64,000 nt of DNA from Streptomyces fagopyri (GTDB taxonomy: Bacteria; Actinomycetota; Actinomycetes; Streptomycetales; Streptomycetaceae). The notes under the pieces were generated by a model. The model was given only the letters and a program-made list of their open reading frames with translations, did no database searches and was not told where the DNA came from. The position numbers and the translations under genes were made by a program. Positions 1-64,000 of this stretch are shown one piece after another. The stretch covers positions 310,001 to 374,000 of the forward strand of contig NZ_CP045643.1 of the NCBI RefSeq assembly GCF_009498275.1. Reading direction: 5' to 3'. How positions within the stretch are numbered: position 1 is the first letter of the stretch; every line of letters starts with the position of its first letter.

Positions 1-1
1 A

Positions 2-451
2 CTCCTCGCCCTGCTCGACCATCCCGCCGACCTCGCCGCGCTCGGCGCCGGCGTCGAACGGGAGATCCTCTGGCGTCTTCTCACCGGGCCCCAAGGGGCA
101 ACCATCCGCCAGATCGGCATCGCCGACAGTCGACTCGCCCACCTCACCCGCGCGGTCCGCTGGATCCGGGACCACTACAGCGAACCCCTGCGCGTCCCCG
201 ACCTCGCGACGACCGCCGCGATGAGCCCGTCCGTCTTCCACCGCCACTTCTTGACCCTCACCTCCATGACCCCGCTGGAGTACCAAAAACAGCTACGCCT
301 CAACGAGGCCCGCATGCGCCTGCTCACCGGCCACCACGACGTCGCCGAAGTCGGATTCTCCGTCGGCTACTCCAGCCCCTCGCAATTCAGCCGCGAATAC
401 CGCCGCATGTTCGGCACCACCCCCAGTCACACCGCATCGGCACCGCGCTGA
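2..451 (+). CDS. AraC-family transcriptional regulator, C-terminal part (5' end outside window)
   Basis: The open frame enters from the left edge and ends at 451, so only the last 149 residues are visible. They contain the typical double helix-turn-helix of AraC regulators. The first helix pair lies around RWIRDHYSEPLRVPDLATTA and MSPSVFHRHF. The second follows with the family signature GFSVGYSSPSQFSREYRRMFG near the end. The upstream residues (reading EREILWRLLTGP) look like the end of the AraC_N cupin domain found in YqhC-type regulators, which often control neighbouring oxidoreductases. The target cannot be deduced because the upstream neighbour is outside the window. The ATG at 221 is internal and is not the real start. 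Confidence 0.85.
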   Translation, partial: LLALLDHPADLAALGAGVEREILWRLLTGPQGATIRQIGIADSRLAHLTRAVRWIRDHYSEPLRVPDLATTAAMSPSVFHRHFLTLTSMTPLEYQKQLRLNEARMRLLTGHHDVAEVGFSVGYSSPSQFSREYRRMFGTTPSHTASAPR

Positions 452-817
452 GACATTGACCAGCATCTCCTGTTCGAGACCGAAGCAGTAATCGTGCACA
501 TGGGCAGAGGCCGGCCCCGATTGAGGCGCAAGATTGATGCTTCTTGCCTTTTCTGTGAAGCTTCCACGGAAAAGTACAGGCGCGGGAGCACGTTAGAGAT
601 CTCCCACATCCCGTCTCTTCCGAGGCGGGGTGCGTCTACTCGCCAATCCTGCCGTTCCCGTAGTTGGTGGCGCTCCAGCAGGTCACGCAATCCGGTGGCG
701 CTGGCCCATCACGGAGATGAGCGACCTGGTCTCCTCCCGCATCGATGCGGCCACGCTCCCACCGATGCCATGCCCAAGAAGTTCACGGTCGAAGGGAGAG
801 GCTGCGCCGCGTACCGT
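452..817. other. No supported gene
   Basis: Reading frames on both strands are open by base composition only. No family signature, ribosome-binding site and start combination, or repeat stands out. This fits the decayed character of the first 8 kb. Confidence 0.5.
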
Positions 818-985
818 CCTGCGGTCCACTCTCATGTAGGTGAAACCGAGCGAGTCCATCCGCCGCGGGACGAGCACGTTGCGCCCGTCGGAGAGCAGCG
901 GACGCGCCATCGCTGCCGCCGCCTGGCGCCCGTCGATGTCCCGAGGCTCTGGCCATTGCGTCACGATGATCACCGCGTCCGCGCC
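818..985 (-). pseudogene. Fragment of a UDP-glucose/GDP-mannose dehydrogenase C-terminal domain
   Basis: Read on the minus strand, this stretch gives ADAVIIVTQWPEPRDID, then ARPLLSDGRNVL, then LGFTYMRV. The order and spacing (TxWPE, DGRN, GFTY near the end) match the last domain of UDP-glucose 6-dehydrogenases, where it closes the UDP-sugar site. No NAD-binding or central domain is present upstream. The frame runs on about 45 residues past the usual end without homology, so the native stop appears lost. It is a relic rather than a gene. The identification rests on motif recognition only. Confidence 0.55.
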
Positions 986-1092
986 TTCCCTCGCTCCGCA
1001 GGGGTGGCTTGACGTGTCGCCGACGTCGACGGAGCAGTCTCAAGCGGACGGCCAACCGGGTCCCAGCACCGGCGGCAAGACCGCAGGTTTGC

Positions 1093-2475
1093 CTACTCCT
1101 CCACCTGGTCGGTGCACACCGACCGGACTTCCTCCAACAGCTCTGGGTAGTGCTCGCCGTGCGTGCCCACCGAGTGCCACACCGCGCCCAGTGCCGCCTT
1201 CAGCGAGTCGGGCCCTGCAGCCGCGAGCACGGCGGGAAGAGCGACGTGCGGCTGTGAGATCCGCTCGGGGCCGCGCGCAGTTCCGGAGCCATGCACCAAT
1301 GCCGCGCCGCACGCCACGCCGCCGGCAGGTGCCGGTGGGGCGCCGGCCGGCCCTGCCGGTACGATCCCGCCCACCTCACTGCCGAGGCCCCGCCTGGCCT
1401 TGTCCCCCGACTCCGCGGCCGGGGCCTGCGCCCACCCGACCACCGACGGCGTCAGTGGACGGTACGGCGGACGCCCAGGAGGTACCGCCTGGAGCACCGA
1501 CCGCGCCGGGACCTGTGGATCGGAGCGCAGGGTCTCCCACATCCGGTCCGTGTCGTCGAACGGCGGCGGCAGCGGACGGCTCTCCGCCAATGCGGTGAGC
1601 GCCTGGACAACCCACGAAACACCGATCAGGCCCGCGGTCTCGCAGGCTTTCCGGGCGGCCAACAAGGCCACCGCGCGCTGGACCTCGGAACCGGCGCTAC
1701 CAAGCGTGTGTACCAGATCGCTGTCGAAGCGGAGGAGGCCGCGGACGTTGCCCCCGGCACCGCGCAGCCTCTCGCTCGGCAGCCGACCGCCCCACTCCCT
1801 TCGCTCGCGGTGCAGTCGCCGCTCCTCGGCGGCCCGCTCTTCCGTCTGACGGGCCAGACGTTCAGTCTCGGCGCGCTCCTCCGGTGTCGGCGGTGGCGGA
1901 AGTTCGCGGGCGTAGCGGTGCCAGTAGGCGGCATTTTGGGAGGTCTGGCGGATCACGCGGTCCGGGCGGGGCTGCGAGGGCCAGAACTGCAGGAGGTAAC
2001 TGTCCGCCTGCGGCTCCACGGACACTCTGGTGTCGAGCTTCCGTCCCTTGTCCATCCCCTGGGCGCAGTACCGCACCCGGTAGTCGGTCCGGGCCAGATG
2101 CAGGTTCCATGCGGCCTCGCCCGCACACTGCGACAAGCGGGTGTGTTCCGACACCGGGCGGAAGGACGCCTCCACCACATCGTCCCAGACGGGGTCCAGC
2201 GAAGGCTCCTCCTCGTGGACCTCCACCATGAAGCCGACGTTTCCTGTGTGCAGCCCGGTGATCAGCCAGAGCACACCCGGAACTGCCGCCCCGCACAGCC
2301 CTCCGCGCTGGCCCGCGAACGCCTCGGAAAGATCGGGGATCACACCTTCCGCATCGCTCTCGACGTAGATCTGACCGTAGTGAACATGCACCTCGCCCGC
2401 GACCGGCCTGCGCACAGCACCCCTCCCCTTTGTGGCCGACGGCCTCGCAAATCCTTCGGTCGGACGGGCCGTCAC
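1093..2475 (-). CDS. Uncharacterised actinobacterial protein, 460 aa
   Basis: This is a long minus-strand frame with consistent GC3 bias. The N-terminal 190 residues look like a globular domain rich in W, Y and aromatic pairs (VHYGQIYVES, GVLWLITGLHTGNVGF, DSYLLQFWPSQPRPDRVIRQTSQNAAYWHRYAR is split here by commas of sense only, so treat it as a conserved-looking block). A charged Glu/Arg helix follows at about residues 195-225. The middle is alanine/leucine-rich and helical, and the C-terminal third is a Pro/Ala-rich low-complexity linker before a short helical end. I recall similar hypothetical proteins in Streptomyces but know no function. The start is uncertain. The GTG at 2475 follows a GGGGCAG sequence, while an internal GTG at 2391 would begin just before VHYGQIYV. 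There is no signal peptide or membrane segment. Confidence 0.65.
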   Translation of the reverse strand: MTARPTEGFARPSATKGRGAVRRPVAGEVHVHYGQIYVESDAEGVIPDLSEAFAGQRGGLCGAAVPGVLWLITGLHTGNVGFMVEVHEEEPSLDPVWDDVVEASFRPVSEHTRLSQCAGEAAWNLHLARTDYRVRYCAQGMDKGRKLDTRVSVEPQADSYLLQFWPSQPRPDRVIRQTSQNAAYWHRYARELPPPPTPEERAETERLARQTEERAAEERRLHRERREWGGRLPSERLRGAGGNVRGLLRFDSDLVHTLGSAGSEVQRAVALLAARKACETAGLIGVSWVVQALTALAESRPLPPPFDDTDRMWETLRSDPQVPARSVLQAVPPGRPPYRPLTPSVVGWAQAPAAESGDKARRGLGSEVGGIVPAGPAGAPPAPAGGVACGAALVHGSGTARGPERISQPHVALPAVLAAAGPDSLKAALGAVWHSVGTHGEHYPELLEEVRSVCTDQVEE

Positions 2476-2794
2476 CTGCCCCGCATGATGCCCCAGGCCA
2501 CTGACAACAGGTGTTCGACGAAGCTGACTTGGCCGCGAGGGCCGCCTGCGTGGGTTCGTGCCGGCCTGTCAGGCACGAGAGGGCTCCAATCGGTTGGGGA
2601 GGACGCGGAGTGGGTTACGAGTGGCAGGCACTGATAGCGGGAGACCACTTGCTGCGTGACGCGTCGTGGGAGATCCCTGAAGCCCGAGTGATGCCCCTCC
2701 ACCAGGGGGTGGTCGCTGATGCCGATGACCGATCAGGTCTTCAACATCGTCACTGACGGAAGGGACTGAGAAGGCCTGGGGTTCTGAAAGCTGG
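2476..2794. other. No supported gene
   Basis: This stretch lies between the 460-aa gene and the IS5-type transposase remnant. Short frames exist on both strands, but none carries a recognisable motif. It may be further transposon debris. Confidence 0.4.
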
Positions 2795-3244
2795 TCAGAG
2801 GACTTCGAGACGCTGCTCGCCCGGTGGTCCTCGGCAGGGCCGATCGCCCAGGTGGAAGCCGAGCACTTCGGAGGGATCAGCGAGCAACGCGCCGCCGTCC
2901 GGGCCGACGGCTCGCTGGTACTCGGACCACTGGACGAGCCTGAAAACAAGCCACCGTCTGCGGTTCAACAGCTCGATCTGCATCGAGGACCGGGCCCCCT
3001 TGGCGTCGGTGCAGGTGCCGTCGTCGCGGTGGGCGGGCGACGTGCCGAACGTCGGCGGCAGATGCCGCCAGGCACAGCCGCTGGTCAGCACGTCTACCAC
3101 TGCCGTGAACACGGCCCGCTCGTCACACGGTGCGGTCCCACCACCTTGCGGACGAGCAGCGAACGACGGCAGCAACGGGGCGGCCAGCTCCCAGAGTTCA
3201 TCAGGCACCAGACGCTTCGATGGATCAGCACCCACGACCGGCAT
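2795..3244 (-). pseudogene. IS5-family transposase, N-terminal remnant
   Basis: The first 70 residues (roughly 3244 down to 3035) read LVPDELWELAAPLLPSFAAR, then a conserved-looking block ending TSGCAWRHLPPTFGTSP. This is the standard N-terminus of Streptomyces IS5-type (DUF4096 plus DDE) transposases. After FGTSP the protein abruptly stops resembling the family. The HTH continuation and the whole DDE catalytic domain are missing. The frame continues by chance to 2795. About 20 nt upstream of the first codon lies the CACGTGAGACAACC repeat, plausibly the element's terminal inverted repeat. The remnant cannot transpose. Confidence 0.75.
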
Positions 3245-3265
3245 CCTGCCGCGCGAACATCAAGT

Positions 3266-3279
3266 CACGTGAGACAACC
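3266..3279. repeat. Putative IS terminal repeat, copy 1
   Basis: The 14-mer CACGTGAGACAACC sits just upstream of the transposase remnant. It abuts the stop codon of the DinB-like gene (CTA at 3281-3283 on the plus strand). An identical 14-mer occurs at 3994-4007. Its position relative to the transposase start suggests it is the left terminal repeat of the IS. Confidence 0.5.
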
Positions 3280-3280
3280 G

Positions 3281-3868
3281 CTAAGCCTTGATTGGTGCGG
3301 CCGACCTGGCGGCCTGCTCGATCTTCGCGCAGTAGGCCGCACGGGCTTCCTCGTCGATCTGCTTCTCGTGTTCGGCGCGCAACCCGGTCCGGCCGTCGAG
3401 GCCCTCGCGCAGGATATCGGCGTGCCCGGCATGCCGGACGGACTCGCTGAGGACATGGACCAGGATGGCGAACAGGTTCGTGTCGGCATAAGGCTCCGGC
3501 CACCACGGCACGTGGCCGAGGGCGTCGAGGGGAAGCTCGTTGATCGTCGCGTCCGAGTGTTCCCACGTGCGCCGATAGAACCCGGTGATCTGATCGCGGG
3601 TCTCGTCCTCGGTCGCCCACAGATCGCTGCCGTTGGAGTGGTCCTGCCACCGGGGCAGCGGTTCCGGAGAAGGGCGGTCGAAGACCTCGCCGAAGTACCT
3701 GGCCTCGACGCTGGCCACGTGTTTGACCAAGCCGAGGAGGTTGGTCCCGGTCACTGTCAACGGTCGGCGGGCGTCGTATTCGGACAAGCCGTCGAGTTTC
3801 CAGAGCAGCGCCTCGCGATCCCGCCGCAGTCTCCCGTGCAGGTTGGCTTTCGCGAATTCATCGATCAT
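3281..3868 (-). CDS. DinB-like (DUF664) four-helix-bundle protein
   Basis: This 195-residue protein has the DinB/YfiT layout. It is mostly helical, with conserved segments near the N-terminus (LLGLVKHVASVEARYF, matching the family's L-x-HxxxVE metal-site region) and in the C-terminal half (LFAILVHVLSESVRHAGHADILRE, supplying further histidines). Such proteins bind a divalent metal and often act as thiol-dependent transferases; the substrate here is unknown. I chose ATG at 3868, giving MIDEFAK, as the family usually begins close to this point. An in-frame ATG at 3886 would add six residues, and neither has a strong Shine-Dalgarno. The gene lies between two copies of an IS-end-like 14-mer, and the first touches its stop codon. 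Confidence 0.8.
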   Translation of the reverse strand: MIDEFAKANLHGRLRRDREALLWKLDGLSEYDARRPLTVTGTNLLGLVKHVASVEARYFGEVFDRPSPEPLPRWQDHSNGSDLWATEDETRDQITGFYRRTWEHSDATINELPLDALGHVPWWPEPYADTNLFAILVHVLSESVRHAGHADILREGLDGRTGLRAEHEKQIDEEARAAYCAKIEQAARSAAPIKA

Positions 3869-3993
3869 GCGCCATGAGCCTGCCATGGGCTGCTCGTGGT
3901 CTCAAGATCCCCTACATGGTCCGCAACGACGCAGAACCGAGGCCTGCCATGGCCGCCGCCCTGACCTGCTTGCAAGAAGCTCGCGAAACTTGC

Positions 3994-4007
3994 CACGTGA
4001 GACAACC
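3994..4007. repeat. Putative IS terminal repeat, copy 2
   Basis: This is an exact second copy, in the same orientation, of the 14-mer at 3266-3279. It lies about 125 bp upstream of the DinB-like start codon and has no transposase of its own, so it looks like a solo IS end. Confidence 0.5.
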
Positions 4008-4418
4008 TCTCAGCCGTATGCGCCCCGGAAAGCAACTGCCGGCCCTTGCCCGCGGACAGCGGCCGTCCTGACAGAGCAGCAGGTTCGCTCCGTGACGCAT
4101 GACATCGAAACTGCCCCTGCAGTGCGGCAGCGTGAAACCGGCAACCCAGCCGGAAAACGATCGCCGCGATCCCGCTGGACCGGATTCGGGCAACAAGAGC
4201 GAGCTGCGTCCGCCGCCGTCCACCAAGTGTCCGGATTCCCGACGCCACGGGATTCGACCTGCCAGGACGCGGGGCGCGGATTGAAGCCCAGCAGATTGCC
4301 GCTGCCATGGTCTCGATCTATCATTGGAATGGCATTCTCCTGGCATCACCCAAAGACGCTGGTTGGTTTGCCGAAGTCTTTCGACAATCCCTCCATCCCT
4401 TCTTGCTGGAGGATACCC
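4008..4418. other. Intergenic, upstream of secreted repeat protein
   Basis: This stretch has somewhat lower GC than its surroundings near 4300-4400. No gene is supported. It must contain the promoter of the gene at 4419; no clear -35/-10 pair was identified. Confidence 0.4.
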
Positions 4419-4913
4419 ATGATCCGCATGTCTCGCACGCAGCATCTTGCGGTGCTCGCATCCGCAGCCGCCTTGACTGCGGGAGGCACACTGCTACCTG
4501 CTAGCGCATTCGCTGCTTCGGCGCCGTCGCGCACCGCGACAACAGCGACTGCTCCCGCTGACCAGGGCGATGACACAGGCTCAGGCAATGGCAATACCAA
4601 CCGACCCCCCGACTGCATGAGCACCAGTCGCGGCTGCGGCCCGTTCGGCCAAGGAAACACCAACAACAAGCCGCCCAAACCCGACCCGAATACCAACCGA
4701 CCCCCCGACTGCATGAGCACCAGTCGCGGCTGCGGTCCATTCGACCAAGGAAACACCAACAACAAGCCGCCCAAACCCGACCCGAATACCAACCGACCCC
4801 CCGACTGCATGAGCACCAGTCGCGGCTGCGGTCCATTCGATCAGGGAAACACCAACAACAAGTCCAACCGGACTGACAGCGGATTTGGCACAATGGCCGG
4901 AGACGGCACCTAG
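4419..4913 (+). CDS. Small secreted protein with three Cys-pair tandem repeats
   Basis: This is a 164-residue protein. It starts at ATG 4419 behind a GGAGG site about six bases upstream. Residues 1-32 form a Sec signal peptide with a charged start, a hydrophobic Ala/Leu core and a likely cleavage at AFA-AS. A Thr/Ala linker follows. The rest is built from a 32-residue unit containing NRPPDCMSTSRGCGPF and GNTNNKPPKPDP, present twice in full and a third time truncated. Each unit has two cysteines seven positions apart, suited to one disulphide loop per repeat, in a Pro/Asn-rich setting without hydrophobic blocks. This suggests an extracellular, extended or wall-associated protein. No known family was recognised, and it is not a chaplin. 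Confidence 0.7.
   Translation: MIRMSRTQHLAVLASAAALTAGGTLLPASAFAASAPSRTATTATAPADQGDDTGSGNGNTNRPPDCMSTSRGCGPFGQGNTNNKPPKPDPNTNRPPDCMSTSRGCGPFDQGNTNNKPPKPDPNTNRPPDCMSTSRGCGPFDQGNTNNKSNRTDSGFGTMAGDGT
4593..4862 (+). repeat. Tandem 96-bp coding repeat (2.8 copies)
   Basis: Units begin at 4593, 4689 and 4785, exactly 96 bp apart, and are nearly identical at the DNA level. Copies 2 and 3 share the change from GGC to GAC/GAT in the GPF(G/D)QG segment. Such near-identity implies recent duplication or gene conversion, so copy number may vary between strains. Confidence 0.9.
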
Positions 4914-5129
4914 TGAGTGCGCGATCGGGCTGAAGCCCAGGACGACATCACGTCATCCATCCAGATCGTCAAATTTATGGCGGCGCGCGAATGATGGCGT
5001 CATGACACCCGCTCCGCGGTTTGAGGTCGTGAAACTGGAAGCGACTTTTCTTCCGGTGCATGCCACCTTCGAGGCCGCCCGAGAAGGAGGCCCGGCGACC
5101 CACCAGGCGCCGATCGAGGAATACTTCCA

Positions 5130-5502
5130 AAAGACTTGGGCGGGTGGGGTTCTTGTCGAGGCGGACCGGACGGCCGTCGCGGCGCCCCCAGCCCTCGTCG
5201 GCCAGGCCGGTCAGCAGGTGATCAGCAGTGCGGGCAACTTCCTCCGGAACGGCGCGGACGGCCTCGGTGACCAGTTCCAACCGGGCCAGGTCACGCACGG
5301 CGGCCAGGACGTGGGTGGAGTCGGTGCGCTCCGTGGCGCGCTCGCGCACGAGGCCGGCTTCCTTCAGGCGGGCGCGCGTCAGATCGAGAAGGCGGTCTGC
5401 GCGGCCGTCCTGGCCGAGGCGCACGCGGAAGTCGGCCAGGACGCTGTGGTGGAAGCCGGGATCGTCCAACTCCAGGACCATGGCGTACTTGAAGTCGATG
5501 CG
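5130..5502 (-). pseudogene. IS1182-family transposase remnant
   Basis: Minus-strand translation gives RIDFKYAM, LELDDPGFHHSVLADFR, then LVRERATERTDSTHVLAAVR and GRPVRLDKNPTRP. This is the conserved N-terminal half of IS1182-type transposases from actinobacteria. A TGA stop precedes RIDFKYAM in frame. After NTPRP-type sequence the frame loses homology although it stays open to 4975. Both the N-terminal 60 or so residues and the entire catalytic C-terminal half are absent. It is a dead fragment lying against the 3' end of the membrane-protein gene at 5523. Confidence 0.75.
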
Positions 5503-5522
5503 TCAGCCGAACGACGCGGAGA

Positions 5523-6098
5523 TCAGCGTATGGGCGCTCGGCCCTCATGTGTCGAACGGGACAGGCGGAACGCCGAGATGACGAAGAAGATCCCTCCGAG
5601 CGTCGCATAGCCGGCGAGGGTGGTCAGCGAGGGGTCGTCCTGTGAGGCGCTTCGGATGAAGGTCGCGCCGGCCAGCACCGAAATCCCGCCGCTGAAGATC
5701 ATGGCCCACTGGCCACCCATGGACCGGCGCGCCGTGCCCACGAGGAGCTGGACCAACCCGGAGACGACCGCCCACGCTCCCCAGACACGGAGCACGTCGG
5801 CGACACCCGAGGCACTGGCAACCGCGATGCCGACGGCGGCGAGCGAGCTGATGGCGATGTTGACGTACAGACCCTTGAGCGGCCCGTCCCCTCGCGTTGA
5901 CCTGACATCGGCGATGGCCGCGGCCACGTCGAAAGCCGGGTAGGGGAAAAGCAGCAGCTTGGCCCCTACGGACAGATTCGAGTCCGCTACCAGCAGGAGC
6001 AGCCCCGCCCACGCGACGGCGAAGGCGAAGCGGATGACGTAGAGCCGACGCAAGGCGGACGGGGCGCCGGCGCGTTTCGCGGGAACGGTGGATGCCAT
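5523..6098 (-). CDS. Small integral membrane protein, DUF308/HdeD-like
   Basis: This 191-residue protein has about six hydrophobic segments in short hairpins separated by small loops, a pattern seen in DUF308 (HdeD-type) membrane proteins. The start is ATG 6098 with GGAGA at a proper distance. The longer upstream frame would run through the divergent promoter and is rejected. It is transcribed divergently from the TetR gene at 6211. The 112-bp gap holds two matching operator-like sequences, so this gene is the likely target of that repressor. The function is unknown; relatives are linked to stress in enteric bacteria. The C-terminus (RSTHEGRAPIR) ends next to IS1182 debris. Confidence 0.7.
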   Translation of the reverse strand: MASTVPAKRAGAPSALRRLYVIRFAFAVAWAGLLLLVADSNLSVGAKLLLFPYPAFDVAAAIADVRSTRGDGPLKGLYVNIAISSLAAVGIAVASASGVADVLRVWGAWAVVSGLVQLLVGTARRSMGGQWAMIFSGGISVLAGATFIRSASQDDPSLTTLAGYATLGGIFFVISAFRLSRSTHEGRAPIR

Positions 6099-6125
6099 GG
6101 GACTCTCCGATTCATGTGGAGTAGA

Positions 6126-6137
6126 GAGAACGTTCTC
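6126..6137. promoter_or_regulatory. TetR operator candidate 1
   Basis: GAGAACGTTCTC is a perfect 12-bp palindrome in the gap between the divergent membrane-protein and TetR genes. Its core AGAACGTTCT recurs with one change 55 bp downstream. Confidence 0.6.
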
Positions 6138-6181
6138 CCTTGGCCCAGAGCCTGGCACACCCCCCGCCCCAAAAACAAGAG

Positions 6182-6191
6182 AGATCGTTCT
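6182..6191. promoter_or_regulatory. TetR operator candidate 2
   Basis: AGATCGTTCT differs in one position from the core of the palindrome at 6127-6136 and lies on the same face of the DNA (55 bp apart). It sits 20 bp before the TetR start codon, suited to autoregulation. Confidence 0.45.
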
Positions 6192-6210
6192 ACCTGCTAC
6201 AATCGGCTGC

Positions 6211-6900
6211 ATGAGAGGGACGGAAACCGGCGATGGCACCGGCAGGCGAGTCTCCGAGGCCCGGGAGCGGCTCCTGAGGACCGCCGGGCGGCTCTTCTAC
6301 GCCGAGGGCATCAACACGGTGGGCGTGGACCGTCTGGTTGCCGAGGCGAAGGTCACCAACGCCACCTTCTACCGTCACTTCCGCAGCAAAGAAGAGCTTG
6401 CCGTCGCCTACCTCGCAGGCGTCGATCAGGCGATCCGCGCCCAGATCGACTCCTTGATGAACGCGGATGTGCCGGCCGACGGCATCCTGCGCGGCATCGG
6501 CGCGTCCCTGGTCGAGCAGATCCGCTCGACCGGTTACCGCGGGTGCGCGTTCCTCAACGCGGCGGCGGAATTCCCCGCTCCCGACCACCCGGTCCACCGA
6601 GCCGTCGTACAACACCGCGAGTGGTTCCTGCAGACAATCACCGGCCTGTTCGCCGAGATTGCGGCCACGCAGGCCGAGCACGCCGGGCGGCACTTCGTGA
6701 TGCTGCGGGACGGCGCAATGAGCGCCGGCTACCTCGGCGACCCGGTCCTGGCCGGCGAGACCTTGCTGCGCGGCGTCGAAGGACTGCTGCGAATCCACAC
6801 CGCTCGTGGACTCGACGAGCGTTCCCCCTCCGCACCCGGCGAGGAGACCTCGGCGACCGCCGCGGTCTCCGACATCGAGTGCTCGCCGCCCACCGCGTAA
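6211..6900 (+). CDS. TetR-family repressor
   Basis: This is a 229-residue protein. The N-terminal 65 residues carry the TetR DNA-binding domain: RERLLRTAGRLFYAEGINTVGVDRLVAEAKVT is the region up to the recognition helix, followed by the hallmark TNATFYRHFRSKEEL. The C-terminal ligand domain includes GCAFLNAAAEFPAPDHPVHR, a pattern common in TetR_C repressors that respond to small electrophiles or hydrophobic drugs. It is divergent from the DUF308-like gene, with two operator-like palindromes between them. The start ATG at 6211 was chosen because it begins just before the HTH domain; the longer frame crosses the operators. The C-terminal 25 residues are Ser/Ala-rich and probably disordered. 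Confidence 0.9.
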   Translation: MRGTETGDGTGRRVSEARERLLRTAGRLFYAEGINTVGVDRLVAEAKVTNATFYRHFRSKEELAVAYLAGVDQAIRAQIDSLMNADVPADGILRGIGASLVEQIRSTGYRGCAFLNAAAEFPAPDHPVHRAVVQHREWFLQTITGLFAEIAATQAEHAGRHFVMLRDGAMSAGYLGDPVLAGETLLRGVEGLLRIHTARGLDERSPSAPGEETSATAAVSDIECSPPTA

Positions 6901-7012
6901 CCGGTATCGGGCGCGACCGGCAGCGTCGAGCAGGCCGCAGGTGCGGTCTCCTGCCGGAATGGAACGTACAAGAGGCCCAAGTACCGCTGCCGCACAGGTT
7001 CACCGGGTTGGA

Positions 7013-7032
7013 GGTGAGGCCTCGTCCTCACC
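7013..7032. terminator. Possible weak terminator
   Basis: GGTGAGG and CCTCACC form a 7-bp stem with a 6-nt loop about 110 bp after the TetR gene. There is no T-run. Confidence 0.3.
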
Positions 7033-7086
7033 AGGCAGGCCGGGAGACTGGAGCACTCGCACAGGGGAGACAGTGACACACAGGCG

Positions 7087-7323
7087 TCACCGGAGGTCTG
7101 GTGAGCCCTCACGTCGGGAGAGTGCCGGCCTGCGCCGTTGTCGGTGGATTTCCGTGACGACGACCATGACCTCGTCGCCGACCTGGAGGACGGCCGACGG
7201 AGTCCCCACGGACACCCTGGTGAGCTCTCGTAGGAGAACCAGTCCCTCAATGCCTTCGGCGACCTGCACGAAGACGCCGAACAGGACCACCTTGGTGACC
7301 TGCCCGCGCAGCGTCTTGGGCCA
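7087..7323 (-). pseudogene. S1 RNA-binding-domain protein fragment
   Basis: The minus-strand frame reads TLRGQVTKVVLFGVFVQVAEGIEGLVLLREL, ending with QVGDEVMVVVTEIHRQ and RRPALSRR; shown here only as a guide to positions about 36-105 of a 112-residue frame. These are the beta strands of a single S1 OB-fold (GxVxxVxxFGxFV, GLVxxxEL, GDEVxVxVxxID, LSRR). Full-length actinobacterial relatives (RpsA-like) have several S1 repeats. Here only one remains, preceded by about 35 residues of Arg/Cys-rich non-homologous sequence. A truncated copy is therefore more likely than a functional gene. Confidence 0.6.
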
Positions 7324-7535
7324 CCGCGTTCCTTCTGTTGGCCTGGGACAGCGTGAACTACCGGCCTCCCGTGGGACCCTCGCCCAGATGGGCAGCTTCT
7401 CTCGCCGTCGACGGGAGCAGCACACGTCACGGGCCTCCGGCTTGGGTGACCTCCCCGGCAGGCCACGGACGCCCGTTGGTCGTCGGGAGGCAGAGGGGCC
7501 ATGATGTCCAACTACCGCACCACGGAAGGATTCTC

Positions 7536-7850
7536 ATGCCACTGCCCCAACTCACCCCCGAGGCCCGCGCCGAAGCGCTGACCAAAGCCCTGCACGCCCG
7601 AAAAGAACGCGCCGCGCTGCTCAAAGCACTCAAGACTGGCGGCGTTTCACTGCCCGCGCTTCTGGAGCGCGAAGACGACGTCATCGCCAAGACATCCGTC
7701 CGCCGCGTCCTCGAGTCGCTGCCCGGTATCGGGAAAGTACGCGCCCGCGAGCTCCTCATAAACCTCGGCATCGCCGAGACACGCAAGGTCCAAGGCCTCG
7801 GCCCGCGACAGCGCGAACGCCTCTGCCAGCAGTTCCCTGCCTCGGACTGA
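7536..7850 (+). CDS. mIHF/sIHF-type integration host factor paralogue
   Basis: This 104-residue protein begins MPLPQLTPEARAEAL and has the complete actinobacterial IHF layout. A long basic N-terminal helix (ALTKALHARKERAALLKALK) comes first, then VRRVLESLPGIGKVRARELL, the helix-two-turn-helix that binds DNA, then GIAETRKVQGLGPRQRERL. The family organises the nucleoid and stimulates site-specific recombination. The start ATG 7536 has GGAAGGA six bases upstream; the longer frame from 7338 has no support. The usual mIHF gene sits beside gmk in streptomycetes. Here there is no gmk and the surrounding DNA is decayed accessory sequence, so this is probably a divergent second copy. Several normally conserved positions differ, e.g. 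LLINLGIAETRKV. Confidence 0.85.
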   Translation: MPLPQLTPEARAEALTKALHARKERAALLKALKTGGVSLPALLEREDDVIAKTSVRRVLESLPGIGKVRARELLINLGIAETRKVQGLGPRQRERLCQQFPASD

Positions 7851-8193
7851 ACCGAACTGATGGCCTCGACACAAGCACACCCGCCACACTCCGCGCAGCC
7901 ATGACGCCTCTGCGAACGGCACTCCCTCCGCGGCCTCTGCCCGCGGCGCCACTGCGGGCCGCGCACGCGCCGCCCACACCGCGCACCACCGCGCAAAGCA
8001 GCCCGACCCATGTGTGCCGAGCGACCGAATCGACAGCCCTCCGCACCGACGGCTGACGGCCCGCCGGGTACGAGCTCGCCACCGGCCGGCTTGGCCCCTC
8101 ACGGCGGTCTCGTCGAGCCCGCCGCGGATGCACTCCGGGCCTCCTCTGTACTCCGTGCTTCCTCGCGGATGGGGTCCACGGCGTCGAAGGAAA
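7851..8193. other. No supported gene
   Basis: GC-rich DNA with overlapping open frames on both strands but no motif or convincing start. It ends in the strong palindrome at 8194. Confidence 0.4.
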
Positions 8194-8229
8194 CAGCCCC
8201 GGCCGGGACGCGTCCCGGCCGGGGCTGTC
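8194..8229. terminator. Strong bidirectional terminator-like palindrome
   Basis: A perfect 36-bp palindrome (arms begin ACAGCCCCGGCCGGGACG) with no mismatches lies 30 bp downstream of the stop of the minus-strand oxidoreductase and after the mIHF gene. It would end transcription from both sides. Confidence 0.8.
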
Positions 8230-8258
8230 GCATGTGCTCCTGAAGGGTGGTCCCCCGG

Positions 8259-9350
8259 TCAGCCGGCCGGTTGTGGGGTGAGAGTGGTGCGGTCGAACGG
8301 ACCGCCATGTACCGCGGCGTACGCGATGGCGTCGTTGACGGCATCAAGGCCGAACGACCGTACCCGCTCAGGGGCGAGGTCCAGCGCGCCCGAGGCGAGG
8401 AGCCGGATGATGCCGACGTTCGCCGCGCGCGGGTACATCCACTGCCCGCGCACCGTCACCGAGTTGCGCATGACCCACGGGTACGGGAGTGCGAAGTCGT
8501 CGCCACCGAGCATGCCGACGCCGCCCATGAGGACGACGCGGCCGTACTCGCGCACGGTCATCGCCGCCGTGCGCGCCGCCGAGCTGGGTGCGCTCGGTGG
8601 GAGCAGGTCGATCACCATGTCGATCGGGCCGTCGCCCGCCGCGGACATCGCCGCGTGGTCCCCGGCCTCGTCCCCGGTCAGCGGGACCGGGTGCACGCGC
8701 GGACCGAACCGGGCGGCGAGAAGGTCGAGCGCGGCCCGGTTGCGGCCCGGGGCGACCACGCGACCCGCCCCCATCGCCAGCGCGACCGCGACCGCACTGC
8801 TACCGAGGTTGCCGGTGGCCCCGCTGACGAGCAGCGTCTCACCGGCTTCGAGGCCGCCCGCCAGCAGCCCGCCGTATGGGATGACGTGCACGCCGAGCGC
8901 GGCCCAGCGAGCCGGGTCCTGCCCTGCGGTGGCGGGCAGCGGAAAGACGTTCTCCGTCGGGACCCGCATGAGTTCGGCGAACGATCCGTCGTGCACGTAC
9001 CGGGCGAGCCGCGCGCCGCCCTCGCCGCGGGAACTCCAGCCCTGGAGCGTGATGTCGGGTGTCAGGGCGTCGTCCCGCGAGCGCACCGTGGAGTCGCACC
9101 ACACCAGGTCGCCGGCTCGCAGCCGGGTGGCATCCGGGCCGACATGGACGACCCGTCCCACGCCGCCGACACCGGGCACGACCGGAGGGACCAGGGGGTA
9201 GTTCCGTTCGCCGCTGAATACCTCGGCCGCGTACGGGGGCACGCAGGCGGCGAGCACCTCAACCACCACCTCTCCCCCACCGGCCCCGGGGTCGGGCACC
9301 TGTCGCACCGAGAGAGGGGTGCCGAACCCCGTCAGAACCGCTGCTCGCAC
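8259..9350 (-). CDS. Medium-chain dehydrogenase/reductase (zinc-ADH/quinone-oxidoreductase fold)
   Basis: This is a 363-residue MDR enzyme that uses NAD(P)H. The start is GTG 9350 with GGAGGT seven bases upstream. The N-terminal GroES-like domain begins VRAAVLTGFGTPLSVRQVPD. The Rossmann domain contains LLVSGATGNLGSSAVAVALA near residue 190. The catalytic-zinc motif normally reading GHE is PGVGGVG here, and the usual CxxH/D after the first strand is ACVPPYAAEV. The catalytic zinc site therefore appears lost and the enzyme is more like zinc-independent MDRs (quinone reductase type), though it keeps a long lobe insertion. It is transcribed divergently from a LysR regulator 100 bp away, which probably controls it. 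The substrate is unknown. Confidence 0.85.
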   Translation of the reverse strand: MRAAVLTGFGTPLSVRQVPDPGAGGGEVVVEVLAACVPPYAAEVFSGERNYPLVPPVVPGVGGVGRVVHVGPDATRLRAGDLVWCDSTVRSRDDALTPDITLQGWSSRGEGGARLARYVHDGSFAELMRVPTENVFPLPATAGQDPARWAALGVHVIPYGGLLAGGLEAGETLLVSGATGNLGSSAVAVALAMGAGRVVAPGRNRAALDLLAARFGPRVHPVPLTGDEAGDHAAMSAAGDGPIDMVIDLLPPSAPSSAARTAAMTVREYGRVVLMGGVGMLGGDDFALPYPWVMRNSVTVRGQWMYPRAANVGIIRLLASGALDLAPERVRSFGLDAVNDAIAYAAVHGGPFDRTTLTPQPAG

Positions 9351-9428
9351 CTGATGACCTCCATGTTCGTCCGAGTTCCCGGGATCGACACTAGGAGCCC
9401 CCACCACCATGCGGGAAGCGATGATCTG

Positions 9429-9443
9429 GCATCCGTGGTATGC
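9429..9443. promoter_or_regulatory. LysR-type binding-site candidate
   Basis: GCAT-N7-ATGC (GCATCCGTGGTATGC) is an interrupted dyad in the 100-bp gap between the divergent MDR and LysR genes, ten bases before the LysR start. It fits the short dyads bound by LysR proteins. Confidence 0.45.
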
Positions 9444-9452
9444 GTAGGGCGC

Positions 9453-10346
9453 ATGGACATCTCCACTGTGGGCCTGCGGGTCCTGCGACAGATCGCCGAA
9501 TCCGGCAGCTTCACCGCCGCGGCCGCCCGGCTCGGCTACACGCAGTCGGCGGTCTCGCGCCAGGCCGCCTCCCTCGAACGGAGCGCGGGCGCCGTCCTGT
9601 TCGAGCGCCGCTCCGACGGGGTGCAGCTCACCTCCACGGGTCTGACCCTGCTGCGGCACGCCCGCACGATCCTTGACTCCCTCGCGGCGGCCGAGCGCGA
9701 CCTCACCGGCACCGCCCCGCAGACCGAACTGGTGAGGCTCGGGGTGTTCCTGAGCGCGGGCGCGGCGATCCTCCCTGCCGCACTCGCACGGCTCGCGGCG
9801 ACCGACCCACACATCACGGTCACTACGATCGAGGGCACAACGCCCACCCTGGGCCGGGCGCTGCGTGCTGGCTCGATCGACCTTGCCCTTCTGACGTCCC
9901 GTCCGCCCCACCGTCTGTCGGACGGGGAGTCGCCGCGCCTGCACGTCGAGACCCTCGCGGACACCGAACTGGCCGTCGCGGTAAGGTCGACCGGAGAATT
10001 CGCAGGCCGTACCACCGTGCACATCGACGAGCTGGTCGACGCCCCGTGGATCGCCACCCCGTCGTCGAACTCCGAGCCGCTGCTCGGCGTCTGGCCCGGC
10101 CTGCCCGGACGGCCGCGGATCGTCCACTCCGCACGCGACTGGCTGACCAAGCTCCAGCTGGTCGCCGGCGGCTTCGGCGTGACGACGGTGCCGTCCCGGC
10201 TCTCGCCCGCGCTGCCGCTCGGGGTCAGCCTGCTGCCCGTCGAGGGTGCACCCCCCGAAATCCGCCGGGTCCTTGTGGCGCGCCTCCCCGGCCGCCCCGC
10301 CCCTGCGATCACGGCCGTCACCAGGGCGATCGCCTCCACCGTCTGA
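9453..10346 (+). CDS. LysR-family transcriptional regulator
   Basis: This is a 297-residue regulator. The winged HTH occupies residues 1-60, with the family pattern LRVLRQIAESGSFTAAAARLGYTQSAVSRQ followed by LERSAGAVLFERR. A periplasmic-binding-like effector domain fills residues 88-297 (LVRLGVFLSAGAAILP at its start). The ATG at 9453 is directly before the HTH; the much longer open frame extending upstream is antisense to the divergent oxidoreductase and is rejected. Divergent pairing with an MDR enzyme suggests it senses that enzyme's substrate or an oxidant. Confidence 0.9.
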   Translation: MDISTVGLRVLRQIAESGSFTAAAARLGYTQSAVSRQAASLERSAGAVLFERRSDGVQLTSTGLTLLRHARTILDSLAAAERDLTGTAPQTELVRLGVFLSAGAAILPAALARLAATDPHITVTTIEGTTPTLGRALRAGSIDLALLTSRPPHRLSDGESPRLHVETLADTELAVAVRSTGEFAGRTTVHIDELVDAPWIATPSSNSEPLLGVWPGLPGRPRIVHSARDWLTKLQLVAGGFGVTTVPSRLSPALPLGVSLLPVEGAPPEIRRVLVARLPGRPAPAITAVTRAIASTV

Positions 10347-10409
10347 TACGTGCTGTCGGAGCTGTCGGATTCGGTGCCGTAGCCCGCCGGCGGCGCACAC
10401 CATCACGTG

Positions 10410-10431
10410 GGCCCCGCCACTGGCCGGGGCC
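10410..10431. terminator. Possible terminator after LysR gene
   Basis: GGCCCCG and CGGGGCC form a 7-bp stem with an 8-nt loop, 64 bp after the LysR stop codon. Confidence 0.4.
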
Positions 10432-11119
10432 ACTGCCCGGGGCCACTTCTCACCAGGAGCAAGAGGATCGGGCCGGACGTCGACGCCGGCCCCACGCAGC
10501 CCTCGCCGTGCTCTGCGAGCGTATTCACGGCCCGGACTGGGGCCGCATCGTCGCGGCGGATCCAGTCGGCGAGCGCCGGGACAGGCCGACTGTCTGTTGC
10601 GGACGCCGAGGGAGCGCGGAGCAGGCGGCCCGGAGGAGCGTGGCGGGCGGACGCCGCGCGGGAACCCGGGGCGAGAGGGCGGCGCCAGGAACGAGCGGAA
10701 GTGCAAAGCCCCTTGAGGGCAGCGGGTCGACTTCCTTGCTGCGAGGACCCGTTCAAGACCTTCACACCTTCGTCGCCCAACCGCAACGCGTTCACATGCA
10801 TCGACCACGTAGGATCATTGCGTCGTCAAGCAAATCGCCCGTGACGTCCGTCGTCACGGGATGCCTTCGTCATGGCCAGGGCAGCCCGCACGGCAACGTG
10901 GCCGGTGCGGGCGGCTCACACCCTGGTTCGCGACGACGGCCTTCCGGAGCCAGTGACGCCGGCTGGGTCGCACGCACTGGAGCGGATTCGGGTGCAGAAG
11001 ACCGGTCGGACAGCGATCGGGGATCAACGCCCGCCGGCATGCGTGGCCCCCGACGGCGACCTGGCCGGCGAAGTACTCGACGACTTTCCACTTCTGAACT
11101 CCCCCAAAGGATCAGCACC
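10432..11119. other. Long leader/intergenic region before the amidase
   Basis: Almost 700 bp with no recognisable gene. Open frames occur on both strands because of high GC, but codon composition is Arg/Pro/Gly-dominated and no motif is visible. The promoter of the secreted amidase must lie here. Confidence 0.45.
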
Positions 11120-13069
11120 TTGCACAAGAGGAAGACCCGGCGCCGGCGTGTGACGCTCGCGATCGCGATGGGCGCGGTGGCCGCAGGCGGCCTCGCCGTC
11201 CTGCCGGTCACCGCGCTGGCCGACACGACGAACGGCTCCGCGGGCGCCGCGAGCAGCGCCCGGCAGCAGGACTTCGCCTCGGCCGCGGCGGAGTACCACG
11301 TCCCGTCGAGCGTCCTGCTCGGCCTGGCGTACCAGGAGTCGGCCTGGGAGTCGCACGGTGCGCAGGCCAGTGCCGACGGCGGTTACGGGCCCATGCACCT
11401 CACCGACGTGACCCCGGCCATGATGGCCTCCGGCGGCGCGGGCGCCGTCGGGCGCGGCGATCTGAAATCGATGGCCGCGAACCCGGCGTTGCACACTCTG
11501 CAGGCCGCCGCGAAGCTGACCGGTCTGTCCGAGGACGTGCTGCGCGAGGACCCCGCGGCGAACATCCGCGGTGGCGCGGCCCTGCTGGCCTCGTACGAGA
11601 AGCAGGTGGCCGGCGGCGTGCCGGCGGACGCGGCCCAGTGGTACGGCGCGGTCGCCCGCTACAGCCAGTCGACGCGGAAGCAGGACGCGGCGGGCTTCGC
11701 CGACCGCGTGTACGCCACTGTCCGCGGCGGCGCCGGCGTCACCACCAAGGACGGCCAGCGGGTCCGGCTCGACGCCGCCCCCTCGGTGAGCCCCGCCACC
11801 GCCCAGGTGGACCGACTGCGCCTGAAGGCCGCCGCGGCCACCGACACCGAATGCCCGCCGGCCGTGCCGTGCAGCTTCGTGCCCGGCTCCCCGGCCGGCA
11901 TGCAGGTGTCGAACCGCCCCGCCAACGGCATCAAGATCGACACCATCGTCATCCACGATCTGGAGGGCACGTACGACTCCGGCGTGGCCGGTCTCGCCAA
12001 TCCGTCGAACATCGTGTCGACCAACTACGTCATGCGGTCCTCGGACGGCGCGGTGACGCAGATGGTGGCCACGAAGGACATCGCGTTCCAAGCGGGCAAC
12101 TACTCCTCGAACCTGCACTCGATCGGCATCGAGCACGAGGGCTACGCCGCGCAGGGCGCCACCTGGTACACCGAGGCGCAGTACGAGTCCACGGCCTACC
12201 TCGTGCAGTACCTGGCCAACCGGTTCGACATACCGCTGGACCGCCAGCACATCCTGGGTCACGACGACGTCGCCGGACCCAGCCTGAGCGGTGTCCGCGC
12301 GCAGCACTGGGACCCGGGACCGAGCTGGGACTGGGACCACTTCATGCGTCTGCTCGGCCGCCCCCTCAGCGGCCTGCGCGGCACCGCGCCCGTGGGCTCG
12401 GTCGTGACCATCGACCCCGTCTTCGAGACCAACCTGCAGACCGTCCAGGTGTGCCCGATCGACGACCCGACCGGTGCGACGACCGCGTGCGTGGACCGGC
12501 AGCAGGCGTCGAACTTCGTCTTCCTGCGCACCGCGCCCGACGCGTCCGCCCCGCTCTTCGGCGACCAGGCGATCCACGGCACGGCCGCGGGCACGGACAA
12601 GATCAGCGACTGGGGCAGCACGGCACAGACCGGCCAGCAGTTCGTCGTCGCCGACCAGCAGGGCGACTGGACAGCCATCTGGTTCAGCGGCGCGAAGGTG
12701 TGGTTCTACAACCCGGACGGCCAGAACACCAAGCAGGCCTACGGAGTGAAGGTCATCTCCGCCGCGGGCAGCGACCCGGTGGCCATCTACGGGTCGAGCT
12801 ACCCGGACGCGTCGGAGTACCCGGCCGGCCTGGGCGCCTCGACGCAGGCCCCGATCAGCGGGTACAGCCTTCCCGCGGGCCAGGCGTACGTCGCCACCCA
12901 GCCGCCGAACGCGACGGTGGACTACTTCAAGTCCAGCGGGACGGTCGTCACCGGCGCGAAGACGCAGTACACGATCCAGTACAACCACCGCGTGGCGCTG
13001 GTGTACTCGGGCGACGTGACGGCCACTCCCGTGTCCAAGCACTGGGAGGACAGCGGCGCGAAGCGCTGA
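11120..13069 (+). CDS. Secreted N-acetylmuramoyl-L-alanine amidase with lytic-transglycosylase-like N-terminal domain
   Basis: This is a 649-residue protein. The start is TTG 11120 with AAGGA eight bases upstream. Residues 1-34 are a signal peptide (RRRR, a hydrophobic stretch, cleavage near ALA-D). Residues about 50-190 resemble a lysozyme/SLT fold (VPSSVLLGLAYQESAWESHG with a candidate catalytic Glu, then YGPMHLTD). Residues about 270-405 are an Amidase_2 (PGRP-type) domain that cleaves the lactyl-Ala bond of peptidoglycan, with zinc ligands in DTIVIHDLEGTY, SIGIEHEGYA and ILGHDDVAGP. The C-terminal 240 residues contain SH3-like repeats, probably for wall attachment. It acts outside the cell, in wall turnover or attack on competitors. 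A strong terminator follows at 13111. Having two muralytic-type modules in one chain is notable. Confidence 0.9.
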   Translation: MHKRKTRRRRVTLAIAMGAVAAGGLAVLPVTALADTTNGSAGAASSARQQDFASAAAEYHVPSSVLLGLAYQESAWESHGAQASADGGYGPMHLTDVTPAMMASGGAGAVGRGDLKSMAANPALHTLQAAAKLTGLSEDVLREDPAANIRGGAALLASYEKQVAGGVPADAAQWYGAVARYSQSTRKQDAAGFADRVYATVRGGAGVTTKDGQRVRLDAAPSVSPATAQVDRLRLKAAAATDTECPPAVPCSFVPGSPAGMQVSNRPANGIKIDTIVIHDLEGTYDSGVAGLANPSNIVSTNYVMRSSDGAVTQMVATKDIAFQAGNYSSNLHSIGIEHEGYAAQGATWYTEAQYESTAYLVQYLANRFDIPLDRQHILGHDDVAGPSLSGVRAQHWDPGPSWDWDHFMRLLGRPLSGLRGTAPVGSVVTIDPVFETNLQTVQVCPIDDPTGATTACVDRQQASNFVFLRTAPDASAPLFGDQAIHGTAAGTDKISDWGSTAQTGQQFVVADQQGDWTAIWFSGAKVWFYNPDGQNTKQAYGVKVISAAGSDPVAIYGSSYPDASEYPAGLGASTQAPISGYSLPAGQAYVATQPPNATVDYFKSSGTVVTGAKTQYTIQYNHRVALVYSGDVTATPVSKHWEDSGAKR

Positions 13070-13110
13070 CGCGCAGGCACGCGGGCGGCCGTCAGCGCCA
13101 GTTGTCGAGC

Positions 13111-13149
13111 GGTGGCCCGGCCGGGGCAGTGAGCCCCGGCCGGGCCACC
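13111..13149. terminator. Strong rho-independent-type hairpin
   Basis: A perfect 17-bp stem (GGTGGCCCGGCCGGGGC and its complement) with loop AGTGA lies 41 bp after the amidase stop codon. Confidence 0.85.
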
Positions 13150-13259
13150 GGCATGTACGCGGTGAGCCGGGTCGCACGCGGCCGCACCCTGCCGGTCCGG
13201 ACGGTGGCACCCGGGCCGGGCCGCCGGCGCGCGGCACGCTGTAGTCGAGGCTCGCTTTC

Positions 13260-13306
13260 TTGACCAGTTCGTCCACAACGGTTAACGTTATGGACGAACT
13301 GGTCAA
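13260..13306. promoter_or_regulatory. Long inverted-repeat operator upstream of SDR gene
   Basis: The arms TTGACCAGTTCGTCCA (13260-13275) and its exact reverse complement (13291-13306) are separated by 15 bp. The spacer itself contains the palindromes GTTAAC and TAACGTTA. The element lies 24-70 bp before the SDR start codon and must overlap its promoter. It looks like a TetR-type operator, but no regulator gene is adjacent. Confidence 0.7.
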
Positions 13307-13329
13307 TAATCATCGAGGGGCGGCACGTC

Positions 13330-14082
13330 ATGACGGAAATACTCGCAGGCAAGGTGGCAGTGGTCACCGGGGCGAACAGTGGCATCGGGCTGGCCACGGC
13401 ACAGCGCTTCGCCGCTGAAGGCGCCCACGTGATCATCACCGGCCGACGCCAGGACGCGCTGGACGCGGCGGCGGCCGAGATCGGCTCAAACGTCACCGCC
13501 GTCCGCGGGGACATCGCGAATCCGGCCGACCTCGACCGGCTCTTCGCTGTCGTCGCCGAGCAGGGCCGCCGCATCGACGTGCTTTTCGCGAACGCGGGCG
13601 GCGGGGAATTCGCGACCCTGGAGGACGTGACGGAGCAGCACTTCGACGACACGTTCAACATCAACGTCCGGGGAACCCTCTTCACCGTACAAAAGGCGTT
13701 GCCGCTCCTCAACGACGGTGCTTCGGTGATCCTGACCGGTTCCACCGCCGCGACCACCGGTGGGGAGGCGTTCGGCGTGTACGCCGCGTCGAAGGCCGCG
13801 ATCCGCTCCTTCTCCCGCACCTGGGCCAACGAGCTGCGCGGCCGTGGCATCCGCGTCAACACGCTGGTGCCCGGACCGATCAAGACCCCGGGTAACGCCG
13901 GCCTGGCACCCGACGAGGAGGGGGCCAAGGCGCTCCACGACCTCTTCGCGCGGCAGGTGCCCCTCGGCCGGATGGGCGAGCCCGCCGAGGCGGCTGCGGC
14001 AGCACTCTTCCTCGCGTCCGACCAGAGCAGCTTCGTCACCGGGACCGAGCTCTACGTCGACGGCGGCCTGAACCAGATCTGA
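13330..14082 (+). CDS. Short-chain dehydrogenase/reductase (SDR)
   Basis: This is a 250-residue classical SDR. The cofactor motif TGANSGIG is at residues 14-21, NAG at about 88-90, catalytic Ser in ILTGSTAATTGG, and YAASK (catalytic Tyr/Lys) near residue 155. The PG motif (LVPGPIKTP) and C-terminal YVDGG follow. An Arg after the second strand (ITGRR) suggests NADPH preference. Such enzymes oxidise or reduce small alcohols or ketones; the substrate is unknown. The start ATG 13330 has GAGGGG upstream. A long inverted repeat in front suggests tight TetR-type repression. TetR-controlled SDRs of this kind are frequent in actinobacteria and often respond to electrophiles. Confidence 0.9.
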   Translation: MTEILAGKVAVVTGANSGIGLATAQRFAAEGAHVIITGRRQDALDAAAAEIGSNVTAVRGDIANPADLDRLFAVVAEQGRRIDVLFANAGGGEFATLEDVTEQHFDDTFNINVRGTLFTVQKALPLLNDGASVILTGSTAATTGGEAFGVYAASKAAIRSFSRTWANELRGRGIRVNTLVPGPIKTPGNAGLAPDEEGAKALHDLFARQVPLGRMGEPAEAAAAALFLASDQSSFVTGTELYVDGGLNQI

Positions 14083-14495
14083 GTGATCCACCGTTCCGAA
14101 GCGGTGGGCCGAAGGGGACCCCCGCCCACGGGATCCCAGGACTCACCTGCCGCGTGCCCCTGTCGGCCTCTGTCGGCCCGAGGCGATGCTGCCCGAACGA
14201 CGCAGAAGGTCACCGGCGCGGCTGTGGTACGCGTCAATCGGTCGGCGATCTCGGCCGCGTTTTCTCCGGTTCGCCGGGGGGCGGTCCAGGCGGCGAACCG
14301 GGCGTGTAGTGCGCCGGTCGGGAGATGTGAGCGCTGCACCTCACCGCGGTCACATGAGGTTGTTCGACACAAACCTCTGGTCAAGCGGGGGATCAGCCCG
14401 AAACCGTGGCCCTTGTTTCCTTCAGGACGGCTGAAGTAACGGCCCACCGGCCACACCTGCCCCGCTCCCGTCCAGGTGCCCACCGAGCTTTTGAC
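14083..14495. other. Intergenic, no supported gene
   Basis: No family signature on either strand. An imperfect dyad (GAGGTTGT and ACAAACCTC) occurs around 14355-14373. It may be a regulatory site, but the evidence is slight. Confidence 0.4.
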
Positions 14496-14512
14496 GTAAC
14501 AAAGAGAGTTAC
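14496..14512. promoter_or_regulatory. HxlR/MarR-like operator candidate
   Basis: GTAAC-AAAGAGA-GTTAC is a 5+7+5 dyad preceded by TTGAC (14491). It lies about 170 bp before the MFS exporter. HxlR-type repressors bind closely similar GTAAC/GTTAC dyads; the regulator is not encoded nearby. Confidence 0.5.
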
Positions 14513-14679
14513 ATCTCATGCGACGCCGGCTCGACCATCCACGGACCCGCGCGCTTCGCCTCGTTCTCCGGCCACGTCGCTGTGACCCCTGCCACCCCCG
14601 TCCACGGTCCGCAGCACAGCCGCCGCGCGACAACGCGGCACGGGCAACCGCGGCCCCGTTCCTTCAGGAGAGAAGAAGC

Positions 14680-15903
14680 ATGAGTGACCACTCCAGCTCG
14701 GCATCGGTCGTCGGCCGGCCGGAAACCCTACGAGTACCAACTCGCGCCACGCCCTCGGCGCCGAGCAACTGGCCGGCCGTCGCCTCGGTCGCCTTGATGT
14801 CCTTCGTGCTGGTGCTCTCAGAGTTCCTGCCGATCGGGCTCCTGCCTGTCATCGGCTCCAGCCTCCACGTCTCCGTCGGCACCGTCGGCCTGGTCGTCGT
14901 CGTGCCCGGACTCATGGCTGCGGTCACAGCGCCCCTGCTCACCATCGCCTCGGGAAGGCTCGACCGGCGCAAGGTCCTGATCGCGCTCGCGCTGTCCATC
15001 ACGGCTTCCAACGTCCTGGCAGCACTGTCCCCCGATATGCCGGTGATGGCAGCGGCCAGGATCCTGCTCGGCATCGGCGTCGGCGGATTCTGGGCGATGG
15101 GCGCCGGCGTCGCCGCCCGGCTGGTGCCCGCCGAAGCCGTTCACCGAGCCACCTCGCTGATCACCGCCGGCATCTCCGCCGGCACCGTCGTCAGCCTGCC
15201 GCTCGGCGCACTGGTCGGGCACCTGGCCGGATGGCGGACCGCGTTCATCGTTGCCGCCGGTGCCGCCCTGCTCGCCCTTGCGGCTCTGGCGCTGCGACTG
15301 CCCTCGCTGCCGCCCACCGGAGCCATCCGCATGGCCACGCTCACGTCGTCCCTGCGTAATCGGGCTGCCCGCATCGCCCTGCTGGCCACCGGCCTGATCT
15401 TCTTCGGGCACTTCGCCGCCTACACCTACATCACCCCCTACCTGGAAGAGAAGGCACATTTCGGCTCATCTGCCGTGACGCTGGTCCTGCTCGGATACGG
15501 CGTGGCCGGACTGGCCGGCAACTTCGCCGCCGGCGCGATCATCGGCCGGAACCTGCGCGCGGTCTACATCACCGCCGCTGTCCTGGTCGCCGCCGCGGTC
15601 GGTCTGCTCACCACGCTGACCGACATGGCCCCCGCAGTCGTCGTACTCGTCATGATCTGGGGTGCGGCCTTCGGGGCAGTGCCCCTGGCGCTGCAGACGT
15701 GGATCCTGCGGGCTACCCCTGAGGCTCCGGAGAGCGGCATGGCGCTCCTGGTCAGCGCGTGCCAGATCGCACTCGCCACCGGGTCACTCATCGGCGGCCT
15801 GGTCGTCGACGGATACGGCACCTCGGCCGGCTTCGCCCTCGGCGGCACGCTCGCCCTGCTCAGCGCGGTCACCCACATCCGCCCGCGCCTGCCCCGCGGA
15901 TGA
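14680..15903 (+). CDS. MFS drug-efflux-type transporter (DHA1-like)
   Basis: This is a 407-residue protein with about 12 hydrophobic helices. The start is ATG 14680 behind AGGAG. After a short polar N-terminus, TM1 (VASVALMSFVLVLSEFLPIG) is followed by TM2 and the loop motif SGRLDRRKVLIAL, the DHA1 motif A region. ILLGIGVGGFWAMGAGVAARL in TM4/5 matches the drug/H+ antiporter motif C area and resembles Cmx- and AraJ-like exporters. Substrates are probably small hydrophobic compounds or sugars. It stands alone, with a GTAAC/GTTAC dyad upstream suggesting HxlR-type induction. No resistance gene is next to it. Confidence 0.85.
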   Translation: MSDHSSSASVVGRPETLRVPTRATPSAPSNWPAVASVALMSFVLVLSEFLPIGLLPVIGSSLHVSVGTVGLVVVVPGLMAAVTAPLLTIASGRLDRRKVLIALALSITASNVLAALSPDMPVMAAARILLGIGVGGFWAMGAGVAARLVPAEAVHRATSLITAGISAGTVVSLPLGALVGHLAGWRTAFIVAAGAALLALAALALRLPSLPPTGAIRMATLTSSLRNRAARIALLATGLIFFGHFAAYTYITPYLEEKAHFGSSAVTLVLLGYGVAGLAGNFAAGAIIGRNLRAVYITAAVLVAAAVGLLTTLTDMAPAVVVLVMIWGAAFGAVPLALQTWILRATPEAPESGMALLVSACQIALATGSLIGGLVVDGYGTSAGFALGGTLALLSAVTHIRPRLPRG

Positions 15904-16282
15904 CCCCGGCCGCAGAGGCAACTTCGACCGCGGTGTTCGTGTCACGCTCAGGAGTGACGGGCGGCCTCGTGCACCTTGTCACCGCGCCACAATCGAAGAA
16001 CAGCCGACCTGGCCGGCCACCGTCTTCCGGGAGCCGCCTGGTTGAGGGGAAATACCGATGAACTTGCCTCCTCTTGACTCGGAACGCCGATGAGGGTGTC
16101 TGTGTCCATCACGCCCGTGCCGCCCGGTCTCTGGACGTCCGGACGGAGCCGGGCGGGGAGCTGTGGGGCTGGACAGGACGCACTTGGGGAGGCGCCCGGC
16201 CCGAGCGTCGGCCGCGGCGCACCGAGGGGAACGCACGTCTGCGTAGGCGGCTGGGTCTGGGCGCGGGGTTGCCGCCAGGCAT
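15904..16282. other. Intergenic between convergent genes, no supported gene
   Basis: Only composition-driven frames are seen. It separates the MFS gene (plus) from the 3' end of the GH65 gene (minus). Confidence 0.45.
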
Positions 16283-18646
16283 TCATGGGCTCCTGTGGTG
16301 CAGCCTGAGCTGACCGGGGCGGCGGCCCCGAGGTTGTTCAGGGGCCGGACGGGCGGTGACGCCGGGGACGGGGCGGCTCACCGGAGAGCGAGCGGTGAGG
16401 GTGAGTGTTTCGCCGTGGTGCCGAACGGTCATCGTCTGGCCGGTCAACAGGGTGTAGGTGGCGATTCCTGTCTTGATCTCCACACGCAGGCGGCGGCCCC
16501 AGATCCCCATGTGAAAAGCGAGCCGGCTGAGGTTCTCAGGCAGTCGGGGCGTGAACGACAGTGTGGTGCCGTCGTGGCGCAATCCTCCGAAACCGCAAAC
16601 CAGGGCCATCCAGGTTCCGGCCAGCGAGGCGATGTGCAGCCCGTCCCGCGTGTTGCTCTCCAGGTCATTCAGGTCCATCAGTGCGGCTTCGGCGACATAG
16701 TCGTAGGCGAGTCGTTCATGGCCGACCTCGGCTGCGATGACTGCCTGGCAGCACGCGGACAGTGACGAGTCGCGGACCGTCATCGGTTCGTAGTAGGCGA
16801 AGTTACGGGCCTTTTGTTCGGTGTCGAAGGACTGGCCGCACGTGTACATGGCCAGCACCAGGTCCGCCTGCTTCACCACCTGTTTGCGGTAGATGTCGAA
16901 GTAGGGGAAGTGCAGCAGCAAGGGGTACTGGCCGGGTCGGGTGGCGGCGAAATCCCACAGCTGGTGTCCGGTGAACCCCGCGTGCTGCTCATGCACCTGC
17001 AGTTCGTCGTTGTAGGGCAGGTGCATGGCCTCTGCGGCGTCACGCCAGGTCGCGGTCTCCTCGTCGTCCACGCCAAGAGCCGCTGCCTGCTGACGGTGGC
17101 GGTCGGCGCTGTCGGCCGCTGCGCGCAAGTTCCTGGCAGCCATGAGATTCGTGTACACGTTGTCGTCGGCGACCGCACTGTACTCGTCGGGCCCGGTCAC
17201 GCCGTCGATGTGGAAGACGCCGCGGTGGTCGTGATGGCCCAGCGACGTCCACAGCCGCGCTGTCTCCACGAGAAGCTCCACCCCGCTGGTCTGCTCGAAG
17301 TCCTCGTCGCCGGTGGCGGAGACGTAGCGAATGACAGCGTCCGCGATATCGGCGTTGACGTGGAAGGCGGCCGTGCCGGCCGGCCAGTAGGCGGTGCACT
17401 CCGAACCATCGATGGTCCGCCAAGGAAATGCGGCTCCGCGCAGCCCCAGCTGCTCGGCTCGGTCCCGGGCCGCAGGCAGGGTGCTCTGCCGCCAGCGCAA
17501 CGCCTCGGCGACGGCACCGGGCGACGTGTAGGTGAGCAGCGGCAGGACGAAGGTCTCGGTGTCCCAGAATGAGTGACCGTCGTAGCCGGTGCCCGTCAAC
17601 CCCTTGGCGGGGATGGCCCGCAGCTCGGCGCGGGCGCCGGCCTGCAGCACGTGGAACAGCGCGAACCGCACGGCCTGCTGGATTTCCTCATCTCCGTCGA
17701 CTTCGACATCCGACCGTGCCCAGAACTCGTCCAGGTAGTGCCGCTGCTCATCCACCAACCCTTGCCAGCCGGTGCTGCCGGCCGCTGCGAGAGCGGCTTG
17801 CACCTGGTCCCGTACGGCGGGCAGGGAACGCATGCGTGACCAGCCGTAGGCGACCAGCTTGTCGATCCTCAGCTTCTCGCCCGGGACCAACGACGACATG
17901 ACCGTCAGGCGCGCGACGTCGTCGCTGCTCTCGCCACTGGTCTGTGTCCGCTCGGGCCCCTGTACGGTGTGGTCGGCCGAGGCCGCGACGCGCAACTTGC
18001 TGTTGCGCGTGCAGTGCATCAGCAGCAGACGGTTCCCCAACGCACAGTTCTCCTCGGCGTCGAGGGGCCTCTCCACAGCCGCGGCTCCGCGGGGATCGCC
18101 TGCGACGGGCGGAAGTTGTTCGTTGGCGACGAGTTCAGACTGCACCACGACGCGCACCGGGGCGTCGACCGCTTCGACCTCGTAGGCGATCGCGGCGATG
18201 GAGCGCTGGGTGAAGGAGACCATCCGAGTGGAGCGCACCCGTACCGTGCGGCCCGCCGGCGACGTCCACGTACAGCTGCGGTGGAGCAGACCGGCACGCA
18301 TGTCCAGCACACGCTCGTGGCTGCGGAGCCTGCCGTAACGCAGGTCGAAGGGCTCATCATCAACCAGTAGCCGCAGAATTTTGCCATTGGTGATGTTGAT
18401 GACGGTCTGGCCCGACTCGGGGTAGCCGTACCCGCCTTCCGCATAGGGCAACGGGTGCAACTCGTGGACGCCATTGAGGTACGAGCCGGGCAGCCCGTGA
18501 GGCTCGCCCTCGTCAAGATTTCCCCGCCAGCCGACATGACCGTTGGAGAGCGCGAAGACCGATTCGCTCTGCGGCAGCAGAGCCAGGTTGAGAGGCGTCT
18601 CCTTCAGGACCCACGGATCGACGGCGAAACAAGTGTCCGTGATCAT
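16283..18646 (-). CDS. Glycoside hydrolase family 65 disaccharide phosphorylase
   Basis: This is a 787-residue cytoplasmic protein with no signal peptide. The N-terminal beta-sandwich (FALSNGHVGWRGNLDEGEPH), helical linker and (alpha/alpha)6 barrel are those of GH65. The general acid is Glu488 in GVTGPDEYSAVADDN. The phosphate-binding segment MTVRDSSLSACC near residue 620 is intact, so phosphorolysis of an alpha-glucosyl disaccharide (trehalose, maltose or kojibiose) to beta-glucose 1-phosphate is expected. It is translationally coupled (ATGA overlap) to the upstream beta-phosphoglucomutase-type gene, which would convert that product to glucose 6-phosphate. The exact disaccharide cannot be told from sequence. 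The last 30 residues are Arg/Pro-rich and outside the family's usual end. Confidence 0.9.
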   Translation of the reverse strand: MITDTCFAVDPWVLKETPLNLALLPQSESVFALSNGHVGWRGNLDEGEPHGLPGSYLNGVHELHPLPYAEGGYGYPESGQTVINITNGKILRLLVDDEPFDLRYGRLRSHERVLDMRAGLLHRSCTWTSPAGRTVRVRSTRMVSFTQRSIAAIAYEVEAVDAPVRVVVQSELVANEQLPPVAGDPRGAAAVERPLDAEENCALGNRLLLMHCTRNSKLRVAASADHTVQGPERTQTSGESSDDVARLTVMSSLVPGEKLRIDKLVAYGWSRMRSLPAVRDQVQAALAAAGSTGWQGLVDEQRHYLDEFWARSDVEVDGDEEIQQAVRFALFHVLQAGARAELRAIPAKGLTGTGYDGHSFWDTETFVLPLLTYTSPGAVAEALRWRQSTLPAARDRAEQLGLRGAAFPWRTIDGSECTAYWPAGTAAFHVNADIADAVIRYVSATGDEDFEQTSGVELLVETARLWTSLGHHDHRGVFHIDGVTGPDEYSAVADDNVYTNLMAARNLRAAADSADRHRQQAAALGVDDEETATWRDAAEAMHLPYNDELQVHEQHAGFTGHQLWDFAATRPGQYPLLLHFPYFDIYRKQVVKQADLVLAMYTCGQSFDTEQKARNFAYYEPMTVRDSSLSACCQAVIAAEVGHERLAYDYVAEAALMDLNDLESNTRDGLHIASLAGTWMALVCGFGGLRHDGTTLSFTPRLPENLSRLAFHMGIWGRRLRVEIKTGIATYTLLTGQTMTVRHHGETLTLTARSPVSRPVPGVTARPAPEQPRGRRPGQLRLHHRSP

Positions 18647-19377
18647 CCCAGGTGCTCCAGCTCAGCGAGGTCCTGCACGACAATGTCGGCGCCGTGGGCG
18701 AGCAGAGCGTCCGCCTGGCCGACCCGATCGACGCCGACCACGTAGCCGAAGTCGCCCGACCGACCCGCATCCATTCCAGCCAGTGCGTCCTCGAAGACAG
18801 CCGACACCCGAGCTGTGACACCCAGATCATGTGCGGCGGCCAGGAACGTATCAGGATGCGGCTTACCCGGAAGCCCGCGCTCTGCTGCCACCAGCCCATC
18901 GATGCGAACGTCGAACAGCGACTCAGCCCCGACCGCCACCAGGATCTCCCGGCAATTCGCGCTGGAGGACACGACACCCGTCTTCAGTCCGTGCTGCCGA
19001 ACCGTTCGGACATAGCGCATGGTGCCCGGGTACGCTTCGACACCCTCCGCGCTGATCTTCTCCAACAGAAGATCGTTCTTACGGTTCCCCAGCCCTTGCA
19101 CCGTGTCCCCCTCATCACCCGGGGTCCCCTCGGGAAGCCTGATGCCGCGCGAGGCGAGGAAGCTGCGCACACCATCGGTGCGTGGCCTTCCGTCCACATA
19201 CTCGTCATAGTCCTGGGTGACGTCGAACGGCGTGAAACCGGCTCCGTCGCGCCGCAACAGGAAGTCGTCGAACGTCTGTTTCCAGGCGGCCGCGTGCACG
19301 ACGGCCGTCTTCGTGATGACACCGTCCAGGTCGAACAGGCACGCTTCGATCGATTCCGGCAGGCTGTACGGCCTCAT
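18643..19377 (-). CDS. HAD-family beta-phosphoglucomutase-like phosphatase/mutase
   Basis: This is a 244-residue HAD protein. The nucleophile motif FDLDGV places Asp16 and Asp18 in the active site. VVSSSANC is motif II, GKPHPDTFL carries motif III Lys, and VFEDALAGMDAG is motif IV. The cap region (about 24-110) is of the beta-PGM type with insertions resembling trehalose/maltose-phosphorylase-linked mutases. The likely reaction is beta-glucose 1-phosphate to glucose 6-phosphate. The start ATG 19377 has GGAGGGGG seven bases upstream. Its stop overlaps the GH65 start by four bases, a two-gene operon for energy-saving use of a disaccharide. No transporter is adjacent, so the sugar may be internal (for example trehalose) or imported elsewhere. 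Confidence 0.88.
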   Translation of the reverse strand: MRPYSLPESIEACLFDLDGVITKTAVVHAAAWKQTFDDFLLRRDGAGFTPFDVTQDYDEYVDGRPRTDGVRSFLASRGIRLPEGTPGDEGDTVQGLGNRKNDLLLEKISAEGVEAYPGTMRYVRTVRQHGLKTGVVSSSANCREILVAVGAESLFDVRIDGLVAAERGLPGKPHPDTFLAAAHDLGVTARVSAVFEDALAGMDAGRSGDFGYVVGVDRVGQADALLAHGADIVVQDLAELEHLG

Positions 19378-19757
19378 CGAGTGCCCCCTCCAGGAGAACG
19401 TCGCTGAGTGGGCCGAGGATGTTGTTCTGCTGCGTCTGAGGGCCTCCTGTCCGGCGGGGGATCACCTCCCGGCTACGCCTCCGCCCACCCATTACGATCC
19501 TCCCGGTTCTGGGCGAGTGCAACAAACGTATGCACCAGAGCGCCGGGGCGTCCGCACGGAATCCCGCAGTCGATATTCCCGAAGTCTTTGCCTGATGGGA
19601 GCGGATCTGGCACGGCCTGGAGACACCACTCGACCGGTCGCACGCTTTCCCTCTGCCTAAAGGCTACCGGTCCGGCGAGAATTCATAACGGCCACCGTGA
19701 GTCAGACGGTGGAACCTGACGGGCGTTGAGGAATCGGCGGCGGCGGTTTTGAAGTCG
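19378..19757. other. Intergenic, promoter region of the GH65 operon
   Basis: No gene is supported. It contains the leader of the operon reading leftward and the 3' flank of the next minus-strand frame. No clear promoter hexamers were identified. Confidence 0.4.
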
Positions 19758-20060
19758 TCAAGCCCGGAGCGGAACACCGAGAAGCCGTTGCAGTGGATCG
19801 GGATCGCAATATGCGGCACGACGATCTCCGCTGTACAGCCGGAAAAGCCGTTCGTCGCCGTTGCAAAAGTCCAGCAGATCGCCGTTGACGGACATCAGCA
19901 GGTCCGCCATCGCGAAGTCGCTGATGTGCTCGGCGGGCATGGCCGTCACCACGAGCCGAGCATTGCCCTTTCGGACTGCCTGACAGCGAGCGCAGAGTGC
20001 GTCGTCGGCCGGGGCCGCCCGCTCGTGGAGCGCGCGAGACGAAACCTTCGGCAGACGCCA
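19758..20060 (-). CDS. Uncharacterised small protein, possibly 5'-damaged
   Basis: The C-terminal 85 residues read as natural protein: DALCARCQAVRKGNARLVVT, HISDFAMADLLMSVNGDLLDF, then RLFRLYSGDRRAAYCDPD. The single CxxC could be half of a metal knuckle. No good start exists in this frame. An ATG at 20061 is in another frame, and the frame-matching ATG at 20207 would overlap the upstream gene by 100 bp. A frameshift close to the start is possible. It follows the gene at 20108-20725 on the same strand. No family recognised. Confidence 0.35.
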   Translation of the reverse strand, partial: WRLPKVSSRALHERAAPADDALCARCQAVRKGNARLVVTAMPAEHISDFAMADLLMSVNGDLLDFCNGDERLFRLYSGDRRAAYCDPDPLQRLLGVPLRA

Positions 20061-20107
20061 TGTGCTGTCTTGCCTCCTGGGAGCTCTTCCGGAGTGCGGG
20101 TGGGGTT

Positions 20108-20725
20108 TCAGAAAAGGCGATCGGCCCTGCCCAGAACGACGAGTTCGGTGCTGCCCAGCACCTCCGCGAGCGCCTGCGGTACGCCGCGCATTTGGAGGTG
20201 GTCCCACTGTGCGCGGTGGATCACCTGGTCCGGGTGACCGAGCGCGTGCAGCACGTCCCAGTGCAGGGCCTGGGCCCAGACGTACCCCGGGTCGCCGTCG
20301 ACGTCCATGTCCTCGGCGTCGATCGGGATGTCCGCGAGCGCGGAGGCCAAGCGGTGGCTGTCCACGGGCCCGGCGGCGAAGTCCAGGAACGCAGTGGGAT
20401 CCGCGCCCACGGGTGCCCGGTTGACGTTCTCAGCGTCCCGGTCCGGCCAGGAGTCGTAGCGGTGGGCACGAACTCCGTCCCGCCAGACCTCCAACTCCAG
20501 TCGGTCACCGTCGTATGGGAAGGCCGCCAGCACCGGGACTCCCAACTCGGCGCTGATCGGCCCGGCGAGCGTGAAGACATCGTTCTCGTCGACGAACCGG
20601 TCCGGATGGGCGAGACAGAATCTCGGCCCCGCGGGGGTCGCGTAGCCGGCCGCACAGAACTCGCCCAGGACGAGGGCCGCCTGTTCGAGCGGCTTGGGAA
20701 TCAAGATCGTGCCGTACGTGGTCAC
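20108..20725 (-). CDS. Uncharacterised protein, 205 aa
   Basis: GTG 20725 with GGAGGTG six bases upstream is a convincing start. The protein is acidic and globular, without signal peptide or membrane segment: TILIPKPLEQAALVLGEF, then FCLAHPDRFVDENDVF, and a C-terminal region rich in W, H and D (VWAQALHWDVLHALGHPDQV). It does not match a family I can name. The setting, among DUF1963-, DUF4259- and DUF4406-like genes, is typical of clusters of immunity-like or stress-linked orphans in streptomycetes, but that is only context. Confidence 0.6.
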   Translation of the reverse strand: MTTYGTILIPKPLEQAALVLGEFCAAGYATPAGPRFCLAHPDRFVDENDVFTLAGPISAELGVPVLAAFPYDGDRLELEVWRDGVRAHRYDSWPDRDAENVNRAPVGADPTAFLDFAAGPVDSHRLASALADIPIDAEDMDVDGDPGYVWAQALHWDVLHALGHPDQVIHRAQWDHLQMRGVPQALAEVLGSTELVVLGRADRLF

Positions 20726-20973
20726 GGCCTCACCTCCTGGGACGCGGTGACCCTATGCGGCGGTTACGCCGCACGGCAAACGAAATACGTCCACTTCAGA
20801 AGTGCGCCCCGCGCCCCGTCCGGTGACCTCTCCGCGTGGGGAGATCCATCGAGCAGTTCTGGGGTCAATCCCGAGCAGGAGATGACCGTTTTTCAAGGAA
20901 TGTCATCAACTCCTGCTCGACTTCTCCCAGGAGGGGCATCAGCCGGTCCGCCGCCGCTCCGGCACCCAGGAAC

Positions 20974-21006
20974 GCCCCGGCCCGGGACCGAGAGCCGGGC
21001 CGGGGC
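20974..21006. terminator. Terminator hairpin
   Basis: A perfect 12-bp stem (GCCCCGGCCCGG and complement) with a 9-nt loop lies 12 bp beyond the stop of the minus-strand gene at 21018. Confidence 0.75.
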
Positions 21007-21017
21007 ATTGTCCGGTG

Positions 21018-21374
21018 TCAGGCGGGGTGGGTGTAGCGGATGGGCTTACCCAGGCTGAGGGCGTATGCGATCTCGCGTCGGGTGCTCTCGCCCATGTACC
21101 CGCCCGGATTGACGACCAGGACCTCGTCGGCGAGGTCGATCTTCCGCAGATGCAGTTCTTCCAGCTGCGCCTTGAGGCGGTCGGCGCGTTTCAGGTCGGA
21201 CCAGAGCGGGTGCGGCTGCTTCATATTGCAGCCGAGGGAGAGAACGATGCGGCCGGCCGCGGTCTCGTAGAGGGCTGCTTCGGTGAGTTGGTCCCAGTAC
21301 CTGGTCGACCCGCACAGGACGACGATCGGCGGACGGGAGACGGTGGGGTGGGGGGTCTGCTGGTGCACGTGCAT
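21018..21374 (-). CDS. Nucleoside 2-deoxyribosyltransferase-like / DUF4406-type protein
   Basis: This is a 118-residue Rossmann-like protein. IVVLCGSTRYWDQL near residue 17 and EVLVVNPGGYMGESTRREI near residue 85 match the nucleotide-binding loop and the catalytic-Glu region of the nucleoside 2-deoxyribosyltransferase superfamily, to which DUF4406 belongs. Such short members occur in phages and actinobacteria and may cleave or transfer the base of a nucleotide; the substrate is unknown. The start is the ATG at 21374. A frame belonging to the damaged gene upstream overlaps its 5' half, but the motifs support this frame. A strong terminator follows. Confidence 0.7.
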   Translation of the reverse strand: MHVHQQTPHPTVSRPPIVVLCGSTRYWDQLTEAALYETAAGRIVLSLGCNMKQPHPLWSDLKRADRLKAQLEELHLRKIDLADEVLVVNPGGYMGESTRREIAYALSLGKPIRYTHPA

Positions 21375-21437
21375 CCTTCGTGGGCATGCGGTGGAACCTG
21401 AGGGCGGCTGCCCCGAGGCCAGTTGGTGAGCTGCAGG

Positions 21438-22049
21438 TCAGCCGAGGCCGACGGATCGCGTGGCCCGGCGGTTCGGTTGCGGTGACCCGATCCGTCCAGC
21501 CTCGGGTGGCTTGCACGGGTGCGATGCCGCGCGGTGCCTCGCTGTACAACCAGCGGTCGCGCCGGTCGTCGCGGGTGACTGTCCGGCGCGCGGTGCCGTA
21601 TGCGACGGCGGCGAGCTGTCGCCAGACGCAACGGCTGGGCTTTCCGCAGCCGGGGCATTCGGACTGGACGCAGGCGTCCTCTCGCGCGAGCCATTCGACA
21701 TCGATGAGGGCGACCCGCTGCGCGTGGCTGACGTCGGCGGTTGTCTCCTTGTGCTCCCAGCCGTAGCTGTCGGCGCTGTCGCTGCGGACGGAGAGGATCC
21801 ACCGGTGCTGGGTGCCGGAGGGCAGAAGGTCGTCCAGATCTCGGCTGTCCTGCATACGGTGGCCCCACACTCTCCGGTAGTAGGCGGCGGGGACGGCAGG
21901 GACGCGCCGGTCGGTGAGGTGTCCCCGGGCCAGGGGCTTTCGCCTTCTCCGAGAGTGGCGACGGGAATGCCGTAAAGAATCTCGAAGGCGTCCTCGCTGC
22001 CGGTGAAGGCGAAGGTCTCACCTGGCTTGGCAGCGAAGTACGCGGTCAT
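21438..22049 (-). pseudogene. Uncharacterised gene interrupted by a frameshift
   Basis: From ATG 22049 the frame gives MTAYFAAKPGETFAFTGSED and EILYGIPVATLGEGE, which looks like genuine protein up to about 21930, then turns into Ser/Pro/Ala-rich noise. In another frame the sequence continues naturally from about 21930: ARGHLTDRRVPAV, AAYYRRVWGHRMQDSRDLDD, then RWILSVRSDSADSYGWEHKE and, near 21640, SECPGCGKPSRCVW with a CxxC. A single indel near 21930 would join them into one protein of about 190 residues or more. Alternatively two small overlapping genes are present. The second frame stays open to 21046. Function unknown. Confidence 0.45.
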
Positions 22050-22068
22050 GTGTGGCAGGCCCGGCAGT

Positions 22069-23145
22069 TCATTGGATCAGGTCGGTGTGCGGATGTTCGG
22101 GGGAAACCGGGCAGAGGTAAATTTGCATGTTGTCCGTGCTGCCTACTTCTACCTTCGTCGGCTGCGAGGGATCCTGGCCCGCGTAATGAGAGCCCGCGAG
22201 GGCGGCGGCCTGGTCTTCCTGCGGCGCCCAACTGTGGCCTTCACCGCCGTCCCACTCCCAGGAAGCGATCGTCAGTAGTGGGACCATCCGCACCTCGCAC
22301 ACAGCGCAGTACCGGGGGTTCGGGTCGGTGCGACCCCAAGGGGGCCAGCCGCCGACCTTCCAGCCGGGCGCGTTGCCCAGATGAATGGAGTAGAAGTCGC
22401 GCGGATACTCCGCGTAGGAGCTGTCCACGCCGGCGCCGGCTGCCTGCCACCTGTTCCAGTCCTCCAGCATCCGCCGCAGCTCCGGGTTCAGATCAAGGCT
22501 GTTGGGGTAGTCGGTGATCGCTTCTGGCGCCAGCACGCACGGCTCTGGAACGTAACCCGGATAGTCCGCCTCGTACGGTTCCGGTGGTGTGGCGAGGATG
22601 TCGACGACCTCCGCGGCGGACCGCCAGAACAGTGCGGTCGACGGTTTGTAATTCGGTTCGTGCTCGTACGGGCACCAGAGAATCTGAAGCAGATCGGCCT
22701 GCCCGGGCGGCCGCAACAGGGGTATGTCACGGAGGAACAGCTGAGCCACGGGCAACATGGGGACCGGGCATTCGGCGGGCCAGGGAGGACCCGCGTCGAG
22801 CCGTTCGGCGAGCCACGCGGCATTGCGCGCCTTGAGCGCTTCCTCCTCGGGCGTGAGCACGGGAGGCCGTTCATCAGGGCGCCACCGGGACTGCAAGCGG
22901 TTCTGGAGCCGCACTTCGGTCGGTGACCGGCGGAATCCAGTGTCCACGTGCAGGTGCGCGTCTTCGCAGTGCGGCCACGGCTCCTCTGTCGGCCACAGCA
23001 ACGGCCCGCCGACCGAACTGTCCCTGACAGAAGGCGACCCCGGACGCGGATGCAGCCGTATGGCAGGTCGCGCCAACGGAGCCAGCTCGGGAAGGACCGC
23101 GGTCACCTCAACAGGCCGCGGCGGAGTAGTGCGTACGAATCCCAT
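22069..23145 (-). CDS. DUF1963-like protein
   Basis: This is a 358-residue cytoplasmic protein. Features of the DUF1963 (YwqG-like) family include GGPLLWPTEEPWPHC near residue 45, LLQILWCPYEHEPNY near residue 150, and a C-terminal beta-rich part with KVGGWPPWGRTDP and MVPLLTIASWEWDGGEGHSW. A YCAVC knuckle precedes the last part. Family members are widespread and uncharacterised, and some sit in toxin-immunity loci. The start ATG 23145 has AGGA eight bases upstream; a GTG eight codons earlier is possible. The gene ends 20 bp before the start of the frameshifted gene downstream. Confidence 0.7.
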   Translation of the reverse strand: MGFVRTTPPRPVEVTAVLPELAPLARPAIRLHPRPGSPSVRDSSVGGPLLWPTEEPWPHCEDAHLHVDTGFRRSPTEVRLQNRLQSRWRPDERPPVLTPEEEALKARNAAWLAERLDAGPPWPAECPVPMLPVAQLFLRDIPLLRPPGQADLLQILWCPYEHEPNYKPSTALFWRSAAEVVDILATPPEPYEADYPGYVPEPCVLAPEAITDYPNSLDLNPELRRMLEDWNRWQAAGAGVDSSYAEYPRDFYSIHLGNAPGWKVGGWPPWGRTDPNPRYCAVCEVRMVPLLTIASWEWDGGEGHSWAPQEDQAAALAGSHYAGQDPSQPTKVEVGSTDNMQIYLCPVSPEHPHTDLIQ

Positions 23146-23589
23146 GCCGGCGATCCTGTCACCAGCCACCGACAGTCCCCCGCCGCCTCAACCCGCGTCA
23201 GCCCTCAACTGGTTTCTGAGCCAGGACACGGTAGTCGGAACCGGCAGAACCGGGCGGGGCGGCGTCTCTGGCCAGCGGGACGTGCTTGTTGGCACTGAGT
23301 GGTCACGCTTCACGCGACCAGTCGTGGGATGCGTCCGCCGACCCCGGATCAGCTTGTCGATGAAGGCGAGCTGATCACAGTAGAGGTCGCCGAGGTCGAT
23401 CCGCGGCGTCACCGGGTGCGGCTGTGCACGACCGTTGACTCGACCGGGTCGTCCGTCGGCTCTGAGAGATGGAGGAACCCCGCGACGTCGGGAGTAAGCA
23501 ACCCGGCCACGGCCAACGGAACCTGAGTATCAGCATCGATGTCAGTGCCTGATGCGAGGATCCAGACGACCTTACGCAGGGAGATCGGC
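23146..23589. other. Intergenic with weak minus-strand frames
   Basis: Two short minus-strand frames (23188-23412 and 23409-23621) have partly natural composition, e.g. LGDLYCDQLAFIDKLIRG and AGFLHLSEPTDDPVESTVVH. They lack ribosome-binding sites and one overlaps the DUF4259 start. They may be relics of one gene. Confidence 0.3.
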
Positions 23590-24498
23590 ATGGGCATCCG
23601 GGACATGGGTCCCTTCGGCAACGACGCAGCCGCGGACTTCGCCGACGCTCTCGACGACCCCGAGTCCGGGGCAGGTGAAGCTCAGATCCGAGGCGTCCTC
23701 GTCCGCACGGTCATCACCACGGGCTGTCTCGGGGAAGCGGACGAAGCGGTGTCCGCCGCGGCACTCGTCGCGGCGCAATGCCCGGGAGGCGAACCTGCCG
23801 TCGACACGCCCTACAACCCGGAAACGCCTATGCCCGTGTTCCCTTGCGACCTTCGGACGCTCGCTGACGAGGCCCTCGCCCGCATCGCCGGCGACGAAGC
23901 CGGGTTGGCCTCGAAGCGGGTCGACCCGGAGGACTGGAAGCGGTGGCAGGCCACACTCACACGCCTTCGCGCAGTGCTTGTCCCGCCGTCCCCTTCCATC
24001 GCACTCTTCGACGTCCAGCCACAACGAAGCGTCACTTGCACGGAAATTGACTCAGAACCCGAGAAACGGACTGTATATGTTCACGACTTCGAAAGGCGTT
24101 CAATCAGCCGCGGTCGAGCGTCCCGACTGCACACGCGAACCAACCGGGCGTTATCCAAACTACACGTGCTGACACATTCATGTCGAAAGATCAATACCGA
24201 CAAACCGATACAGCTCGACAGATCCACGCGGGCGGATGTCCTGAACAGAGAGGTGGGTCGGGAAGCCCGAGGCGCCCGGAGGCGATGCCGTCACCTCCGC
24301 TTTTCCCGCGAAGATTTGCCGACCGGGTCCCGTGTCTGCGATCTTATCCGAGGCGGCGATCTCGAACATCACCCTCAGCGGCCGACACCCCTCGATCAGC
24401 CCAAACTCAGGCCTGCTGGTGGAGCCGTGGCCGAGCCACGAGCATCGGATCCAGCGGATCCTCTGACCGTCCGTGGCCATACGAACAAGGAGAAATAG
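23590..24498 (+). CDS. DUF4259 protein with an unusual C-terminal read-through extension
   Basis: ATG 23590 follows CAGGGAGA. Residues 1-145 are a clear DUF4259 domain: the start MGIRDMGPFGNDAAADFADA, then AALVAAQCPGG and DLRTLADEALARIAGDEA, ending with WKRWQATLTRLRAVL. Family members usually stop about there. Here the frame continues another 155 residues of Arg/Thr-rich, non-globular sequence through lower-GC DNA to 24498, where it reaches the ribosome-binding site of the next gene. The likely explanation is a mutated stop or a frameshift near 24025, so the true protein may be half this length. Function unknown. Confidence 0.6.
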   Translation: MGIRDMGPFGNDAAADFADALDDPESGAGEAQIRGVLVRTVITTGCLGEADEAVSAAALVAAQCPGGEPAVDTPYNPETPMPVFPCDLRTLADEALARIAGDEAGLASKRVDPEDWKRWQATLTRLRAVLVPPSPSIALFDVQPQRSVTCTEIDSEPEKRTVYVHDFERRSISRGRASRLHTRTNRALSKLHVLTHSCRKINTDKPIQLDRSTRADVLNREVGREARGARRRCRHLRFSREDLPTGSRVCDLIRGGDLEHHPQRPTPLDQPKLRPAGGAVAEPRASDPADPLTVRGHTNKEK

Positions 24499-24499
24499 C

Positions 24500-25099
24500 T
24501 TGAACACCGAAAAGGTTACAGCTCGACGTCTTACGAGCGAGGAGGTTTCAGAGCTGGGCCTCCAGGAGGAGATTTTCGTCTCGGCAGAGCTGGACGACCT
24601 TTCCCTCGACTGCTTCGCTCCGGCTCACCTCACGAAGCCCGGAAAGTATTTCGACGGAGGATCCTTCATCGCAAGGACAATATTCGGCAAGGAAATTCAC
24701 ATTCTTCCGAACAATGCCGAAGAGCGCGGGATCTGGGTTGCCGACGAAGCCGGGGAAGAGATCGAGGTTCTTCAGAGCGCCGGCGTCCTCCTGAACCTCG
24801 CGCTCTTCGTGCCCAACGGGAACAAGGAATCTCTGGAGTCGCTCTACACCGCCGCAAGGGAAGCGTTCGGCGCGGGAATCGTCCAGCGCTGGAACGAGGA
24901 AGTCGTGGCGGTGCCGGACATCAAGGTAGACCTGTTCGAAGAGCCGGCCCGCGGTCGGAAGAACACGAGCGGCCAGAACCGCGACCGCCGCGCCTTGGAC
25001 ATCTACCCCACCCGAGTGCGATTCATGGAGCCCAGCACCGGCTGGAAGTTCATCGTCGAACCGCACCACGAGCCGGTCGACGACACACCGACGATCTGA
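24500..25099 (+). CDS. Uncharacterised protein, 199 aa
   Basis: TTG 24500 is preceded by AAGGAG at ideal spacing. The protein is acidic with mixed alpha/beta character: SEEVSELGLQEEIFVSAEL, GGSFIARTIFGKEIHILP, NLALFVPNGNKESLESLYTA, and a charged tail (RFMEPSTGWKFIVEPHHE). No signal peptide or membrane helix. Codon use is less GC-rich than the neighbours, notably at 24500-24780, hinting at recent transfer. It begins two bases after the open frame of the DUF4259 gene ends and is followed by a strong hairpin, so it is either the second gene of that unit or a single gene. No family recognised. Confidence 0.65.
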   Translation: MNTEKVTARRLTSEEVSELGLQEEIFVSAELDDLSLDCFAPAHLTKPGKYFDGGSFIARTIFGKEIHILPNNAEERGIWVADEAGEEIEVLQSAGVLLNLALFVPNGNKESLESLYTAAREAFGAGIVQRWNEEVVAVPDIKVDLFEEPARGRKNTSGQNRDRRALDIYPTRVRFMEPSTGWKFIVEPHHEPVDDTPTI

Positions 25100-25188
25100 G
25101 CCGACAGCAGCCCGCGGAACGCACTCCGACGGCTGCCATTTTCTCACCGTCCACCCGATTCCAGCACACAGCATGACCCGATCGGGAC

Positions 25189-25220
25189 GGGGCGGGGCGC
25201 TGATGCCGGCGCCCCGCCCC
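25189..25220. terminator. Terminator hairpin
   Basis: A perfect 12-bp stem (GGGGCGGGGCGC and complement) with an 8-nt loop lies 90 bp after the stop at 25099. Confidence 0.7.
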
Positions 25221-25785
25221 GCGCGACCCGCACAGGTTACGGAGCGTTTTCGCGTATGCGCGGATCAGGCGCGCCGGCCTCGTGCGGGAACCGGACGCGC
25301 CGGGCGAACCCGCCTGCCTCTCGGGGGCTGATCGGCCGGTCTCCACGATGGCCAGGACCGTCCGGGGAGACGGATCAAGCAACGCTGGAAAGTACGCACA
25401 CGGCAGCGCGGGCCGGTACAGGAAGAACATGCCGCAGGTAGGGCGGTGTCGGCGACGCTCATCGCAGCGCCCGCCAACGCATGCAGCAGCAGCGACGGAG
25501 AGCCGGAAACCGTCCGCGTCATGACCACGCGAACCGATACCGCACGCAACACCTGGCGACGACGAACCCGCCCAGCAGGATCGGCCGCTCGCGGGTTCCA
25601 GGCACCTCCGGCATGTGGCGCGAGGGTCGGCGGCCATGCGGGCGCAGTCGATGCTGTTGACCGGGACCGGCAGGTCGTAGGGTCGTCGGCTCGGCCGGTC
25701 ACCATGGTGTGGCGGGGTGCGGTCGTGGGTGCGGCAGGAGTTCGCCCGGTCCGCGGCCGGCACCGCCCTGCCGGCCGCACCGCTG
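25221..25785. other. No supported gene
   Basis: The region lies beyond the terminator and the 3' end of the minus-strand TetR gene. Open frames are present on both strands but carry no motif or start signal. Confidence 0.45.
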
Positions 25786-26349
25786 TCACATGGCGCGCAA
25801 GCCCCGGTCGGCAAAAGCAATGAGCCATTCGAAGCTCTTGTCGATGTCGGTGCTCCACTTGAAGCCGCCTGCCGCTTCCAGGGTGGCGAAGCCGTGGCAG
25901 AGGCTTCGAAACATGCGCAGGGCGTGGTCCATGTCGGACTCGTCGATCCCGTAGCCGCGCAGAACGGCCCGGAACACATCGAACAGCCGTTGGGCGGCAA
26001 GGGCCATCGGGTCGTCGGGACCAGTGGGTTCCATGCCGGTCGTCGCGGCATAGCGGCCGGGATGGGCGATCACGAGGGTGCGGAAGGCGCGCAGCGCGGC
26101 GGCCAGGGCGTCACGGCCCGCGACTCCCTGGACTGCGGCGCCGACGGCGTCGGCGGCCTGGTCCGTCGCCAGCGCGGCGATGCGCCGGACGAGGTCCTCC
26201 TGACCGCCCACATGCTTGTACAGGGACGGCGTGCGCACGCCCAGGCGCTCGGCCAGCAGCGCCATGGTCAGGCGGCCGAGGCCTACCTCGTCGGCGAGGT
26301 CGGCGCCGGCCGCGACCACGGTCGCGGAGTCCAGACCCGCCCTAGGCAC
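25786..26349 (-). CDS. TetR-family repressor with WHG-type C-terminal domain
   Basis: This is a 187-residue protein. The HTH lies within residues 8-55 (LGRLTMALLAERLGVRTPSLY, KHVGGQEDL). The C-terminal half (FRTLVIAHPGRYAAT, LRMFRSLCHGFATLEAAGGF) matches the TetR_C domain with the WHG-like signature. Its start overlaps the stop of the upstream alpha/beta hydrolase by eight bases, so the two are translated from one mRNA. The paired inverted repeats at 27216-27250 in front of the hydrolase are the expected autoregulatory operators. The ligand is probably related to the hydrolase substrate. Confidence 0.88.
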   Translation of the reverse strand: MPRAGLDSATVVAAGADLADEVGLGRLTMALLAERLGVRTPSLYKHVGGQEDLVRRIAALATDQAADAVGAAVQGVAGRDALAAALRAFRTLVIAHPGRYAATTGMEPTGPDDPMALAAQRLFDVFRAVLRGYGIDESDMDHALRMFRSLCHGFATLEAAGGFKWSTDIDKSFEWLIAFADRGLRAM

Positions 26350-27178
26350 GGGCAGCGTCCGTTCGCAGGAAGGGGAGCATGAGCGAAACCACCTGATCAG
26401 GGTACTGGTCGTGCGGGTAGTGCCCGGCGCCTTCGATCATTTCGAGACGTCCGAGGCCGGTGGGCAGGTCCTCGACGATCGCAACACCTTCGGCGTGCGG
26501 GTCGGACCAGTCGGGATCGTCGGTGCCCATCACGACCAGGACCGGGCAGCGCACGTTGCCGAGCTGGTCGCCGGCATCGGTGGGCGTGGTGCGGCCCATG
26601 CCCTGCAGGGCCTTCATCCGGCCCGGCTCGCGCAGCATCGCCTCGACGCGGCCGACCCGCTCGTCGAAGTCGGCCGGCTTCACCCCGGGGTAGGCCACCT
26701 CCAGATAGGAGCGCCACGCCGGAACACTGCCCAGCATGATGGCGCGCATCAGCCGCAGCATGCCCTGCCGCACGCGCTTGCTCCGCAGATCGCCCAGACC
26801 CATCGACTGCTTACGGGTGAAGGGCCCCAGCTCGACCACCGCGGTGACCAGCTCCGGTTCCCGCGCCGCGGCGATGGTGGCGGCACCGCCGGAGATCGAG
26901 TGCCCGACGAGCACCGCCGGGCCGCCCAGGTGCCTGATCACGGCGAGCAGGTCGTTGGCGATGGCGGTGCGGCTCCAGTCCGGCCAGTCGGCGCTGGACT
27001 CGCCGCAGCCGCGCAGGTCGACGGCGGCGACCCGGTAGCCCGCCGCGATCAGTTGCGGGGTGACGGCACGGTAGGCGGCGCGGTGGTCGCCCATGCCGTG
27101 CGCGAGGACGACCAGCGGGCCGGAGCCCGCCACTTCGTAGGCGATCGTGCCACCGTCGACGGCGAGGTGCTCGGTCAT
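26342..27178 (-). CDS. Alpha/beta-fold hydrolase
   Basis: This is a 278-residue serine hydrolase. ATG 27178 has GGAGG five bases upstream. The oxyanion loop is VVLAHGMGDHRAAYR. The nucleophile elbow VLVGHSISGGAA puts the catalytic Ser near residue 100. VVMGTDDPDW carries the acid, and EGAGHYPHDQYPDQ the catalytic His near the C-terminus. A lid of about 60 residues lies in between. Such enzymes hydrolyse esters, lactones or epoxides; the substrate is not inferable. It forms an operon with the TetR gene downstream and is probably repressed by it, a typical self-contained detoxification pair. Confidence 0.88.
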   Translation of the reverse strand: MTEHLAVDGGTIAYEVAGSGPLVVLAHGMGDHRAAYRAVTPQLIAAGYRVAAVDLRGCGESSADWPDWSRTAIANDLLAVIRHLGGPAVLVGHSISGGAATIAAAREPELVTAVVELGPFTRKQSMGLGDLRSKRVRQGMLRLMRAIMLGSVPAWRSYLEVAYPGVKPADFDERVGRVEAMLREPGRMKALQGMGRTTPTDAGDQLGNVRCPVLVVMGTDDPDWSDPHAEGVAIVEDLPTGLGRLEMIEGAGHYPHDQYPDQVVSLMLPFLRTDAARA

Positions 27179-27215
27179 GATGCCTCCAGGATTAGTGAGC
27201 CCCATCAGCCATGCG

Positions 27216-27250
27216 GCTAATGTTGTTAGCTAAAAGCTAGTGCTATTAGC
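27216..27250. promoter_or_regulatory. Paired TetR operators
   Basis: GCTAATGTTGTTAGC (27216-27230, perfect 5-bp arms) and GCTAGTGCTATTAGC (27236-27250, one arm mismatch) share the 15-bp architecture GCTAR-N5-TTAGC. They are centred 20 bp apart, on the same DNA face, 38-72 bp upstream of the hydrolase start. They are AT-rich against a GC-rich background. Confidence 0.75.
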
Positions 27251-27688
27251 TTGTGATGTCAACGGGAGGACGCCCAAGGGGTGAGGGAGCCCTGCGCTCG
27301 GCGTCGAGTACAGGAGCCGACGAGGGCAAGGCCGGTACCCATGCCGCTGAGGAGCGAGGTGCAGGGGCGGCGTCTCCGACGAGGGCGATGCGGCCTTCGT
27401 GCCCAGTGCTGAACCCGCGAGCCATACGGCCTCCTTCGAGTCCTGATCCTCTACGTCACCAAGCGCTCGTCGCGCTCGCCCAGCACCGCATCGCCACGAC
27501 CGGCCGGCTACAGCAGACGCAGTGCCCGCATACCGGCCTGACAGCCGGCACCGGCAGCCCGGTGCGCCCGGCTACCGCGTTCACCCGTTGGCCGGTTCGT
27601 CACCTTCAGACGGAAGACTCAAGGATCAGTGATCGTCAACGGTGCGATCACAGGGGAACCGCAGGTTAGGTTGTGGTCGGAGGTGACC
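27251..27688. other. Intergenic between divergent genes
   Basis: A plus-strand frame (27253-27669) lacks a start signal and motif. No gene is supported; promoters for the LuxR gene and possibly the hydrolase operon lie here. Confidence 0.4.
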
Positions 27689-28729
27689 ATGCTGGAAGTT
27701 CTCGGGCTGGACCAGCCGGCCGAGGCGCTGTACATCACCCTGGTCGACAACCCGCCCCTGTCCGTCGCGGAGTTGTGCCGCCGTACCGGCATCGAGCCCG
27801 ACGCCGCCGACACCGCTCTGGTACGGCTGGAGGACGGCGGCCTGATATCCCGACTCCCCGGCAACCCGCCCTCGTACACCGCCCTGCCGCCCGAACACGC
27901 CCTGGAAGTACTCCTGCTCGCTCGCGAGCGCGACATCCACCGGGTGCGGGCCCTGACCGAGCGGCTGACCGAACGGCATCGCGAGGCCCGCCGCGGCCGT
28001 GACTCGACCGCGCTGATCGAGGTCGTCACGGGCCGCGACGGCGTCGCCCGCTGCGGGCAGCAACTGTTCAAACGCGCCGAGCAGGAGCTCCGCGGCATCG
28101 ACGCACCTCCCTACGCCCAGGCCAGCGACGGCGAACGCGTCAATTCCGCCACGGCGTTAGCCGGACGCAGCGTGCGAAGCCGCTTCATCCACGCCCGTGA
28201 CACCCTCAGCAGCCCCGGTGCCGTGGCACGGCTGGAAGCCGACATCATGGCGGGCGAAGAAGTCCGGTTCCTGCCCAAGGCCCCGATGAAACTGATCATC
28301 GCGGACGACCAGGCGGCACTGATCCCGCTGCTGGCCACCCCTCAGGTTCTGGACGCGTGCATACTTGTCCATCCCTCCGCCCTGCTGGACGCGCTGTCCG
28401 CCCTCTTCGAGTCGCTGTGGGAGCAAGCCCAGCCCTACATGCCCGGAACACCTGCGACGAATCGCCCGAACGAGATCGTCAGCGACGAGGAGCGGCGGAT
28501 CATCTCCCTGTTAGCCATGGGCATGTCGGACGAGGCCATCTCCCGGCAACTGCGCATCAGCCACCGCACCGTGCAACGCCGCGTGCACGAGCTGCTCGAC
28601 CGGCTGGGGGCGGCGAGCCGGTTCCAGGCCGGAGTGCTCGCCGCCAGCCGCGGCTGGTGGCAGCCAGATCATGAGCGGGCGGCCGCGCGCCCGGCACTGA
28701 GCGGCGAGCCCGAACTCACGAGCCCGTGA
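27689..28729 (+). CDS. LuxR-type regulator with TrmB-like N-terminal domain
   Basis: This is a 346-residue protein. ATG 27689 follows GGAGGTG. Residues 1-75 form a winged HTH of TrmB/MarR type (LGLDQPAEALYITLV, LCRRTGIEPDAADTALVRLE). The middle 190 residues resemble the effector region of this subgroup (SRFIHARDTLSSPGAVARLE). The C-terminal LuxR/GerE HTH is intact: SDEERRIISLLAMGMSDEAI, SRQLRISHRTVQRRVHELLD, near residues 280-330. No receiver domain. In streptomycetes such orphan regulators often control nearby secreted enzymes. The adjacent convergent sedolisin gene is a possible but unproven target. Confidence 0.88.
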   Translation: MLEVLGLDQPAEALYITLVDNPPLSVAELCRRTGIEPDAADTALVRLEDGGLISRLPGNPPSYTALPPEHALEVLLLARERDIHRVRALTERLTERHREARRGRDSTALIEVVTGRDGVARCGQQLFKRAEQELRGIDAPPYAQASDGERVNSATALAGRSVRSRFIHARDTLSSPGAVARLEADIMAGEEVRFLPKAPMKLIIADDQAALIPLLATPQVLDACILVHPSALLDALSALFESLWEQAQPYMPGTPATNRPNEIVSDEERRIISLLAMGMSDEAISRQLRISHRTVQRRVHELLDRLGAASRFQAGVLAASRGWWQPDHERAAARPALSGEPELTSP

Positions 28730-28816
28730 GCCGTGATGCACAACCCGGCCGTATCCCGACCGGCACCTCGCTCACCACCGGACCGCGGCCGGCCGGGCAC
28801 CCCCGTCGGCCCCATC

Positions 28817-31800
28817 TCACCTCGACCGCAGACGGAAGTCCGACGTGACCGCTCCCCCCTTCACCAGCCGAACCGGCCTTGTCACCGGCCGGTAGCCAGC
28901 GGCCGACACGACCACCCGGACCGGGCCACCCTTCACCGCCAACCATGCGGAGTAGGTACCGTCCAGAGCCGTGGCCACGGTCATCGCGCCGTTCGCTCCG
29001 TCCACCTCGACGGCGGCGCCCCCCAGCGGCGCGGCCGTACCACCGGACGTCCTACCGGTGACGGTCCCGGTCAGGCGGCCCCAGCCGGCCGGCGGCACCA
29101 CTGTCATGGTCACCGGCAGCGACACCGCGCCGTACGGGGTGTCGGTGTCGACGACGAGCGCGGCCCGGTGGGTGCGGGCGTCGGCGGCGGTCATCGCCCC
29201 GGCGTCGAGGGTCAGCCGTATCCGGGCCGATCCGTGCGCCTTGACGGTCAGTTTCCTGGCCGACTCCGCGATCCACGGCACGTCGCCGTGCGCCTGGTCC
29301 CAGCCCGGCAGTTCACGTACGGCCGACTGCGGCACGCTGTACGCGTCCATGCCGCCGACGGCGAACCAGCCTGGTGCCGATTGAGCGCCGAGCACGGGTT
29401 CGGCCAGATTGGGCAGCGCCGACCAGGTGTCGGTGGCCGGGTCGTAGGTGTGCGCCTCGTTGGTCAGCACTCCTGCGCTCACCTCGAAGCCCCCCGCCAC
29501 CAGCAGTTGGCCGTCGGCAGCCGTCCCGGTGGCGCCCCAGACGTCGGCCGGGGCATCGGCCACCCGGTGCCAGGTCCCGGCCTCCGGGTCCAGCGCGTAG
29601 GTGTGGTCGGTGTCCTGCGGGGTGTGGCCGTTGGGTTCGTAGGCACCGCCCGTGCAGTAGGCCACTCCGTCGGCTGCGCCGCACACCGGGTACGAGATCG
29701 GTTCCGGGTAGGGCGCCCCGGCCGACCAGGTGTCGGTGGCCGGGTCATAGACCTGGATGTCGTCGGTGCCGCAGTTGATCCGGTCGCAGCCGCCGATGAC
29801 GTACAGCCGGTCACCGAGGACCACCGAGCCGGCAGCGCCGTACCCCTTGGGCGCGTCGGCGATCTGCGACCAGGTGTCGGTGGGCGGGTCGTAGACCTCG
29901 CTGCCCGCGATGGGCGCGCCCGCGGCGTCACGGCCGCCCGTGACATACAACTTGCCGCGGATGAAGCCATAGGCGGGGCCGAGCCGCTTGGTCGCCGGGG
30001 CGGTGAGCGTGCGCCAGCTCGCGGTGCCGGGATCGTAGGCGGAGAACGCGCCGCTGAACTGGCCTCCCGGTGCCTCCCCGAGACCGGCGTACAGTGTGCC
30101 GCCGTCGACCGCGGCGATTCCTCCGAAAGTCCCGGTCGGCAGGTCGGTCAGCGCCGACCATGCCTGTCCGGCCCGGGAACCGGGGTCGGACGCCGGCCCG
30201 GCCGCAGTGTGCAGCAGGGTGTTCGGCGTGAGTGCGGCCTTGGTGTGCCGAGCGGGAGCGCCGGCCGAGGACGCCGAAGGGCCGCCGAGTCGCTGTTCTC
30301 CGAGCGAGACGTCGGCGGGCGAACCGCCGGTGTTGTGGATCGTCACCGTGACGCTCCTGCTGTCGCCCCAGGGCACGTTGGCCGCCACCGCCGGGACGTC
30401 GTAGCGCAGTTGTGCTGGATGCAGTGTGAAGTCCGCCGTGGTGACGGCGTCGGGCCGCACCCTGGCTGTGCCGGTCACGGGCGGGTAGCCGAAGCCGGGA
30501 AGGCCCGCGGTGAACTTCCGGGTGCCCGTGTGTGAGGAGAACAGCCAGTACAGACCCTCGCCTCGCGCCGGATCGCCCGGCGAGGCCACCATGCGTCCGC
30601 TGTCGGCGGGCACCGCCGCAGCGGCGACGGACGCGCCGAGGACGCCGTGTCCGGTGTTGGCGTCGTCGACCCGTCCGACCAGCAGTCCGCCGGGCCGGGT
30701 GACCAGGACCGGGGTGCCCACGCTCACGTCGTCGATCTGCCAGATGCCGGTCAGGGAGCCGGTGAAGTGGAATCTGATGCGCACGGACTTCTTGCCCGCG
30801 TACCGGGTCAGGGGCACCGTCTCGTGTGCGGGTCCGGCGACGATGTCGGTGTGGTGCCACAGCGTGGTCCAGGTCGCGCCGCCGTCGGTGCTCGCGTCCA
30901 CGTCGGCGGTCAGGTCACCGACTCGGTACAGCGAGGGCAGTGCCGTGTCGAACTGCAGCTCGGGGGCCCGTTCGGCGCTGAAGTCGTAGGCAGGACTGAT
31001 GAGTTCGGTGTCGGCGGGCGCCCAGCCCAGGGCGAAGTCGTCCACCTCGGCGAAGCGGCCGGTGGCGCCGGTCTGGTTGCCTCGGTTGAGCGGGTCGTCG
31101 AACTGCCAGCCGCCGGCTGCGGTGTTGTTGCGGACCGTCCACCCTTCGGGCGTGGCCGTGGTCGCGAAGTGCTGGGCCTCACCACCGTGGTAGGTCATCT
31201 CGTATCCGGGCGGAAGTGTTCCCGTGGTCTCGAGCGAGAGTGTCAGATTCGCGGTCCGCGCGGCGGAGCGCACCGGGACGGTGATGGCGGCGGGCCGGTA
31301 GCCGGGGTAGAGCGCCGTGGCGTGCAGTGTGTAGGTGCGGCCCTCGGGCACGCGGACCGCGTACCGGCCACTCGCCGGGTCGGTGAAGAACGTGCCGGGC
31401 ACGCCGTCGATGGTGAGCCGGGCGTAGACACCCCAGCCGTGCTGACCGCCGTCGCGGACGGTGCCGGACAGGGTCTGCGCGGGCACCCCGGTCAGCGCCG
31501 TGCTCTTGGCCAGCGTGGCGCCGTCGTCCACGCGTACCGTGCCCAGGTCACTGTCCCTGTAGCCGAACGCACTGACCGTCAGCGGGTACGCGCCGGCCGG
31601 CACGTCCAGGCGGTATCCGCCTTGGGCGTCGGTGGACGCCCGGTAGGCGCCGAGGGTGACGGTGGCGCCGGGCACCGGCCGGCCGGTGCCCGCGTCGGTG
31701 ACCGAGCCGGAGACCGTGCCGTGCGGGCCGGGCCGGAAGGCGATGGTGCCGTCCGGCGTGCCCAGCCCGCTCGGTCCGTCGTAGCCGGGCTGCGCGGAGC

Positions 31801-33061
31801 AGGTGAAGGCGGGGGTGCACTCGGGCGTCGGGCCGTGGCCGCACACCGAGCGGTCCGCGCAGCTGGCGTCGTCGCCCTGGGTCACGTCGTGCAGGGCTCC
31901 GGACGTCTGGTAGGGGTAGGCGGCCGGGTACGTTCCGGCGACGGGGGTACCGGCCAGCGCGTACACGCCGGCGATGATGGGTGCGGAGGCGCTGGTGCCG
32001 CCGTAGACGTTCCAGCCGCCGTCGGAGAAGGAGTTGTAGACCGCCACGCCGGTGGCCGGGTCCGCGACGGCGCTGACGTCCGCCACCGACCGGCCGGCGC
32101 AGTCCACGGTCGCCTGGAAGGCGGGTTTGGGCTCGACGTCGGAGCAGCCCGATCCGGGAGCGCCCCAGTGCTGCTGACCGCCGCCGTCGATGGTGGTGGC
32201 GTTCCACACCGATTCGTTCCAGCCGCGTGTGCTGCCGTCGCGCACCAGGGAGGTGCCGCCCACCGCGGTGACGTACGGCGAAGAGGCCGGATAGCTGGTG
32301 CCGTAGCCGTTGTCACCGGAGCTGAAGACGACCGCGACTCCCGGATGGTTGAAGTATGCCTCGTCGTAGGCGAGTTGGCTGGCATCGTCGCCGTAGCCGC
32401 CCCATGAGTTGGAGACGTACCGCGCCCCCAGGGACACGGCGGTGTTCTCGGCCGCGCCCAGGTCGTCGGAGGACGCGGTGTCGGCTTCGACGAGCAGGAG
32501 GTGCGCGTTCGGTGCGATCGCGGAGACCATGTCGAGATCGAGGGATATCTCCCCGGCCCAGCCGTCGTCGGCGGCCGGGTAGGTGGTGCCACCGCGCTCG
32601 TCCACCTTGCGGAAACAGCCGTTGCCCGACGTGCAGGCCGGCAACCCGTACTGCTGCCGGTAGACGGCGAGATCGGCCTCGGCGCCGGGATTGTCGTAGG
32701 CGTCGACGATGGCGATCGTGGCCCCCTCGCCGCCGTCCGCGCGCAGGCCGTAGGCCGCGCGCAGGTCGGCCGGGGAGTAGCCGTCGGGGGCCGCTTGGCC
32801 GACCGCGGCGCGGCGCAGGCCGAGTGCGGCGCGGACGTCGGTGCGGCGCAGGGCGAAGCAGGTGAACGAGCCGGGTCTGGGTGTGCCGCAGGCGGCCTCG
32901 GCGGAGACGCCGGCCGGCTCCGGAGCGGACGCGGCTGCCGCGAAGGCGTGTTGGGGCAGCAGCGCCATCAGGACCGCGAGGACGGTGACGGCCATGGCCG
33001 CGACGGACCGGTGTCGGGACGGTCTGCGCCACCGGGGTCCGGCGAGCGATCTGTGCGACAA
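28817..33061 (-). CDS. Giant secreted sedolisin (S53) peptidase with carboxypeptidase-regulatory-like and kelch domains
   Basis: This is a 1414-residue protein. TTG 33061 with GGAG upstream starts directly before a signal peptide ending near HAFA-AAAS. The peptidase domain begins at about residue 80 (YSPADLRAAYGLRADGG). The S53 triad is visible: Glu171 and Asp175 in WAGEISLDLDM, Asp near 250 in SSGDNGYG, and Ser357 in YGGTSASAP. The calcium-site region (GYDGPSGLGTP) follows. Behind it are carboxypeptidase-regulatory-like beta-sandwiches (SGSVTDAGTGRPVPGATV), a jelly-roll-like module, kelch repeats (EVYDPPTDTWSQIADAPK, LYVIGG), and a final regulatory-like domain. The usual 180-residue propeptide is lacking. 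It is probably an acid-tolerant extracellular endopeptidase. A longer upstream frame (to 33334) is untranslated leader. Confidence 0.9.
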   Translation of the reverse strand: MSHRSLAGPRWRRPSRHRSVAAMAVTVLAVLMALLPQHAFAAAASAPEPAGVSAEAACGTPRPGSFTCFALRRTDVRAALGLRRAAVGQAAPDGYSPADLRAAYGLRADGGEGATIAIVDAYDNPGAEADLAVYRQQYGLPACTSGNGCFRKVDERGGTTYPAADDGWAGEISLDLDMVSAIAPNAHLLLVEADTASSDDLGAAENTAVSLGARYVSNSWGGYGDDASQLAYDEAYFNHPGVAVVFSSGDNGYGTSYPASSPYVTAVGGTSLVRDGSTRGWNESVWNATTIDGGGQQHWGAPGSGCSDVEPKPAFQATVDCAGRSVADVSAVADPATGVAVYNSFSDGGWNVYGGTSASAPIIAGVYALAGTPVAGTYPAAYPYQTSGALHDVTQGDDASCADRSVCGHGPTPECTPAFTCSAQPGYDGPSGLGTPDGTIAFRPGPHGTVSGSVTDAGTGRPVPGATVTLGAYRASTDAQGGYRLDVPAGAYPLTVSAFGYRDSDLGTVRVDDGATLAKSTALTGVPAQTLSGTVRDGGQHGWGVYARLTIDGVPGTFFTDPASGRYAVRVPEGRTYTLHATALYPGYRPAAITVPVRSAARTANLTLSLETTGTLPPGYEMTYHGGEAQHFATTATPEGWTVRNNTAAGGWQFDDPLNRGNQTGATGRFAEVDDFALGWAPADTELISPAYDFSAERAPELQFDTALPSLYRVGDLTADVDASTDGGATWTTLWHHTDIVAGPAHETVPLTRYAGKKSVRIRFHFTGSLTGIWQIDDVSVGTPVLVTRPGGLLVGRVDDANTGHGVLGASVAAAAVPADSGRMVASPGDPARGEGLYWLFSSHTGTRKFTAGLPGFGYPPVTGTARVRPDAVTTADFTLHPAQLRYDVPAVAANVPWGDSRSVTVTIHNTGGSPADVSLGEQRLGGPSASSAGAPARHTKAALTPNTLLHTAAGPASDPGSRAGQAWSALTDLPTGTFGGIAAVDGGTLYAGLGEAPGGQFSGAFSAYDPGTASWRTLTAPATKRLGPAYGFIRGKLYVTGGRDAAGAPIAGSEVYDPPTDTWSQIADAPKGYGAAGSVVLGDRLYVIGGCDRINCGTDDIQVYDPATDTWSAGAPYPEPISYPVCGAADGVAYCTGGAYEPNGHTPQDTDHTYALDPEAGTWHRVADAPADVWGATGTAADGQLLVAGGFEVSAGVLTNEAHTYDPATDTWSALPNLAEPVLGAQSAPGWFAVGGMDAYSVPQSAVRELPGWDQAHGDVPWIAESARKLTVKAHGSARIRLTLDAGAMTAADARTHRAALVVDTDTPYGAVSLPVTMTVVPPAGWGRLTGTVTGRTSGGTAAPLGGAAVEVDGANGAMTVATALDGTYSAWLAVKGGPVRVVVSAAGYRPVTRPVRLVKGGAVTSDFRLRSR

Positions 33062-33502
33062 GGACAGCTCCAGGAGGTGACGGGGGCAGGCGGCCCGGCA
33101 TCGTTCGGCACATGGGCGCTCGGCGGAAGAGACGTGTTGACCAGGACAAAAGTCCAACCAGTCGCAGCGGCCGGTCAACGCGGGAAGGTGGCGGTTTGGC
33201 GCCGTGTCGTATTCACGCCTTCGACATATTCCGCCGGGCGGTGGCCCGTAGCTACCACCTGGCGTCCGCTCACCGGACGTGGGAATCGCGCATTCCCTGC
33301 GATACATCCCTGAATCGCGTACGGAAGCGGTCACGACGGCACCTCAGCACTGACGGTGAGTCACCACGGTCACAGAAGGCAACTGATTGACACGTGAATT
33401 ACTGGACCCGCTAATTAGCCCCCGGTGAACACACACGACATTCACCGTCGCCCGAGAGCCGTGTACGGGTCGACCCCTGCAAGCACGCATGGGAGTCACG
33501 CC
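33062..33502. promoter_or_regulatory. Divergent promoter region of the sedolisin pair
   Basis: This is a 440-bp gap serving both protease genes. On the plus side TTGACA (33387-33392) is followed after 17-19 bp by the palindrome GCTAATTAGC (33410-33419), which contains TAATTA and could be both -10 element and operator. The GC content drops markedly around 33340-33420. No promoter was clear for the minus gene. Confidence 0.5.
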
Positions 33503-36500
33503 TTGCGCACAACAGCGAGAACCAGATCGCCTCTTCGACGAACGATATCCACCGGCCTGGCCGTCCTCGGCGCCACCGCGATGGCGCTGCTCGGCCTGCA
33601 GGCACCACAGGCGTCCGCACATCCCGCGGCCGCCGCCTCGGACAGCGCACGCCCGCGCTTCGAGCCGACATGCGCCGTCCCCGAACGCAGCCACTTCTCC
33701 TGCTTCGCCCTGCGCCGCTCCGACGTGAAACCCGTCAAGGGTCTGATGCGGGCGGCCGACACCCCCAACGGCTACGGCGCCACCGATCTGCAGAGCGCGT
33801 ACAACCTGCCCGCCGACGGCGGTGGCGGACAGACCATCGCCATCGTGGACGCCTTCGACGACCCCAGCGCCGAGGCCGACCTCGCCGTCTACCGCGAGCA
33901 GTACGGGCTGCCGGCCTGCACCACGGACAACGGCTGCTTCCGCAAGGTCGACCAACGAGGCGGAAGCACCTACCCCGATCCCGATCCGGGCTGGGCCGGC
34001 GAGATCTCGCTTGACCTCGACATGGTCTCCGCGAGCGCACCCAACGCGCACATCCTGCTGGTCGAGGCCGACGACAACAGCTTCGAGAGCCTGTCCGCAG
34101 CGGTCGACGAAGCGGTCGCTCTCGGTGCGAAGTTCGTCTCCAACTCCTACGGCACCGACTACCGCGGCGGAGGTGGTGAGGACCCGTCCGAGACCACGAC
34201 GCTGGACGCCCACTACAACCACCCGGGCGTCGCGATCACCGCGTCCACGGGCGACTACGCCTACGGCGTCGGCTACCCGGCGGCCTCGCAGTACGTGACC
34301 TCCGTCGGCGGCACCACGCTGACCCGGGCCCCCTCCACGCCGCGCGGCTGGACCGAGTCGGCCTGGAACCTCGCCGGTTCAGGCTGCTCGCTGTACGAAC
34401 CCAAGCCCGCGTTCCAGCACGACACCGGCTGTGACAACCGGGCGCTCGCCGACGTCTCCGCAGTCGCGGAGAACGTGGCCGTCTACCAGACCTACGGCAA
34501 CGGCGGCTGGGCCGTGTACGGCGGCACCAGCGTCTCCGCTCCCATCATCGCGTCCGTGTACGCCGCCGCCGGAACGCCCGTTGCCGGCACCTACCCGAAC
34601 TCCTACCCGTACGCGACGAATACCGGCATCAACGACATCACCACCGGCAGCAACGGCACCTGCTCCCCGTCGTACCTCTGCAACGGCACCGACGGCTACG
34701 ACGGTCCGACCGGCCTGGGCACCCCCGCCGGCCTGACCGCCTTCCGCAGCGGCCCGCACGGCGTGATCTCCGGGAGCGTGACCGACAGCGCGACCGGCAA
34801 GCCCGTCAGCGGCGCCACCGTCAGCGCGGGCACCAATGTCGCCCACACCGACGCCTCCGGCGCCTACTCCCTGACGGTTCCGACCGGCACCTACGACGTC
34901 ACCGTCCAGGCGTTCGGCTACGCCGACGGCTCGGCCGGCCACGTCGTGGTCGACGACGGCGCCACACTCACCAAGAGCTTCTCCCTCACCCCGGTACCCA
35001 GCCGGACCGTCGCAGGCAAGGTCGTCGACGGCTCCGGCCACGGATGGCCGCTCTACGCCAAGATCACCACGGACGGCGTGCCCGGCTCCGTGTGGACCGA
35101 CCCCGCCACCGGCTCCTACAGCCTCGACCTGCCCGAGGGACACACCTACACCCTGCACGTCGCCACGGCTTCCACCGGCTACCGCGCCGTCACCAAGAAG
35201 GTCGACGTGGGCGGCTCCGACCAGACCGTCGGCTTCTCGGTCCCCGTCGACTCGTGGGCCACCAGCACGCCCGGATACCAAGTCCACGACAGCGGCAGCA
35301 CCGAGCCCTTCGACGCCACCGACGCCCCGCCGACCGGCTGGAGCGTGGTCAACGCGGACGGGACAGAGGGGGGGTGGCAGTTCGACGACCCGGGCAACCG
35401 CGGCAACGGCACCGGTGGTGACGGGGCGTTCGCCGTCGCCGACAGCGACCACTTCGGCGGCGCGGCCTCCCAGGACACCTCGCTGGTGACCCCGGTCTAC
35501 GACTTCACCGGCAAGGACAACCCGGAACTGGCCTTCAACACCCAGTACCAGCAGTTCACCAACCAGACCGCCGAGGTCGAGGCGACCGAGGACGGCGGCA
35601 AGACCTGGACCAAGGTCTGGACCGCGGGCTCGTCGATCCTCCCCGGCCAGCGGATCACCGTCCCGCTCACCGACTTCGCGGGCAAGTCCGCGGTGCGGTT
35701 GCGCTTCCACTTCACCTCGCACTTCGGCTGGTGGTGGTCCCTTGACAACGTTTTCGTCGGGGACCGCGAGGTCACACCCACCCCGGGTGCCCTCGTCGTC
35801 GGCACCGTGACCGACGCCAACACCTCCACCGGCGTGGTCGGTTCCACCGTCACCAGCCAGGACAAGCCCGCCGAGCAGGCCACCACGGTCGCCACGCCCG
35901 ACGACCCGAACCTCTCCGACGGGTTCTACTCGCTGTTCTCGACCACCTTCGGCAGCCACGCCTTCACAGCCGCCAAGTCCAAGTACACCTCACTGGCCAA
36001 GACGGTGAAGGTCGGCGCCGACAGCGCGGTCACCGCCGACTTCAGACTCAAGGCCGGGAACATCACCGTCACCCCCGCCTCCGTCGCGGCCACCGTCGCC
36101 TGGGGTGGGTCCAAGACGCAGAACCTGACGGTGAAGAACACCGGCGGCGCGCCCGCGACGGTCAAGCTCGGCGAGCAGTCCGGAGCCTTCACCCAGCAGG
36201 GCGAGGGCGCCGCGCTGCGGACCGTCAAGGGTGACTTCACCCCGCTGTCCAGCAAGGCTCACGCCAAGAGCGGCACGGCCAAGCCTGCCGCCTTCCCGGC
36301 CGACGGCTCGTGGCAGGCGGTCCCGGACTTCCCGGCCGCCATCATGGACAACGCTGTCGACGCCCATGACGGCAAGGTCTACTCGGCCTTCGGGTACACG
36401 GGATCGGCCGACAGCAAGGACATGTACGCCCTCGACCCGGTCGCCGGCAGCTGGACGAAGCTGGCGAGCGCGTCCGACACCCGCGAGGACCCCGCGCACG

Positions 36501-37636
36501 GCTTCATCGACGGCAAGTTCTACGCCGTCGGCGGCTGGGCCTCGACCGGCAACCCCGACCCGAAGCTGGAGATCTACGACCCGAGTTCGGACAGCTGGAC
36601 CACCGGCGCGTCCGCGCCCAAGCCGTACGCCGGCTCCGGCAGCGCCGTCCTCGACGGCAAGCTCTACATGATCGGTGGCTGCGGCGCCGACTTCTGCGGC
36701 ACCACCGACGCCAGTGTCTACGATCCCAAGGCCGATACCTGGTCCAAGATCGCCGCCTACCCCGAGCCGATCTCGTGGCAGGCCTGCGGAACCATCGACG
36801 ACCTGCTCTACTGCGCGGGCGGTCTCGGCTCCGACAACAACGACGTGACCCACACCTACGTCTACGACCCGGATGCCGACACCTGGTCCCAGCTCGCCGA
36901 CATCCCCGCCGCGCAGTGGGGTTCGGCCTACACGGCGGCGGGCGGGCAGTTGCTGCTGGCCGGCGGTGTCGGCAACAACGCGCTCTCCAACCGCAGCCAG
37001 GCCTTCGACCCGAAGGCCGGGACCTGGAGCACGCTTCCCAACCCCACCGTCCCCACCTACCGGGGCGGCGGCGCCCCCGGCTTCTACAAGATCGGCGGCG
37101 GAACCGCACCCAGCACCCCGACGTCGAAGGCCGAACTCCTGCCCGGCCACGACCAGACCGGATCGGGCGACATCACCTGGCTGGGTGAAAGCACCCAGCA
37201 GCTCACCCTGGAGCCCGGCGCGAAGGCGACCGTCACCGTCTCCCTGGACGCCTCGGTCCCCGAGGTGACCCAGCCCGGTGACCTGACCGCCGCCCTCACC
37301 GTGGGCACCGACACGCCGTACTCCGTGCCGCGCGTGCCGGTCAGCCTGCACGTCAACCCGCCCAAGACCTGGGGCAAGATCACCGGAACCGTCCTGGGTG
37401 TCACGTCGTCCGGCGGCACCGCGCCGCTGGCCGGGGCGACCGTCCAGATCGACAGCTGGGCCTCGACGTACACCCTCACCACCGCGGCCGACGGCACGTA
37501 CGCCCTGTGGCTCGACGCCCGCAACAACCCGCTGACCGTCATCGTCGCCAAGGACGGCTACCAGCCGACCGTGACGACGGTGAAGATCCAGAAGGGAGCG
37601 ACAGTCACCAGCAACTTCACCCTGAAGCGCAGGTAG
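33503..37636 (+). CDS. Giant secreted sedolisin (S53) peptidase, paralogue of the divergent gene
   Basis: This is a 1377-residue protein. I chose TTG 33503 (GGGAG seven bases upstream) because it starts at the signal peptide (ISTGLAVLGATAMALLGLQA, cleavage near ASA-HP); a GTG at 33425 would add 26 residues. The peptidase domain matches the divergent paralogue from FSCFALRRSDV onward. Catalytic Glu167/Asp171 lie in WAGEISLDLDM, Asp251 in STGDYAYG, and Ser343 in GGTSVSAP. DITTGSNGTC and DGPTGLGTP mark the calcium site. Then come regulatory-like sandwiches, a module with WSVVNADGTEGGWQFDD, kelch repeats (EIYDPSSDSWTTG, LYMIGGCG) and a final SGGTAPLAGATVQID domain. The domain order equals that of the neighbour, so the pair arose by duplication. 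Two terminators follow. Confidence 0.92.
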   Translation: MRTTARTRSPLRRTISTGLAVLGATAMALLGLQAPQASAHPAAAASDSARPRFEPTCAVPERSHFSCFALRRSDVKPVKGLMRAADTPNGYGATDLQSAYNLPADGGGGQTIAIVDAFDDPSAEADLAVYREQYGLPACTTDNGCFRKVDQRGGSTYPDPDPGWAGEISLDLDMVSASAPNAHILLVEADDNSFESLSAAVDEAVALGAKFVSNSYGTDYRGGGGEDPSETTTLDAHYNHPGVAITASTGDYAYGVGYPAASQYVTSVGGTTLTRAPSTPRGWTESAWNLAGSGCSLYEPKPAFQHDTGCDNRALADVSAVAENVAVYQTYGNGGWAVYGGTSVSAPIIASVYAAAGTPVAGTYPNSYPYATNTGINDITTGSNGTCSPSYLCNGTDGYDGPTGLGTPAGLTAFRSGPHGVISGSVTDSATGKPVSGATVSAGTNVAHTDASGAYSLTVPTGTYDVTVQAFGYADGSAGHVVVDDGATLTKSFSLTPVPSRTVAGKVVDGSGHGWPLYAKITTDGVPGSVWTDPATGSYSLDLPEGHTYTLHVATASTGYRAVTKKVDVGGSDQTVGFSVPVDSWATSTPGYQVHDSGSTEPFDATDAPPTGWSVVNADGTEGGWQFDDPGNRGNGTGGDGAFAVADSDHFGGAASQDTSLVTPVYDFTGKDNPELAFNTQYQQFTNQTAEVEATEDGGKTWTKVWTAGSSILPGQRITVPLTDFAGKSAVRLRFHFTSHFGWWWSLDNVFVGDREVTPTPGALVVGTVTDANTSTGVVGSTVTSQDKPAEQATTVATPDDPNLSDGFYSLFSTTFGSHAFTAAKSKYTSLAKTVKVGADSAVTADFRLKAGNITVTPASVAATVAWGGSKTQNLTVKNTGGAPATVKLGEQSGAFTQQGEGAALRTVKGDFTPLSSKAHAKSGTAKPAAFPADGSWQAVPDFPAAIMDNAVDAHDGKVYSAFGYTGSADSKDMYALDPVAGSWTKLASASDTREDPAHGFIDGKFYAVGGWASTGNPDPKLEIYDPSSDSWTTGASAPKPYAGSGSAVLDGKLYMIGGCGADFCGTTDASVYDPKADTWSKIAAYPEPISWQACGTIDDLLYCAGGLGSDNNDVTHTYVYDPDADTWSQLADIPAAQWGSAYTAAGGQLLLAGGVGNNALSNRSQAFDPKAGTWSTLPNPTVPTYRGGGAPGFYKIGGGTAPSTPTSKAELLPGHDQTGSGDITWLGESTQQLTLEPGAKATVTVSLDASVPEVTQPGDLTAALTVGTDTPYSVPRVPVSLHVNPPKTWGKITGTVLGVTSSGGTAPLAGATVQIDSWASTYTLTTAADGTYALWLDARNNPLTVIVAKDGYQPTVTTVKIQKGATVTSNFTLKRR

Positions 37637-37654
37637 CACAGGCAGCGGTGGGAA

Positions 37655-37699
37655 GAGTGTGCGTCGACGGCGATGGAACCGCGCCGTCGGCGCACACTC
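37655..37699. terminator. Strong terminator hairpin after sedolisin gene
   Basis: An 18-bp stem (GAGTGTGCGTCGACGGCG with its complement, one G-U pair) and a 9-nt loop lie 18 bp after the stop codon. Confidence 0.85.
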
Positions 37700-37718
37700 G
37701 GCACGACCTGCGGACCAC

Positions 37719-37750
37719 GGGTGGGCCGGCCCTCACGGACCGGCCCACCC
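37719..37750. terminator. Second, tandem terminator hairpin
   Basis: An 11-bp perfect stem (GGGTGGGCCGG and complement) with a 10-nt loop. It forms a tandem with the hairpin at 37655. Confidence 0.65.
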
Positions 37751-37895
37751 CTTCGGCCCGGACCCCGAAGCCGGACATTCGCCCCGGGCTTTCACGAGGT
37801 GAGCTGTCCAGGAGTTGGTCAGAAAACGCGGAAAGCGCCCTTGACCTGCACCGAGCAAGTCTCTCCGGTGTCCAAGATCTGGGGTCAGGGCCTGG

Positions 37896-38243
37896 TCAGG
37901 GCCCGTCGGGATCCGCGTGGAGGAGGTCGAGGACGCGCTGTCCACGCCGGTCGGCGGCCGGTGTGTGCCGATCGTCGTGCGAGACGGTGGGCGGGTCGGG
38001 ATCGGGACCGAGGATGGTGACGTCGAGGTCGGTGACCAGACGGCTTGTGTCGGGGCGGCCGTCGTCCTGGCGTTCGGCGTACCGGGAGACCGATGACCTG
38101 GCCTTTCGCGTACTGACGCGGGGGCGCCGGTGCGGGAGGAGCCCGTCCAGGACCCGGTCACCGACGACGCCGGTGGTGCGGGTACCCAGGGCGCCGCAGG
38201 TCAGCGGCACTCTGCAGTGTGGCGCCCCGTCCTCACTCCTCAT
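37896..38243 (-). CDS. Uncharacterised 115-aa frame coupled to the SDR gene
   Basis: The ATG at 38243 lies inside the last codons of the SDR gene, an 11-bp overlap typical of coupled translation. Third positions are predominantly G/C throughout, better than nearby shadow frames. The sequence (e.g. LVTDLDVTILGPDPDPPTVS, then RGQRVLDLLHADPDGP at the end) matches no family I know, and the N-terminal 40 residues are Arg-rich. It may be a real small protein of the sugar operon or the remnant of a lost gene. Confidence 0.35.
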   Translation of the reverse strand: MRSEDGAPHCRVPLTCGALGTRTTGVVGDRVLDGLLPHRRPRVSTRKARSSVSRYAERQDDGRPDTSRLVTDLDVTILGPDPDPPTVSHDDRHTPAADRRGQRVLDLLHADPDGP

Positions 38244-38985
38244 GCCGCTGTCGCAGTCCGTCCATGCCTCCGTCCACGGCCAGATTCGTTCCGGTGGTGG
38301 ATCCGGCCGCAGGAGAAACCAGGTAGGCCACGGCTGTGGCGACTTCGTCGGCGGAGACGAGTCGGCCATGAGGCTGCCGGGCTGCCAGCGCTGCGTACTC
38401 GGCAGCCGGGTCCGGCGCCCGGTCCAGGAGTCGGTTCACCCACGGGGTGTCCGCGGTGCCGGGGCTGACGGCGTTGACCCTGATGCCGTCCGCCAGCAGA
38501 TCGGCCGCCATGGCCCGGGTCAGCGACAGCACCGCTCCCTTGCTGGCCGAGTACAGCGCCCGCTGCGGCAGTCCGGCCGTCGCGGCGATGGAGGCGATGT
38601 TGACGACCGCCGCGTGAGCGGAGGTTCGCAGAGCGGGCAGCGCGGCGCGGGTGACCCGCACCATCCCGACCACGTTGATGTCCCAGACCCGGTGCCACTC
38701 CTCGTCGGAGTTGTCCGCGATGCCGCCCTGGGCACCGATCCCGGCGTTGTTGACCAGGATGTCCAAGCCGCCCAGGGCGTCGACCGCGCCGCTCACGGCA
38801 GCCCTGACGGAGCTGTCGTCGCTGACGTCGGCACGCAGGCTCACGAGGTACCCGCTGGGTGCCTCCTGCGCCAGGTCGAGGACGGCGACGTGTGCCCCCT
38901 CGGAGGTGAGCAGGCGGGCCGTGGCCAGGCCGATGCCTGAGGCTCCGCCGGTGACCAGGGCGCGAAGCCCGTCGAGCGCACCCAT
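38233..38985 (-). CDS. SDR dehydrogenase, probable 2-keto-3-deoxy-sugar-acid (L-fuconate-type) dehydrogenase
   Basis: This is a 250-residue classical SDR: TGGASGIG cofactor loop, a VLDLA strand end pointing to NAD, NNAGIG, catalytic Ser in VVNIASIAATAG, YSASKG with catalytic Tyr/Lys, and NLAVDGG near the end. It starts at ATG 38985, one base after the stop of the FAH-family gene, so both are made from one mRNA. Paired SDR and FAH genes of this kind catalyse the last two steps of non-phosphorylative deoxy-sugar pathways (oxidation of 2-keto-3-deoxy-L-fuconate, then cleavage of the diketo acid). The exact sugar is inferred from context. Confidence 0.85.
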   Translation of the reverse strand: MGALDGLRALVTGGASGIGLATARLLTSEGAHVAVLDLAQEAPSGYLVSLRADVSDDSSVRAAVSGAVDALGGLDILVNNAGIGAQGGIADNSDEEWHRVWDINVVGMVRVTRAALPALRTSAHAAVVNIASIAATAGLPQRALYSASKGAVLSLTRAMAADLLADGIRVNAVSPGTADTPWVNRLLDRAPDPAAEYAALAARQPHGRLVSADEVATAVAYLVSPAAGSTTGTNLAVDGGMDGLRQRHEE

Positions 38986-38986
38986 C

Positions 38987-39820
38987 TCAGGCCTGCTCGA
39001 ACGTCTGGTGCTGGCGGCCGAGCCCGTCGATCTCGACGTCCACGACATCTCCCGCCCGCAGGTACGGGGTGCCCGCCAGTCCGAGAGCAACCCCGGCCGG
39101 TGTGCCGGTGTTGATCACGTCACCGGGGTACAGCACCATGAACTGGCTGAGATAGCGGACCAGTTCGAAGACGCCGAAGATCATGTCCGACGTGCTGCCG
39201 TTCTGGCGGACGTCTCCATTGACCGAGAGTCGCAGGCTCAGCGCCTGTGGGTCGGGCACCTCATCGGCCGTGAGAAGCCAGGGTCCCAGCGGGTTGAAGG
39301 TCTCGCAGTTCTTGCCCTTGTCCCACTGGCCGCCGCGTTCGAGCTGGAATTCGCGTTCGGATACGTCGTTGCTGATGGCGTAGGCGGCCACGCAGGCGGC
39401 CGCGGCGGCTTCGTCGGGGAGGTAACGGGCCTCCCTGCCGATGACGACGGCGAGTTCGACCTCGTAGTCGGTCTTGACCGAACCGCGTGGGATCAGCACG
39501 CGATCGTCGGGTCCGACCACGGTGTCGGGGGACTTGAGGAAGATGATCGGCTCGTCCGGGACCGCGGCGCCCGTCTCCGTGGCGTGCTGCCGGTAGTTCA
39601 GCCCGACGCACACGATCTTGCCGATGCCGCTCAGCGGGGGCCCGAATCGGCCTGGTCGTTCGACCACGGGCAGTGCGTCGAGTTCGAGGCCGTCCAGGAG
39701 CGAGGGCAGGGTGTCGGGATTCAGGTCGTCGCAGACGGGACGCAGATCCCGCCATGCGCCGTCCGGTCCGGATACCAGGGGTGCCTCGGATCCTGTCGTG
39801 CCGTGCCGTGCCAGTCTCAT
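38987..39820 (-). CDS. Fumarylacetoacetate-hydrolase-family enzyme, probable 2,4-diketo-3-deoxy-sugar-acid hydrolase
   Basis: This is a 277-residue protein. The N-terminal 65 residues (MRLARHGTTGSEAPLV) are the family's small domain, followed by the FAH fold: IGKIVCVGLNYRQHATETGA, then PDEPIIFLKSPDTVVGP, KTDYEVELAVVIG with metal-binding acidic residues, and VFELVRYLSQFMVLYPGDVI, NTGTPAGVALG. This is the arrangement of ureidoglycolate-lyase-like hydrolases acting on diketo-deoxy sugar acids, giving pyruvate and a hydroxy acid. The start ATG 39820 was chosen because MRLxRxG is the usual beginning of this subgroup. It forms an operon with the SDR downstream. A short relic of a second such gene lies at 51207. 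Confidence 0.88.
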   Translation of the reverse strand: MRLARHGTTGSEAPLVSGPDGAWRDLRPVCDDLNPDTLPSLLDGLELDALPVVERPGRFGPPLSGIGKIVCVGLNYRQHATETGAAVPDEPIIFLKSPDTVVGPDDRVLIPRGSVKTDYEVELAVVIGREARYLPDEAAAAACVAAYAISNDVSEREFQLERGGQWDKGKNCETFNPLGPWLLTADEVPDPQALSLRLSVNGDVRQNGSTSDMIFGVFELVRYLSQFMVLYPGDVINTGTPAGVALGLAGTPYLRAGDVVDVEIDGLGRQHQTFEQA

Positions 39821-40130
39821 GGAACTCTCTCTCACAGGGTGTGTCGTCGAACTTCCGCTGCCCGTGCCTCTTCGGAGGCGTGCGACCCGACCTCCAGGGG
39901 GCCTCCCACTCCGGGCGCTTCCGCGGCGCGATGGCCGGGGAGCCGGTTCACCGCGAGGTGGTCGTGGATGAGCTGGAGGGATCCGTTTCCGCTGAATCCC
40001 GATCGGGCTCCTGGACGCGGAGGCCCGCCGCGCCGCACTCGGACGACGGCCGCGCCTACCGGGTCGGTGACCCGGCGGGCGCGACTGCTGAAAGGCGGCA
40101 TTGCTACTACGACCTGCGATGTCGCGCGGA
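39821..40130. other. Intergenic between two minus-strand genes
   Basis: No gene is supported. It contains a hairpin downstream of the beta-helix gene (see 40059) and the promoter of the FAH/SDR operon. No ATCGAT-type operator was found here. Confidence 0.4.
40059..40075. terminator. Possible terminator of the beta-helix gene
   Basis: CCGGGTC and GACCCGG form a 7-bp stem with a 3-nt loop, 55 bp beyond the stop codon at 40131 on the minus strand. Confidence 0.4.
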
Positions 40131-42494
40131 CTACCGGCCCGCGTGGTTGAACGAGAAGTAGTCGATGTTGCCGAATCCGGGCTGTCCGCCTGGCGCCACG
40201 AGGAAGACGCGGTGGTGTCCGCTGGTGGGGGTGATCGACGTCGACTGGACGGAGAGGGTGTCGAAACCGCCGGTGCCCGCGACGGAGAGCACACCGATCC
40301 GCGGCCCCGTGACGGAGTCGAGGTGGATCTCTATGCCCTTGTTGGCATACGGGTCGTCCACTCCGATGAACGCGGTGAACAGGTTCGCGTCCCTGCCGAA
40401 GTCGACGTCGTCGTAGCCGACCCAGTCACCGCCGTCGAAGCTGCCGACGACCGTGCCCGTGCCGGCGGCATGCGGACTGACCCCGTTGCTGGAGGTGTAG
40501 GACTCGGCTGCGATCCGCTGCCCGACCCGGGTGGCGCCGGCGACCCACTTCGGCTCGCCGTACTGATAGGCGCCCAGGCTCGGCTGCGGGTCGCGGTAGC
40601 CGTCCGTTGCCGGGGGATGGACCACTCCGGCGTTGCGGGCCGGCGAACTCGCGGTGAGCGTGAAGTCGTTCGCGGCCGGGTTGGTGAACTGCGCGGCGCT
40701 CACCGGAGTGAGGTTGTTCGAGTTGGTGATTCCCGGGCCGGTTCCGGTGACGCCGATGTTGTTGACGATCTCGGTGTCGGAGAAGGTGCCGCCGAAGGTG
40801 CTGGCGACGTTTGTGTCGGTGCCGGAGGTGTTGTTGTAGATCCGGTTGCCCGATGTGCTCTGCCCGTTGGGGTTGATCAGGACGGCCCCGTAGGTCGTAC
40901 GGTTCCAGGCGACGTTGTCGTACACCGTCGCGTTGAAGGTGCTGTTGTCCAGGTAGACGCCCGGTGCCGGCGCGGTGTGCGCGAACGGGGACGGGTCGTG
41001 GAACTGGTTGTGGTGAATCATGGTGGTCGCCAGGTTCACCGAGCAGCAGACGTAGACGGCGCCGCCGTCGACGACCAGGTTGTCGTAGTCGGACAGGTCG
41101 TTGTAGGAGATGTCGTGACCGCCCGCCGTGGTCCCCGCGACCTTGTTGTCGATGTTGATGTCGCTGCGGCCGGAGCTCTCGATGGTGTTGTGGGTGATGC
41201 GCTGGTTCGAGCCGAGGACGTTGATGCCCGCCGCGTAGCTGCCCAGGGTGTCCACATGCAGGATCGTGGTGTTCGTGACGGTGTTGCCGCTGTCGAACAT
41301 GGCTACACCGTTGCCGGTGCTGCCGTCGATCAGGCTGTTGCGGATCACGTTGCCGTGGCCCTTGAGGAGGATGCCGGACGTGGTCTCGCCGGCGGTCAGC
41401 ACGGCGCAGCCATCGGGCACGGTCACCATGTTCGGGTCGGGCTTCAGCTCCGCGTCTGCGGAGATGTCCCGCGCCACGATGCCGTCCAGGACGTCACCGG
41501 TCGAGGTCGAGGAGGTCCGGACGGTGGCGCCGCGGATGCCCAGGCCCAGGACGGAGATGTGCGAGCGGCCGCTGAGGTCGATGGCGAGGGCGCGCTGCTT
41601 GGCCTCCGCGGAACGGGCCGAGGGCTTGGAACCGTCGGGCGAGTACAGGTACAGCGTGTGGTCCGAGCTCCGGTAGAACCACTCGCCGGGCTTCCCGAGG
41701 AGCGCGAGCTTTCCCTTGAGGGAGTAGTTGGTGCTCTGGTTCGGGCTCAGCCCGACGCAGGCGGGCAGGCCCGCCGCGGTGATGGTGCCGACCTGTGAGT
41801 CGGTGACGGTGCCCGTTTCGCTGACGAACCAGTTGTGCGCGGTCAGCAACGCGCCGTTCCAGAAGCCGGCCGGCTGTGTCAGGGCGGTGTCGGAGAGGCT
41901 GTCGGTGGTGCCCGACTGCGCGGAGGCCAGTTTCGGCACACTCACGTCGTCGCCGGGATAGGGCCACTGCGCCTCGATCTGCGGAGCGCCGTCCCAGAAC
42001 ACCTGGTTGCCGGTGAGGTGCGGGTTGATCGTGACGTGCGCCCGGTAGACCTGGCCGGTCGCGACCGCGGTCGCGAAATCGGAGCCGGCGAGGAAGGGGT
42101 CGTCGCCTTCGGCGGCGGTCAGGTCGGCGCTGGAGACCGCTTTCCATCCGGTCACGGGGTCGGCGCCGTCGATGACGACCCGGGCACCGGGCGCTGCCGC
42201 GTAGGTGATCGGCGCGGCAGCGGACCCGCTCCGGGCGGGGGTGATCGTCTCGTGATACGTGCCCGATCCGATGACGCAGCGGTCACCCGCCGACATGACG
42301 GCCGAACACCTGCTGACGGTCTCGAACGGCGACCGCGCGGTACCCGGATGCCGGTCCGACCCTCCGGGTGAGACGTAGTACGTGTGTGGACCTTCTGAGG
42401 CATGCGCGCTCGCGGCGAGGCCGCCCGAGCCGAGAGAGAGGAAGACCGCAGCGGCCGCGAGAACGGCTCGGCGGGACCTGGACCGGTTCGACAT
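40131..42494 (-). CDS. Secreted right-handed parallel beta-helix protein with C-terminal CBM6-like domain
   Basis: This is a 787-residue protein. Residues 1-32 form a signal peptide (RSRSRRAVLAAAAVFLSLG, cleavage near AHA-S). The pattern TYYVSPGGSDRHPGT at residue 38 is the classic entrance to carbohydrate-active beta-helix proteins. Helix coils run through about residue 640 (HGNVIRNSLIDGSTGNGVA, NRIYNNTSGTDTN). Residues about 655-787 look like CBM6 (IAAESYTSSNGVSP, GDWVGYDDVDFG, FGNIDYFSFN). The fold is shared with GH141-like fucosidases and several lyases; which activity it has cannot be fixed from sequence. Its position in a deoxy-sugar locus favours a fucose- or uronate-containing polysaccharide. 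The start ATG 42494 is 17 bp from an ATCGAT-type operator candidate. Confidence 0.85.
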   Translation of the reverse strand: MSNRSRSRRAVLAAAAVFLSLGSGGLAASAHASEGPHTYYVSPGGSDRHPGTARSPFETVSRCSAVMSAGDRCVIGSGTYHETITPARSGSAAAPITYAAAPGARVVIDGADPVTGWKAVSSADLTAAEGDDPFLAGSDFATAVATGQVYRAHVTINPHLTGNQVFWDGAPQIEAQWPYPGDDVSVPKLASAQSGTTDSLSDTALTQPAGFWNGALLTAHNWFVSETGTVTDSQVGTITAAGLPACVGLSPNQSTNYSLKGKLALLGKPGEWFYRSSDHTLYLYSPDGSKPSARSAEAKQRALAIDLSGRSHISVLGLGIRGATVRTSSTSTGDVLDGIVARDISADAELKPDPNMVTVPDGCAVLTAGETTSGILLKGHGNVIRNSLIDGSTGNGVAMFDSGNTVTNTTILHVDTLGSYAAGINVLGSNQRITHNTIESSGRSDINIDNKVAGTTAGGHDISYNDLSDYDNLVVDGGAVYVCCSVNLATTMIHHNQFHDPSPFAHTAPAPGVYLDNSTFNATVYDNVAWNRTTYGAVLINPNGQSTSGNRIYNNTSGTDTNVASTFGGTFSDTEIVNNIGVTGTGPGITNSNNLTPVSAAQFTNPAANDFTLTASSPARNAGVVHPPATDGYRDPQPSLGAYQYGEPKWVAGATRVGQRIAAESYTSSNGVSPHAAGTGTVVGSFDGGDWVGYDDVDFGRDANLFTAFIGVDDPYANKGIEIHLDSVTGPRIGVLSVAGTGGFDTLSVQSTSITPTSGHHRVFLVAPGGQPGFGNIDYFSFNHAGR

Positions 42495-42506
42495 CGAACT
42501 CCCATC

Positions 42507-42520
42507 GGTTATCGATTGTC
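42507..42520. promoter_or_regulatory. ATCGAT-type operator candidate A
   Basis: The ATCGAT core (42511-42516) lies in the context GGTTATCGATTGTC, directly in front of the beta-helix gene. It resembles the three other sites around the GntR gene. Confidence 0.4.
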
Positions 42521-42682
42521 GAGAAGCTAGTTTCTGAGTGACGTCCCGTCAATCGTTTCGCGCGGATGACCTGTCGACCGCTGTTCGGCACTGGTCGACG
42601 CAGGTCGGAGCCCTTTCCCGCGCCCTGGGCCGCGCGGGCACGCGAGGGTAGGCGGCGGGTTCCTCGCGGTCAACCACTTGTC

Positions 42683-42698
42683 ATCTAATCGATTAGAT
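42683..42698. promoter_or_regulatory. ATCGAT-type operator candidate B
   Basis: ATCTAATCGATTAGAT is a perfect 16-bp AT-rich palindrome in the 325-bp gap between the GntR and beta-helix genes. It is a strong candidate for GntR control of the beta-helix gene. Confidence 0.65.
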
Positions 42699-42766
42699 TT
42701 TCTCGAATGGAGGAAGGGAGTCGCTTCGGTCCGTGGCCCGGCGGTCGCGGGAGAACCTGCCGCAGA

Positions 42767-42808
42767 CACGTCAGCGCCCGCCGGCTCCGGCCGACGGGCG
42801 CTGACGTG
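42767..42808. terminator. Strong terminator of the GntR gene
   Basis: A perfect 14-bp stem (CACGTCAGCGCCCG and complement) with a 14-nt GC-rich loop starts 12 bp after the GntR stop on the minus strand. Confidence 0.8.
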
Positions 42809-42819
42809 CTTCGATACGG

Positions 42820-43479
42820 TCAGTGACCTGGGATCATTCCGTCGTCTCCCCGTGCGTGGGCGGCGAACTCGGCCCCCGCCCGGTCGGGATCCGCGGACTT
42901 CAGAGCGGACAGCAGGGCGGCGTGATCCTCGGCCATGGCAGTCCAGTCGCCGGTGAACAGCGGATCGGACACGACCCGCAGGGCGCGCAGATTCGCTTCC
43001 ATCACCCCCCACAGCTTGGGGAGGAAGGGGTTTCCGCTGGCTTCGCAGACCAAGCGGTGGAAGGTGATGTCGGCATCGCGGAAGCGCCCGACATCACTCT
43101 GGAGCGCGGCCTGCCGCATGGCCCGCACCTGGGCGTCCAGCGCCTCGAATGCCGTGCTCGCGGCCTGCGCCGCCACGGTGCGGGCGGCCAGCTCCTCGAT
43201 CACCACGCGCACGGCGCGCGCGTGGTGGGCGTCCTCCTGCGACACGACCGCCACGAAACTGCCCCGGCGCGGGACATGGTCCGCCAGGCCCTCGTGCACC
43301 AGGCGCCGGACCGCCTCACGCACCGGCGCCTGGCTCACTCCGAGCTGGCGGGCGATCTCGGACTCGACCAACCGGGCGCCAGGTTCGAGCGCTCCCTCGA
43401 TGATCAGGCTTCGCACGCGCGTGTACACCTGGTCGGACAGCAGGACCCGGGTGAGCGGTTGTCCGATGCCGTCTTGCAT
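42820..43479 (-). CDS. GntR-family regulator, FadR subgroup (FCD domain)
   Basis: This is a 219-residue protein. ATG 43479 has AAGGAGG five bases upstream. The winged HTH fills residues 10-75 (QVYTRVRSLIIEGALEPGAR, ARQLGVSQAPVREAVRRL). The FCD effector domain follows, with the metal/ligand residues in RFRDADITFHRLVCEASGN and EDHAALLSAL. FCD regulators commonly sense sugar acids or related intermediates. It is divergent from the ABC importer operon, and two ATCGAT palindromes lie between them, so it most likely represses both the importer/catabolic operon and itself. Two similar sites precede the beta-helix gene. Confidence 0.9.
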   Translation of the reverse strand: MQDGIGQPLTRVLLSDQVYTRVRSLIIEGALEPGARLVESEIARQLGVSQAPVREAVRRLVHEGLADHVPRRGSFVAVVSQEDAHHARAVRVVIEELAARTVAAQAASTAFEALDAQVRAMRQAALQSDVGRFRDADITFHRLVCEASGNPFLPKLWGVMEANLRALRVVSDPLFTGDWTAMAEDHAALLSALKSADPDRAGAEFAAHARGDDGMIPGH

Positions 43480-43511
43480 GAAGCCTCCTTGGCTTAGACC
43501 ACTTCGCATCT

Positions 43512-43519
43512 TATCGATA
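43512..43519. promoter_or_regulatory. ATCGAT-type operator candidate C
   Basis: TATCGATA, inside CTTATCGATAGT, lies 33 bp upstream of the GntR start. It shares the core with candidates A, B and D. Confidence 0.55.
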
Positions 43520-43577
43520 GTCGCCAGGATTTTGTGACGGACCCTTGACATCCGGGTAACGAACATCATCCTATGTT

Positions 43578-43587
43578 CTATCGATAG
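43578..43587. promoter_or_regulatory. ATCGAT-type operator candidate D, over the importer promoter
   Basis: CTATCGATAG is a perfect 10-bp palindrome, 67 bp centre-to-centre from candidate C. It lies just downstream of TTGACA (43545-43550) and TATGTT (43572-43577), and 23 bp before the SBP start. Binding here would block transcription of the importer operon. Confidence 0.6.
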
Positions 43588-43610
43588 CCGAGAATCGAGT
43601 AGAGGTCACC

Positions 43611-44936
43611 ATGAGACGCAGCAGACCCATCAGCATCGCCGTGGGGGCGCCCTCCGCCGGTCGCGGAGGACGCGTGAGCTCACGTACGGCGAAGGCCTCC
43701 CTCGCCGCCGGGCTCGCCCTGTCCGTCTGCGCACTGGCAGGGTGTTCGTCCTCGTCCGGGCCGGCGGCCGGGGGCGGCGGCGCACGGACAGGCAACATCC
43801 GCGTCCTGGCCAATATCACCCCCGTGCTGACTAAGGCGTACTACCAGGGCCTGGTCGCTCCGTTCGTCAAGAGCCACCCGGGCGTCACGGTCACCATCGA
43901 GTCGCCCTCCGGCACGAACGTGCAGTCCACGCTCCAGCAGGAACTCGTTTCGGGATCGGCACCGGACATCGTCGCGAGCACCCTCGACCCGGTCGTCGCC
44001 CAGCAGATGATCGCCTTCCCGGACTCCTCGTGGGTGACCTCGACCCCGCTCTCGGACTCCAACAAGGTGGACGGCAAGATCTGGCAGGTCGCCACCGGGC
44101 AGCAGAACCAGTCGCTCGTCTACTACAACCAGACGGCGTTCCAGAAGGCCGGCATCACCACGCCGCCGAAGTCGCTGGCCGAGTTCACGGCGGACCTCGC
44201 CAAACTGAAGGGCGCCGGATACGTCGGGCTGCAGACGGCGGGCGAGTGGGTCACGGGCGCGCAGTTCTCGATGATGGCGAACCCGGGCCTGCTCGGCGAC
44301 GACCCCGGCTGGTACGCCGAACGCAACAAGAAGAAGGTCACCTTCGAGCAGAGCGCCTACAACACGTACCTGAAGGCCTACGAGGGGTGGATCAAGACCG
44401 GGGCGGTCCCCAAGAACTCGCTGGGCGAGAAGTACCAGACCTCGATCGACACCTTCCTCGCCGGCAAGTCGGGCATGTTCGTGATGGGCAGCTGGCTGAA
44501 CGCGAGCGTCAACTCGGCGAAGAACCTGTCCTTCAAGGTGGGCGTGTTCCCGACGCCGACGGCCGACGGATCCACACCGAAGCAGATGAGCGGCCAGGCT
44601 CAGCCCTATTCGATCCTCAAGTCCTCGAAGCACCAGGGCCTCGCCCTCGACCTGGTCAAGTACCTGGTGACGGACAAGAGCGCGGTCACGGCGTCGCTCA
44701 AGTCGGAAGGCAACTTCCGGGCGGGATACAGCTACCCGGGAACCGAACTCGACGCGGCCGTCGGGAAGATCGTCGACACCGCCCCCGGAACGGTCAACGG
44801 CACCGCCGGGCCCGGAGTGAACGCCGGCTTCGGCAACGAGCTCAACACCGTCGTGCAGTCCCTCTACACGGGCGAGTCCGCCGACAAGGCGGTCGCGAAG
44901 CTCGACTCCTGGTGGAACGCCAATGCGGGCCAGTAA
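43611..44936 (+). CDS. ABC sugar importer, lipoprotein substrate-binding protein
   Basis: This is a 441-residue family-1 extracellular solute-binding protein. ATG 43611 follows AGAGG. A signal peptide leads to the lipobox LAGC with lipidation at Cys45, so the protein is anchored outside the membrane. The mature part opens with a linker and strand IRVLANITPVLTKAYYQGLV. NQSLVYYNQTAFQKAGITTP is the hinge region typical of oligosaccharide binders, and VMGSWLNASV a later conserved piece. It is first gene of an operon reaching at least 51148. The substrate is probably a short glycan released by the beta-helix protein and cut inside by GH39/GH3; this is inferred from context. Confidence 0.9.
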   Translation: MRRSRPISIAVGAPSAGRGGRVSSRTAKASLAAGLALSVCALAGCSSSSGPAAGGGGARTGNIRVLANITPVLTKAYYQGLVAPFVKSHPGVTVTIESPSGTNVQSTLQQELVSGSAPDIVASTLDPVVAQQMIAFPDSSWVTSTPLSDSNKVDGKIWQVATGQQNQSLVYYNQTAFQKAGITTPPKSLAEFTADLAKLKGAGYVGLQTAGEWVTGAQFSMMANPGLLGDDPGWYAERNKKKVTFEQSAYNTYLKAYEGWIKTGAVPKNSLGEKYQTSIDTFLAGKSGMFVMGSWLNASVNSAKNLSFKVGVFPTPTADGSTPKQMSGQAQPYSILKSSKHQGLALDLVKYLVTDKSAVTASLKSEGNFRAGYSYPGTELDAAVGKIVDTAPGTVNGTAGPGVNAGFGNELNTVVQSLYTGESADKAVAKLDSWWNANAGQ

Positions 44937-45864
44937 GGAGTCCACCGCCCGCCCGGCCGCCTCCGGGGCGGCCGGGCGTTCGGCCCGGGCCCGCGCGCGG
45001 CGCCGTGCGACCACGGCCGACATCGCGATGATGGCGCCGCCGCTGGTTCTGGTCGCCGGACTCATCATCGTGCCGATCGCGATCGCGGTCTACCTCAGCT
45101 TCACCGACTGGAACGGCTTCACCTCGCCGCCGCATCTGATCGGTTTCCGCAACTACGTCCGCCTCACCGAGGACTCCGCCGTGCGGCACGCGGCGTTCCT
45201 GACGCTCCTCATCACCGCCGTCGGCACGGTCGCCTGCAACGTCCTGGGACTGGGGGTCGCGCTGCTGCTCAACCGCAACAACCGGATCAACGCGTTCCTG
45301 CGTGTGCTCGTCTTCTACCCCTACGTGGTGGGCGCGGTCATCCTGGGCTTCCTCTGGTCGTCCATCCTGGGCACCAGCGGCGCGGTCAACGCGGCGGTCG
45401 GAGCCAAGCATTCGCTGCCCTTCCTCTCGGATCCGACGTGGGCCGTCGTGACGGTGATCTGCGTGATCGTGTGGTCCAGCTTCGGGGTCAACGTGGTGCT
45501 GTACCTGGCCGGCCTGCAGACGGTGCCCGACAGCGTCATCGAAGCCGCGAAGATCGACGGCGCCACCCCGTGGCAGACCTTCTGGCGCGTCAAGCTCCCG
45601 ATGCTCGCACCGACCGTGACCGTGAACGTGGTCCTCGTCGTCATCGGCCTCCTGCGCGTCTACGAGCTGATCCTCGCCCTGACCGCGGGAGGCCCCGCAG
45701 GAGAGACGCGGAGTTTCGTGTACAACATCCTCACGTCGTCGTTCGACAACACCCAACTCGGCTACGGGGCAGCCCAGTCGGTCGTACTGATGGTCGTCAT
45801 CGTCACGGTGACCGTGGCCATCACCGCGGCCCGCCGGCGCAGCGAGCAGGCGGTGGCCGCATGA
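44923..45864 (+). CDS. ABC sugar importer, permease 1 (MalF-like)
   Basis: This is a 313-residue inner-membrane protein with six hydrophobic helices. It starts within the last 14 bases of the SBP gene, a sign of coupled translation. The EAA loop, which contacts the ATPase, reads EAAKIDGATPWQTFWRVKLP near residue 207. The first helix region begins APPLVLVAGLIIVPIAIAVY, followed by the common SFTDWNGF. Its stop overlaps the start of the second permease (ATGA). No ATPase gene is in the operon; streptomycetes normally supply the shared MsiK ATPase. Confidence 0.92.
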   Translation: MRASKESTARPAASGAAGRSARARARRRATTADIAMMAPPLVLVAGLIIVPIAIAVYLSFTDWNGFTSPPHLIGFRNYVRLTEDSAVRHAAFLTLLITAVGTVACNVLGLGVALLLNRNNRINAFLRVLVFYPYVVGAVILGFLWSSILGTSGAVNAAVGAKHSLPFLSDPTWAVVTVICVIVWSSFGVNVVLYLAGLQTVPDSVIEAAKIDGATPWQTFWRVKLPMLAPTVTVNVVLVVIGLLRVYELILALTAGGPAGETRSFVYNILTSSFDNTQLGYGAAQSVVLMVVIVTVTVAITAARRRSEQAVAA

Positions 45865-46691
45865 CCGCCCGCCGCGTGGGCCGCGTCCTGGCCGTCGCTC
45901 TCCTCGTCCTCGTCATGGTCGGCCCGCTGTACCTGATGCTGACCAACGCGTTCAAGTCCCAGCACGACATCCTGGCGGTGCCCTTCGGCTGGCCCAGCGG
46001 CGGGTTCTCGCTGAAGTACCTCACCGACGCGCTGACCTCGCCGGACTTCAACGTCGTCGCCGCCTACGGTGTGACGCTGCTGTTCGTCGTGGCGGTCAAC
46101 GCGCTGAACCTGCTGGTCGTGGGACCCGCGTCGTACGCCATCGCGCGCGGCGGCCGCCGGTACCACCGGGCCATCATGCTCGTACTGCTGGCCGGCCTGT
46201 TCATCCCGGGCCAGACCCTCGTCATCCCGGTCATCTACGTGCTCAAGGCACTCGGGCTGATCGGAACCGTTCCGGGCTTCCTGTTGTTCGAGACCACCCT
46301 GACCGTTCCCACCACGGTGTTCCTGTTCGTCGCGTTCGTGCAGACGGTGCCCCGGGAACTCGACGAGGCCGCGCGGATCGACGGCGCGAGCCGCTACGGC
46401 ACCTTCTGGCGGGTGATCTTCCCGCTCATGCGCCCCGTCGTCGCGACCGCGATGGTCCTCAACTCGATCGGGGTGTGGACGGACTTCGTCAATCCGCAGT
46501 TCATCCTCGGCCCCCAGTCCGGGGTCTACACGGTGACGACAGGTGTGTACGCGGCCATCAGCCGCCTCTCCACCGACTACACGGTCGTGTATCCCAACAT
46601 GCTGCTCGCCACGGCGCCCGTCATCGTGTTCTACGTGTTCATGCAGAAACGCATCATCGGCGGCCTGACCGCGGGCGCGATCAAGGGATGA
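45861..46691 (+). CDS. ABC sugar importer, permease 2 (MalG-like)
   Basis: This 276-residue membrane protein pairs with the preceding permease. TM1 is VLAVALLVLVMVGPLYLML, followed by the usual TNAFKS. The EAA loop reads ELDEAARIDGASRYGTFWRV near residue 172. The C-terminus KRIIGGLTAGAIKG is the standard ending of MalG-type permeases (GLTAGAVKG). It overlaps both neighbours by four bases (ATGA), so the operon is tightly coupled through to the unknown 656-residue protein. Confidence 0.92.
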   Translation: MTARRVGRVLAVALLVLVMVGPLYLMLTNAFKSQHDILAVPFGWPSGGFSLKYLTDALTSPDFNVVAAYGVTLLFVVAVNALNLLVVGPASYAIARGGRRYHRAIMLVLLAGLFIPGQTLVIPVIYVLKALGLIGTVPGFLLFETTLTVPTTVFLFVAFVQTVPRELDEAARIDGASRYGTFWRVIFPLMRPVVATAMVLNSIGVWTDFVNPQFILGPQSGVYTVTTGVYAAISRLSTDYTVVYPNMLLATAPVIVFYVFMQKRIIGGLTAGAIKG

Positions 46692-48658
46692 GCGCGATGA
46701 ACGACACACAGGGTGACCCGCCGCGCATCGACGCGACGGTCCCGGTCCGCGAGACCCCCCTCTGGGCGGTCCTGGAACGACGCCTGTTCTCCGTTCTCGA
46801 CCAGGCGTGGCGCGAGTTCGAGGCGACCTACTGCGGTCCCGACGGGCGCCTGGCCTACGACGGGCGCATGCACCACCGGGACGGCGTCGACGACTTCTAC
46901 GAGCCCTTCTTCAACTGGCCGGTCCTCTACCGGCTCGGCGGCGCGGACGACCTCCTCGCGTCGGCCAAGAAGCACTGGGCCGGGGTGACCGCGCAGATGA
47001 CCGAGTGCGGCTTCGTCCGCGACGAGTACGAGGTCGGCTACGACTGGTTCCACCAGGGCGAGTCGCTGAACTTCTTCTACGCACTGTGCGCCGCCGACCC
47101 GGACGACGCCGCCTTCCGGGAGCGGGCCCTGCGGTTCGCGCGTCTGTACTCCGACCCGGCCCGCGGCAACTACGACCCCGTCGCGCGGATCATCGTCGCG
47201 CCGCACACCGGATCGGGCGGACCGCGGCCGGGCCTGGGAACCGAGTGGATCGAGTACAGCGCGGACCAGGCCGTCATGAAGCCGTACGGTCTGCCGCTCG
47301 ACGACCTGCCCGGCATCACCGACTGGGACGACCTGCTCCCGCCGCGCAACGCGCGGCGCATGGGCGACGCCATGCAGGAGCGGCTCGGCCGGGGCGACAC
47401 CGCCATCAACCTCGCCGCCACCTCACTGGTGACGAACGCGTGGCTCTACGACCACGACGCGGAGTTCGCGGACTGGGTCGTGTCCTACGTCGGCGCGTGG
47501 CGTGAACGCGCCGCGGCGAACGGCGGCCTGATCCCGGACAACGTCGGCCCCTCGGGGATCGTCGGCGAGCTCCACGACGGTCACTGGTACGGCGGCCACT
47601 ACGGCTGGGCCTGGCCGCACGGACTGCACTCGGTCGAGGCGGCGGCCATGATCGCCGCCGTCAACGAGACCCTCGTGACCGGCGACACCACCGCCCTCGA
47701 CCTCGCGCGGGTACCCCTGGACACCGTCATCGCGCGCAGCGTGGTGCGCACCGACGCCGGCACCGCGGGAAGCATGGGCTGGGGCTGGACGCAGAAGATG
47801 GCCGTCGCACCGGGTGTACCGGTCCAGCTCGTGCCCTACCGGCACGGCGCGAACGGCTGGTTCGACCTGCATCCGGTCCCGCTCATCTATCCGGTCTGGC
47901 TGTGGTGGCTGACGTCGGCCACGGGCGATCTGGGACGACTGGAGGCACTGGAGAAGGACGCCGGCTTCGACTGGCGCGAGACGAAATGGTTCCAGGACAA
48001 GGAGGAGCAGGGGCATGAGGCACCGTGGGTGTCGTTCCTGCTCGGCCGCAACCCCGGATACCCCGAGGACGCCCTCGCCCTCGCGCTGGGCCAGGTGACC
48101 AAGCGGCTCGCCCTGATGCGGGCGACACCGTACGGGCCCCCGGACGACGACATCCACTGGTGGCAGCGGCTGAACCCGGTCGTCACCGAGGTGCTCACCC
48201 AACTGGTGACCGGATCGCCGCCCGCGCTCTACAACGGCGGACTCGCACTGGCCCGGGTGACGTTCGGCGACGCCCTGCGCGGCCGGCCCGGCCTGCCTGA
48301 CGGCGTGGCCGCCCTGGTGCGCGAGGCCGACGCCGAGGGTGTGCGCCTCGAACTCGTCAACCTCGACCCGGTCTTCCGGCGGGAGGTCGTGGTCCAGACC
48401 GGCGCGTTCGGTGAGGACCGCATCGACCGGGTGACCTTCGACCAGGCGGCCGAGGACCACCCCGGCGACTCCCACAGCTACCTCATCCCCGATCCGGAGA
48501 CACGGCCGGTGACCACCGTGATCGGGTCACCCCGGCTCGTGGTCGCGCTCCCCCCGCTGCACCGCATCTCGATGCGGCTGGAGGTCACCCGGCGCGCCCA
48601 GAGGCCGGCCCACAGCAGCTTCACCCCCACCCTCACCGCAACCCGGAAAGATTCGTGA
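46688..48658 (+). CDS. Unknown 656-aa cytoplasmic protein of the sugar operon
   Basis: ATG 46688 overlaps the permease stop; a second ATG nine bases later is also possible. There is no signal peptide. The sequence is dense in Trp, Tyr, His and Asp and mainly helical, with repeating blocks such as YEPFFNWPVLYRLGGADDLL, YEVGYDWFHQGESLNFFYAL, IPDNVGPSGIVGELHDGHWY and HYGWAWPHGLHSVEAAAMI. This suggests an (alpha/alpha) toroid with an open sugar-binding cleft, followed from about residue 545 by a beta-rich C-terminal part (VRLELVNLDPVFRREVVVQT). It resembles no characterised family I can name. Its place between importer and lactonase genes suggests action on the imported sugar or on a sugar acid. 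It could be a new glycosidase, lyase, epimerase or dehydratase. Confidence 0.7.
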   Translation: MSAMNDTQGDPPRIDATVPVRETPLWAVLERRLFSVLDQAWREFEATYCGPDGRLAYDGRMHHRDGVDDFYEPFFNWPVLYRLGGADDLLASAKKHWAGVTAQMTECGFVRDEYEVGYDWFHQGESLNFFYALCAADPDDAAFRERALRFARLYSDPARGNYDPVARIIVAPHTGSGGPRPGLGTEWIEYSADQAVMKPYGLPLDDLPGITDWDDLLPPRNARRMGDAMQERLGRGDTAINLAATSLVTNAWLYDHDAEFADWVVSYVGAWRERAAANGGLIPDNVGPSGIVGELHDGHWYGGHYGWAWPHGLHSVEAAAMIAAVNETLVTGDTTALDLARVPLDTVIARSVVRTDAGTAGSMGWGWTQKMAVAPGVPVQLVPYRHGANGWFDLHPVPLIYPVWLWWLTSATGDLGRLEALEKDAGFDWRETKWFQDKEEQGHEAPWVSFLLGRNPGYPEDALALALGQVTKRLALMRATPYGPPDDDIHWWQRLNPVVTEVLTQLVTGSPPALYNGGLALARVTFGDALRGRPGLPDGVAALVREADAEGVRLELVNLDPVFRREVVVQTGAFGEDRIDRVTFDQAAEDHPGDSHSYLIPDPETRPVTTVIGSPRLVVALPPLHRISMRLEVTRRAQRPAHSSFTPTLTATRKDS

Positions 48659-49449
48659 TGGATACCGAGAACCCGTTGTCGACGGTATGGCCGCTGCCCG
48701 TTCGAGGCGAGCCCTTCCACCGTGCCGACGCCGAGAGCCTGCGCCGCATGGACGCGATCAGCGCCGCGACCGCCTGCGCCAAACTGCACACCATGGGCAT
48801 CACCCGGACCGCCGTCCAGGGGCCGACGGCCCTGGAGACCGGCAGCCGCGTCGTCGGATCCGCCCTCACCCTGCAGTTCATGCCACAGCGCGAGGACATC
48901 GCCAGCGGCCACGGCCAGGAGTACATCGAGCGCGACACGGCCCTGTGGGCGGTCCTCGAAACGGTCCAGCCGGGCGACGTGCTCGTCGTCCAGGCGTGGG
49001 GCAGTGCCTTCACCGGCTGCTTCGGCGACATGCTCGTGCGCTACTTCAAGCGCCGAGGCGGCGCCGGCATCGTCGTCGACGGCCGCATCCGCGACGCCGC
49101 CCGGGTCCGCCGGCTCGGCGTGCCGATCTGGTGCACCGGCACCACCCCGCACTACGCGTCCCAGACCGACCTCTTCCCCTGGGCGTACGACGTGCCGGTC
49201 GCGGCGGGCGGCGTACTCTGCCTGCCCGGCGACGTGGTCGTCGCCGACGACGACGGCGCCGTGATCGTGCCGGCCGCCAAGGCCCCCGCACTCATCCAGG
49301 ACGCCGAGGACCACGAGGACTGGGAGTCCTTCAGCCGGATGCGCCTGGAACAGGGCGCCAGGCTGTCCGACTACTACCCGCTCAGCGCCAACAGCCGTGC
49401 CGAGTACGAACTGTGGCGCGACAGCCGGCCGAAGCTGCCCGCCCAATGA
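48658..49449 (+). CDS. RraA-like protein (HMG/CHA-aldolase superfamily)
   Basis: This is a 263-residue protein. Its ATG shares one base with the upstream stop. The RraA fold is clear: ATACAKLHTMGITRT at the start, then the active-site signature GGAGIVVDGRIRDAARVR (Gly loop, Asp, Arg-Asp for metal and substrate) and VPIWCTGTTP. Class II aldolases of this superfamily cleave or decarboxylate keto acids, and RraA-like genes often sit in sugar-acid operons with unproven roles. Here it could split a keto sugar acid or act on it as a dehydratase or isomerase. The insert around ARDIASGHGQEYIERDTALW-type sequence and the C-terminal 60-residue helical tail are longer than in true RraA. The ribonuclease-regulator role is unlikely. 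Confidence 0.85.
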   Translation: MDTENPLSTVWPLPVRGEPFHRADAESLRRMDAISAATACAKLHTMGITRTAVQGPTALETGSRVVGSALTLQFMPQREDIASGHGQEYIERDTALWAVLETVQPGDVLVVQAWGSAFTGCFGDMLVRYFKRRGGAGIVVDGRIRDAARVRRLGVPIWCTGTTPHYASQTDLFPWAYDVPVAAGGVLCLPGDVVVADDDGAVIVPAAKAPALIQDAEDHEDWESFSRMRLEQGARLSDYYPLSANSRAEYELWRDSRPKLPAQ

Positions 49450-50216
49450 TCGACAGCCACATCCACCTGTGGGGCGCCGAGGTCGCGGCTGCGCCCTGGC
49501 TGGCCGGCGAGCGCACCGCGTCGATCCGGCGGCCGGTCGGCCTCGGCGAGTACGCGGCGGCGGCCGGGCCGTGCGGCGTCGACGGAGCCGTCGTCGTGAC
49601 GGCGGAGCAGTCGGCCGCCGAGACGGCCCGGCTCGTCGCGGCGTGCTCGCGGGATCCGCTCGTCCGCGCGGTGGTCGGATGGGCGGACCTCGCGGGCGAC
49701 GTCGGCGCCGCGGACCTCACCGGGCTCGCAGGCATCCGCCACTCCGTGGTCTCCGAGGAGAGCGGCTGGCTGCGGCGGCCACGGGTGCGCGCGGGCATCG
49801 CCCGCTACGCCCGCTCGGGCCTCGCACTCGAACTGCTGGTCGCCGCCCGCGATCTCGGCGACGTGCTGGCCTGCGCCGCCGACCACCCGTCGCTGGTGAT
49901 CGTCGTCGACCACCTCGGCGACCCGGGCGGCGCCGAGGCGCCGTGGCAGGACCGGGTGCGCGCCCTCGCTCCGTATCCGAACGTGCGCATGAAACTCTCC
50001 GGGGACGACGCCCGGCCGGCCGCGCTGGACGTCGCGCTCGACGCCGTCGGGCCGGGCCGTCTCATGATCGGGTCCGACTGGCCGGTGTCGACCCTGCGGG
50101 CCCCGCTCCGCGCCGAGCTCGGGGCCCTGGTCGCGCTCCTCGGCCGGCTCTCGGACACCGAACGCGAACAGGTGCTCGCCGGCACGGCCGCCGACAGCTA
50201 CAGGCTGATCGCATGA
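49446..50216 (+). CDS. Amidohydrolase-family lactonase (probable L-fucono-lactonase type)
   Basis: This is a 256-residue TIM-barrel hydrolase coupled by ATGA overlap to the gene before it. MIDSHIHLWG supplies the HxH metal ligands, VVDHLGDP a later His, and LMIGSDWPVS the catalytic Asp. This is the signature of the 2-pyrone-4,6-dicarboxylate-hydrolase/fuconolactonase subgroup (PF04909). The protein is about 20-30 residues shorter than most relatives. Followed directly by an aldo/keto reductase, it fits hydrolysis of the aldonolactone formed by that enzyme. Confidence 0.85.
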   Translation: MIDSHIHLWGAEVAAAPWLAGERTASIRRPVGLGEYAAAAGPCGVDGAVVVTAEQSAAETARLVAACSRDPLVRAVVGWADLAGDVGAADLTGLAGIRHSVVSEESGWLRRPRVRAGIARYARSGLALELLVAARDLGDVLACAADHPSLVIVVDHLGDPGGAEAPWQDRVRALAPYPNVRMKLSGDDARPAALDVALDAVGPGRLMIGSDWPVSTLRAPLRAELGALVALLGRLSDTEREQVLAGTAADSYRLIA

Positions 50217-51148
50217 GGACCGGTGAACTCGGCTCGTCCGGGGTCCGGGTGACGACGCTCGGCCTGGGAACGGCACAGCTCGGCGACCTCTACGAGGCCG
50301 TCACCCAGGACCGCGCCACAGCGATCGTGGATGCCGCCTGGGACGCCGGCATCCGCTACTTCGACACCGCGCCGCACTACGGACTCGGCCTGGCCGAGAG
50401 GCGGCTCGGACACGCACTGCGCTCGCGGCCGCGGGCGCAGTACGTGCTCAGCTCCAAGGTCGGCCGGCTGATCAGGCCCGGCAGCGACGGCGAACCGGCC
50501 CGGCACTGGGACTTCACCGAGGCCGGTGTCCGCCGCAGCGTCGAGGAATCGCTCGAACGCCTGGGACTGGACCGGCTCGACGTCGCACTGTTGCACGACC
50601 CACAGGAGCGGCTCGCGGACGCGCTCGGCACCGGCCTTCCGGCGCTGACGCGGCTGCGCGACGAGGGCGTGGTCGGCGCGATCGGCGTCGGCACCGGCGA
50701 CATGGCGGCCCTCGCCGCCTTCGCGACACGCGGCGAACTCGACACCATCATGATCGCCGGACGCTACACCCTCCTGGAGCAGCCCGCGCTCGCGCAGGTC
50801 GTCCCGGCCGCCCGCGCGGCGGGGATCTCCGTGCTCAACGCGGGTGTCTTCAACAGCGGGATGCTCGCGCAGGACCGCCCCGCCGCGGACTCCCACTACG
50901 AATACGGCGCGGCCCCCCGGCAGTTGCTGGAACGGGCGCGACGGCTGGCCGATCTCGCCGCCGCAGCCGGTACGACGCTTCCGCGGGCCGCCCTCGCCTA
51001 CGCGGCACGCGACCCGCTGGTGGCGTCGGTCGTGGTCGGCGCCGACACCGCCGAGCAGGTCCTCGCCAACGTACGCATGGCCCAGGACCCGTGCCCGCTG
51101 GACGGACTGTGGAGCGAACTCGTCGCCCTCGGGCTCATTCCCGCCTGA
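50213..51148 (+). CDS. Aldo/keto reductase, probable L-fucose (D-threo-aldose 1-) dehydrogenase
   Basis: This is a 311-residue AKR, overlapping the lactonase by four bases. ELGSSGVRVTTLGLGTAQLG starts the barrel. AGIRYFDTAPHYGLGLAERR contains the catalytic Asp and Tyr. VLSSKVGRL supplies the Lys, and DVALLHDPQ the His-equivalent position. VVVGADTAEQVLANV binds the cofactor near the C-terminus. This subgroup (TAPHYGLGxxE) contains the D-threo-aldose/L-fucose 1-dehydrogenases, which oxidise L-fucose, D-arabinose or L-galactose to the lactone. It would be the first enzyme of the pathway, paired with the lactonase upstream. Confidence 0.87.
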   Translation: MRTGELGSSGVRVTTLGLGTAQLGDLYEAVTQDRATAIVDAAWDAGIRYFDTAPHYGLGLAERRLGHALRSRPRAQYVLSSKVGRLIRPGSDGEPARHWDFTEAGVRRSVEESLERLGLDRLDVALLHDPQERLADALGTGLPALTRLRDEGVVGAIGVGTGDMAALAAFATRGELDTIMIAGRYTLLEQPALAQVVPAARAAGISVLNAGVFNSGMLAQDRPAADSHYEYGAAPRQLLERARRLADLAAAAGTTLPRAALAYAARDPLVASVVVGADTAEQVLANVRMAQDPCPLDGLWSELVALGLIPA

Positions 51149-51206
51149 CCGCGACGACGTGATGACCTCGACGACTTCGCCGTCCCTGAAACCGACCAGG
51201 AGAACG

Positions 51207-51353
51207 ATGAGACTCATGCACATCGGCGAGCCCGGGATCCCCGGAGACCGGGAGGCCGGCCCGAGGGACGTCGCGTACGGGACCGACGCTCCCGGCCACG
51301 GCATCCCCGTCGGCGACGGCACGGGCGCACTTCATCCGCGGACCGGGAGCTGA
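51207..51353 (+). pseudogene. Stub of a FAH-family hydrolase gene (48 codons)
   Basis: A strong ribosome-binding site (AGGAG, five bases before ATG 51207) starts a 48-residue frame reading MRLMHIGEPG, then a region ending ALHPRTGS. The beginning matches the MRLxRxGxxG opening of FAH-family enzymes such as that at 38987, but nothing of the catalytic fold follows. The sequence after residue 12 is Gly/Asp/Pro-rich. The stop lies three bases before the GH39 start, so the stub may now act as a leader that couples translation into GH39. An internal deletion of a full gene is the simplest origin. Confidence 0.5.
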
Positions 51354-51356
51354 GCC

Positions 51357-52940
51357 ATGGAACCGGATCTCGACCTCACACTCGACTTCGCCGGCGCACC
51401 CGATGCGCCGTTGGACCACTTCTGGAGCCGTGTCGTCGGCGCCGGCCGAGCGAACGAGGGACTGCGCGCCGACTGGCAGGGCCAGTTGGCGCAGGCGCAC
51501 CGGCTCGGCGGCTTCGGCTACGTCCGCTTCCACGGCCTGTTCCACGGCGACATGTTCGTCTACCGCGAGATCGACGGCGCGGTGGCGCCCTCCTTCCACT
51601 ACGTCGACCTGCTGTTCGACGCGATCCTCGCCGCCGGCGTGCGGCCGTTCGTCGAGTTCGGCTTCTGCCCGCCGGAGCTCGCCCGCGAGACCGCGACCGT
51701 CTTCTGGTGGGGCGCCAACGGGGCGCCGCCGACCGACTACGCGAAGTGGGCCGAGCTCGTACGCGCCACCGTCGAACACTGGGTCGGGCGCTACGGGATC
51801 GACGAGGTACGCACGTGGTACTTCGAGGTGTGGAACGAGCCGAACCTCGGCCCGTTCTTCCGCGGCACCCGCAGCGAGTACTTCGAGCTGTACCGGGTGT
51901 CGGCCGAGGCGGTGAAGTCGGTCGACCCGACCCTACGCGTCGGTGGCCCGGCCACCAGCAACTTCGTACCGGACTCTCGCTTCGACGGCGAGACCGAGGA
52001 CACCACACAGCACGAGACCGTACTCACCGCCCCCGACCTCGACTCTCTCGACTGGCAGCCGGTGTGGCTGGAGGAGTTCCTGCGATTCTGCGCCGCCAAC
52101 CGGCTCCCGGTCGACTTCATCTCATGCCATCCGTATCCGACCGACTGGGCACTGGACGGGCACGGCAACGGCCGCAAACTCACCCGCGGTGTCGACGCCA
52201 CCCCGACCGATCTGCGCCTGGTGCGCGAGATCGTCGACGCCGGCCCGTACCCGCGGGCCGAGATCCACCTGACCGAGTGGAGTTCGAGTTCCAGCTCGCG
52301 GGACTTCACCCACGACTATCCGCAGGCCGCCGCGTTCGTGGTCCGCTCGGTGCTCGCCTCGATCGGCCTGGTCGACAGCCTCGCCTACTGGACCTTCACC
52401 GATGTCTTCGAGGAGGAGGGCGCCGGCCGCGATCCGTTCCACGGCGGGTTCGGCATGCTCAGCCAGCACGGTGTCGCCAAGCCGACGATGCACGCCTACC
52501 GGATGCTGAACGGGTTGGGCGACCGGCTCGTCCACCGCCAGGACGGCTTGGTGGTCACCCGCCGCGGAACCGGCGTGGCGGCGCTGGCCGTTCACTATCC
52601 GGACGAGGTCGCACTGACCGTCCCCGCGTCGTTCGACACGCGTGACGTCGCCGACCGCACCCTGGCGACGGGGCGACCGCGAGCCCTGCGGCTCCGCATC
52701 GCCGGGCTCGTGCCCGGCGAACGCTACGAGCTGGAAGTGGTCGACGCCGAGAACGGCTGGGCGATGGCGGAGTGGACGCGGCGCGGTCGCGGCACCAACC
52801 CGTCCGTGGCGGACGTCGCCGCGATCCGCGCGAGCGCCGAGCGCGGCGCGGTGACCCGCCTCACCGTCTCCGGCGACGGTGTGCTCGAAGTCGACGCGCG
52901 ACTGCGGCCGTGGGCGATCGCGCTGCTGAACCGCATCTGA
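51357..52940 (+). CDS. Glycoside hydrolase family 39 (beta-xylosidase-type)
   Basis: This is a 527-residue cytoplasmic enzyme without signal peptide. ATG 51357 has GGGAG eight bases upstream. It shows the clan GH-A barrel features. RTWYFEVWNEPNLGPFF holds the acid/base Glu161. AEIHLTEWSSSSSS holds the nucleophile Glu307. FGYVRFHGLFHGDMFVYRE and HYVDLLFDAILAAGVRPFVE are characteristic of GH39. The last 110 residues form the usual beta-sandwich. Family members remove beta-xylosyl or related residues, some from deoxy-sugar-containing glycans. It would trim the imported oligosaccharide inside the cell together with the GH3 enzyme downstream. Confidence 0.9.
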   Translation: MEPDLDLTLDFAGAPDAPLDHFWSRVVGAGRANEGLRADWQGQLAQAHRLGGFGYVRFHGLFHGDMFVYREIDGAVAPSFHYVDLLFDAILAAGVRPFVEFGFCPPELARETATVFWWGANGAPPTDYAKWAELVRATVEHWVGRYGIDEVRTWYFEVWNEPNLGPFFRGTRSEYFELYRVSAEAVKSVDPTLRVGGPATSNFVPDSRFDGETEDTTQHETVLTAPDLDSLDWQPVWLEEFLRFCAANRLPVDFISCHPYPTDWALDGHGNGRKLTRGVDATPTDLRLVREIVDAGPYPRAEIHLTEWSSSSSSRDFTHDYPQAAAFVVRSVLASIGLVDSLAYWTFTDVFEEEGAGRDPFHGGFGMLSQHGVAKPTMHAYRMLNGLGDRLVHRQDGLVVTRRGTGVAALAVHYPDEVALTVPASFDTRDVADRTLATGRPRALRLRIAGLVPGERYELEVVDAENGWAMAEWTRRGRGTNPSVADVAAIRASAERGAVTRLTVSGDGVLEVDARLRPWAIALLNRI

Positions 52941-52962
52941 CAGTCCCTGCGCCGAGAGCCCG

Positions 52963-52983
52963 CGGTGTCCGCCGCGGACACCG
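52963..52983. terminator. Terminator candidate after GH39 gene
   Basis: CGGTGTCCG and CGGACACCG form a 9-bp stem with a 3-nt loop, 22 bp after the stop codon. It probably separates the main operon from GH3. Confidence 0.6.
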
Positions 52984-53022
52984 GCGACGGCCTGCCGCCG
53001 ACCAGGTCCCCCTGCCCACGCC

Positions 53023-53062
53023 GTCCGGTCCGGTCCGGTCCGGTCCGGTCCGGTCCGGTCCG
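53023..53062. repeat. Pentanucleotide tandem repeat (GTCCG)8
   Basis: Eight uninterrupted copies of GTCCG in the 342-bp gap between the GH39 and GH3 genes. The repeat is noncoding. The unit number is not a multiple of three, so it would cause frame changes in a gene; here it changes only spacing upstream of GH3. Confidence 0.95.
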
Positions 53063-53282
53063 GGTCACGGAAGGCGGTCGGGGTCGCGCCGGTCAGCTTG
53101 CGGTCCGCACCGCCCGCTTCGTCCCCGGCCCGGGCCCGGGCCGTACCGTCTGGCGCCACCGGCCCCGACGCTCACGGGGCCCGCCCGGAGCACGGATCAC
53201 AGCAACCCGGCCGCCTGGCTCCCGGACAGCCGGTCCCTCGTGAGACCGGGGAGGTCACCTTCCCGATTAAGGACAGCCGCAC

Positions 53283-55673
53283 ATGACCACTGTTGCGAAA
53301 AGCACTGAAGGCGCCGCCGGGACGAAGCTCTGGCGTGATGCCTCCGCCCCGGCAGACGACCGCGTACGGGACCTGATGTCCCGGATGTCGCTGCGGGAGA
53401 AGGTCGCACAGCTCTCGGGGATATGGGTCGGGGCCGACCCGACCGACGGCCAGGTGGCCCCGCAGCACGAGTCGGCGCCGAAACCGGCGCCCTGGCCCGA
53501 CCTGATCCGCCACGGTGTGGGCCAGATGACCCGCCTGTACGGCACCGCACCGGTGGACCCGGTGGCCGAGGCGCAAGTCGTCGCCGCCACCCAGCGCCAG
53601 ATCACCGCGACCGGTCCCGGCATCCCCGCGATCGTCCACGAGGAGTGCCTGACCGGCCTCGCCGCCTGGCAAGCCCCGATCTACCCCGCACCCCTGTCCT
53701 GGGGCGCGAGCTTCGACCCGGACCTCGTCCGCCGCATGGCCGTCCAGATCGGCTCGACCATGCGCCGCCTGGGCATCCACCAGGGACTGGCCCCCGTCCT
53801 CGACGTCACCCGGGACCTGCGCTGGGGCCGCACCGAAGAGACCATCGCCGAGGACCCCTACCTCGTCTCCACGATCGGCGCCGCGTACGTGTCCGGGCTG
53901 GAATCCACAGGCGTCGTCGCCACCGTCAAACACTTCGCCGGCTACAGCACCTCCCGCGCCGGACGCAACCTCGCCCCGGTGTCCATCGGCCCACGAGAAC
54001 TGGCCGACGTCATCCTTCCGCCGTTCGAGGCCGCGCTGCGGGCCGGCGTGCGATCGGTGATGAACTCCTACACCGACCTCGACGGCGTCCCCTCCGCAGC
54101 CGACGCCTCACTCCTGACCGAGCGGCTCCGCGGCACCTACGGCTTCACCGGCACCGTGGTGTCCGACTACTTCGCCATTCCCTTCCTGGAGACCTGGCAC
54201 AAGACGGCGGGCTCCAGCTCCGAGGCCGCGGCCCAGGCCCTGGCCGCGGGCATCGACGTCGAACTGCCCAACGCCGACTGCTACGGAGCTCCCTTGCTGG
54301 AGGCGGTCGAGTCGGGCCTGGTGGACCTGGCACTCATCGACCGCGCGGTGGAGCGCGTGCTGACCCAGAAGTGTCAGCTCGGCCTGCTCGACGCCAACTG
54401 GTCGCCGCAGCCCCCCATCCTGGGTGAGTCCGAAGCCGTGACCAAGGCCGATGCACAGGCGGGGAGAACGGCCGGATCGCCGCTCGACGACGCGTCCACC
54501 CGCGCGCTCGCGGCGGCACTGGCCCGCCGCTCGATCGTCCTCCTGCGCAACGAAGCGGCAGCCCTGCCCCTGGCGGCCGGGGCGCGCCTGGCCGTCGTGG
54601 GTCCGCGCGCGAACGTCGCGGACGCGATGTTCGGCTGCTACTCGTTCCCACGGCACGTCGGGCTCCGCCACCCGGACGTGCCACTCGGCATCGAGGTGGA
54701 AACCGTTCTCGACGCGCTTCGCCAGGACTCTGCCGGGTACGCGGTGACCTTCGCGGAGGGCTGCACGGTCACCGGCGGCGACGCGGAGACCGTCGCAGAG
54801 GCCGCCGCGGCAGCCCGCGAGGCGGACGTGTGCGTGGCTGTGCTCGGCGACACCGCCGGCCTGTTCGGCACCGGCACCTCCGGCGAGGGCTGCGACGTCA
54901 CCGATCTGCGTCTGCCCGGCCGGCAGGGCGACCTGCTCGACGCTCTCATCGCGACGGGAACGCCGGTGGTCGTCGTGCTCCTCGTCGGCCGCCCCTACGA
55001 ACTGTCCCGGTACGCCGACCGACTGGCCGGCATCGTCTGCGCCTTCTTCCCCGGCGAGGAGGGCGGCGGCGCGATCGCGGACGTCCTCGCCGGCCGTACG
55101 GAGCCGGCGGGGCGCCTGCCCGTGGGATTCCCCGCCGAGGGGGCGAACCAGCCCTCGACCTACCTCGCCGCCGCGCTCGGCCGGCAGAACGTCCTCAGCC
55201 CGATGGTGGACCAGACCGCGCTGTTCCCCTTCGGACACGGGCTGTCGTACAACCCGGCGGTCTGGGCACGGGTGGAGTCGACGGGATCCGGAACCTGGCC
55301 GACCGACGGCACCTGCCGCGTCGCGGTGACGCTGCGGAACACCGGTACCACCGCCACCAGCGAGGTCGTCCAGATCTACCTCCACGACCTCGTCGCCGAG
55401 GTGGCGCGCCCCGTCCAACTCCTCGTCGCCGCACCCCGGGTGGACCTCGCCCCGGGTGCGACCCGCACGGTTCTCGTCGACCTGCACGCCGACCAGACGT
55501 CGTACACCGGACTGGCCGGCCGGCGCATCGTCGACCCCGGGGACGTCGAACTCTGGGTGGGCGCGTCCAGCACCGACATCCGCACGACCCTTCCCGTCCG
55601 CCTCACCGGCCCGCGCCGCGAGGTGGGCTTCGACCGGCGTTTCCAGCCCGAGGTGTCGTTCGTCGAGGGGTGA
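53283..55673 (+). CDS. Glycoside hydrolase family 3
   Basis: This is a 796-residue cytoplasmic enzyme. AAGGA precedes ATG 53283. The (beta/alpha)8 domain includes VGQMTRLYGT, IPAIVHEECLTGLAA, LAPVLDVTRDLRWGRTEET and VVATVKHFAGYS. The nucleophile is Asp295 in GTVVSDYFAIPF. The second alpha/beta domain (SIVLLRNEAAALPLAAGARL) supplies the acid/base side, and a FnIII-like domain (LFPFGHGLSYNP onward) ends the protein. Sequence around the nucleophile (SDYFAI) is that of beta-xylosidase or beta-glucosidase-type members acting on oligosaccharides. It is probably a separate transcription unit serving the same locus, with its own 340-bp leader containing the (GTCCG)8 repeat. Confidence 0.92.
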   Translation: MTTVAKSTEGAAGTKLWRDASAPADDRVRDLMSRMSLREKVAQLSGIWVGADPTDGQVAPQHESAPKPAPWPDLIRHGVGQMTRLYGTAPVDPVAEAQVVAATQRQITATGPGIPAIVHEECLTGLAAWQAPIYPAPLSWGASFDPDLVRRMAVQIGSTMRRLGIHQGLAPVLDVTRDLRWGRTEETIAEDPYLVSTIGAAYVSGLESTGVVATVKHFAGYSTSRAGRNLAPVSIGPRELADVILPPFEAALRAGVRSVMNSYTDLDGVPSAADASLLTERLRGTYGFTGTVVSDYFAIPFLETWHKTAGSSSEAAAQALAAGIDVELPNADCYGAPLLEAVESGLVDLALIDRAVERVLTQKCQLGLLDANWSPQPPILGESEAVTKADAQAGRTAGSPLDDASTRALAAALARRSIVLLRNEAAALPLAAGARLAVVGPRANVADAMFGCYSFPRHVGLRHPDVPLGIEVETVLDALRQDSAGYAVTFAEGCTVTGGDAETVAEAAAAAREADVCVAVLGDTAGLFGTGTSGEGCDVTDLRLPGRQGDLLDALIATGTPVVVVLLVGRPYELSRYADRLAGIVCAFFPGEEGGGAIADVLAGRTEPAGRLPVGFPAEGANQPSTYLAAALGRQNVLSPMVDQTALFPFGHGLSYNPAVWARVESTGSGTWPTDGTCRVAVTLRNTGTTATSEVVQIYLHDLVAEVARPVQLLVAAPRVDLAPGATRTVLVDLHADQTSYTGLAGRRIVDPGDVELWVGASSTDIRTTLPVRLTGPRREVGFDRRFQPEVSFVEG

Positions 55674-55702
55674 GGAGCCGACCACGCATCGAGGATGTTC
55701 CC

Positions 55703-55729
55703 TGGCCGGCATCGTTGTTCCGCCGGCCA
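55703..55729. terminator. Possible terminator between convergent genes
   Basis: TGGCCGGC and GCCGGCCA (8 bp) with an 11-nt loop lie 30 bp after the GH3 stop; the VOC gene converges from the other side. Confidence 0.45.
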
Positions 55730-55839
55730 TCCCCCTCGGACTGCTCGCCCGCGTTGAGGACAAGCCTGGTCGTGGCGGTGCTCCGGGGCCGGAGCGATGC
55801 CGGCCTCAGAGCACCGCAGGAGTGCCGGGCGCACAGGGC

Positions 55840-56187
55840 TCAGGCGCGAAGCTGCATGTACTCGAAGACGGAGCCGTCGGGGTGGCGGGCGACGATCCTG
55901 GTGCCGTTGGGAACCTCGTTGGGCGCTTCGAGGATCTCGGCGCCCGCCTTCCCGAGGGCCTCGAGAACGGGGGCCAGGGAGCCGACGATGACGGTCCCGT
56001 TCTGCGAGACGTAGTTCTCAAGCGGCCCGGAGTAGAGCAGGAAGGGTCCTACGAGTGCCAGCTCGAGATCACGGTACGGGAATCGGCGGACTTCCGTCTC
56101 TCCGGTCAATTCCTGGTAGAGAGGGATCGCGTCCTCAAGGTTGTCCACCTCAACGTTCGCGACCATTGCGTGGATGTTGCTGCTCAT
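55840..56187 (-). CDS. VOC (glyoxalase/bleomycin-resistance-fold) protein
   Basis: This is a 115-residue single VOC domain. ATG 56187 has AAGGAAGT six bases upstream. It reads IHAMVANVEVDNLEDAIPLY at the start, where the usual first metal His is present as IHAMVAN. The central EVRRFPYRDLELALVGPFLL and the C-terminal RIVARHPDGSVFEYMQLRA complete the beta-alpha-beta-beta-beta halves, with a final Glu ligand in FEYMQ. The function may be detoxification or binding of a small molecule; it is not determinable. It stands alone, reading toward GH3. Confidence 0.8.
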   Translation of the reverse strand: MSSNIHAMVANVEVDNLEDAIPLYQELTGETEVRRFPYRDLELALVGPFLLYSGPLENYVSQNGTVIVGSLAPVLEALGKAGAEILEAPNEVPNGTRIVARHPDGSVFEYMQLRA

Positions 56188-56418
56188 GGCGTTACTTCCT
56201 TTTTTTGGGTTACAGATCTGGCTGGCTGTACCGCCGGTGCACTTTTGGCGTGCGGCGGAGTTTCTGATTCACCTGACGGTGAAAACCTTGAATCCGTGAG
56301 AGGCGCGGCACTTCTGTCGTCGCTCGACGCTGAGCAGGTCCGGGGCGACTCGCGCACCGGGAAAGCGGGTCTGTCGTCTCCGGGCCGGCAACACGTAACC
56401 GGCGTCATGGAGATGAGG

Positions 56419-57180
56419 TCACCGGACAGCGAGGGTGGTGTCCATTTCCCACATCAGTACCTCCGCGCCGTGAGCGCCTGCACTGATCCGTCGGCCTTCG
56501 GAGTCTGTGATGCGCGCCGCATCCCCTTGGGCGAGGGCGCCGGAGCCTTCGAGGGAGATGCTGCCTCGAGCCACGAAGAGGTGTACGAACGGTGCTGTCG
56601 CCGCCTGCGCCGTCTCGGCCGGGCGCAACCGGGCGACATGCAGAGCCGCGTGCTTCTGCCGGATGGAGATGGCGCGGGTGCCGGAGTGCTTGGACATGCC
56701 CGAGGCCAGGGTCACCCATCCGCCCTGACCGAGCGGCGCGTTGATGTCCAGCTGCTCGTACCCGGGAGTCACATGGGCCGTGTCCGGGAGAACCCACATC
56801 TGGATGAAGTGCACTGGATTCGCGTGCTCCTGGTCACCGGTCAGTGTCCACGAGTCATTCTTCTCGCTGTGCAGAATGCCGGAGCCGGCCGTCATGCGTT
56901 GGGCCAGCCCGGGATAGATGATTCCGTTGTGGCCGGTCGAGTCCTTGTGGACGAGGGCTCCCTCCAGGACCCAGGTCACGATCTCCATGTCCCGGTGGGG
57001 ATGGGTGTCGAAACCGGTGCCCGGCTCGATGGTGTCCTCGTTCGACACGAGCAGCAGCCCGAAGTGGGTGTTGTCGCTGTCGGAGTGAGCGCCGAAGGAG
57101 AAGGAGTTGAGTGATCGCAGCCACTCGGTGCGCGCGAGATGGCGGGAGGGGGAACGGCGTATGTCGATGGCGGCGCGCAA
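56419..57180 (-). CDS. Pirin-family bicupin (YhhW-like)
   Basis: This is a 253-residue protein. The N-terminal cupin has the pirin metal signature: FDTHPHRDMEIVTWVLEG with two His, then GSGILHSEKN with the third His and Glu. SFGAHSDSDNTHFGLLLVSN precedes it. The C-terminal cupin is degenerate (HLFVARGSISLEGSGALAQG). Pirins of this subgroup can act as quercetin 2,3-dioxygenases or redox-responsive regulators. The start is TTG 57180 with AAGGAAG at about eight bases; no ATG is nearby in frame. It is monocistronic, with about 230 bp to the VOC gene. Confidence 0.88.
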   Translation of the reverse strand: MRAAIDIRRSPSRHLARTEWLRSLNSFSFGAHSDSDNTHFGLLLVSNEDTIEPGTGFDTHPHRDMEIVTWVLEGALVHKDSTGHNGIIYPGLAQRMTAGSGILHSEKNDSWTLTGDQEHANPVHFIQMWVLPDTAHVTPGYEQLDINAPLGQGGWVTLASGMSKHSGTRAISIRQKHAALHVARLRPAETAQAATAPFVHLFVARGSISLEGSGALAQGDAARITDSEGRRISAGAHGAEVLMWEMDTTLAVR

Positions 57181-57611
57181 GGTGGCTTCCTTGGAGGGTG
57201 ACGACAGGGGTTGCTCGTGGGCGGACAGCGGAGCGGTGGCGCCAGGCGGCCACTGCCCGATTTCCGTGGGGCGCTGAGTCGGTCCTGGTAGGGCGTGGGC
57301 ATGTCCGCGACGACCGCATGTGTGGTCATGAACACGAGACCATTCGGGTGGGACTACCTACAGCCCGGCCGGCGCTTGCCGGATCCAGCGACACAGGGAT
57401 CACATACCGGGGCATAAGCGCCTCGGTCTCAGGATCAGCAAAACACATATGGACGATCGGGTCAAGAACTGGCCGGCGCTGCTGGTGGGAGTCCTACGGA
57501 CATGCCGGCATGCGGGGTGCGGCGTCGACCCGCGACGTGCGGCCCCGTCGCCTACCGGCCAGGAAGAAGCCACGGCCCCAGACTCTCCTCCGATGATCCA
57601 GCAGGCCGCTC
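57181..57611. other. Intergenic, no supported gene
   Basis: Contains the pirin gene's leader and the 3' flank of the transporter gene. Overlapping frames are compositional only. Confidence 0.45.
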
Positions 57612-58583
57612 CTACGCGGAGGAAGGCCGCGGCGCCGCTGGGGGGAGGAACTGGTGTCGCGCCATGGCCACCAGCGTCCGTACCGCGATGGCTCCCACGA
57701 GTACGGTCGGGGCGGCCAGGAGGAGGTAGGACAGAACACGTTCGCCAGGAGGGTGACCGGTGCTGGTCCAGTGCAATCCGGTGGTTGCCACCGTCGACCA
57801 GGAGAAGGTGAAAGCCCAGAAGCCCGGCGCGAACTTCAGGCGCAGGAACACGGGGAGTAGTCGTATCTGGGCGAGGACCATCAGCAGGCAGTAGCCGACC
57901 AGCACAGCCGAGAGCCGGTCGATACGGTCATGGTTGAGGGCGAAGCAGGCGACGCTCGCCATGGAGGCGGGTACTACCTCGATGGCGAGCGTCGGCGTGA
58001 GGCCGGGCGGCATCGGAGGCCGGAAGAAGAGCCGGGCCAGGATCATCGAGCCCAGGACGACCCACGAGATGATACCCAACCCGAACATGAGTTCGGCCAC
58101 GCGTTCCTGCCCGACTTGCACGGCACTGAAGGCGGCGACGAGACCACCACCGGTGGCGGGCAGAAAGTAACCCGGGTGGAGCTGGTCCAGATCGAGCGGG
58201 CCGTATATCCATTGTCCGGTGTACCAGCCGGCCGCGAGCAGCGTCAGGACGATGAGGACGTCGACGACTGTCCGGCCGGCGTCGGGGGCGTACGGGGCTA
58301 TGCCCTGCGCTGCGAGGAGCATCGGCGTGATGACCGCCAGTGAACCGAACGGGCTCCCGACGCTGTCCATCATGTCGGCCACGAAGGCTCCCCGGACCGA
58401 TACCGCGTAGCGCAGATACAGCAACAGCGTCACGCACCAGACGACCGCGGCGAGCGCGACCAGGGCACGGCCCACGTCAATCGGCACGGAGCCTTCACGG
58501 GCTGCCGTGAGCCAGGTGCCGGCCAGGCCCGCGAGGCCCAGAGATATTCCGAAGAAGGGAAGAGGTATGCGCGGCACGGCCAT
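57612..58583 (-). CDS. TDT-family transporter (TehA/SLAC1-like, C4-dicarboxylate or anion)
   Basis: This is a 323-residue membrane protein with ten hydrophobic helices. The first reads PLPFFGISLGLAGLAGTWL, typical of the tellurite-resistance/dicarboxylate family, followed by LVALAAVVWCVTLLLYLRY. DSVGSPFGSLAVITPMLLAA lies around the conserved pore Phe/Ser region, and FLPATGGGLVAAFSAVQVG marks helix 5-6. Substrates in the family include malate, tellurite and chloride/nitrate; none can be assigned. ATG 58583 was chosen; a TTG seven codons upstream (58604) is possible. The C-terminal tail is Pro/Ala-rich. Confidence 0.85.
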   Translation of the reverse strand: MAVPRIPLPFFGISLGLAGLAGTWLTAAREGSVPIDVGRALVALAAVVWCVTLLLYLRYAVSVRGAFVADMMDSVGSPFGSLAVITPMLLAAQGIAPYAPDAGRTVVDVLIVLTLLAAGWYTGQWIYGPLDLDQLHPGYFLPATGGGLVAAFSAVQVGQERVAELMFGLGIISWVVLGSMILARLFFRPPMPPGLTPTLAIEVVPASMASVACFALNHDRIDRLSAVLVGYCLLMVLAQIRLLPVFLRLKFAPGFWAFTFSWSTVATTGLHWTSTGHPPGERVLSYLLLAAPTVLVGAIAVRTLVAMARHQFLPPAAPRPSSA

Positions 58584-58839
58584 ATCCAAAACCTCTGGTT
58601 CCAAGGGTCATGTCAGGCTTCGCTGGCGTCCCCTCGTGCGGGACCCGGCCAGGCGGGGGCGGCTCCCACGAAGCGTGCGCCGCCGCGGAATCCCGTCCCC
58701 GAATCCGGTGGTTCTATCGAGTCTGCATCGGTACGTGCTGCACCGCCCGCGCAGCGCGGTGCAGCACACGGCACTTGTGAAAGCCCGAGGCCCACGCGCT
58801 GTGGGATGCCGGTCGGAGGCTGGTCATACACACTAGAGT

Positions 58840-59130
58840 CCTGGAGACGTCCAGCCCGGATCGGGAAGCTCTCCGACTTCTGGGACGGCAGTGAGGAGGC
58901 GCATAGGGGTGGGCACTTCCCGATTGCGCGGGTGATGGTGGAGCGGGCGACACCGAACGGCACAGCGAGGACACCCCGCTGCGTGCGTGAGGTCGTGCCC
59001 CAGATGAACGAGCGGGGCCGCAAGTCGGTCTCGACGAAGGCAAGTTGACGGCGGGCGACGGCCTCCACGGCCTGCTTCCCCACTCCGCCCGGCGCGACAT
59101 GACGGCCGCCTTCGACCTGGCCGTGCCGTG
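58840..59130 (-). pseudogene. IS (DDE_Tnp_4-type) transposase N-terminal relic with frameshift
   Basis: On the minus strand one frame gives LVHLGHDLTHA and then, after an indel, another frame gives VLAVPFGVARSTITRAIGK. Together they reproduce the HTH of IS5-type DDE_Tnp_4 transposases (normally LTHAxLAxLFGVDRSTITRAI). The catalytic part is missing. It fills the gap between the transporter and aldehyde dehydrogenase genes. Confidence 0.55.
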
Positions 59131-59200
59131 GCACGGCCAAGTCCTCTGTCCGGACAGGCCAGATGAAGCCGGGGGATCCCCGCTGCCACGCACCAAACCG

Positions 59201-60646
59201 TCAGAGTTCCAGGTCGGTCAGAACCAGGACTCGCTCGTAGGTGTAGTCCTCCATCGCGGACTTCAAGCCCTCGCGGCCTACGCCCGACTGCTTGGCGCCG
59301 CCGTACGGCATCTGGTCGGCGCGGTAGGACGGGACGTCACCGATGATCACGCCGCCGACCTCGAGCGCGCGGTGCGCACGGAAAGCGACCTGCAGGTTTC
59401 GGGTGAACACGCCCGCGTGGAGGCCGTATTTGGAATCGTTGACCGCGGCGAACGCCTCCGCCTCGCCGTCCACCTTCGTCACGGTCAGGACCGGACCGAA
59501 CACTTCCTCGCAGGCGAGTGTGGTGTCCGTCGGGACGCTGGTGAGCACGGTGGGTGCGTAGGACGCGCCTTCGCGCGTGCCACCGGTATGGAGTGTGGCG
59601 CCTGACGCCACCGCCTCGTCGACCCACGACGCGACACGCACGGCAGCTCCTTCGCTGACGAGCGGGCCGACGTCCGTGGCGGCGTCCGACGGGTCACCGG
59701 TGACCTGGGCTTCGACAGCCGCGACGATCCGCGGCAGCAGACGGTCGTAGATGGCGGCGTCCGCGATGACGCGTTGCACGGAGATGCACGACTGGCCACC
59801 CTGATAGTTGGAGAAGGTCGCGATGCGGGTCGCGGCCCAGTCCAGCTCTTCGTCGGAGGCGTAGTCGCCCAGGACGACCGCTGCGCCGTTGCCGCCGAGC
59901 TCCAGGGTGCAGTGTTTGCGCGGCACCGAGTCCATGATCGCGTAACCGACCCTTTCCGAGCCGGTGAAGGAGATCACCGGAAGGCGCTCGTCCTGGACCA
60001 GCGCGGGCATGCGGTCGTTGTCGACCGGCAGGATCGACCACGAGCCGCGCGGCAGGTCGGTCTCGGCCAGCACCTCACCGAGGACCAGGCCGGAAAGAGG
60101 AGTGTTCGGAGCGGGTTTGAGGATGATCGGCACGCCTGCGGCGATGGCGGGGGCCACCTTGTGCGCGCCCTGGTTCAGCGGGAAGTTGAACGGGGTGATG
60201 CCGAGGACCACGCCCTTGGGAAAGCGGCGGGTCAGGGCGAGGCGCCCTCGGCCGCCTGCATCGGTGTCCAGGCGCTGGGCATCGCCGCTGTTGAAGCGGC
60301 GGGCCTCCTCGGAGGCGAAACGGAAGACGGAGACGGCCCGGCCGACCTCGCTGCGTGCCCACTTGATCGGCTTGCCGTTCTCGGCGGAAATCAGCTGCGC
60401 CATCTCCTCGGTCCGCTCGGCCAGGCGCTTGGCCACGTGGTCCAGGGCGGCGGCACGCAGATGCGCCGGAGTGGCGGCGAACTCCTCCCGCATCGCGTAG
60501 GCGGCGGCGACAGCCTCTTCGACCTGGGCGTCGGTCGGCACAGAAACCGTTCCGACCGGGCGGCCGTCCCATGGAGAGGTCACGTCGAAGGTACTGTCGC
60601 CTTCGGCCGGGCGTCCTGCGAGCCAGAAGGAATGGACAGAAGTCAT
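59201..60646 (-). CDS. NAD(P)-dependent aldehyde dehydrogenase
   Basis: This is a 481-residue ALDH. ATG 60646 has GGAG eight bases upstream; the longer frame reaching 61147 is rejected as it crosses a terminator. Key features are VLGITPFNFPLNQGAHKVAP with the catalytic Asn, PIILKPAPNTPLSG with the cofactor Lys, FTGSERVGYAIM, LELGGNGAAVVLGD with the general base Glu, and YQGGQSCISVQR with the nucleophile Cys287. CEEVFGPVLTV and GREGLKSAMEDYTYERVLVL finish the protein. It looks like the lactaldehyde/glyceraldehyde-type (GapN-like) branch. The physiological aldehyde is unknown. It is separated from the monooxygenase genes by a strong terminator. Confidence 0.92.
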   Translation of the reverse strand: MTSVHSFWLAGRPAEGDSTFDVTSPWDGRPVGTVSVPTDAQVEEAVAAAYAMREEFAATPAHLRAAALDHVAKRLAERTEEMAQLISAENGKPIKWARSEVGRAVSVFRFASEEARRFNSGDAQRLDTDAGGRGRLALTRRFPKGVVLGITPFNFPLNQGAHKVAPAIAAGVPIILKPAPNTPLSGLVLGEVLAETDLPRGSWSILPVDNDRMPALVQDERLPVISFTGSERVGYAIMDSVPRKHCTLELGGNGAAVVLGDYASDEELDWAATRIATFSNYQGGQSCISVQRVIADAAIYDRLLPRIVAAVEAQVTGDPSDAATDVGPLVSEGAAVRVASWVDEAVASGATLHTGGTREGASYAPTVLTSVPTDTTLACEEVFGPVLTVTKVDGEAEAFAAVNDSKYGLHAGVFTRNLQVAFRAHRALEVGGVIIGDVPSYRADQMPYGGAKQSGVGREGLKSAMEDYTYERVLVLTDLEL

Positions 60647-60980
60647 GGGTGGGCTCCGGATCTGTCGCGCTATGGGAATTCGAACGGCGTGTCGTTCACG
60701 GTAGGTGCGCGCCCAGCCGCAATGGCTTGTTCGACTTGTCAGAGTGGGCTGATGGCACACTCCTGTTTGGCATGAACAGATTTCAGCTTGCGTCTGCTGG
60801 CCGATCTGTTGATGATCCGGCGCTCCGCACATGCCACCTGTTGACGCGTATTCCATTGCCGCCGCCGGAGCGCGCGAGCACGTCTTGAGGGAAGGACCTC
60901 TCCACGGGGTCGCATCAGACGCCCCGGCCGTAGTCGGGCAGTCGTCCAGGCGGTGGCGGGGTGTCCGGACCAGCACATGC
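60647..60980. other. Intergenic, promoter region of the aldehyde dehydrogenase
   Basis: A relatively AT-rich stretch at 60700-60800 probably carries the promoter. No gene is seen. Confidence 0.45.
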
Positions 60981-61013
60981 CATGACCACCGCCCGGGCCG
61001 GGCGGTGGTCATG
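60981..61013. terminator. Strong terminator hairpin
   Basis: A perfect 14-bp stem (CATGACCACCGCCC and complement) with loop GGGCC lies 88 bp past the stop of the monooxygenase gene (minus strand). Confidence 0.8.
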
Positions 61014-61100
61014 GCGGCGAGGGGCTGTTTCGTCGCGACTGTGGGCACCGGACAGTGGTCGCGGGGCCGGTGGCGGCGTCGCGACATGTCAGAGGCTGGT

Positions 61101-62591
61101 CTACCCGAAGGTGGGGATGTCCTGGTGGGCGGCAGAGCCTGCACCACACCAGTGCGTGAGTGCCCGTCGGGCGTCCTCGGCCCTCCGTTCCGGGTGGTCC
61201 TCGGAGGTGGCCCACGCGATGTATGCGTCCGGTCTCACCAGTACGGACTTCTTTGTCAGGCCGGCCGCGGACACGAACTCGATCTCGCCGTCCCAGCCTT
61301 CAGTCACCGCGGCGGGCAGCGGCGCGTCTGCGGCGGTGACGAGCACGAAGCGCCGGGTGCGCAGAGCCTCATACAGCCGCCTTCCGTCGGTCAGCGGCAG
61401 ATCGGGAACACGCTTGCCGACAAGTGGGTGCGCGCCGCTCGGAGCGGCGTAGGCGATGTCAACACCGGAAATCGCCCGAGCCGCTCTCTGGGCCACGGGC
61501 GGAACGCGCAGCACCGTGCGGGCGAAGAGGTCGCGGAATCCGCACATCGCCTTCGGTGTCGTCAGCACCCCGCGCAGCAATGCGCCGCTCATCCGAAGTA
61601 CCCGGCGGCCCACGGGATGCCGCTCGGCCTGATAGGTGTCGAGCAGAGCGTCCGGAGCCCGGCCGCGCAGGACGGCCGCCAGTTTCCAGCTGAGGTTGGC
61701 TGAGTCCTGGATGCTGGTGTTGAGGCCCATCCCGCCGGCAGGTGAGTGCACGTGCGCGGCGTCGCCGACGAGAAATACCCGATCTACGCGGTAGCGGGGG
61801 CACTGGCGTTCATCGCTGTGGAACCGGGAGAGCCAGCGTGCGTCCCGCATGCCGAAGTCGCTCCCGAGCGCCCGCTGGGCGACTGCGCGGATCTCGTCCA
61901 GATCGACGGCCGTGTTGTCAGGCATGTCGTGGCGACGGTTCCAGGCCATGACGCGGAACCAGCCGTCGCCGAAGGGCACGACAATGGCGAAGGCGTCCCC
62001 CACCGCCCCGACGGTGGGAGGTTTTCTCGGTGGCTCGGCCAGGCGTACGTCGGCAAGCATCATCGAGCGAACCGCGGACCGGCCGGGAAAGGGCAGGCCG
62101 AGGGACTCACGCACCTTGCTGTTTCGGCCGTCGGCGCCCACCACGTAGGCGGCACGCAGGGTTTGCACCGTGCCGTCCGCGGCGCGTACCTCGACGTCGA
62201 CGCCCGTGGAGTCCTGCCGGAGGCCGGTCGCCTCGCAGCCGCTCTTGATGTCCACTCCATGGGTGAGGGCGCGGGAGCGGAGCAGCCGCTCGGTGTTGTA
62301 CTGCGGTGTCACCAGGACGTGCGGGTAGCGGGTCGGCAGCCGCGACAGGTCGATCCGCAAGAACTGCAGGACCGGATTTCGCAGCCCGGTCTTGAGCAGG
62401 TCGTCGGCGATCCCGCGGGCGTCGAGTTGCTCCATCGTCCGGGCGTGCACGGCGAACGCCCGGGTGAGCTTCGACTCCCCTTCGCGTCGCTCCACCACGG
62501 TGCAGGCGATCCCTGCCTCGGCCAGATCGCCCGCGAGCATCAGCCCCGCGGGGCCTGCCCCCACGATCAGCACTCCTTCGTCGGAGCCCAT
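61101..62591 (-). CDS. FAD-dependent aromatic monooxygenase (PheA/TfdB/MhpA-type)
   Basis: This is a 496-residue flavoprotein. ATG 62591 has GGAGG six bases upstream. GVLIVGAGPAGLMLAGDLAE near residue 7 binds FAD. AAYVVGADGRNSKVRESLG is the DG motif. RVFLVGDAAHVHSPAGGMGL is the GD motif with the FAD-binding Asp. The C-terminal thioredoxin-like domain (from about residue 385, VGKRVPDLPLTDGRRLYEAL) marks the phenol-hydroxylase-like class, which adds an OH to aromatic rings using NAD(P)H and O2. A cysteine hydrolase and an alpha/beta hydrolase lie upstream on the same strand, as in aromatic or polyketide-like degradation sets. Confidence 0.9.
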   Translation of the reverse strand: MGSDEGVLIVGAGPAGLMLAGDLAEAGIACTVVERREGESKLTRAFAVHARTMEQLDARGIADDLLKTGLRNPVLQFLRIDLSRLPTRYPHVLVTPQYNTERLLRSRALTHGVDIKSGCEATGLRQDSTGVDVEVRAADGTVQTLRAAYVVGADGRNSKVRESLGLPFPGRSAVRSMMLADVRLAEPPRKPPTVGAVGDAFAIVVPFGDGWFRVMAWNRRHDMPDNTAVDLDEIRAVAQRALGSDFGMRDARWLSRFHSDERQCPRYRVDRVFLVGDAAHVHSPAGGMGLNTSIQDSANLSWKLAAVLRGRAPDALLDTYQAERHPVGRRVLRMSGALLRGVLTTPKAMCGFRDLFARTVLRVPPVAQRAARAISGVDIAYAAPSGAHPLVGKRVPDLPLTDGRRLYEALRTRRFVLVTAADAPLPAAVTEGWDGEIEFVSAAGLTKKSVLVRPDAYIAWATSEDHPERRAEDARRALTHWCGAGSAAHQDIPTFG

Positions 62592-62725
62592 GTTCGTCCT
62601 CCGCGTCGATCGACATGACATGCAGGCGTGAGGCCGCCTCGGCGGTCCTGGCGATGAACGAGGTCAGCCGGTCAGGTGGGCGCGATCGGTGTTTCTCACC
62701 GCGTGCTTCCGTCCGGTAAGGACCC

Positions 62726-63355
62726 TCAGGTCGCCGGTGCACGCGTGGCGGTGAGGAATTCGTCGACCGTGAGCGTCGCATGTGAGATGAACGGATACCG
62801 CAGAATCATCGCGTCGTAGGCGTCCCGGCCGCCAACGGCTGCGGTCGCATCGGTGAACGTGGTCACGTGGAAGCCGTGTTCCATGCAGCTGCGGGCGGTC
62901 GACTCCACACACATCGTCCCCACCATGCCGGCGACGGCGATGTACTCCGTGTTGTGTTGGCGAAGCTGGACCTCCAGGTCGGTGTTGGCCAGGACGTCGA
63001 TGTTCTTGTGCGGAGTGATGACGATCTCGCCGTCTTGGGGCGACAGTTCGGGGTGGAATTCAGCCCCCCAACTCCCCTCTACGAAGAGGCGGTTGTCAAA
63101 CATCTCGTGGTGGACTCCGGAGATGTGCTTCCACGAGGTGTAGTCCGCTTCGGTGTAGGACATGGGTGCGAAGAAGACGGGAAAACCCTGCTCGCGCGCG
63201 CCTGCCAACAGACGCTTGAGGTTCTCGAACGTTCCGATCCGCTCGAACTCCTCCTTGTAGGTGGGGTAGGCCTTCCCGTCTTCGGAGAAGACGTCGTTCA
63301 TTGTGTCGATGAGGAGCAGGCCGACCCGCCCCGGCTCGTAGCTATGAGCAGACAT
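62726..63355 (-). CDS. Isochorismatase-like cysteine hydrolase
   Basis: This is a 209-residue protein. ATG 63355 has GGAGGG upstream. The catalytic triad is visible: Asp17 in GLLLIDTMNDVF, Lys117 in ITPHKNIDV, Cys149 in VAGMVGTMCVESTAR. FLTATRAP ends the chain. The family includes isochorismatases, nicotinamidases and N-carbamoyl hydrolases; relatives with SYTEADYTSWKHISG-type loops are common near alpha/beta hydrolases in stress and xenobiotic operons. It is 134 bp upstream of the monooxygenase and about 200 bp downstream of the partial hydrolase, all on the minus strand, so co-transcription is possible. Confidence 0.88.
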   Translation of the reverse strand: MSAHSYEPGRVGLLLIDTMNDVFSEDGKAYPTYKEEFERIGTFENLKRLLAGAREQGFPVFFAPMSYTEADYTSWKHISGVHHEMFDNRLFVEGSWGAEFHPELSPQDGEIVITPHKNIDVLANTDLEVQLRQHNTEYIAVAGMVGTMCVESTARSCMEHGFHVTTFTDATAAVGGRDAYDAMILRYPFISHATLTVDEFLTATRAPAT

Positions 63356-63562
63356 TCACCCTCCTCGGGATTTTTCGAGTCCTGCACGAGCGTGTGTCCG
63401 CTTCCGTCGCCTTGCGTGCCACCAGGCGGTTTCTTTCGGATCCGCCGGCTGTCGGTCCGGGTGTTCCGTCTCAGAGAAGCTCGGCCATGTGCGGGGGCGC
63501 AGATTCCCGCTCGGGTCTCTGCGTGTTCCGTCACCCGGCCCGGACACGAGGCGCCGCACGGC

Positions 63563-64000
63563 TCAGCCGCGGGCGAACTCCAGCAGGTCGGCGTTGAACC
63601 GGTCGGCGAACACGGGGACCATCGCCAGGCCGTGCGGGGCGCCCGGGTAGACCTTGAACGTGGAGTCCTTCACGATCTTCGAGGACTTCTCGCCCGCGGC
63701 CACGATCGGCACGATCTGGTCGTCGTCGCCGTGGACGATCAGTGTCGGGATGTCGAACCGCTTGAGGTCCTCGGTCAGATCGGTCTCGGAGAACGCCTTG
63801 ACGCAGTCGTACGCGCTCTTGATGCCCACCTGCATCGACCACAGCCAGAACGCGTCACGCGTTCCCTCGGAGACCGTCGAACCCTCCCGGTTGGCACCGT
63901 AGAAGGTCTCACTGAGGTCTTGGTAGAACTGGGAGCGGTCCGTCGCGACACCGGCCCGGATCTCGTCGAAGACCTCGATGGGCAGGCCCTCGGGATTCGC
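63563..64000 (-). CDS. Alpha/beta hydrolase, non-haem chloroperoxidase-like, C-terminal part (5' end outside window)
   Basis: The frame enters from the right edge and ends at 63563; 145 residues are visible. FYQDLSETFYGANREG and TRDAFWLWSMQVGIKSAYDC are cap-region sequences of the bacterial perhydrolase/non-haem chloroperoxidase group. IPTLIVHGDDDQIVPI carries the catalytic Asp, and YPGAPHGLAMV the catalytic His. The nucleophile Ser is outside the window. The ATG at 63835 is internal. Such enzymes are esterases with promiscuous perhydrolase activity. Confidence 0.88.
   Translation of the reverse strand, partial: ANPEGLPIEVFDEIRAGVATDRSQFYQDLSETFYGANREGSTVSEGTRDAFWLWSMQVGIKSAYDCVKAFSETDLTEDLKRFDIPTLIVHGDDDQIVPIVAAGEKSSKIVKDSTFKVYPGAPHGLAMVPVFADRFNADLLEFARG

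What the first reader, a model, noticed from the sequence alone, without database searches (positions are those of the whole stretch)
46688..48658. Unknown 656-residue protein embedded in a deoxy-sugar operon
The gene overlaps its neighbours on both sides, between ABC permease 2 and an RraA-like gene, so it is an integral member of the operon. Its aromatic- and His/Asp-rich, toroid-like sequence matches no characterised family I recognise. The pathway encoded around it lacks a conventional sugar-acid dehydratase. A new glycosidase, lyase, epimerase or dehydratase family is a reasonable expectation.
Basis: partly seen in the sequence, partly recalled or inferred. Interest (0 to 1): 0.8.

Follow-up and report, generated by a model that had tools for sequence, protein, structure and literature searches.

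The report
Uncharacterised toroid enzyme in sugar-oxidation operon
A 656-residue bacterial protein of no characterised family sits in a sugar-breakdown operon where a water-removing enzyme would be expected and none is recognised, so it may be a new kind of sugar-acid dehydratase, although a sugar-cutting enzyme is not excluded.

Summary
The gene is real: 46688-48658 (+), 656 aa, overlapping both neighbours by 4 bases. It has no match in Pfam, NCBIfam or PDB sequences. All 240 listed homologues carry one precomputed Pfam label, PF26099, with no paper found. Two AlphaFold models (pLDDT 86-87) give an alpha/alpha toroid plus C-terminal beta domain, about equally like GH76, GH47 and sugar 2-epimerases, so fold does not decide function.

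Context does more. In 80 fetched loci the gene occurs with ABC importers, a fuconolactonase-like lactonase (59), an RraA-like gene (51) and an L-galactose/L-fucose-dehydrogenase-like AKR (47). In a 158-genome sample, lactonase+AKR loci with the gene mostly lack an enolase-type gene (2 of 8 have one); those without it mostly have one (33 of 38; p=0.001, not lineage-corrected). Two of 45 carrier genomes show no sugar-acid dehydratase of four classes sought, beyond a single IlvD.

Best reading: a non-orthologous aldonate dehydratase of a new fold class (0.42). Main rival: intracellular glycosidase (0.33), favoured by Chloroflexi loci where the gene sits beside enolase-type genes. The host also has a canonical L-fuconate dehydratase operon, so the substrate here may be another aldose.

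The parts
46688..48658 (+). gene X, 656 aa, uncharacterised alpha/alpha-toroid protein (homologues labelled PF26099)
46877..46903 (+). motif R64-D65-G-x-D68-D69-F-Y71-E72; R64, D65, D68, D69, Y71, E72 conserved in >=99% of 126 members
47039..47065 (+). motif Y118-D119-x-F121-H122-Q-G-E125-S; Y118, D119, F121, H122, E125 conserved in >=99% of 126 members
48155..48190 (+). motif H490-x-W-Q493-x-L-N-P-V-x-T-E501; H490, Q493, E501 conserved in >=99% of 126 members
43611..44936 (+). ABC sugar-binding protein (SBP_bac_1)
44923..45864 (+). ABC permease 1
   Evidence: clusters with the first-permease genes of related loci; not scanned itself
45861..46691 (+). ABC permease 2, overlaps X by 4 bases
   Evidence: clusters with the second-permease genes of related loci; not scanned itself
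48655..49449 (+). RraA-like protein (PF03737); PDB 5x15 at 431 bits; candidate 2-keto-3-deoxy acid aldolase
49446..50216 (+). amidohydrolase-2 lactonase, fuconolactonase-like but under the NCBIfam cut-off (121 of 400 bits)
50213..51148 (+). aldo/keto reductase, nearest solved relatives L-galactose dehydrogenases (124 bits)
51357..52940 (+). GH39 glycoside hydrolase, no signal peptide seen by eye
53283..55673 (+). GH3 glycoside hydrolase, no signal peptide seen by eye
42820..43569 (-). GntR/FCD regulator
40131..42494 (-). secreted-looking (by eye) beta-helix protein with CBM6 and a GH141-insert match below the cut-off
38987..39820 (-). FAH-family protein, nearest solved: L-2,4-diketo-3-deoxyrhamnonate hydrolase 8gsr (256 bits)
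38233..38985 (-). SDR dehydrogenase

Best explanation
X is a cytosolic sugar-acid (aldonate) dehydratase of a fold class not yet known for that reaction. Proposed order: importer brings in an aldose of the L-fucose / L-galactose / D-arabinose series; the AKR oxidises it to a lactone; the amidohydrolase opens the lactone to the aldonate; X removes water (C2-H and C3-OH) to give the 2-keto-3-deoxy acid; RraA cleaves that to pyruvate and an aldehyde, or, in other loci and possibly here, SDR plus FAH act on it. Shown here: the gene, its predicted fold class, its conserved residues and its linkage. Inferred: the reaction, the substrate, the role of RraA, and that the conserved His/Asp/Glu/Arg set (D65, D68, D69, E72, D119, H122, E125, R274, D284, H311, R385, D393, E501) lines the active site and may hold a metal.
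For: (1) Operon logic: AKR, lactonase, RraA and importer are there, a known dehydratase is not. (2) Replacement: of 46 lactonase+AKR loci from 158 class genomes, X present: 2 with and 6 without an enolase-type (MR_MLE) gene; X absent: 33 with and 5 without; Fisher p=0.0011. All 70 lactonase loci: 2/7/39/22, p=0.028. (3) Linkage: in the same 158 genomes X occurs in 9, at 10 places; 9 of 10 lie within about 14 kb of a lactonase hit, though the lactonase occurs in only 48 of 158. (4) Two of 45 X genomes, G007 and G043, have no sugar-acid MR_MLE match (G007: MenC and one weak match; G043: one weak match; the weak ones presumed glycolytic enolase, not checked), one IlvD match each, no UxaA, no UxuA, yet carry lactonase beside X, AKR and, in G043, a mutarotase-like gene beside X and an SDR beside the AKR on another contig. 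(5) In genomes G136 (L143, L160) and G029 (L177, L047) a canonical SDR/FAH/MR_MLE/AKR/lactonase set and an X-RraA-AKR-lactonase set coexist, each with its own AKR and lactonase. (6) Downstream partners expect 2-keto-3-deoxy acids or their products: KduD-like SDR in L079 (328 bits, cut-off 339), 8gsr-like FAH here; an RraA-family enzyme acting on a 2-keto-3-deoxy acid is in print (PMC8563752, passages).
Against: In Chloroflexi-type loci X sits directly beside MR_MLE genes (L053, L064, L068, L071, L077: nearest 18-871 bases away), one of which, in L068, scores as D-galactonate dehydratase over the cut-off; in L053, L068 and L080 X follows a UxuA-like gene (PF03786 in L053; 88 and 72% identical genes in L068 and L080). 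That suggests a different step for X there. L058 (Amycolatopsis) also has an MR_MLE 0.2 kb away, and L157 has three in its region. 43 of 45 X genomes have 4 or more MR_MLE matches. The host has a clear L-fuconate dehydratase operon. The p-value ignores kinship: 5 of the 6 X-only loci come from one genus (g32). The toroid fold and conserved aromatics suit glycosidases; no known aldonate dehydratase has this fold (recalled).
Confidence: 0.42

Rival explanations
1. X is an intracellular glycoside hydrolase of a new family that cuts oligosaccharides brought in by the adjacent importer; the released aldose then goes through AKR and lactonase, and the dehydratase is encoded elsewhere or is unknown.
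Against: G007 and G043 would lack any dehydratase of the classes sought, save one IlvD. In L163, L165 and L169 X overlaps the AKR by 4 bases and lies some 6-8 kb from the putative importer genes. The window already encodes GH39 and GH3 in the same direction. X and MR_MLE tend to exclude each other in lactonase+AKR loci.
Confidence: 0.33
2. X is an epimerase or isomerase like the GlcNAc 2-epimerase / cellobiose 2-epimerase group, converting an imported sugar into the form the AKR accepts.
Against: No AGE match among the Pfam matches of 36 members; it leaves the dehydration step unfilled; ties with GH76/GH47 within 1 Z unit.
Confidence: 0.13

Closest known systems
[quoted passage not shown]
   Same: Lactonase family, AKR, SDR, FAH and, in some X loci, mutarotase-like gene types; the same genome holds a canonical copy with a 695-bit match to L-fuconate dehydratase 1yey/2hxt.
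   Different: X operons put X where the enolase-type gene would be expected, and often RraA with or without SDR; X has no MR_MLE domain.
UxaA/GarD-type and IlvD/EDD-type sugar-acid dehydratases (PMC6336799, passages read)
   Same: Proposed reaction.
   Different: No sequence match; UxaA (PF04295) absent from 11 of 11 genomes tested incl. the host.
GH76, GH47, GH127 and AGE-type alpha/alpha toroids
   Same: Predicted fold class, many conserved aromatic residues.
   Different: 7-16% identity in the structural alignments shown, no profile match.
Linalool dehydratase/isomerase (PF18566), the name UniRef gives to homologues P0071 and P0111
   Same: Recalled as a toroid dehydratase.
   Different: No Ldi match in those two proteins; profile-profile probability 4% over 21 columns against 7 Ldi proteins.

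Membership tests
Enolase-superfamily sugar-acid dehydratase | MR_MLE N and C domains (PF02746, PF13378) | tested here: not met
   hmmscan of the 36 members of A1, X included: no such match
IlvD/EDD dehydratase | PF00920 domain | tested here: not met
UxaA/GarD dehydratase | PF04295 domain | tested here: not met
Aldonate dehydratase as an activity | conversion of an aldonate to a 2-keto-3-deoxy acid | not testable with these tools
   only indirect, by gene context
AGE / 2-epimerase family | family profile match | tested here: not met
   no AGE model among the Pfam matches at E<=1 of 36 members
AGE / 2-epimerase family | alpha/alpha toroid with catalytic His in matching positions | tested here: inconclusive
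GH76, GH47, GH127 | family profile match | tested here: not met
   no Pfam match
GH76, GH47, GH127 | catalytic residues in matching positions | tested here: inconclusive
Linalool dehydratase/isomerase | PF18566 profile or profile-profile match | tested here: not met
Oxidative aldose (L-fucose type) operon | aldose dehydrogenase, lactonase, dehydratase and KDF-processing enzymes in one locus | tested here: inconclusive
   dehydrogenase, lactonase, SDR, FAH and RraA types present, the lactonase below the NCBIfam cut-off; dehydratase slot filled only if X is it

The most novel reading that the evidence does not exclude
X founds a further structural class of sugar-acid dehydratases, next to the enolase, IlvD/EDD and UxaA/GarD classes: an alpha/alpha-toroid aldonate dehydratase that replaced the enolase-type enzyme in oxidative L-fucose-like pathways of actinobacteria and feeds an RraA-family aldolase. 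The Chloroflexi branch would use the same chemistry on other sugar acids.
Probability: 0.4. Interest if true: 0.7.

Novelty: new variant of a known kind. Interest (0 to 1): 0.5.

Why it matters
The family is large (3274 matches with one Chloroflexi query, from a capped candidate list) and I found no published function for it. If X is a dehydratase, a fold class that I know from glycosidases and epimerases gains aldonate dehydration, and seemingly incomplete deoxy-sugar pathways in actinobacteria become complete. If it is a glycosidase, it is a new family with a predicted sugar series. Either way one purified protein and a handful of substrates decide it. It also suggests that RraA proteins of the 5x15 type may be sugar-acid enzymes.

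Tried and rejected
Sequence look-ups of X in Pfam, NCBIfam and the PDB gave nothing. Foldseek best E for the full model was 1.9e-4 (7tkv, an uncharacterised Thioredox_DsbH-domain protein), and no match reached 0.001 for the barrel alone. The VIA rows put GH76, GH47, AGE, unsaturated glucuronyl hydrolase and LanC-type cyclases close together, so no family was read from fold. No linalool-dehydratase chain appears among the 50 rows shown, which excludes nothing. The linalool dehydratase lead from UniRef names was tested by profile comparison and dropped (one search used two wrong frames and was redone). A strict RraA-versus-SDR alternation after X was looked for and not found: RraA only 35, both 16, SDR/ZnADH only 6, neither 23 of 80 loci. 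MR_MLE genes near X in L005, L008, L010 and L035 were first taken as counter-evidence; L008 and L005 score as D-galactonate dehydratase, L035 as ManD, i.e. probably other pathways; L010 was not scanned and is inferred from its like layout. One X locus of the 158-genome sample (L171, no lactonase hit) was left out of the replacement table. Papers: the listings of searches showed no paper on PF26099 or on an X-like dehydratase; several lists were capped, the library holds open-licence papers only, and a 2024 paper on another L-fuconate dehydratase, cited in PMC13406643, was not held.

Full report
What is there. Window 46688-48658 (+) encodes a 656-aa protein, here called X. It overlaps permease 2 and the RraA gene by 4 bases each; RraA, lactonase and AKR overlap in the same way, so GntR | SBP-permease-permease-X-RraA-lactonase-AKR then GH39 and GH3 read as one operon with followers. 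On the other strand lie a beta-helix/CBM6 protein, an FAH-family protein and an SDR. X shows no signal peptide to the eye.

Family. X has no Pfam, NCBIfam or PDB sequence match; the best Pfam match of any of 36 members is one to Alginate_lyase at E 0.018. A protein search gave 1228 homologues at E<=0.001, the listed 120 all labelled PF26099 and, where named, mostly 'hypothetical protein'; a Chloroflexi query gave 3274, again PF26099 in all 120 listed, with sources naming Chloroflexi, Latescibacteria, Armatimonadetes and Dehalococcoidales. Both searches scored a capped candidate list. PF26099 is evidently not in the local Pfam copy (no match for X) and is named in no paper of the library. Of 126 aligned members, at least 99% keep R64, D65, D68, D69, Y71, E72, D119, H122, E125, H173, D237, R274, D284, H311, R385, D393, H490, Q493, E501 and R533, among others; in a 38-row alignment H173, H490 and R533 are 90% or more rather than invariant.

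Neighbourhoods. 80 loci of relatives were fetched (the best 80 of 536, so near relatives are over-represented). By profile, within the locus: lactonase 59, RraA 51, SBP 50, AKR 47, SDR 20, MR_MLE 12, mutarotase 10, ZnADH 5, FAH 2 of 80. In 79 mapped loci (L045 has no map) the second permease is directly upstream of X in 68, and a binding protein of one of two clusters is present in 67. One group has X-RraA, often with AKR and lactonase; a second has X with a mutarotase-like gene and lactonase, in some with ZnADH, SDR and AKR. Genes of deoxysugar glycosidase type recur nearby: GH95 cluster in 15 loci, GH141-like in 15 and 7, GH29 in 5, GH106 in 5 (one representative of each scanned; counts). 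In L163, L165 and L169 X overlaps the AKR, 6-8 kb from the putative importer genes. In the tree, 9 of 91 rows have an MR_MLE within 5 kb; 7 of the 9 fall outside the main 79-row actinobacterial set (six Chloroflexi-type loci and L157); the root is a midpoint only.

Replacement test. Lactonase profile A3 was searched in 158 genomes of the class: 70 hits in 48 genomes. X was found in 9 genomes at 10 places; 9 of 10 lie within about 14 kb of a lactonase hit. All 70 lactonase regions (up to about 19 kb; several cut by contig ends) were fetched and scored by profiles built here. Lactonase+AKR regions: 46; X with MR_MLE 2, X without 6, no X with MR_MLE 33, neither 5; Fisher p=0.0011; all 70: 2/7/39/22, p=0.028. 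The two with both are L143, where two sets lie side by side, and L157. Caveats: profiles were home-made, two regions of G136 overlap, genomes are related, and 5 of the 6 X-only loci are from one genus.

Genomes without a dehydratase. Of 45 X genomes searched (45 of the 80 loci were given), MR_MLE was found in 44 at E<=1e-10, IlvD/EDD in 45. G043 (L073, S. tateyamensis) had none at that level and one weak match at 1.4e-8; G007 (L013, N. marmorisolisilvae) had one, which is MenC (437 bits, cut-off 288), plus a weak match at 8.5e-7. I take the weak ones for glycolytic enolase, unchecked. Each has one IlvD match. PF04295 and PF03786 were absent in 11 of 11 genomes tested, these two and the host included. 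Both have the AKR; in G043 it lies beside an SDR on another contig. This is the strongest single argument, but it rests on 2 of 45 genomes, on assemblies whose completeness I was not told, and on the single IlvD being busy with amino-acid synthesis.

Against. Chloroflexi-type X genes sit next to MR_MLE genes (L053, L064, L068, L071, L077; L068's record is an unnamed bacterium) and after UxuA-like genes (L053, L068, L080). The host has a canonical operon: lactonase at C1:1741605, AKR, SDR and an enzyme with 695 bits to the solved L-fuconate dehydratases 1yey/2hxt. So if X dehydrates an aldonate here, it is probably a different one, or a parallel route. The window AKR is nearest to L-galactose dehydrogenases among solved proteins (124 bits), which hints at L-galactose but also fits L-fucose.

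Literature. The pathway names (mutarotase, dehydrogenase, lactonase, dehydratase; aldolase route 1 versus dehydrogenase+hydrolase route 3) are from passages of PMC11199699; enolase-type FucD from PMC13406643 (passages); UxaA/GarD- and IlvD-type enzymes from PMC6336799 (passages); a missing FucD beside fucose genes in Algoriphagus from PMC5507952 (passages); an RraA-family dehydratase/decarboxylase on a 2-keto-3-deoxy acid from PMC8563752 (passages).

Verdict. Dehydratase 0.42, glycosidase 0.33, epimerase or isomerase 0.13, rest unknown. The finding is real and the family uncharacterised as far as I could see; the function is open but sharply testable.

Noticed in passing
window:48655-49449: The RraA-like protein matches PDB 5x15 over 249 residues at 431 bits. 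I recall 5x15 as S. coelicolor RraAS2, described as an RNase ES inhibitor (PMC10126417, passages). An RraA gene in 51 of 80 X loci, usually right after X, suggests a sugar-acid enzyme instead or as well.
   Followed up: partly
G000:C1:1741605-1745230 (L111, L083): The same genome holds a second, canonical oxidative L-fucose operon: lactonase, AKR, SDR and an enzyme with 695 bits to L-fuconate dehydratase.
   Followed up: partly
L080:1999-3081, L068:8906-9988, L053:8907-9989: A UxuA/AP-endonuclease-like gene directly precedes X in three Chloroflexi-type loci, overlapping it by 4 bases in L080.
   Followed up: partly
L165:3425-7675, L143:4514-8539, L046:15812-19882: Very large (about 1340-1420 aa) proteins stand near X in many actinobacteria (one cluster in 13 loci); the two scanned (L165, L143) have beta-helix and Ig-like domains, which reminds me of GH141-type enzymes.
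   Followed up: partly
L147:12132-13013: A DUF6772 protein (376 bits) lies between presumed permeases and AKR-lactonase; a gene of the same length stands in a like place in L148.
   Followed up: no
L009:15583-20255, L011:14688-20222: Beside X-RraA-GH141-like genes lie an enoyl-CoA hydratase, a CoA-transferase III, an SDR and a DUF4432 gene (by cluster), a set I cannot fit to the sugar pathway.
   Followed up: no
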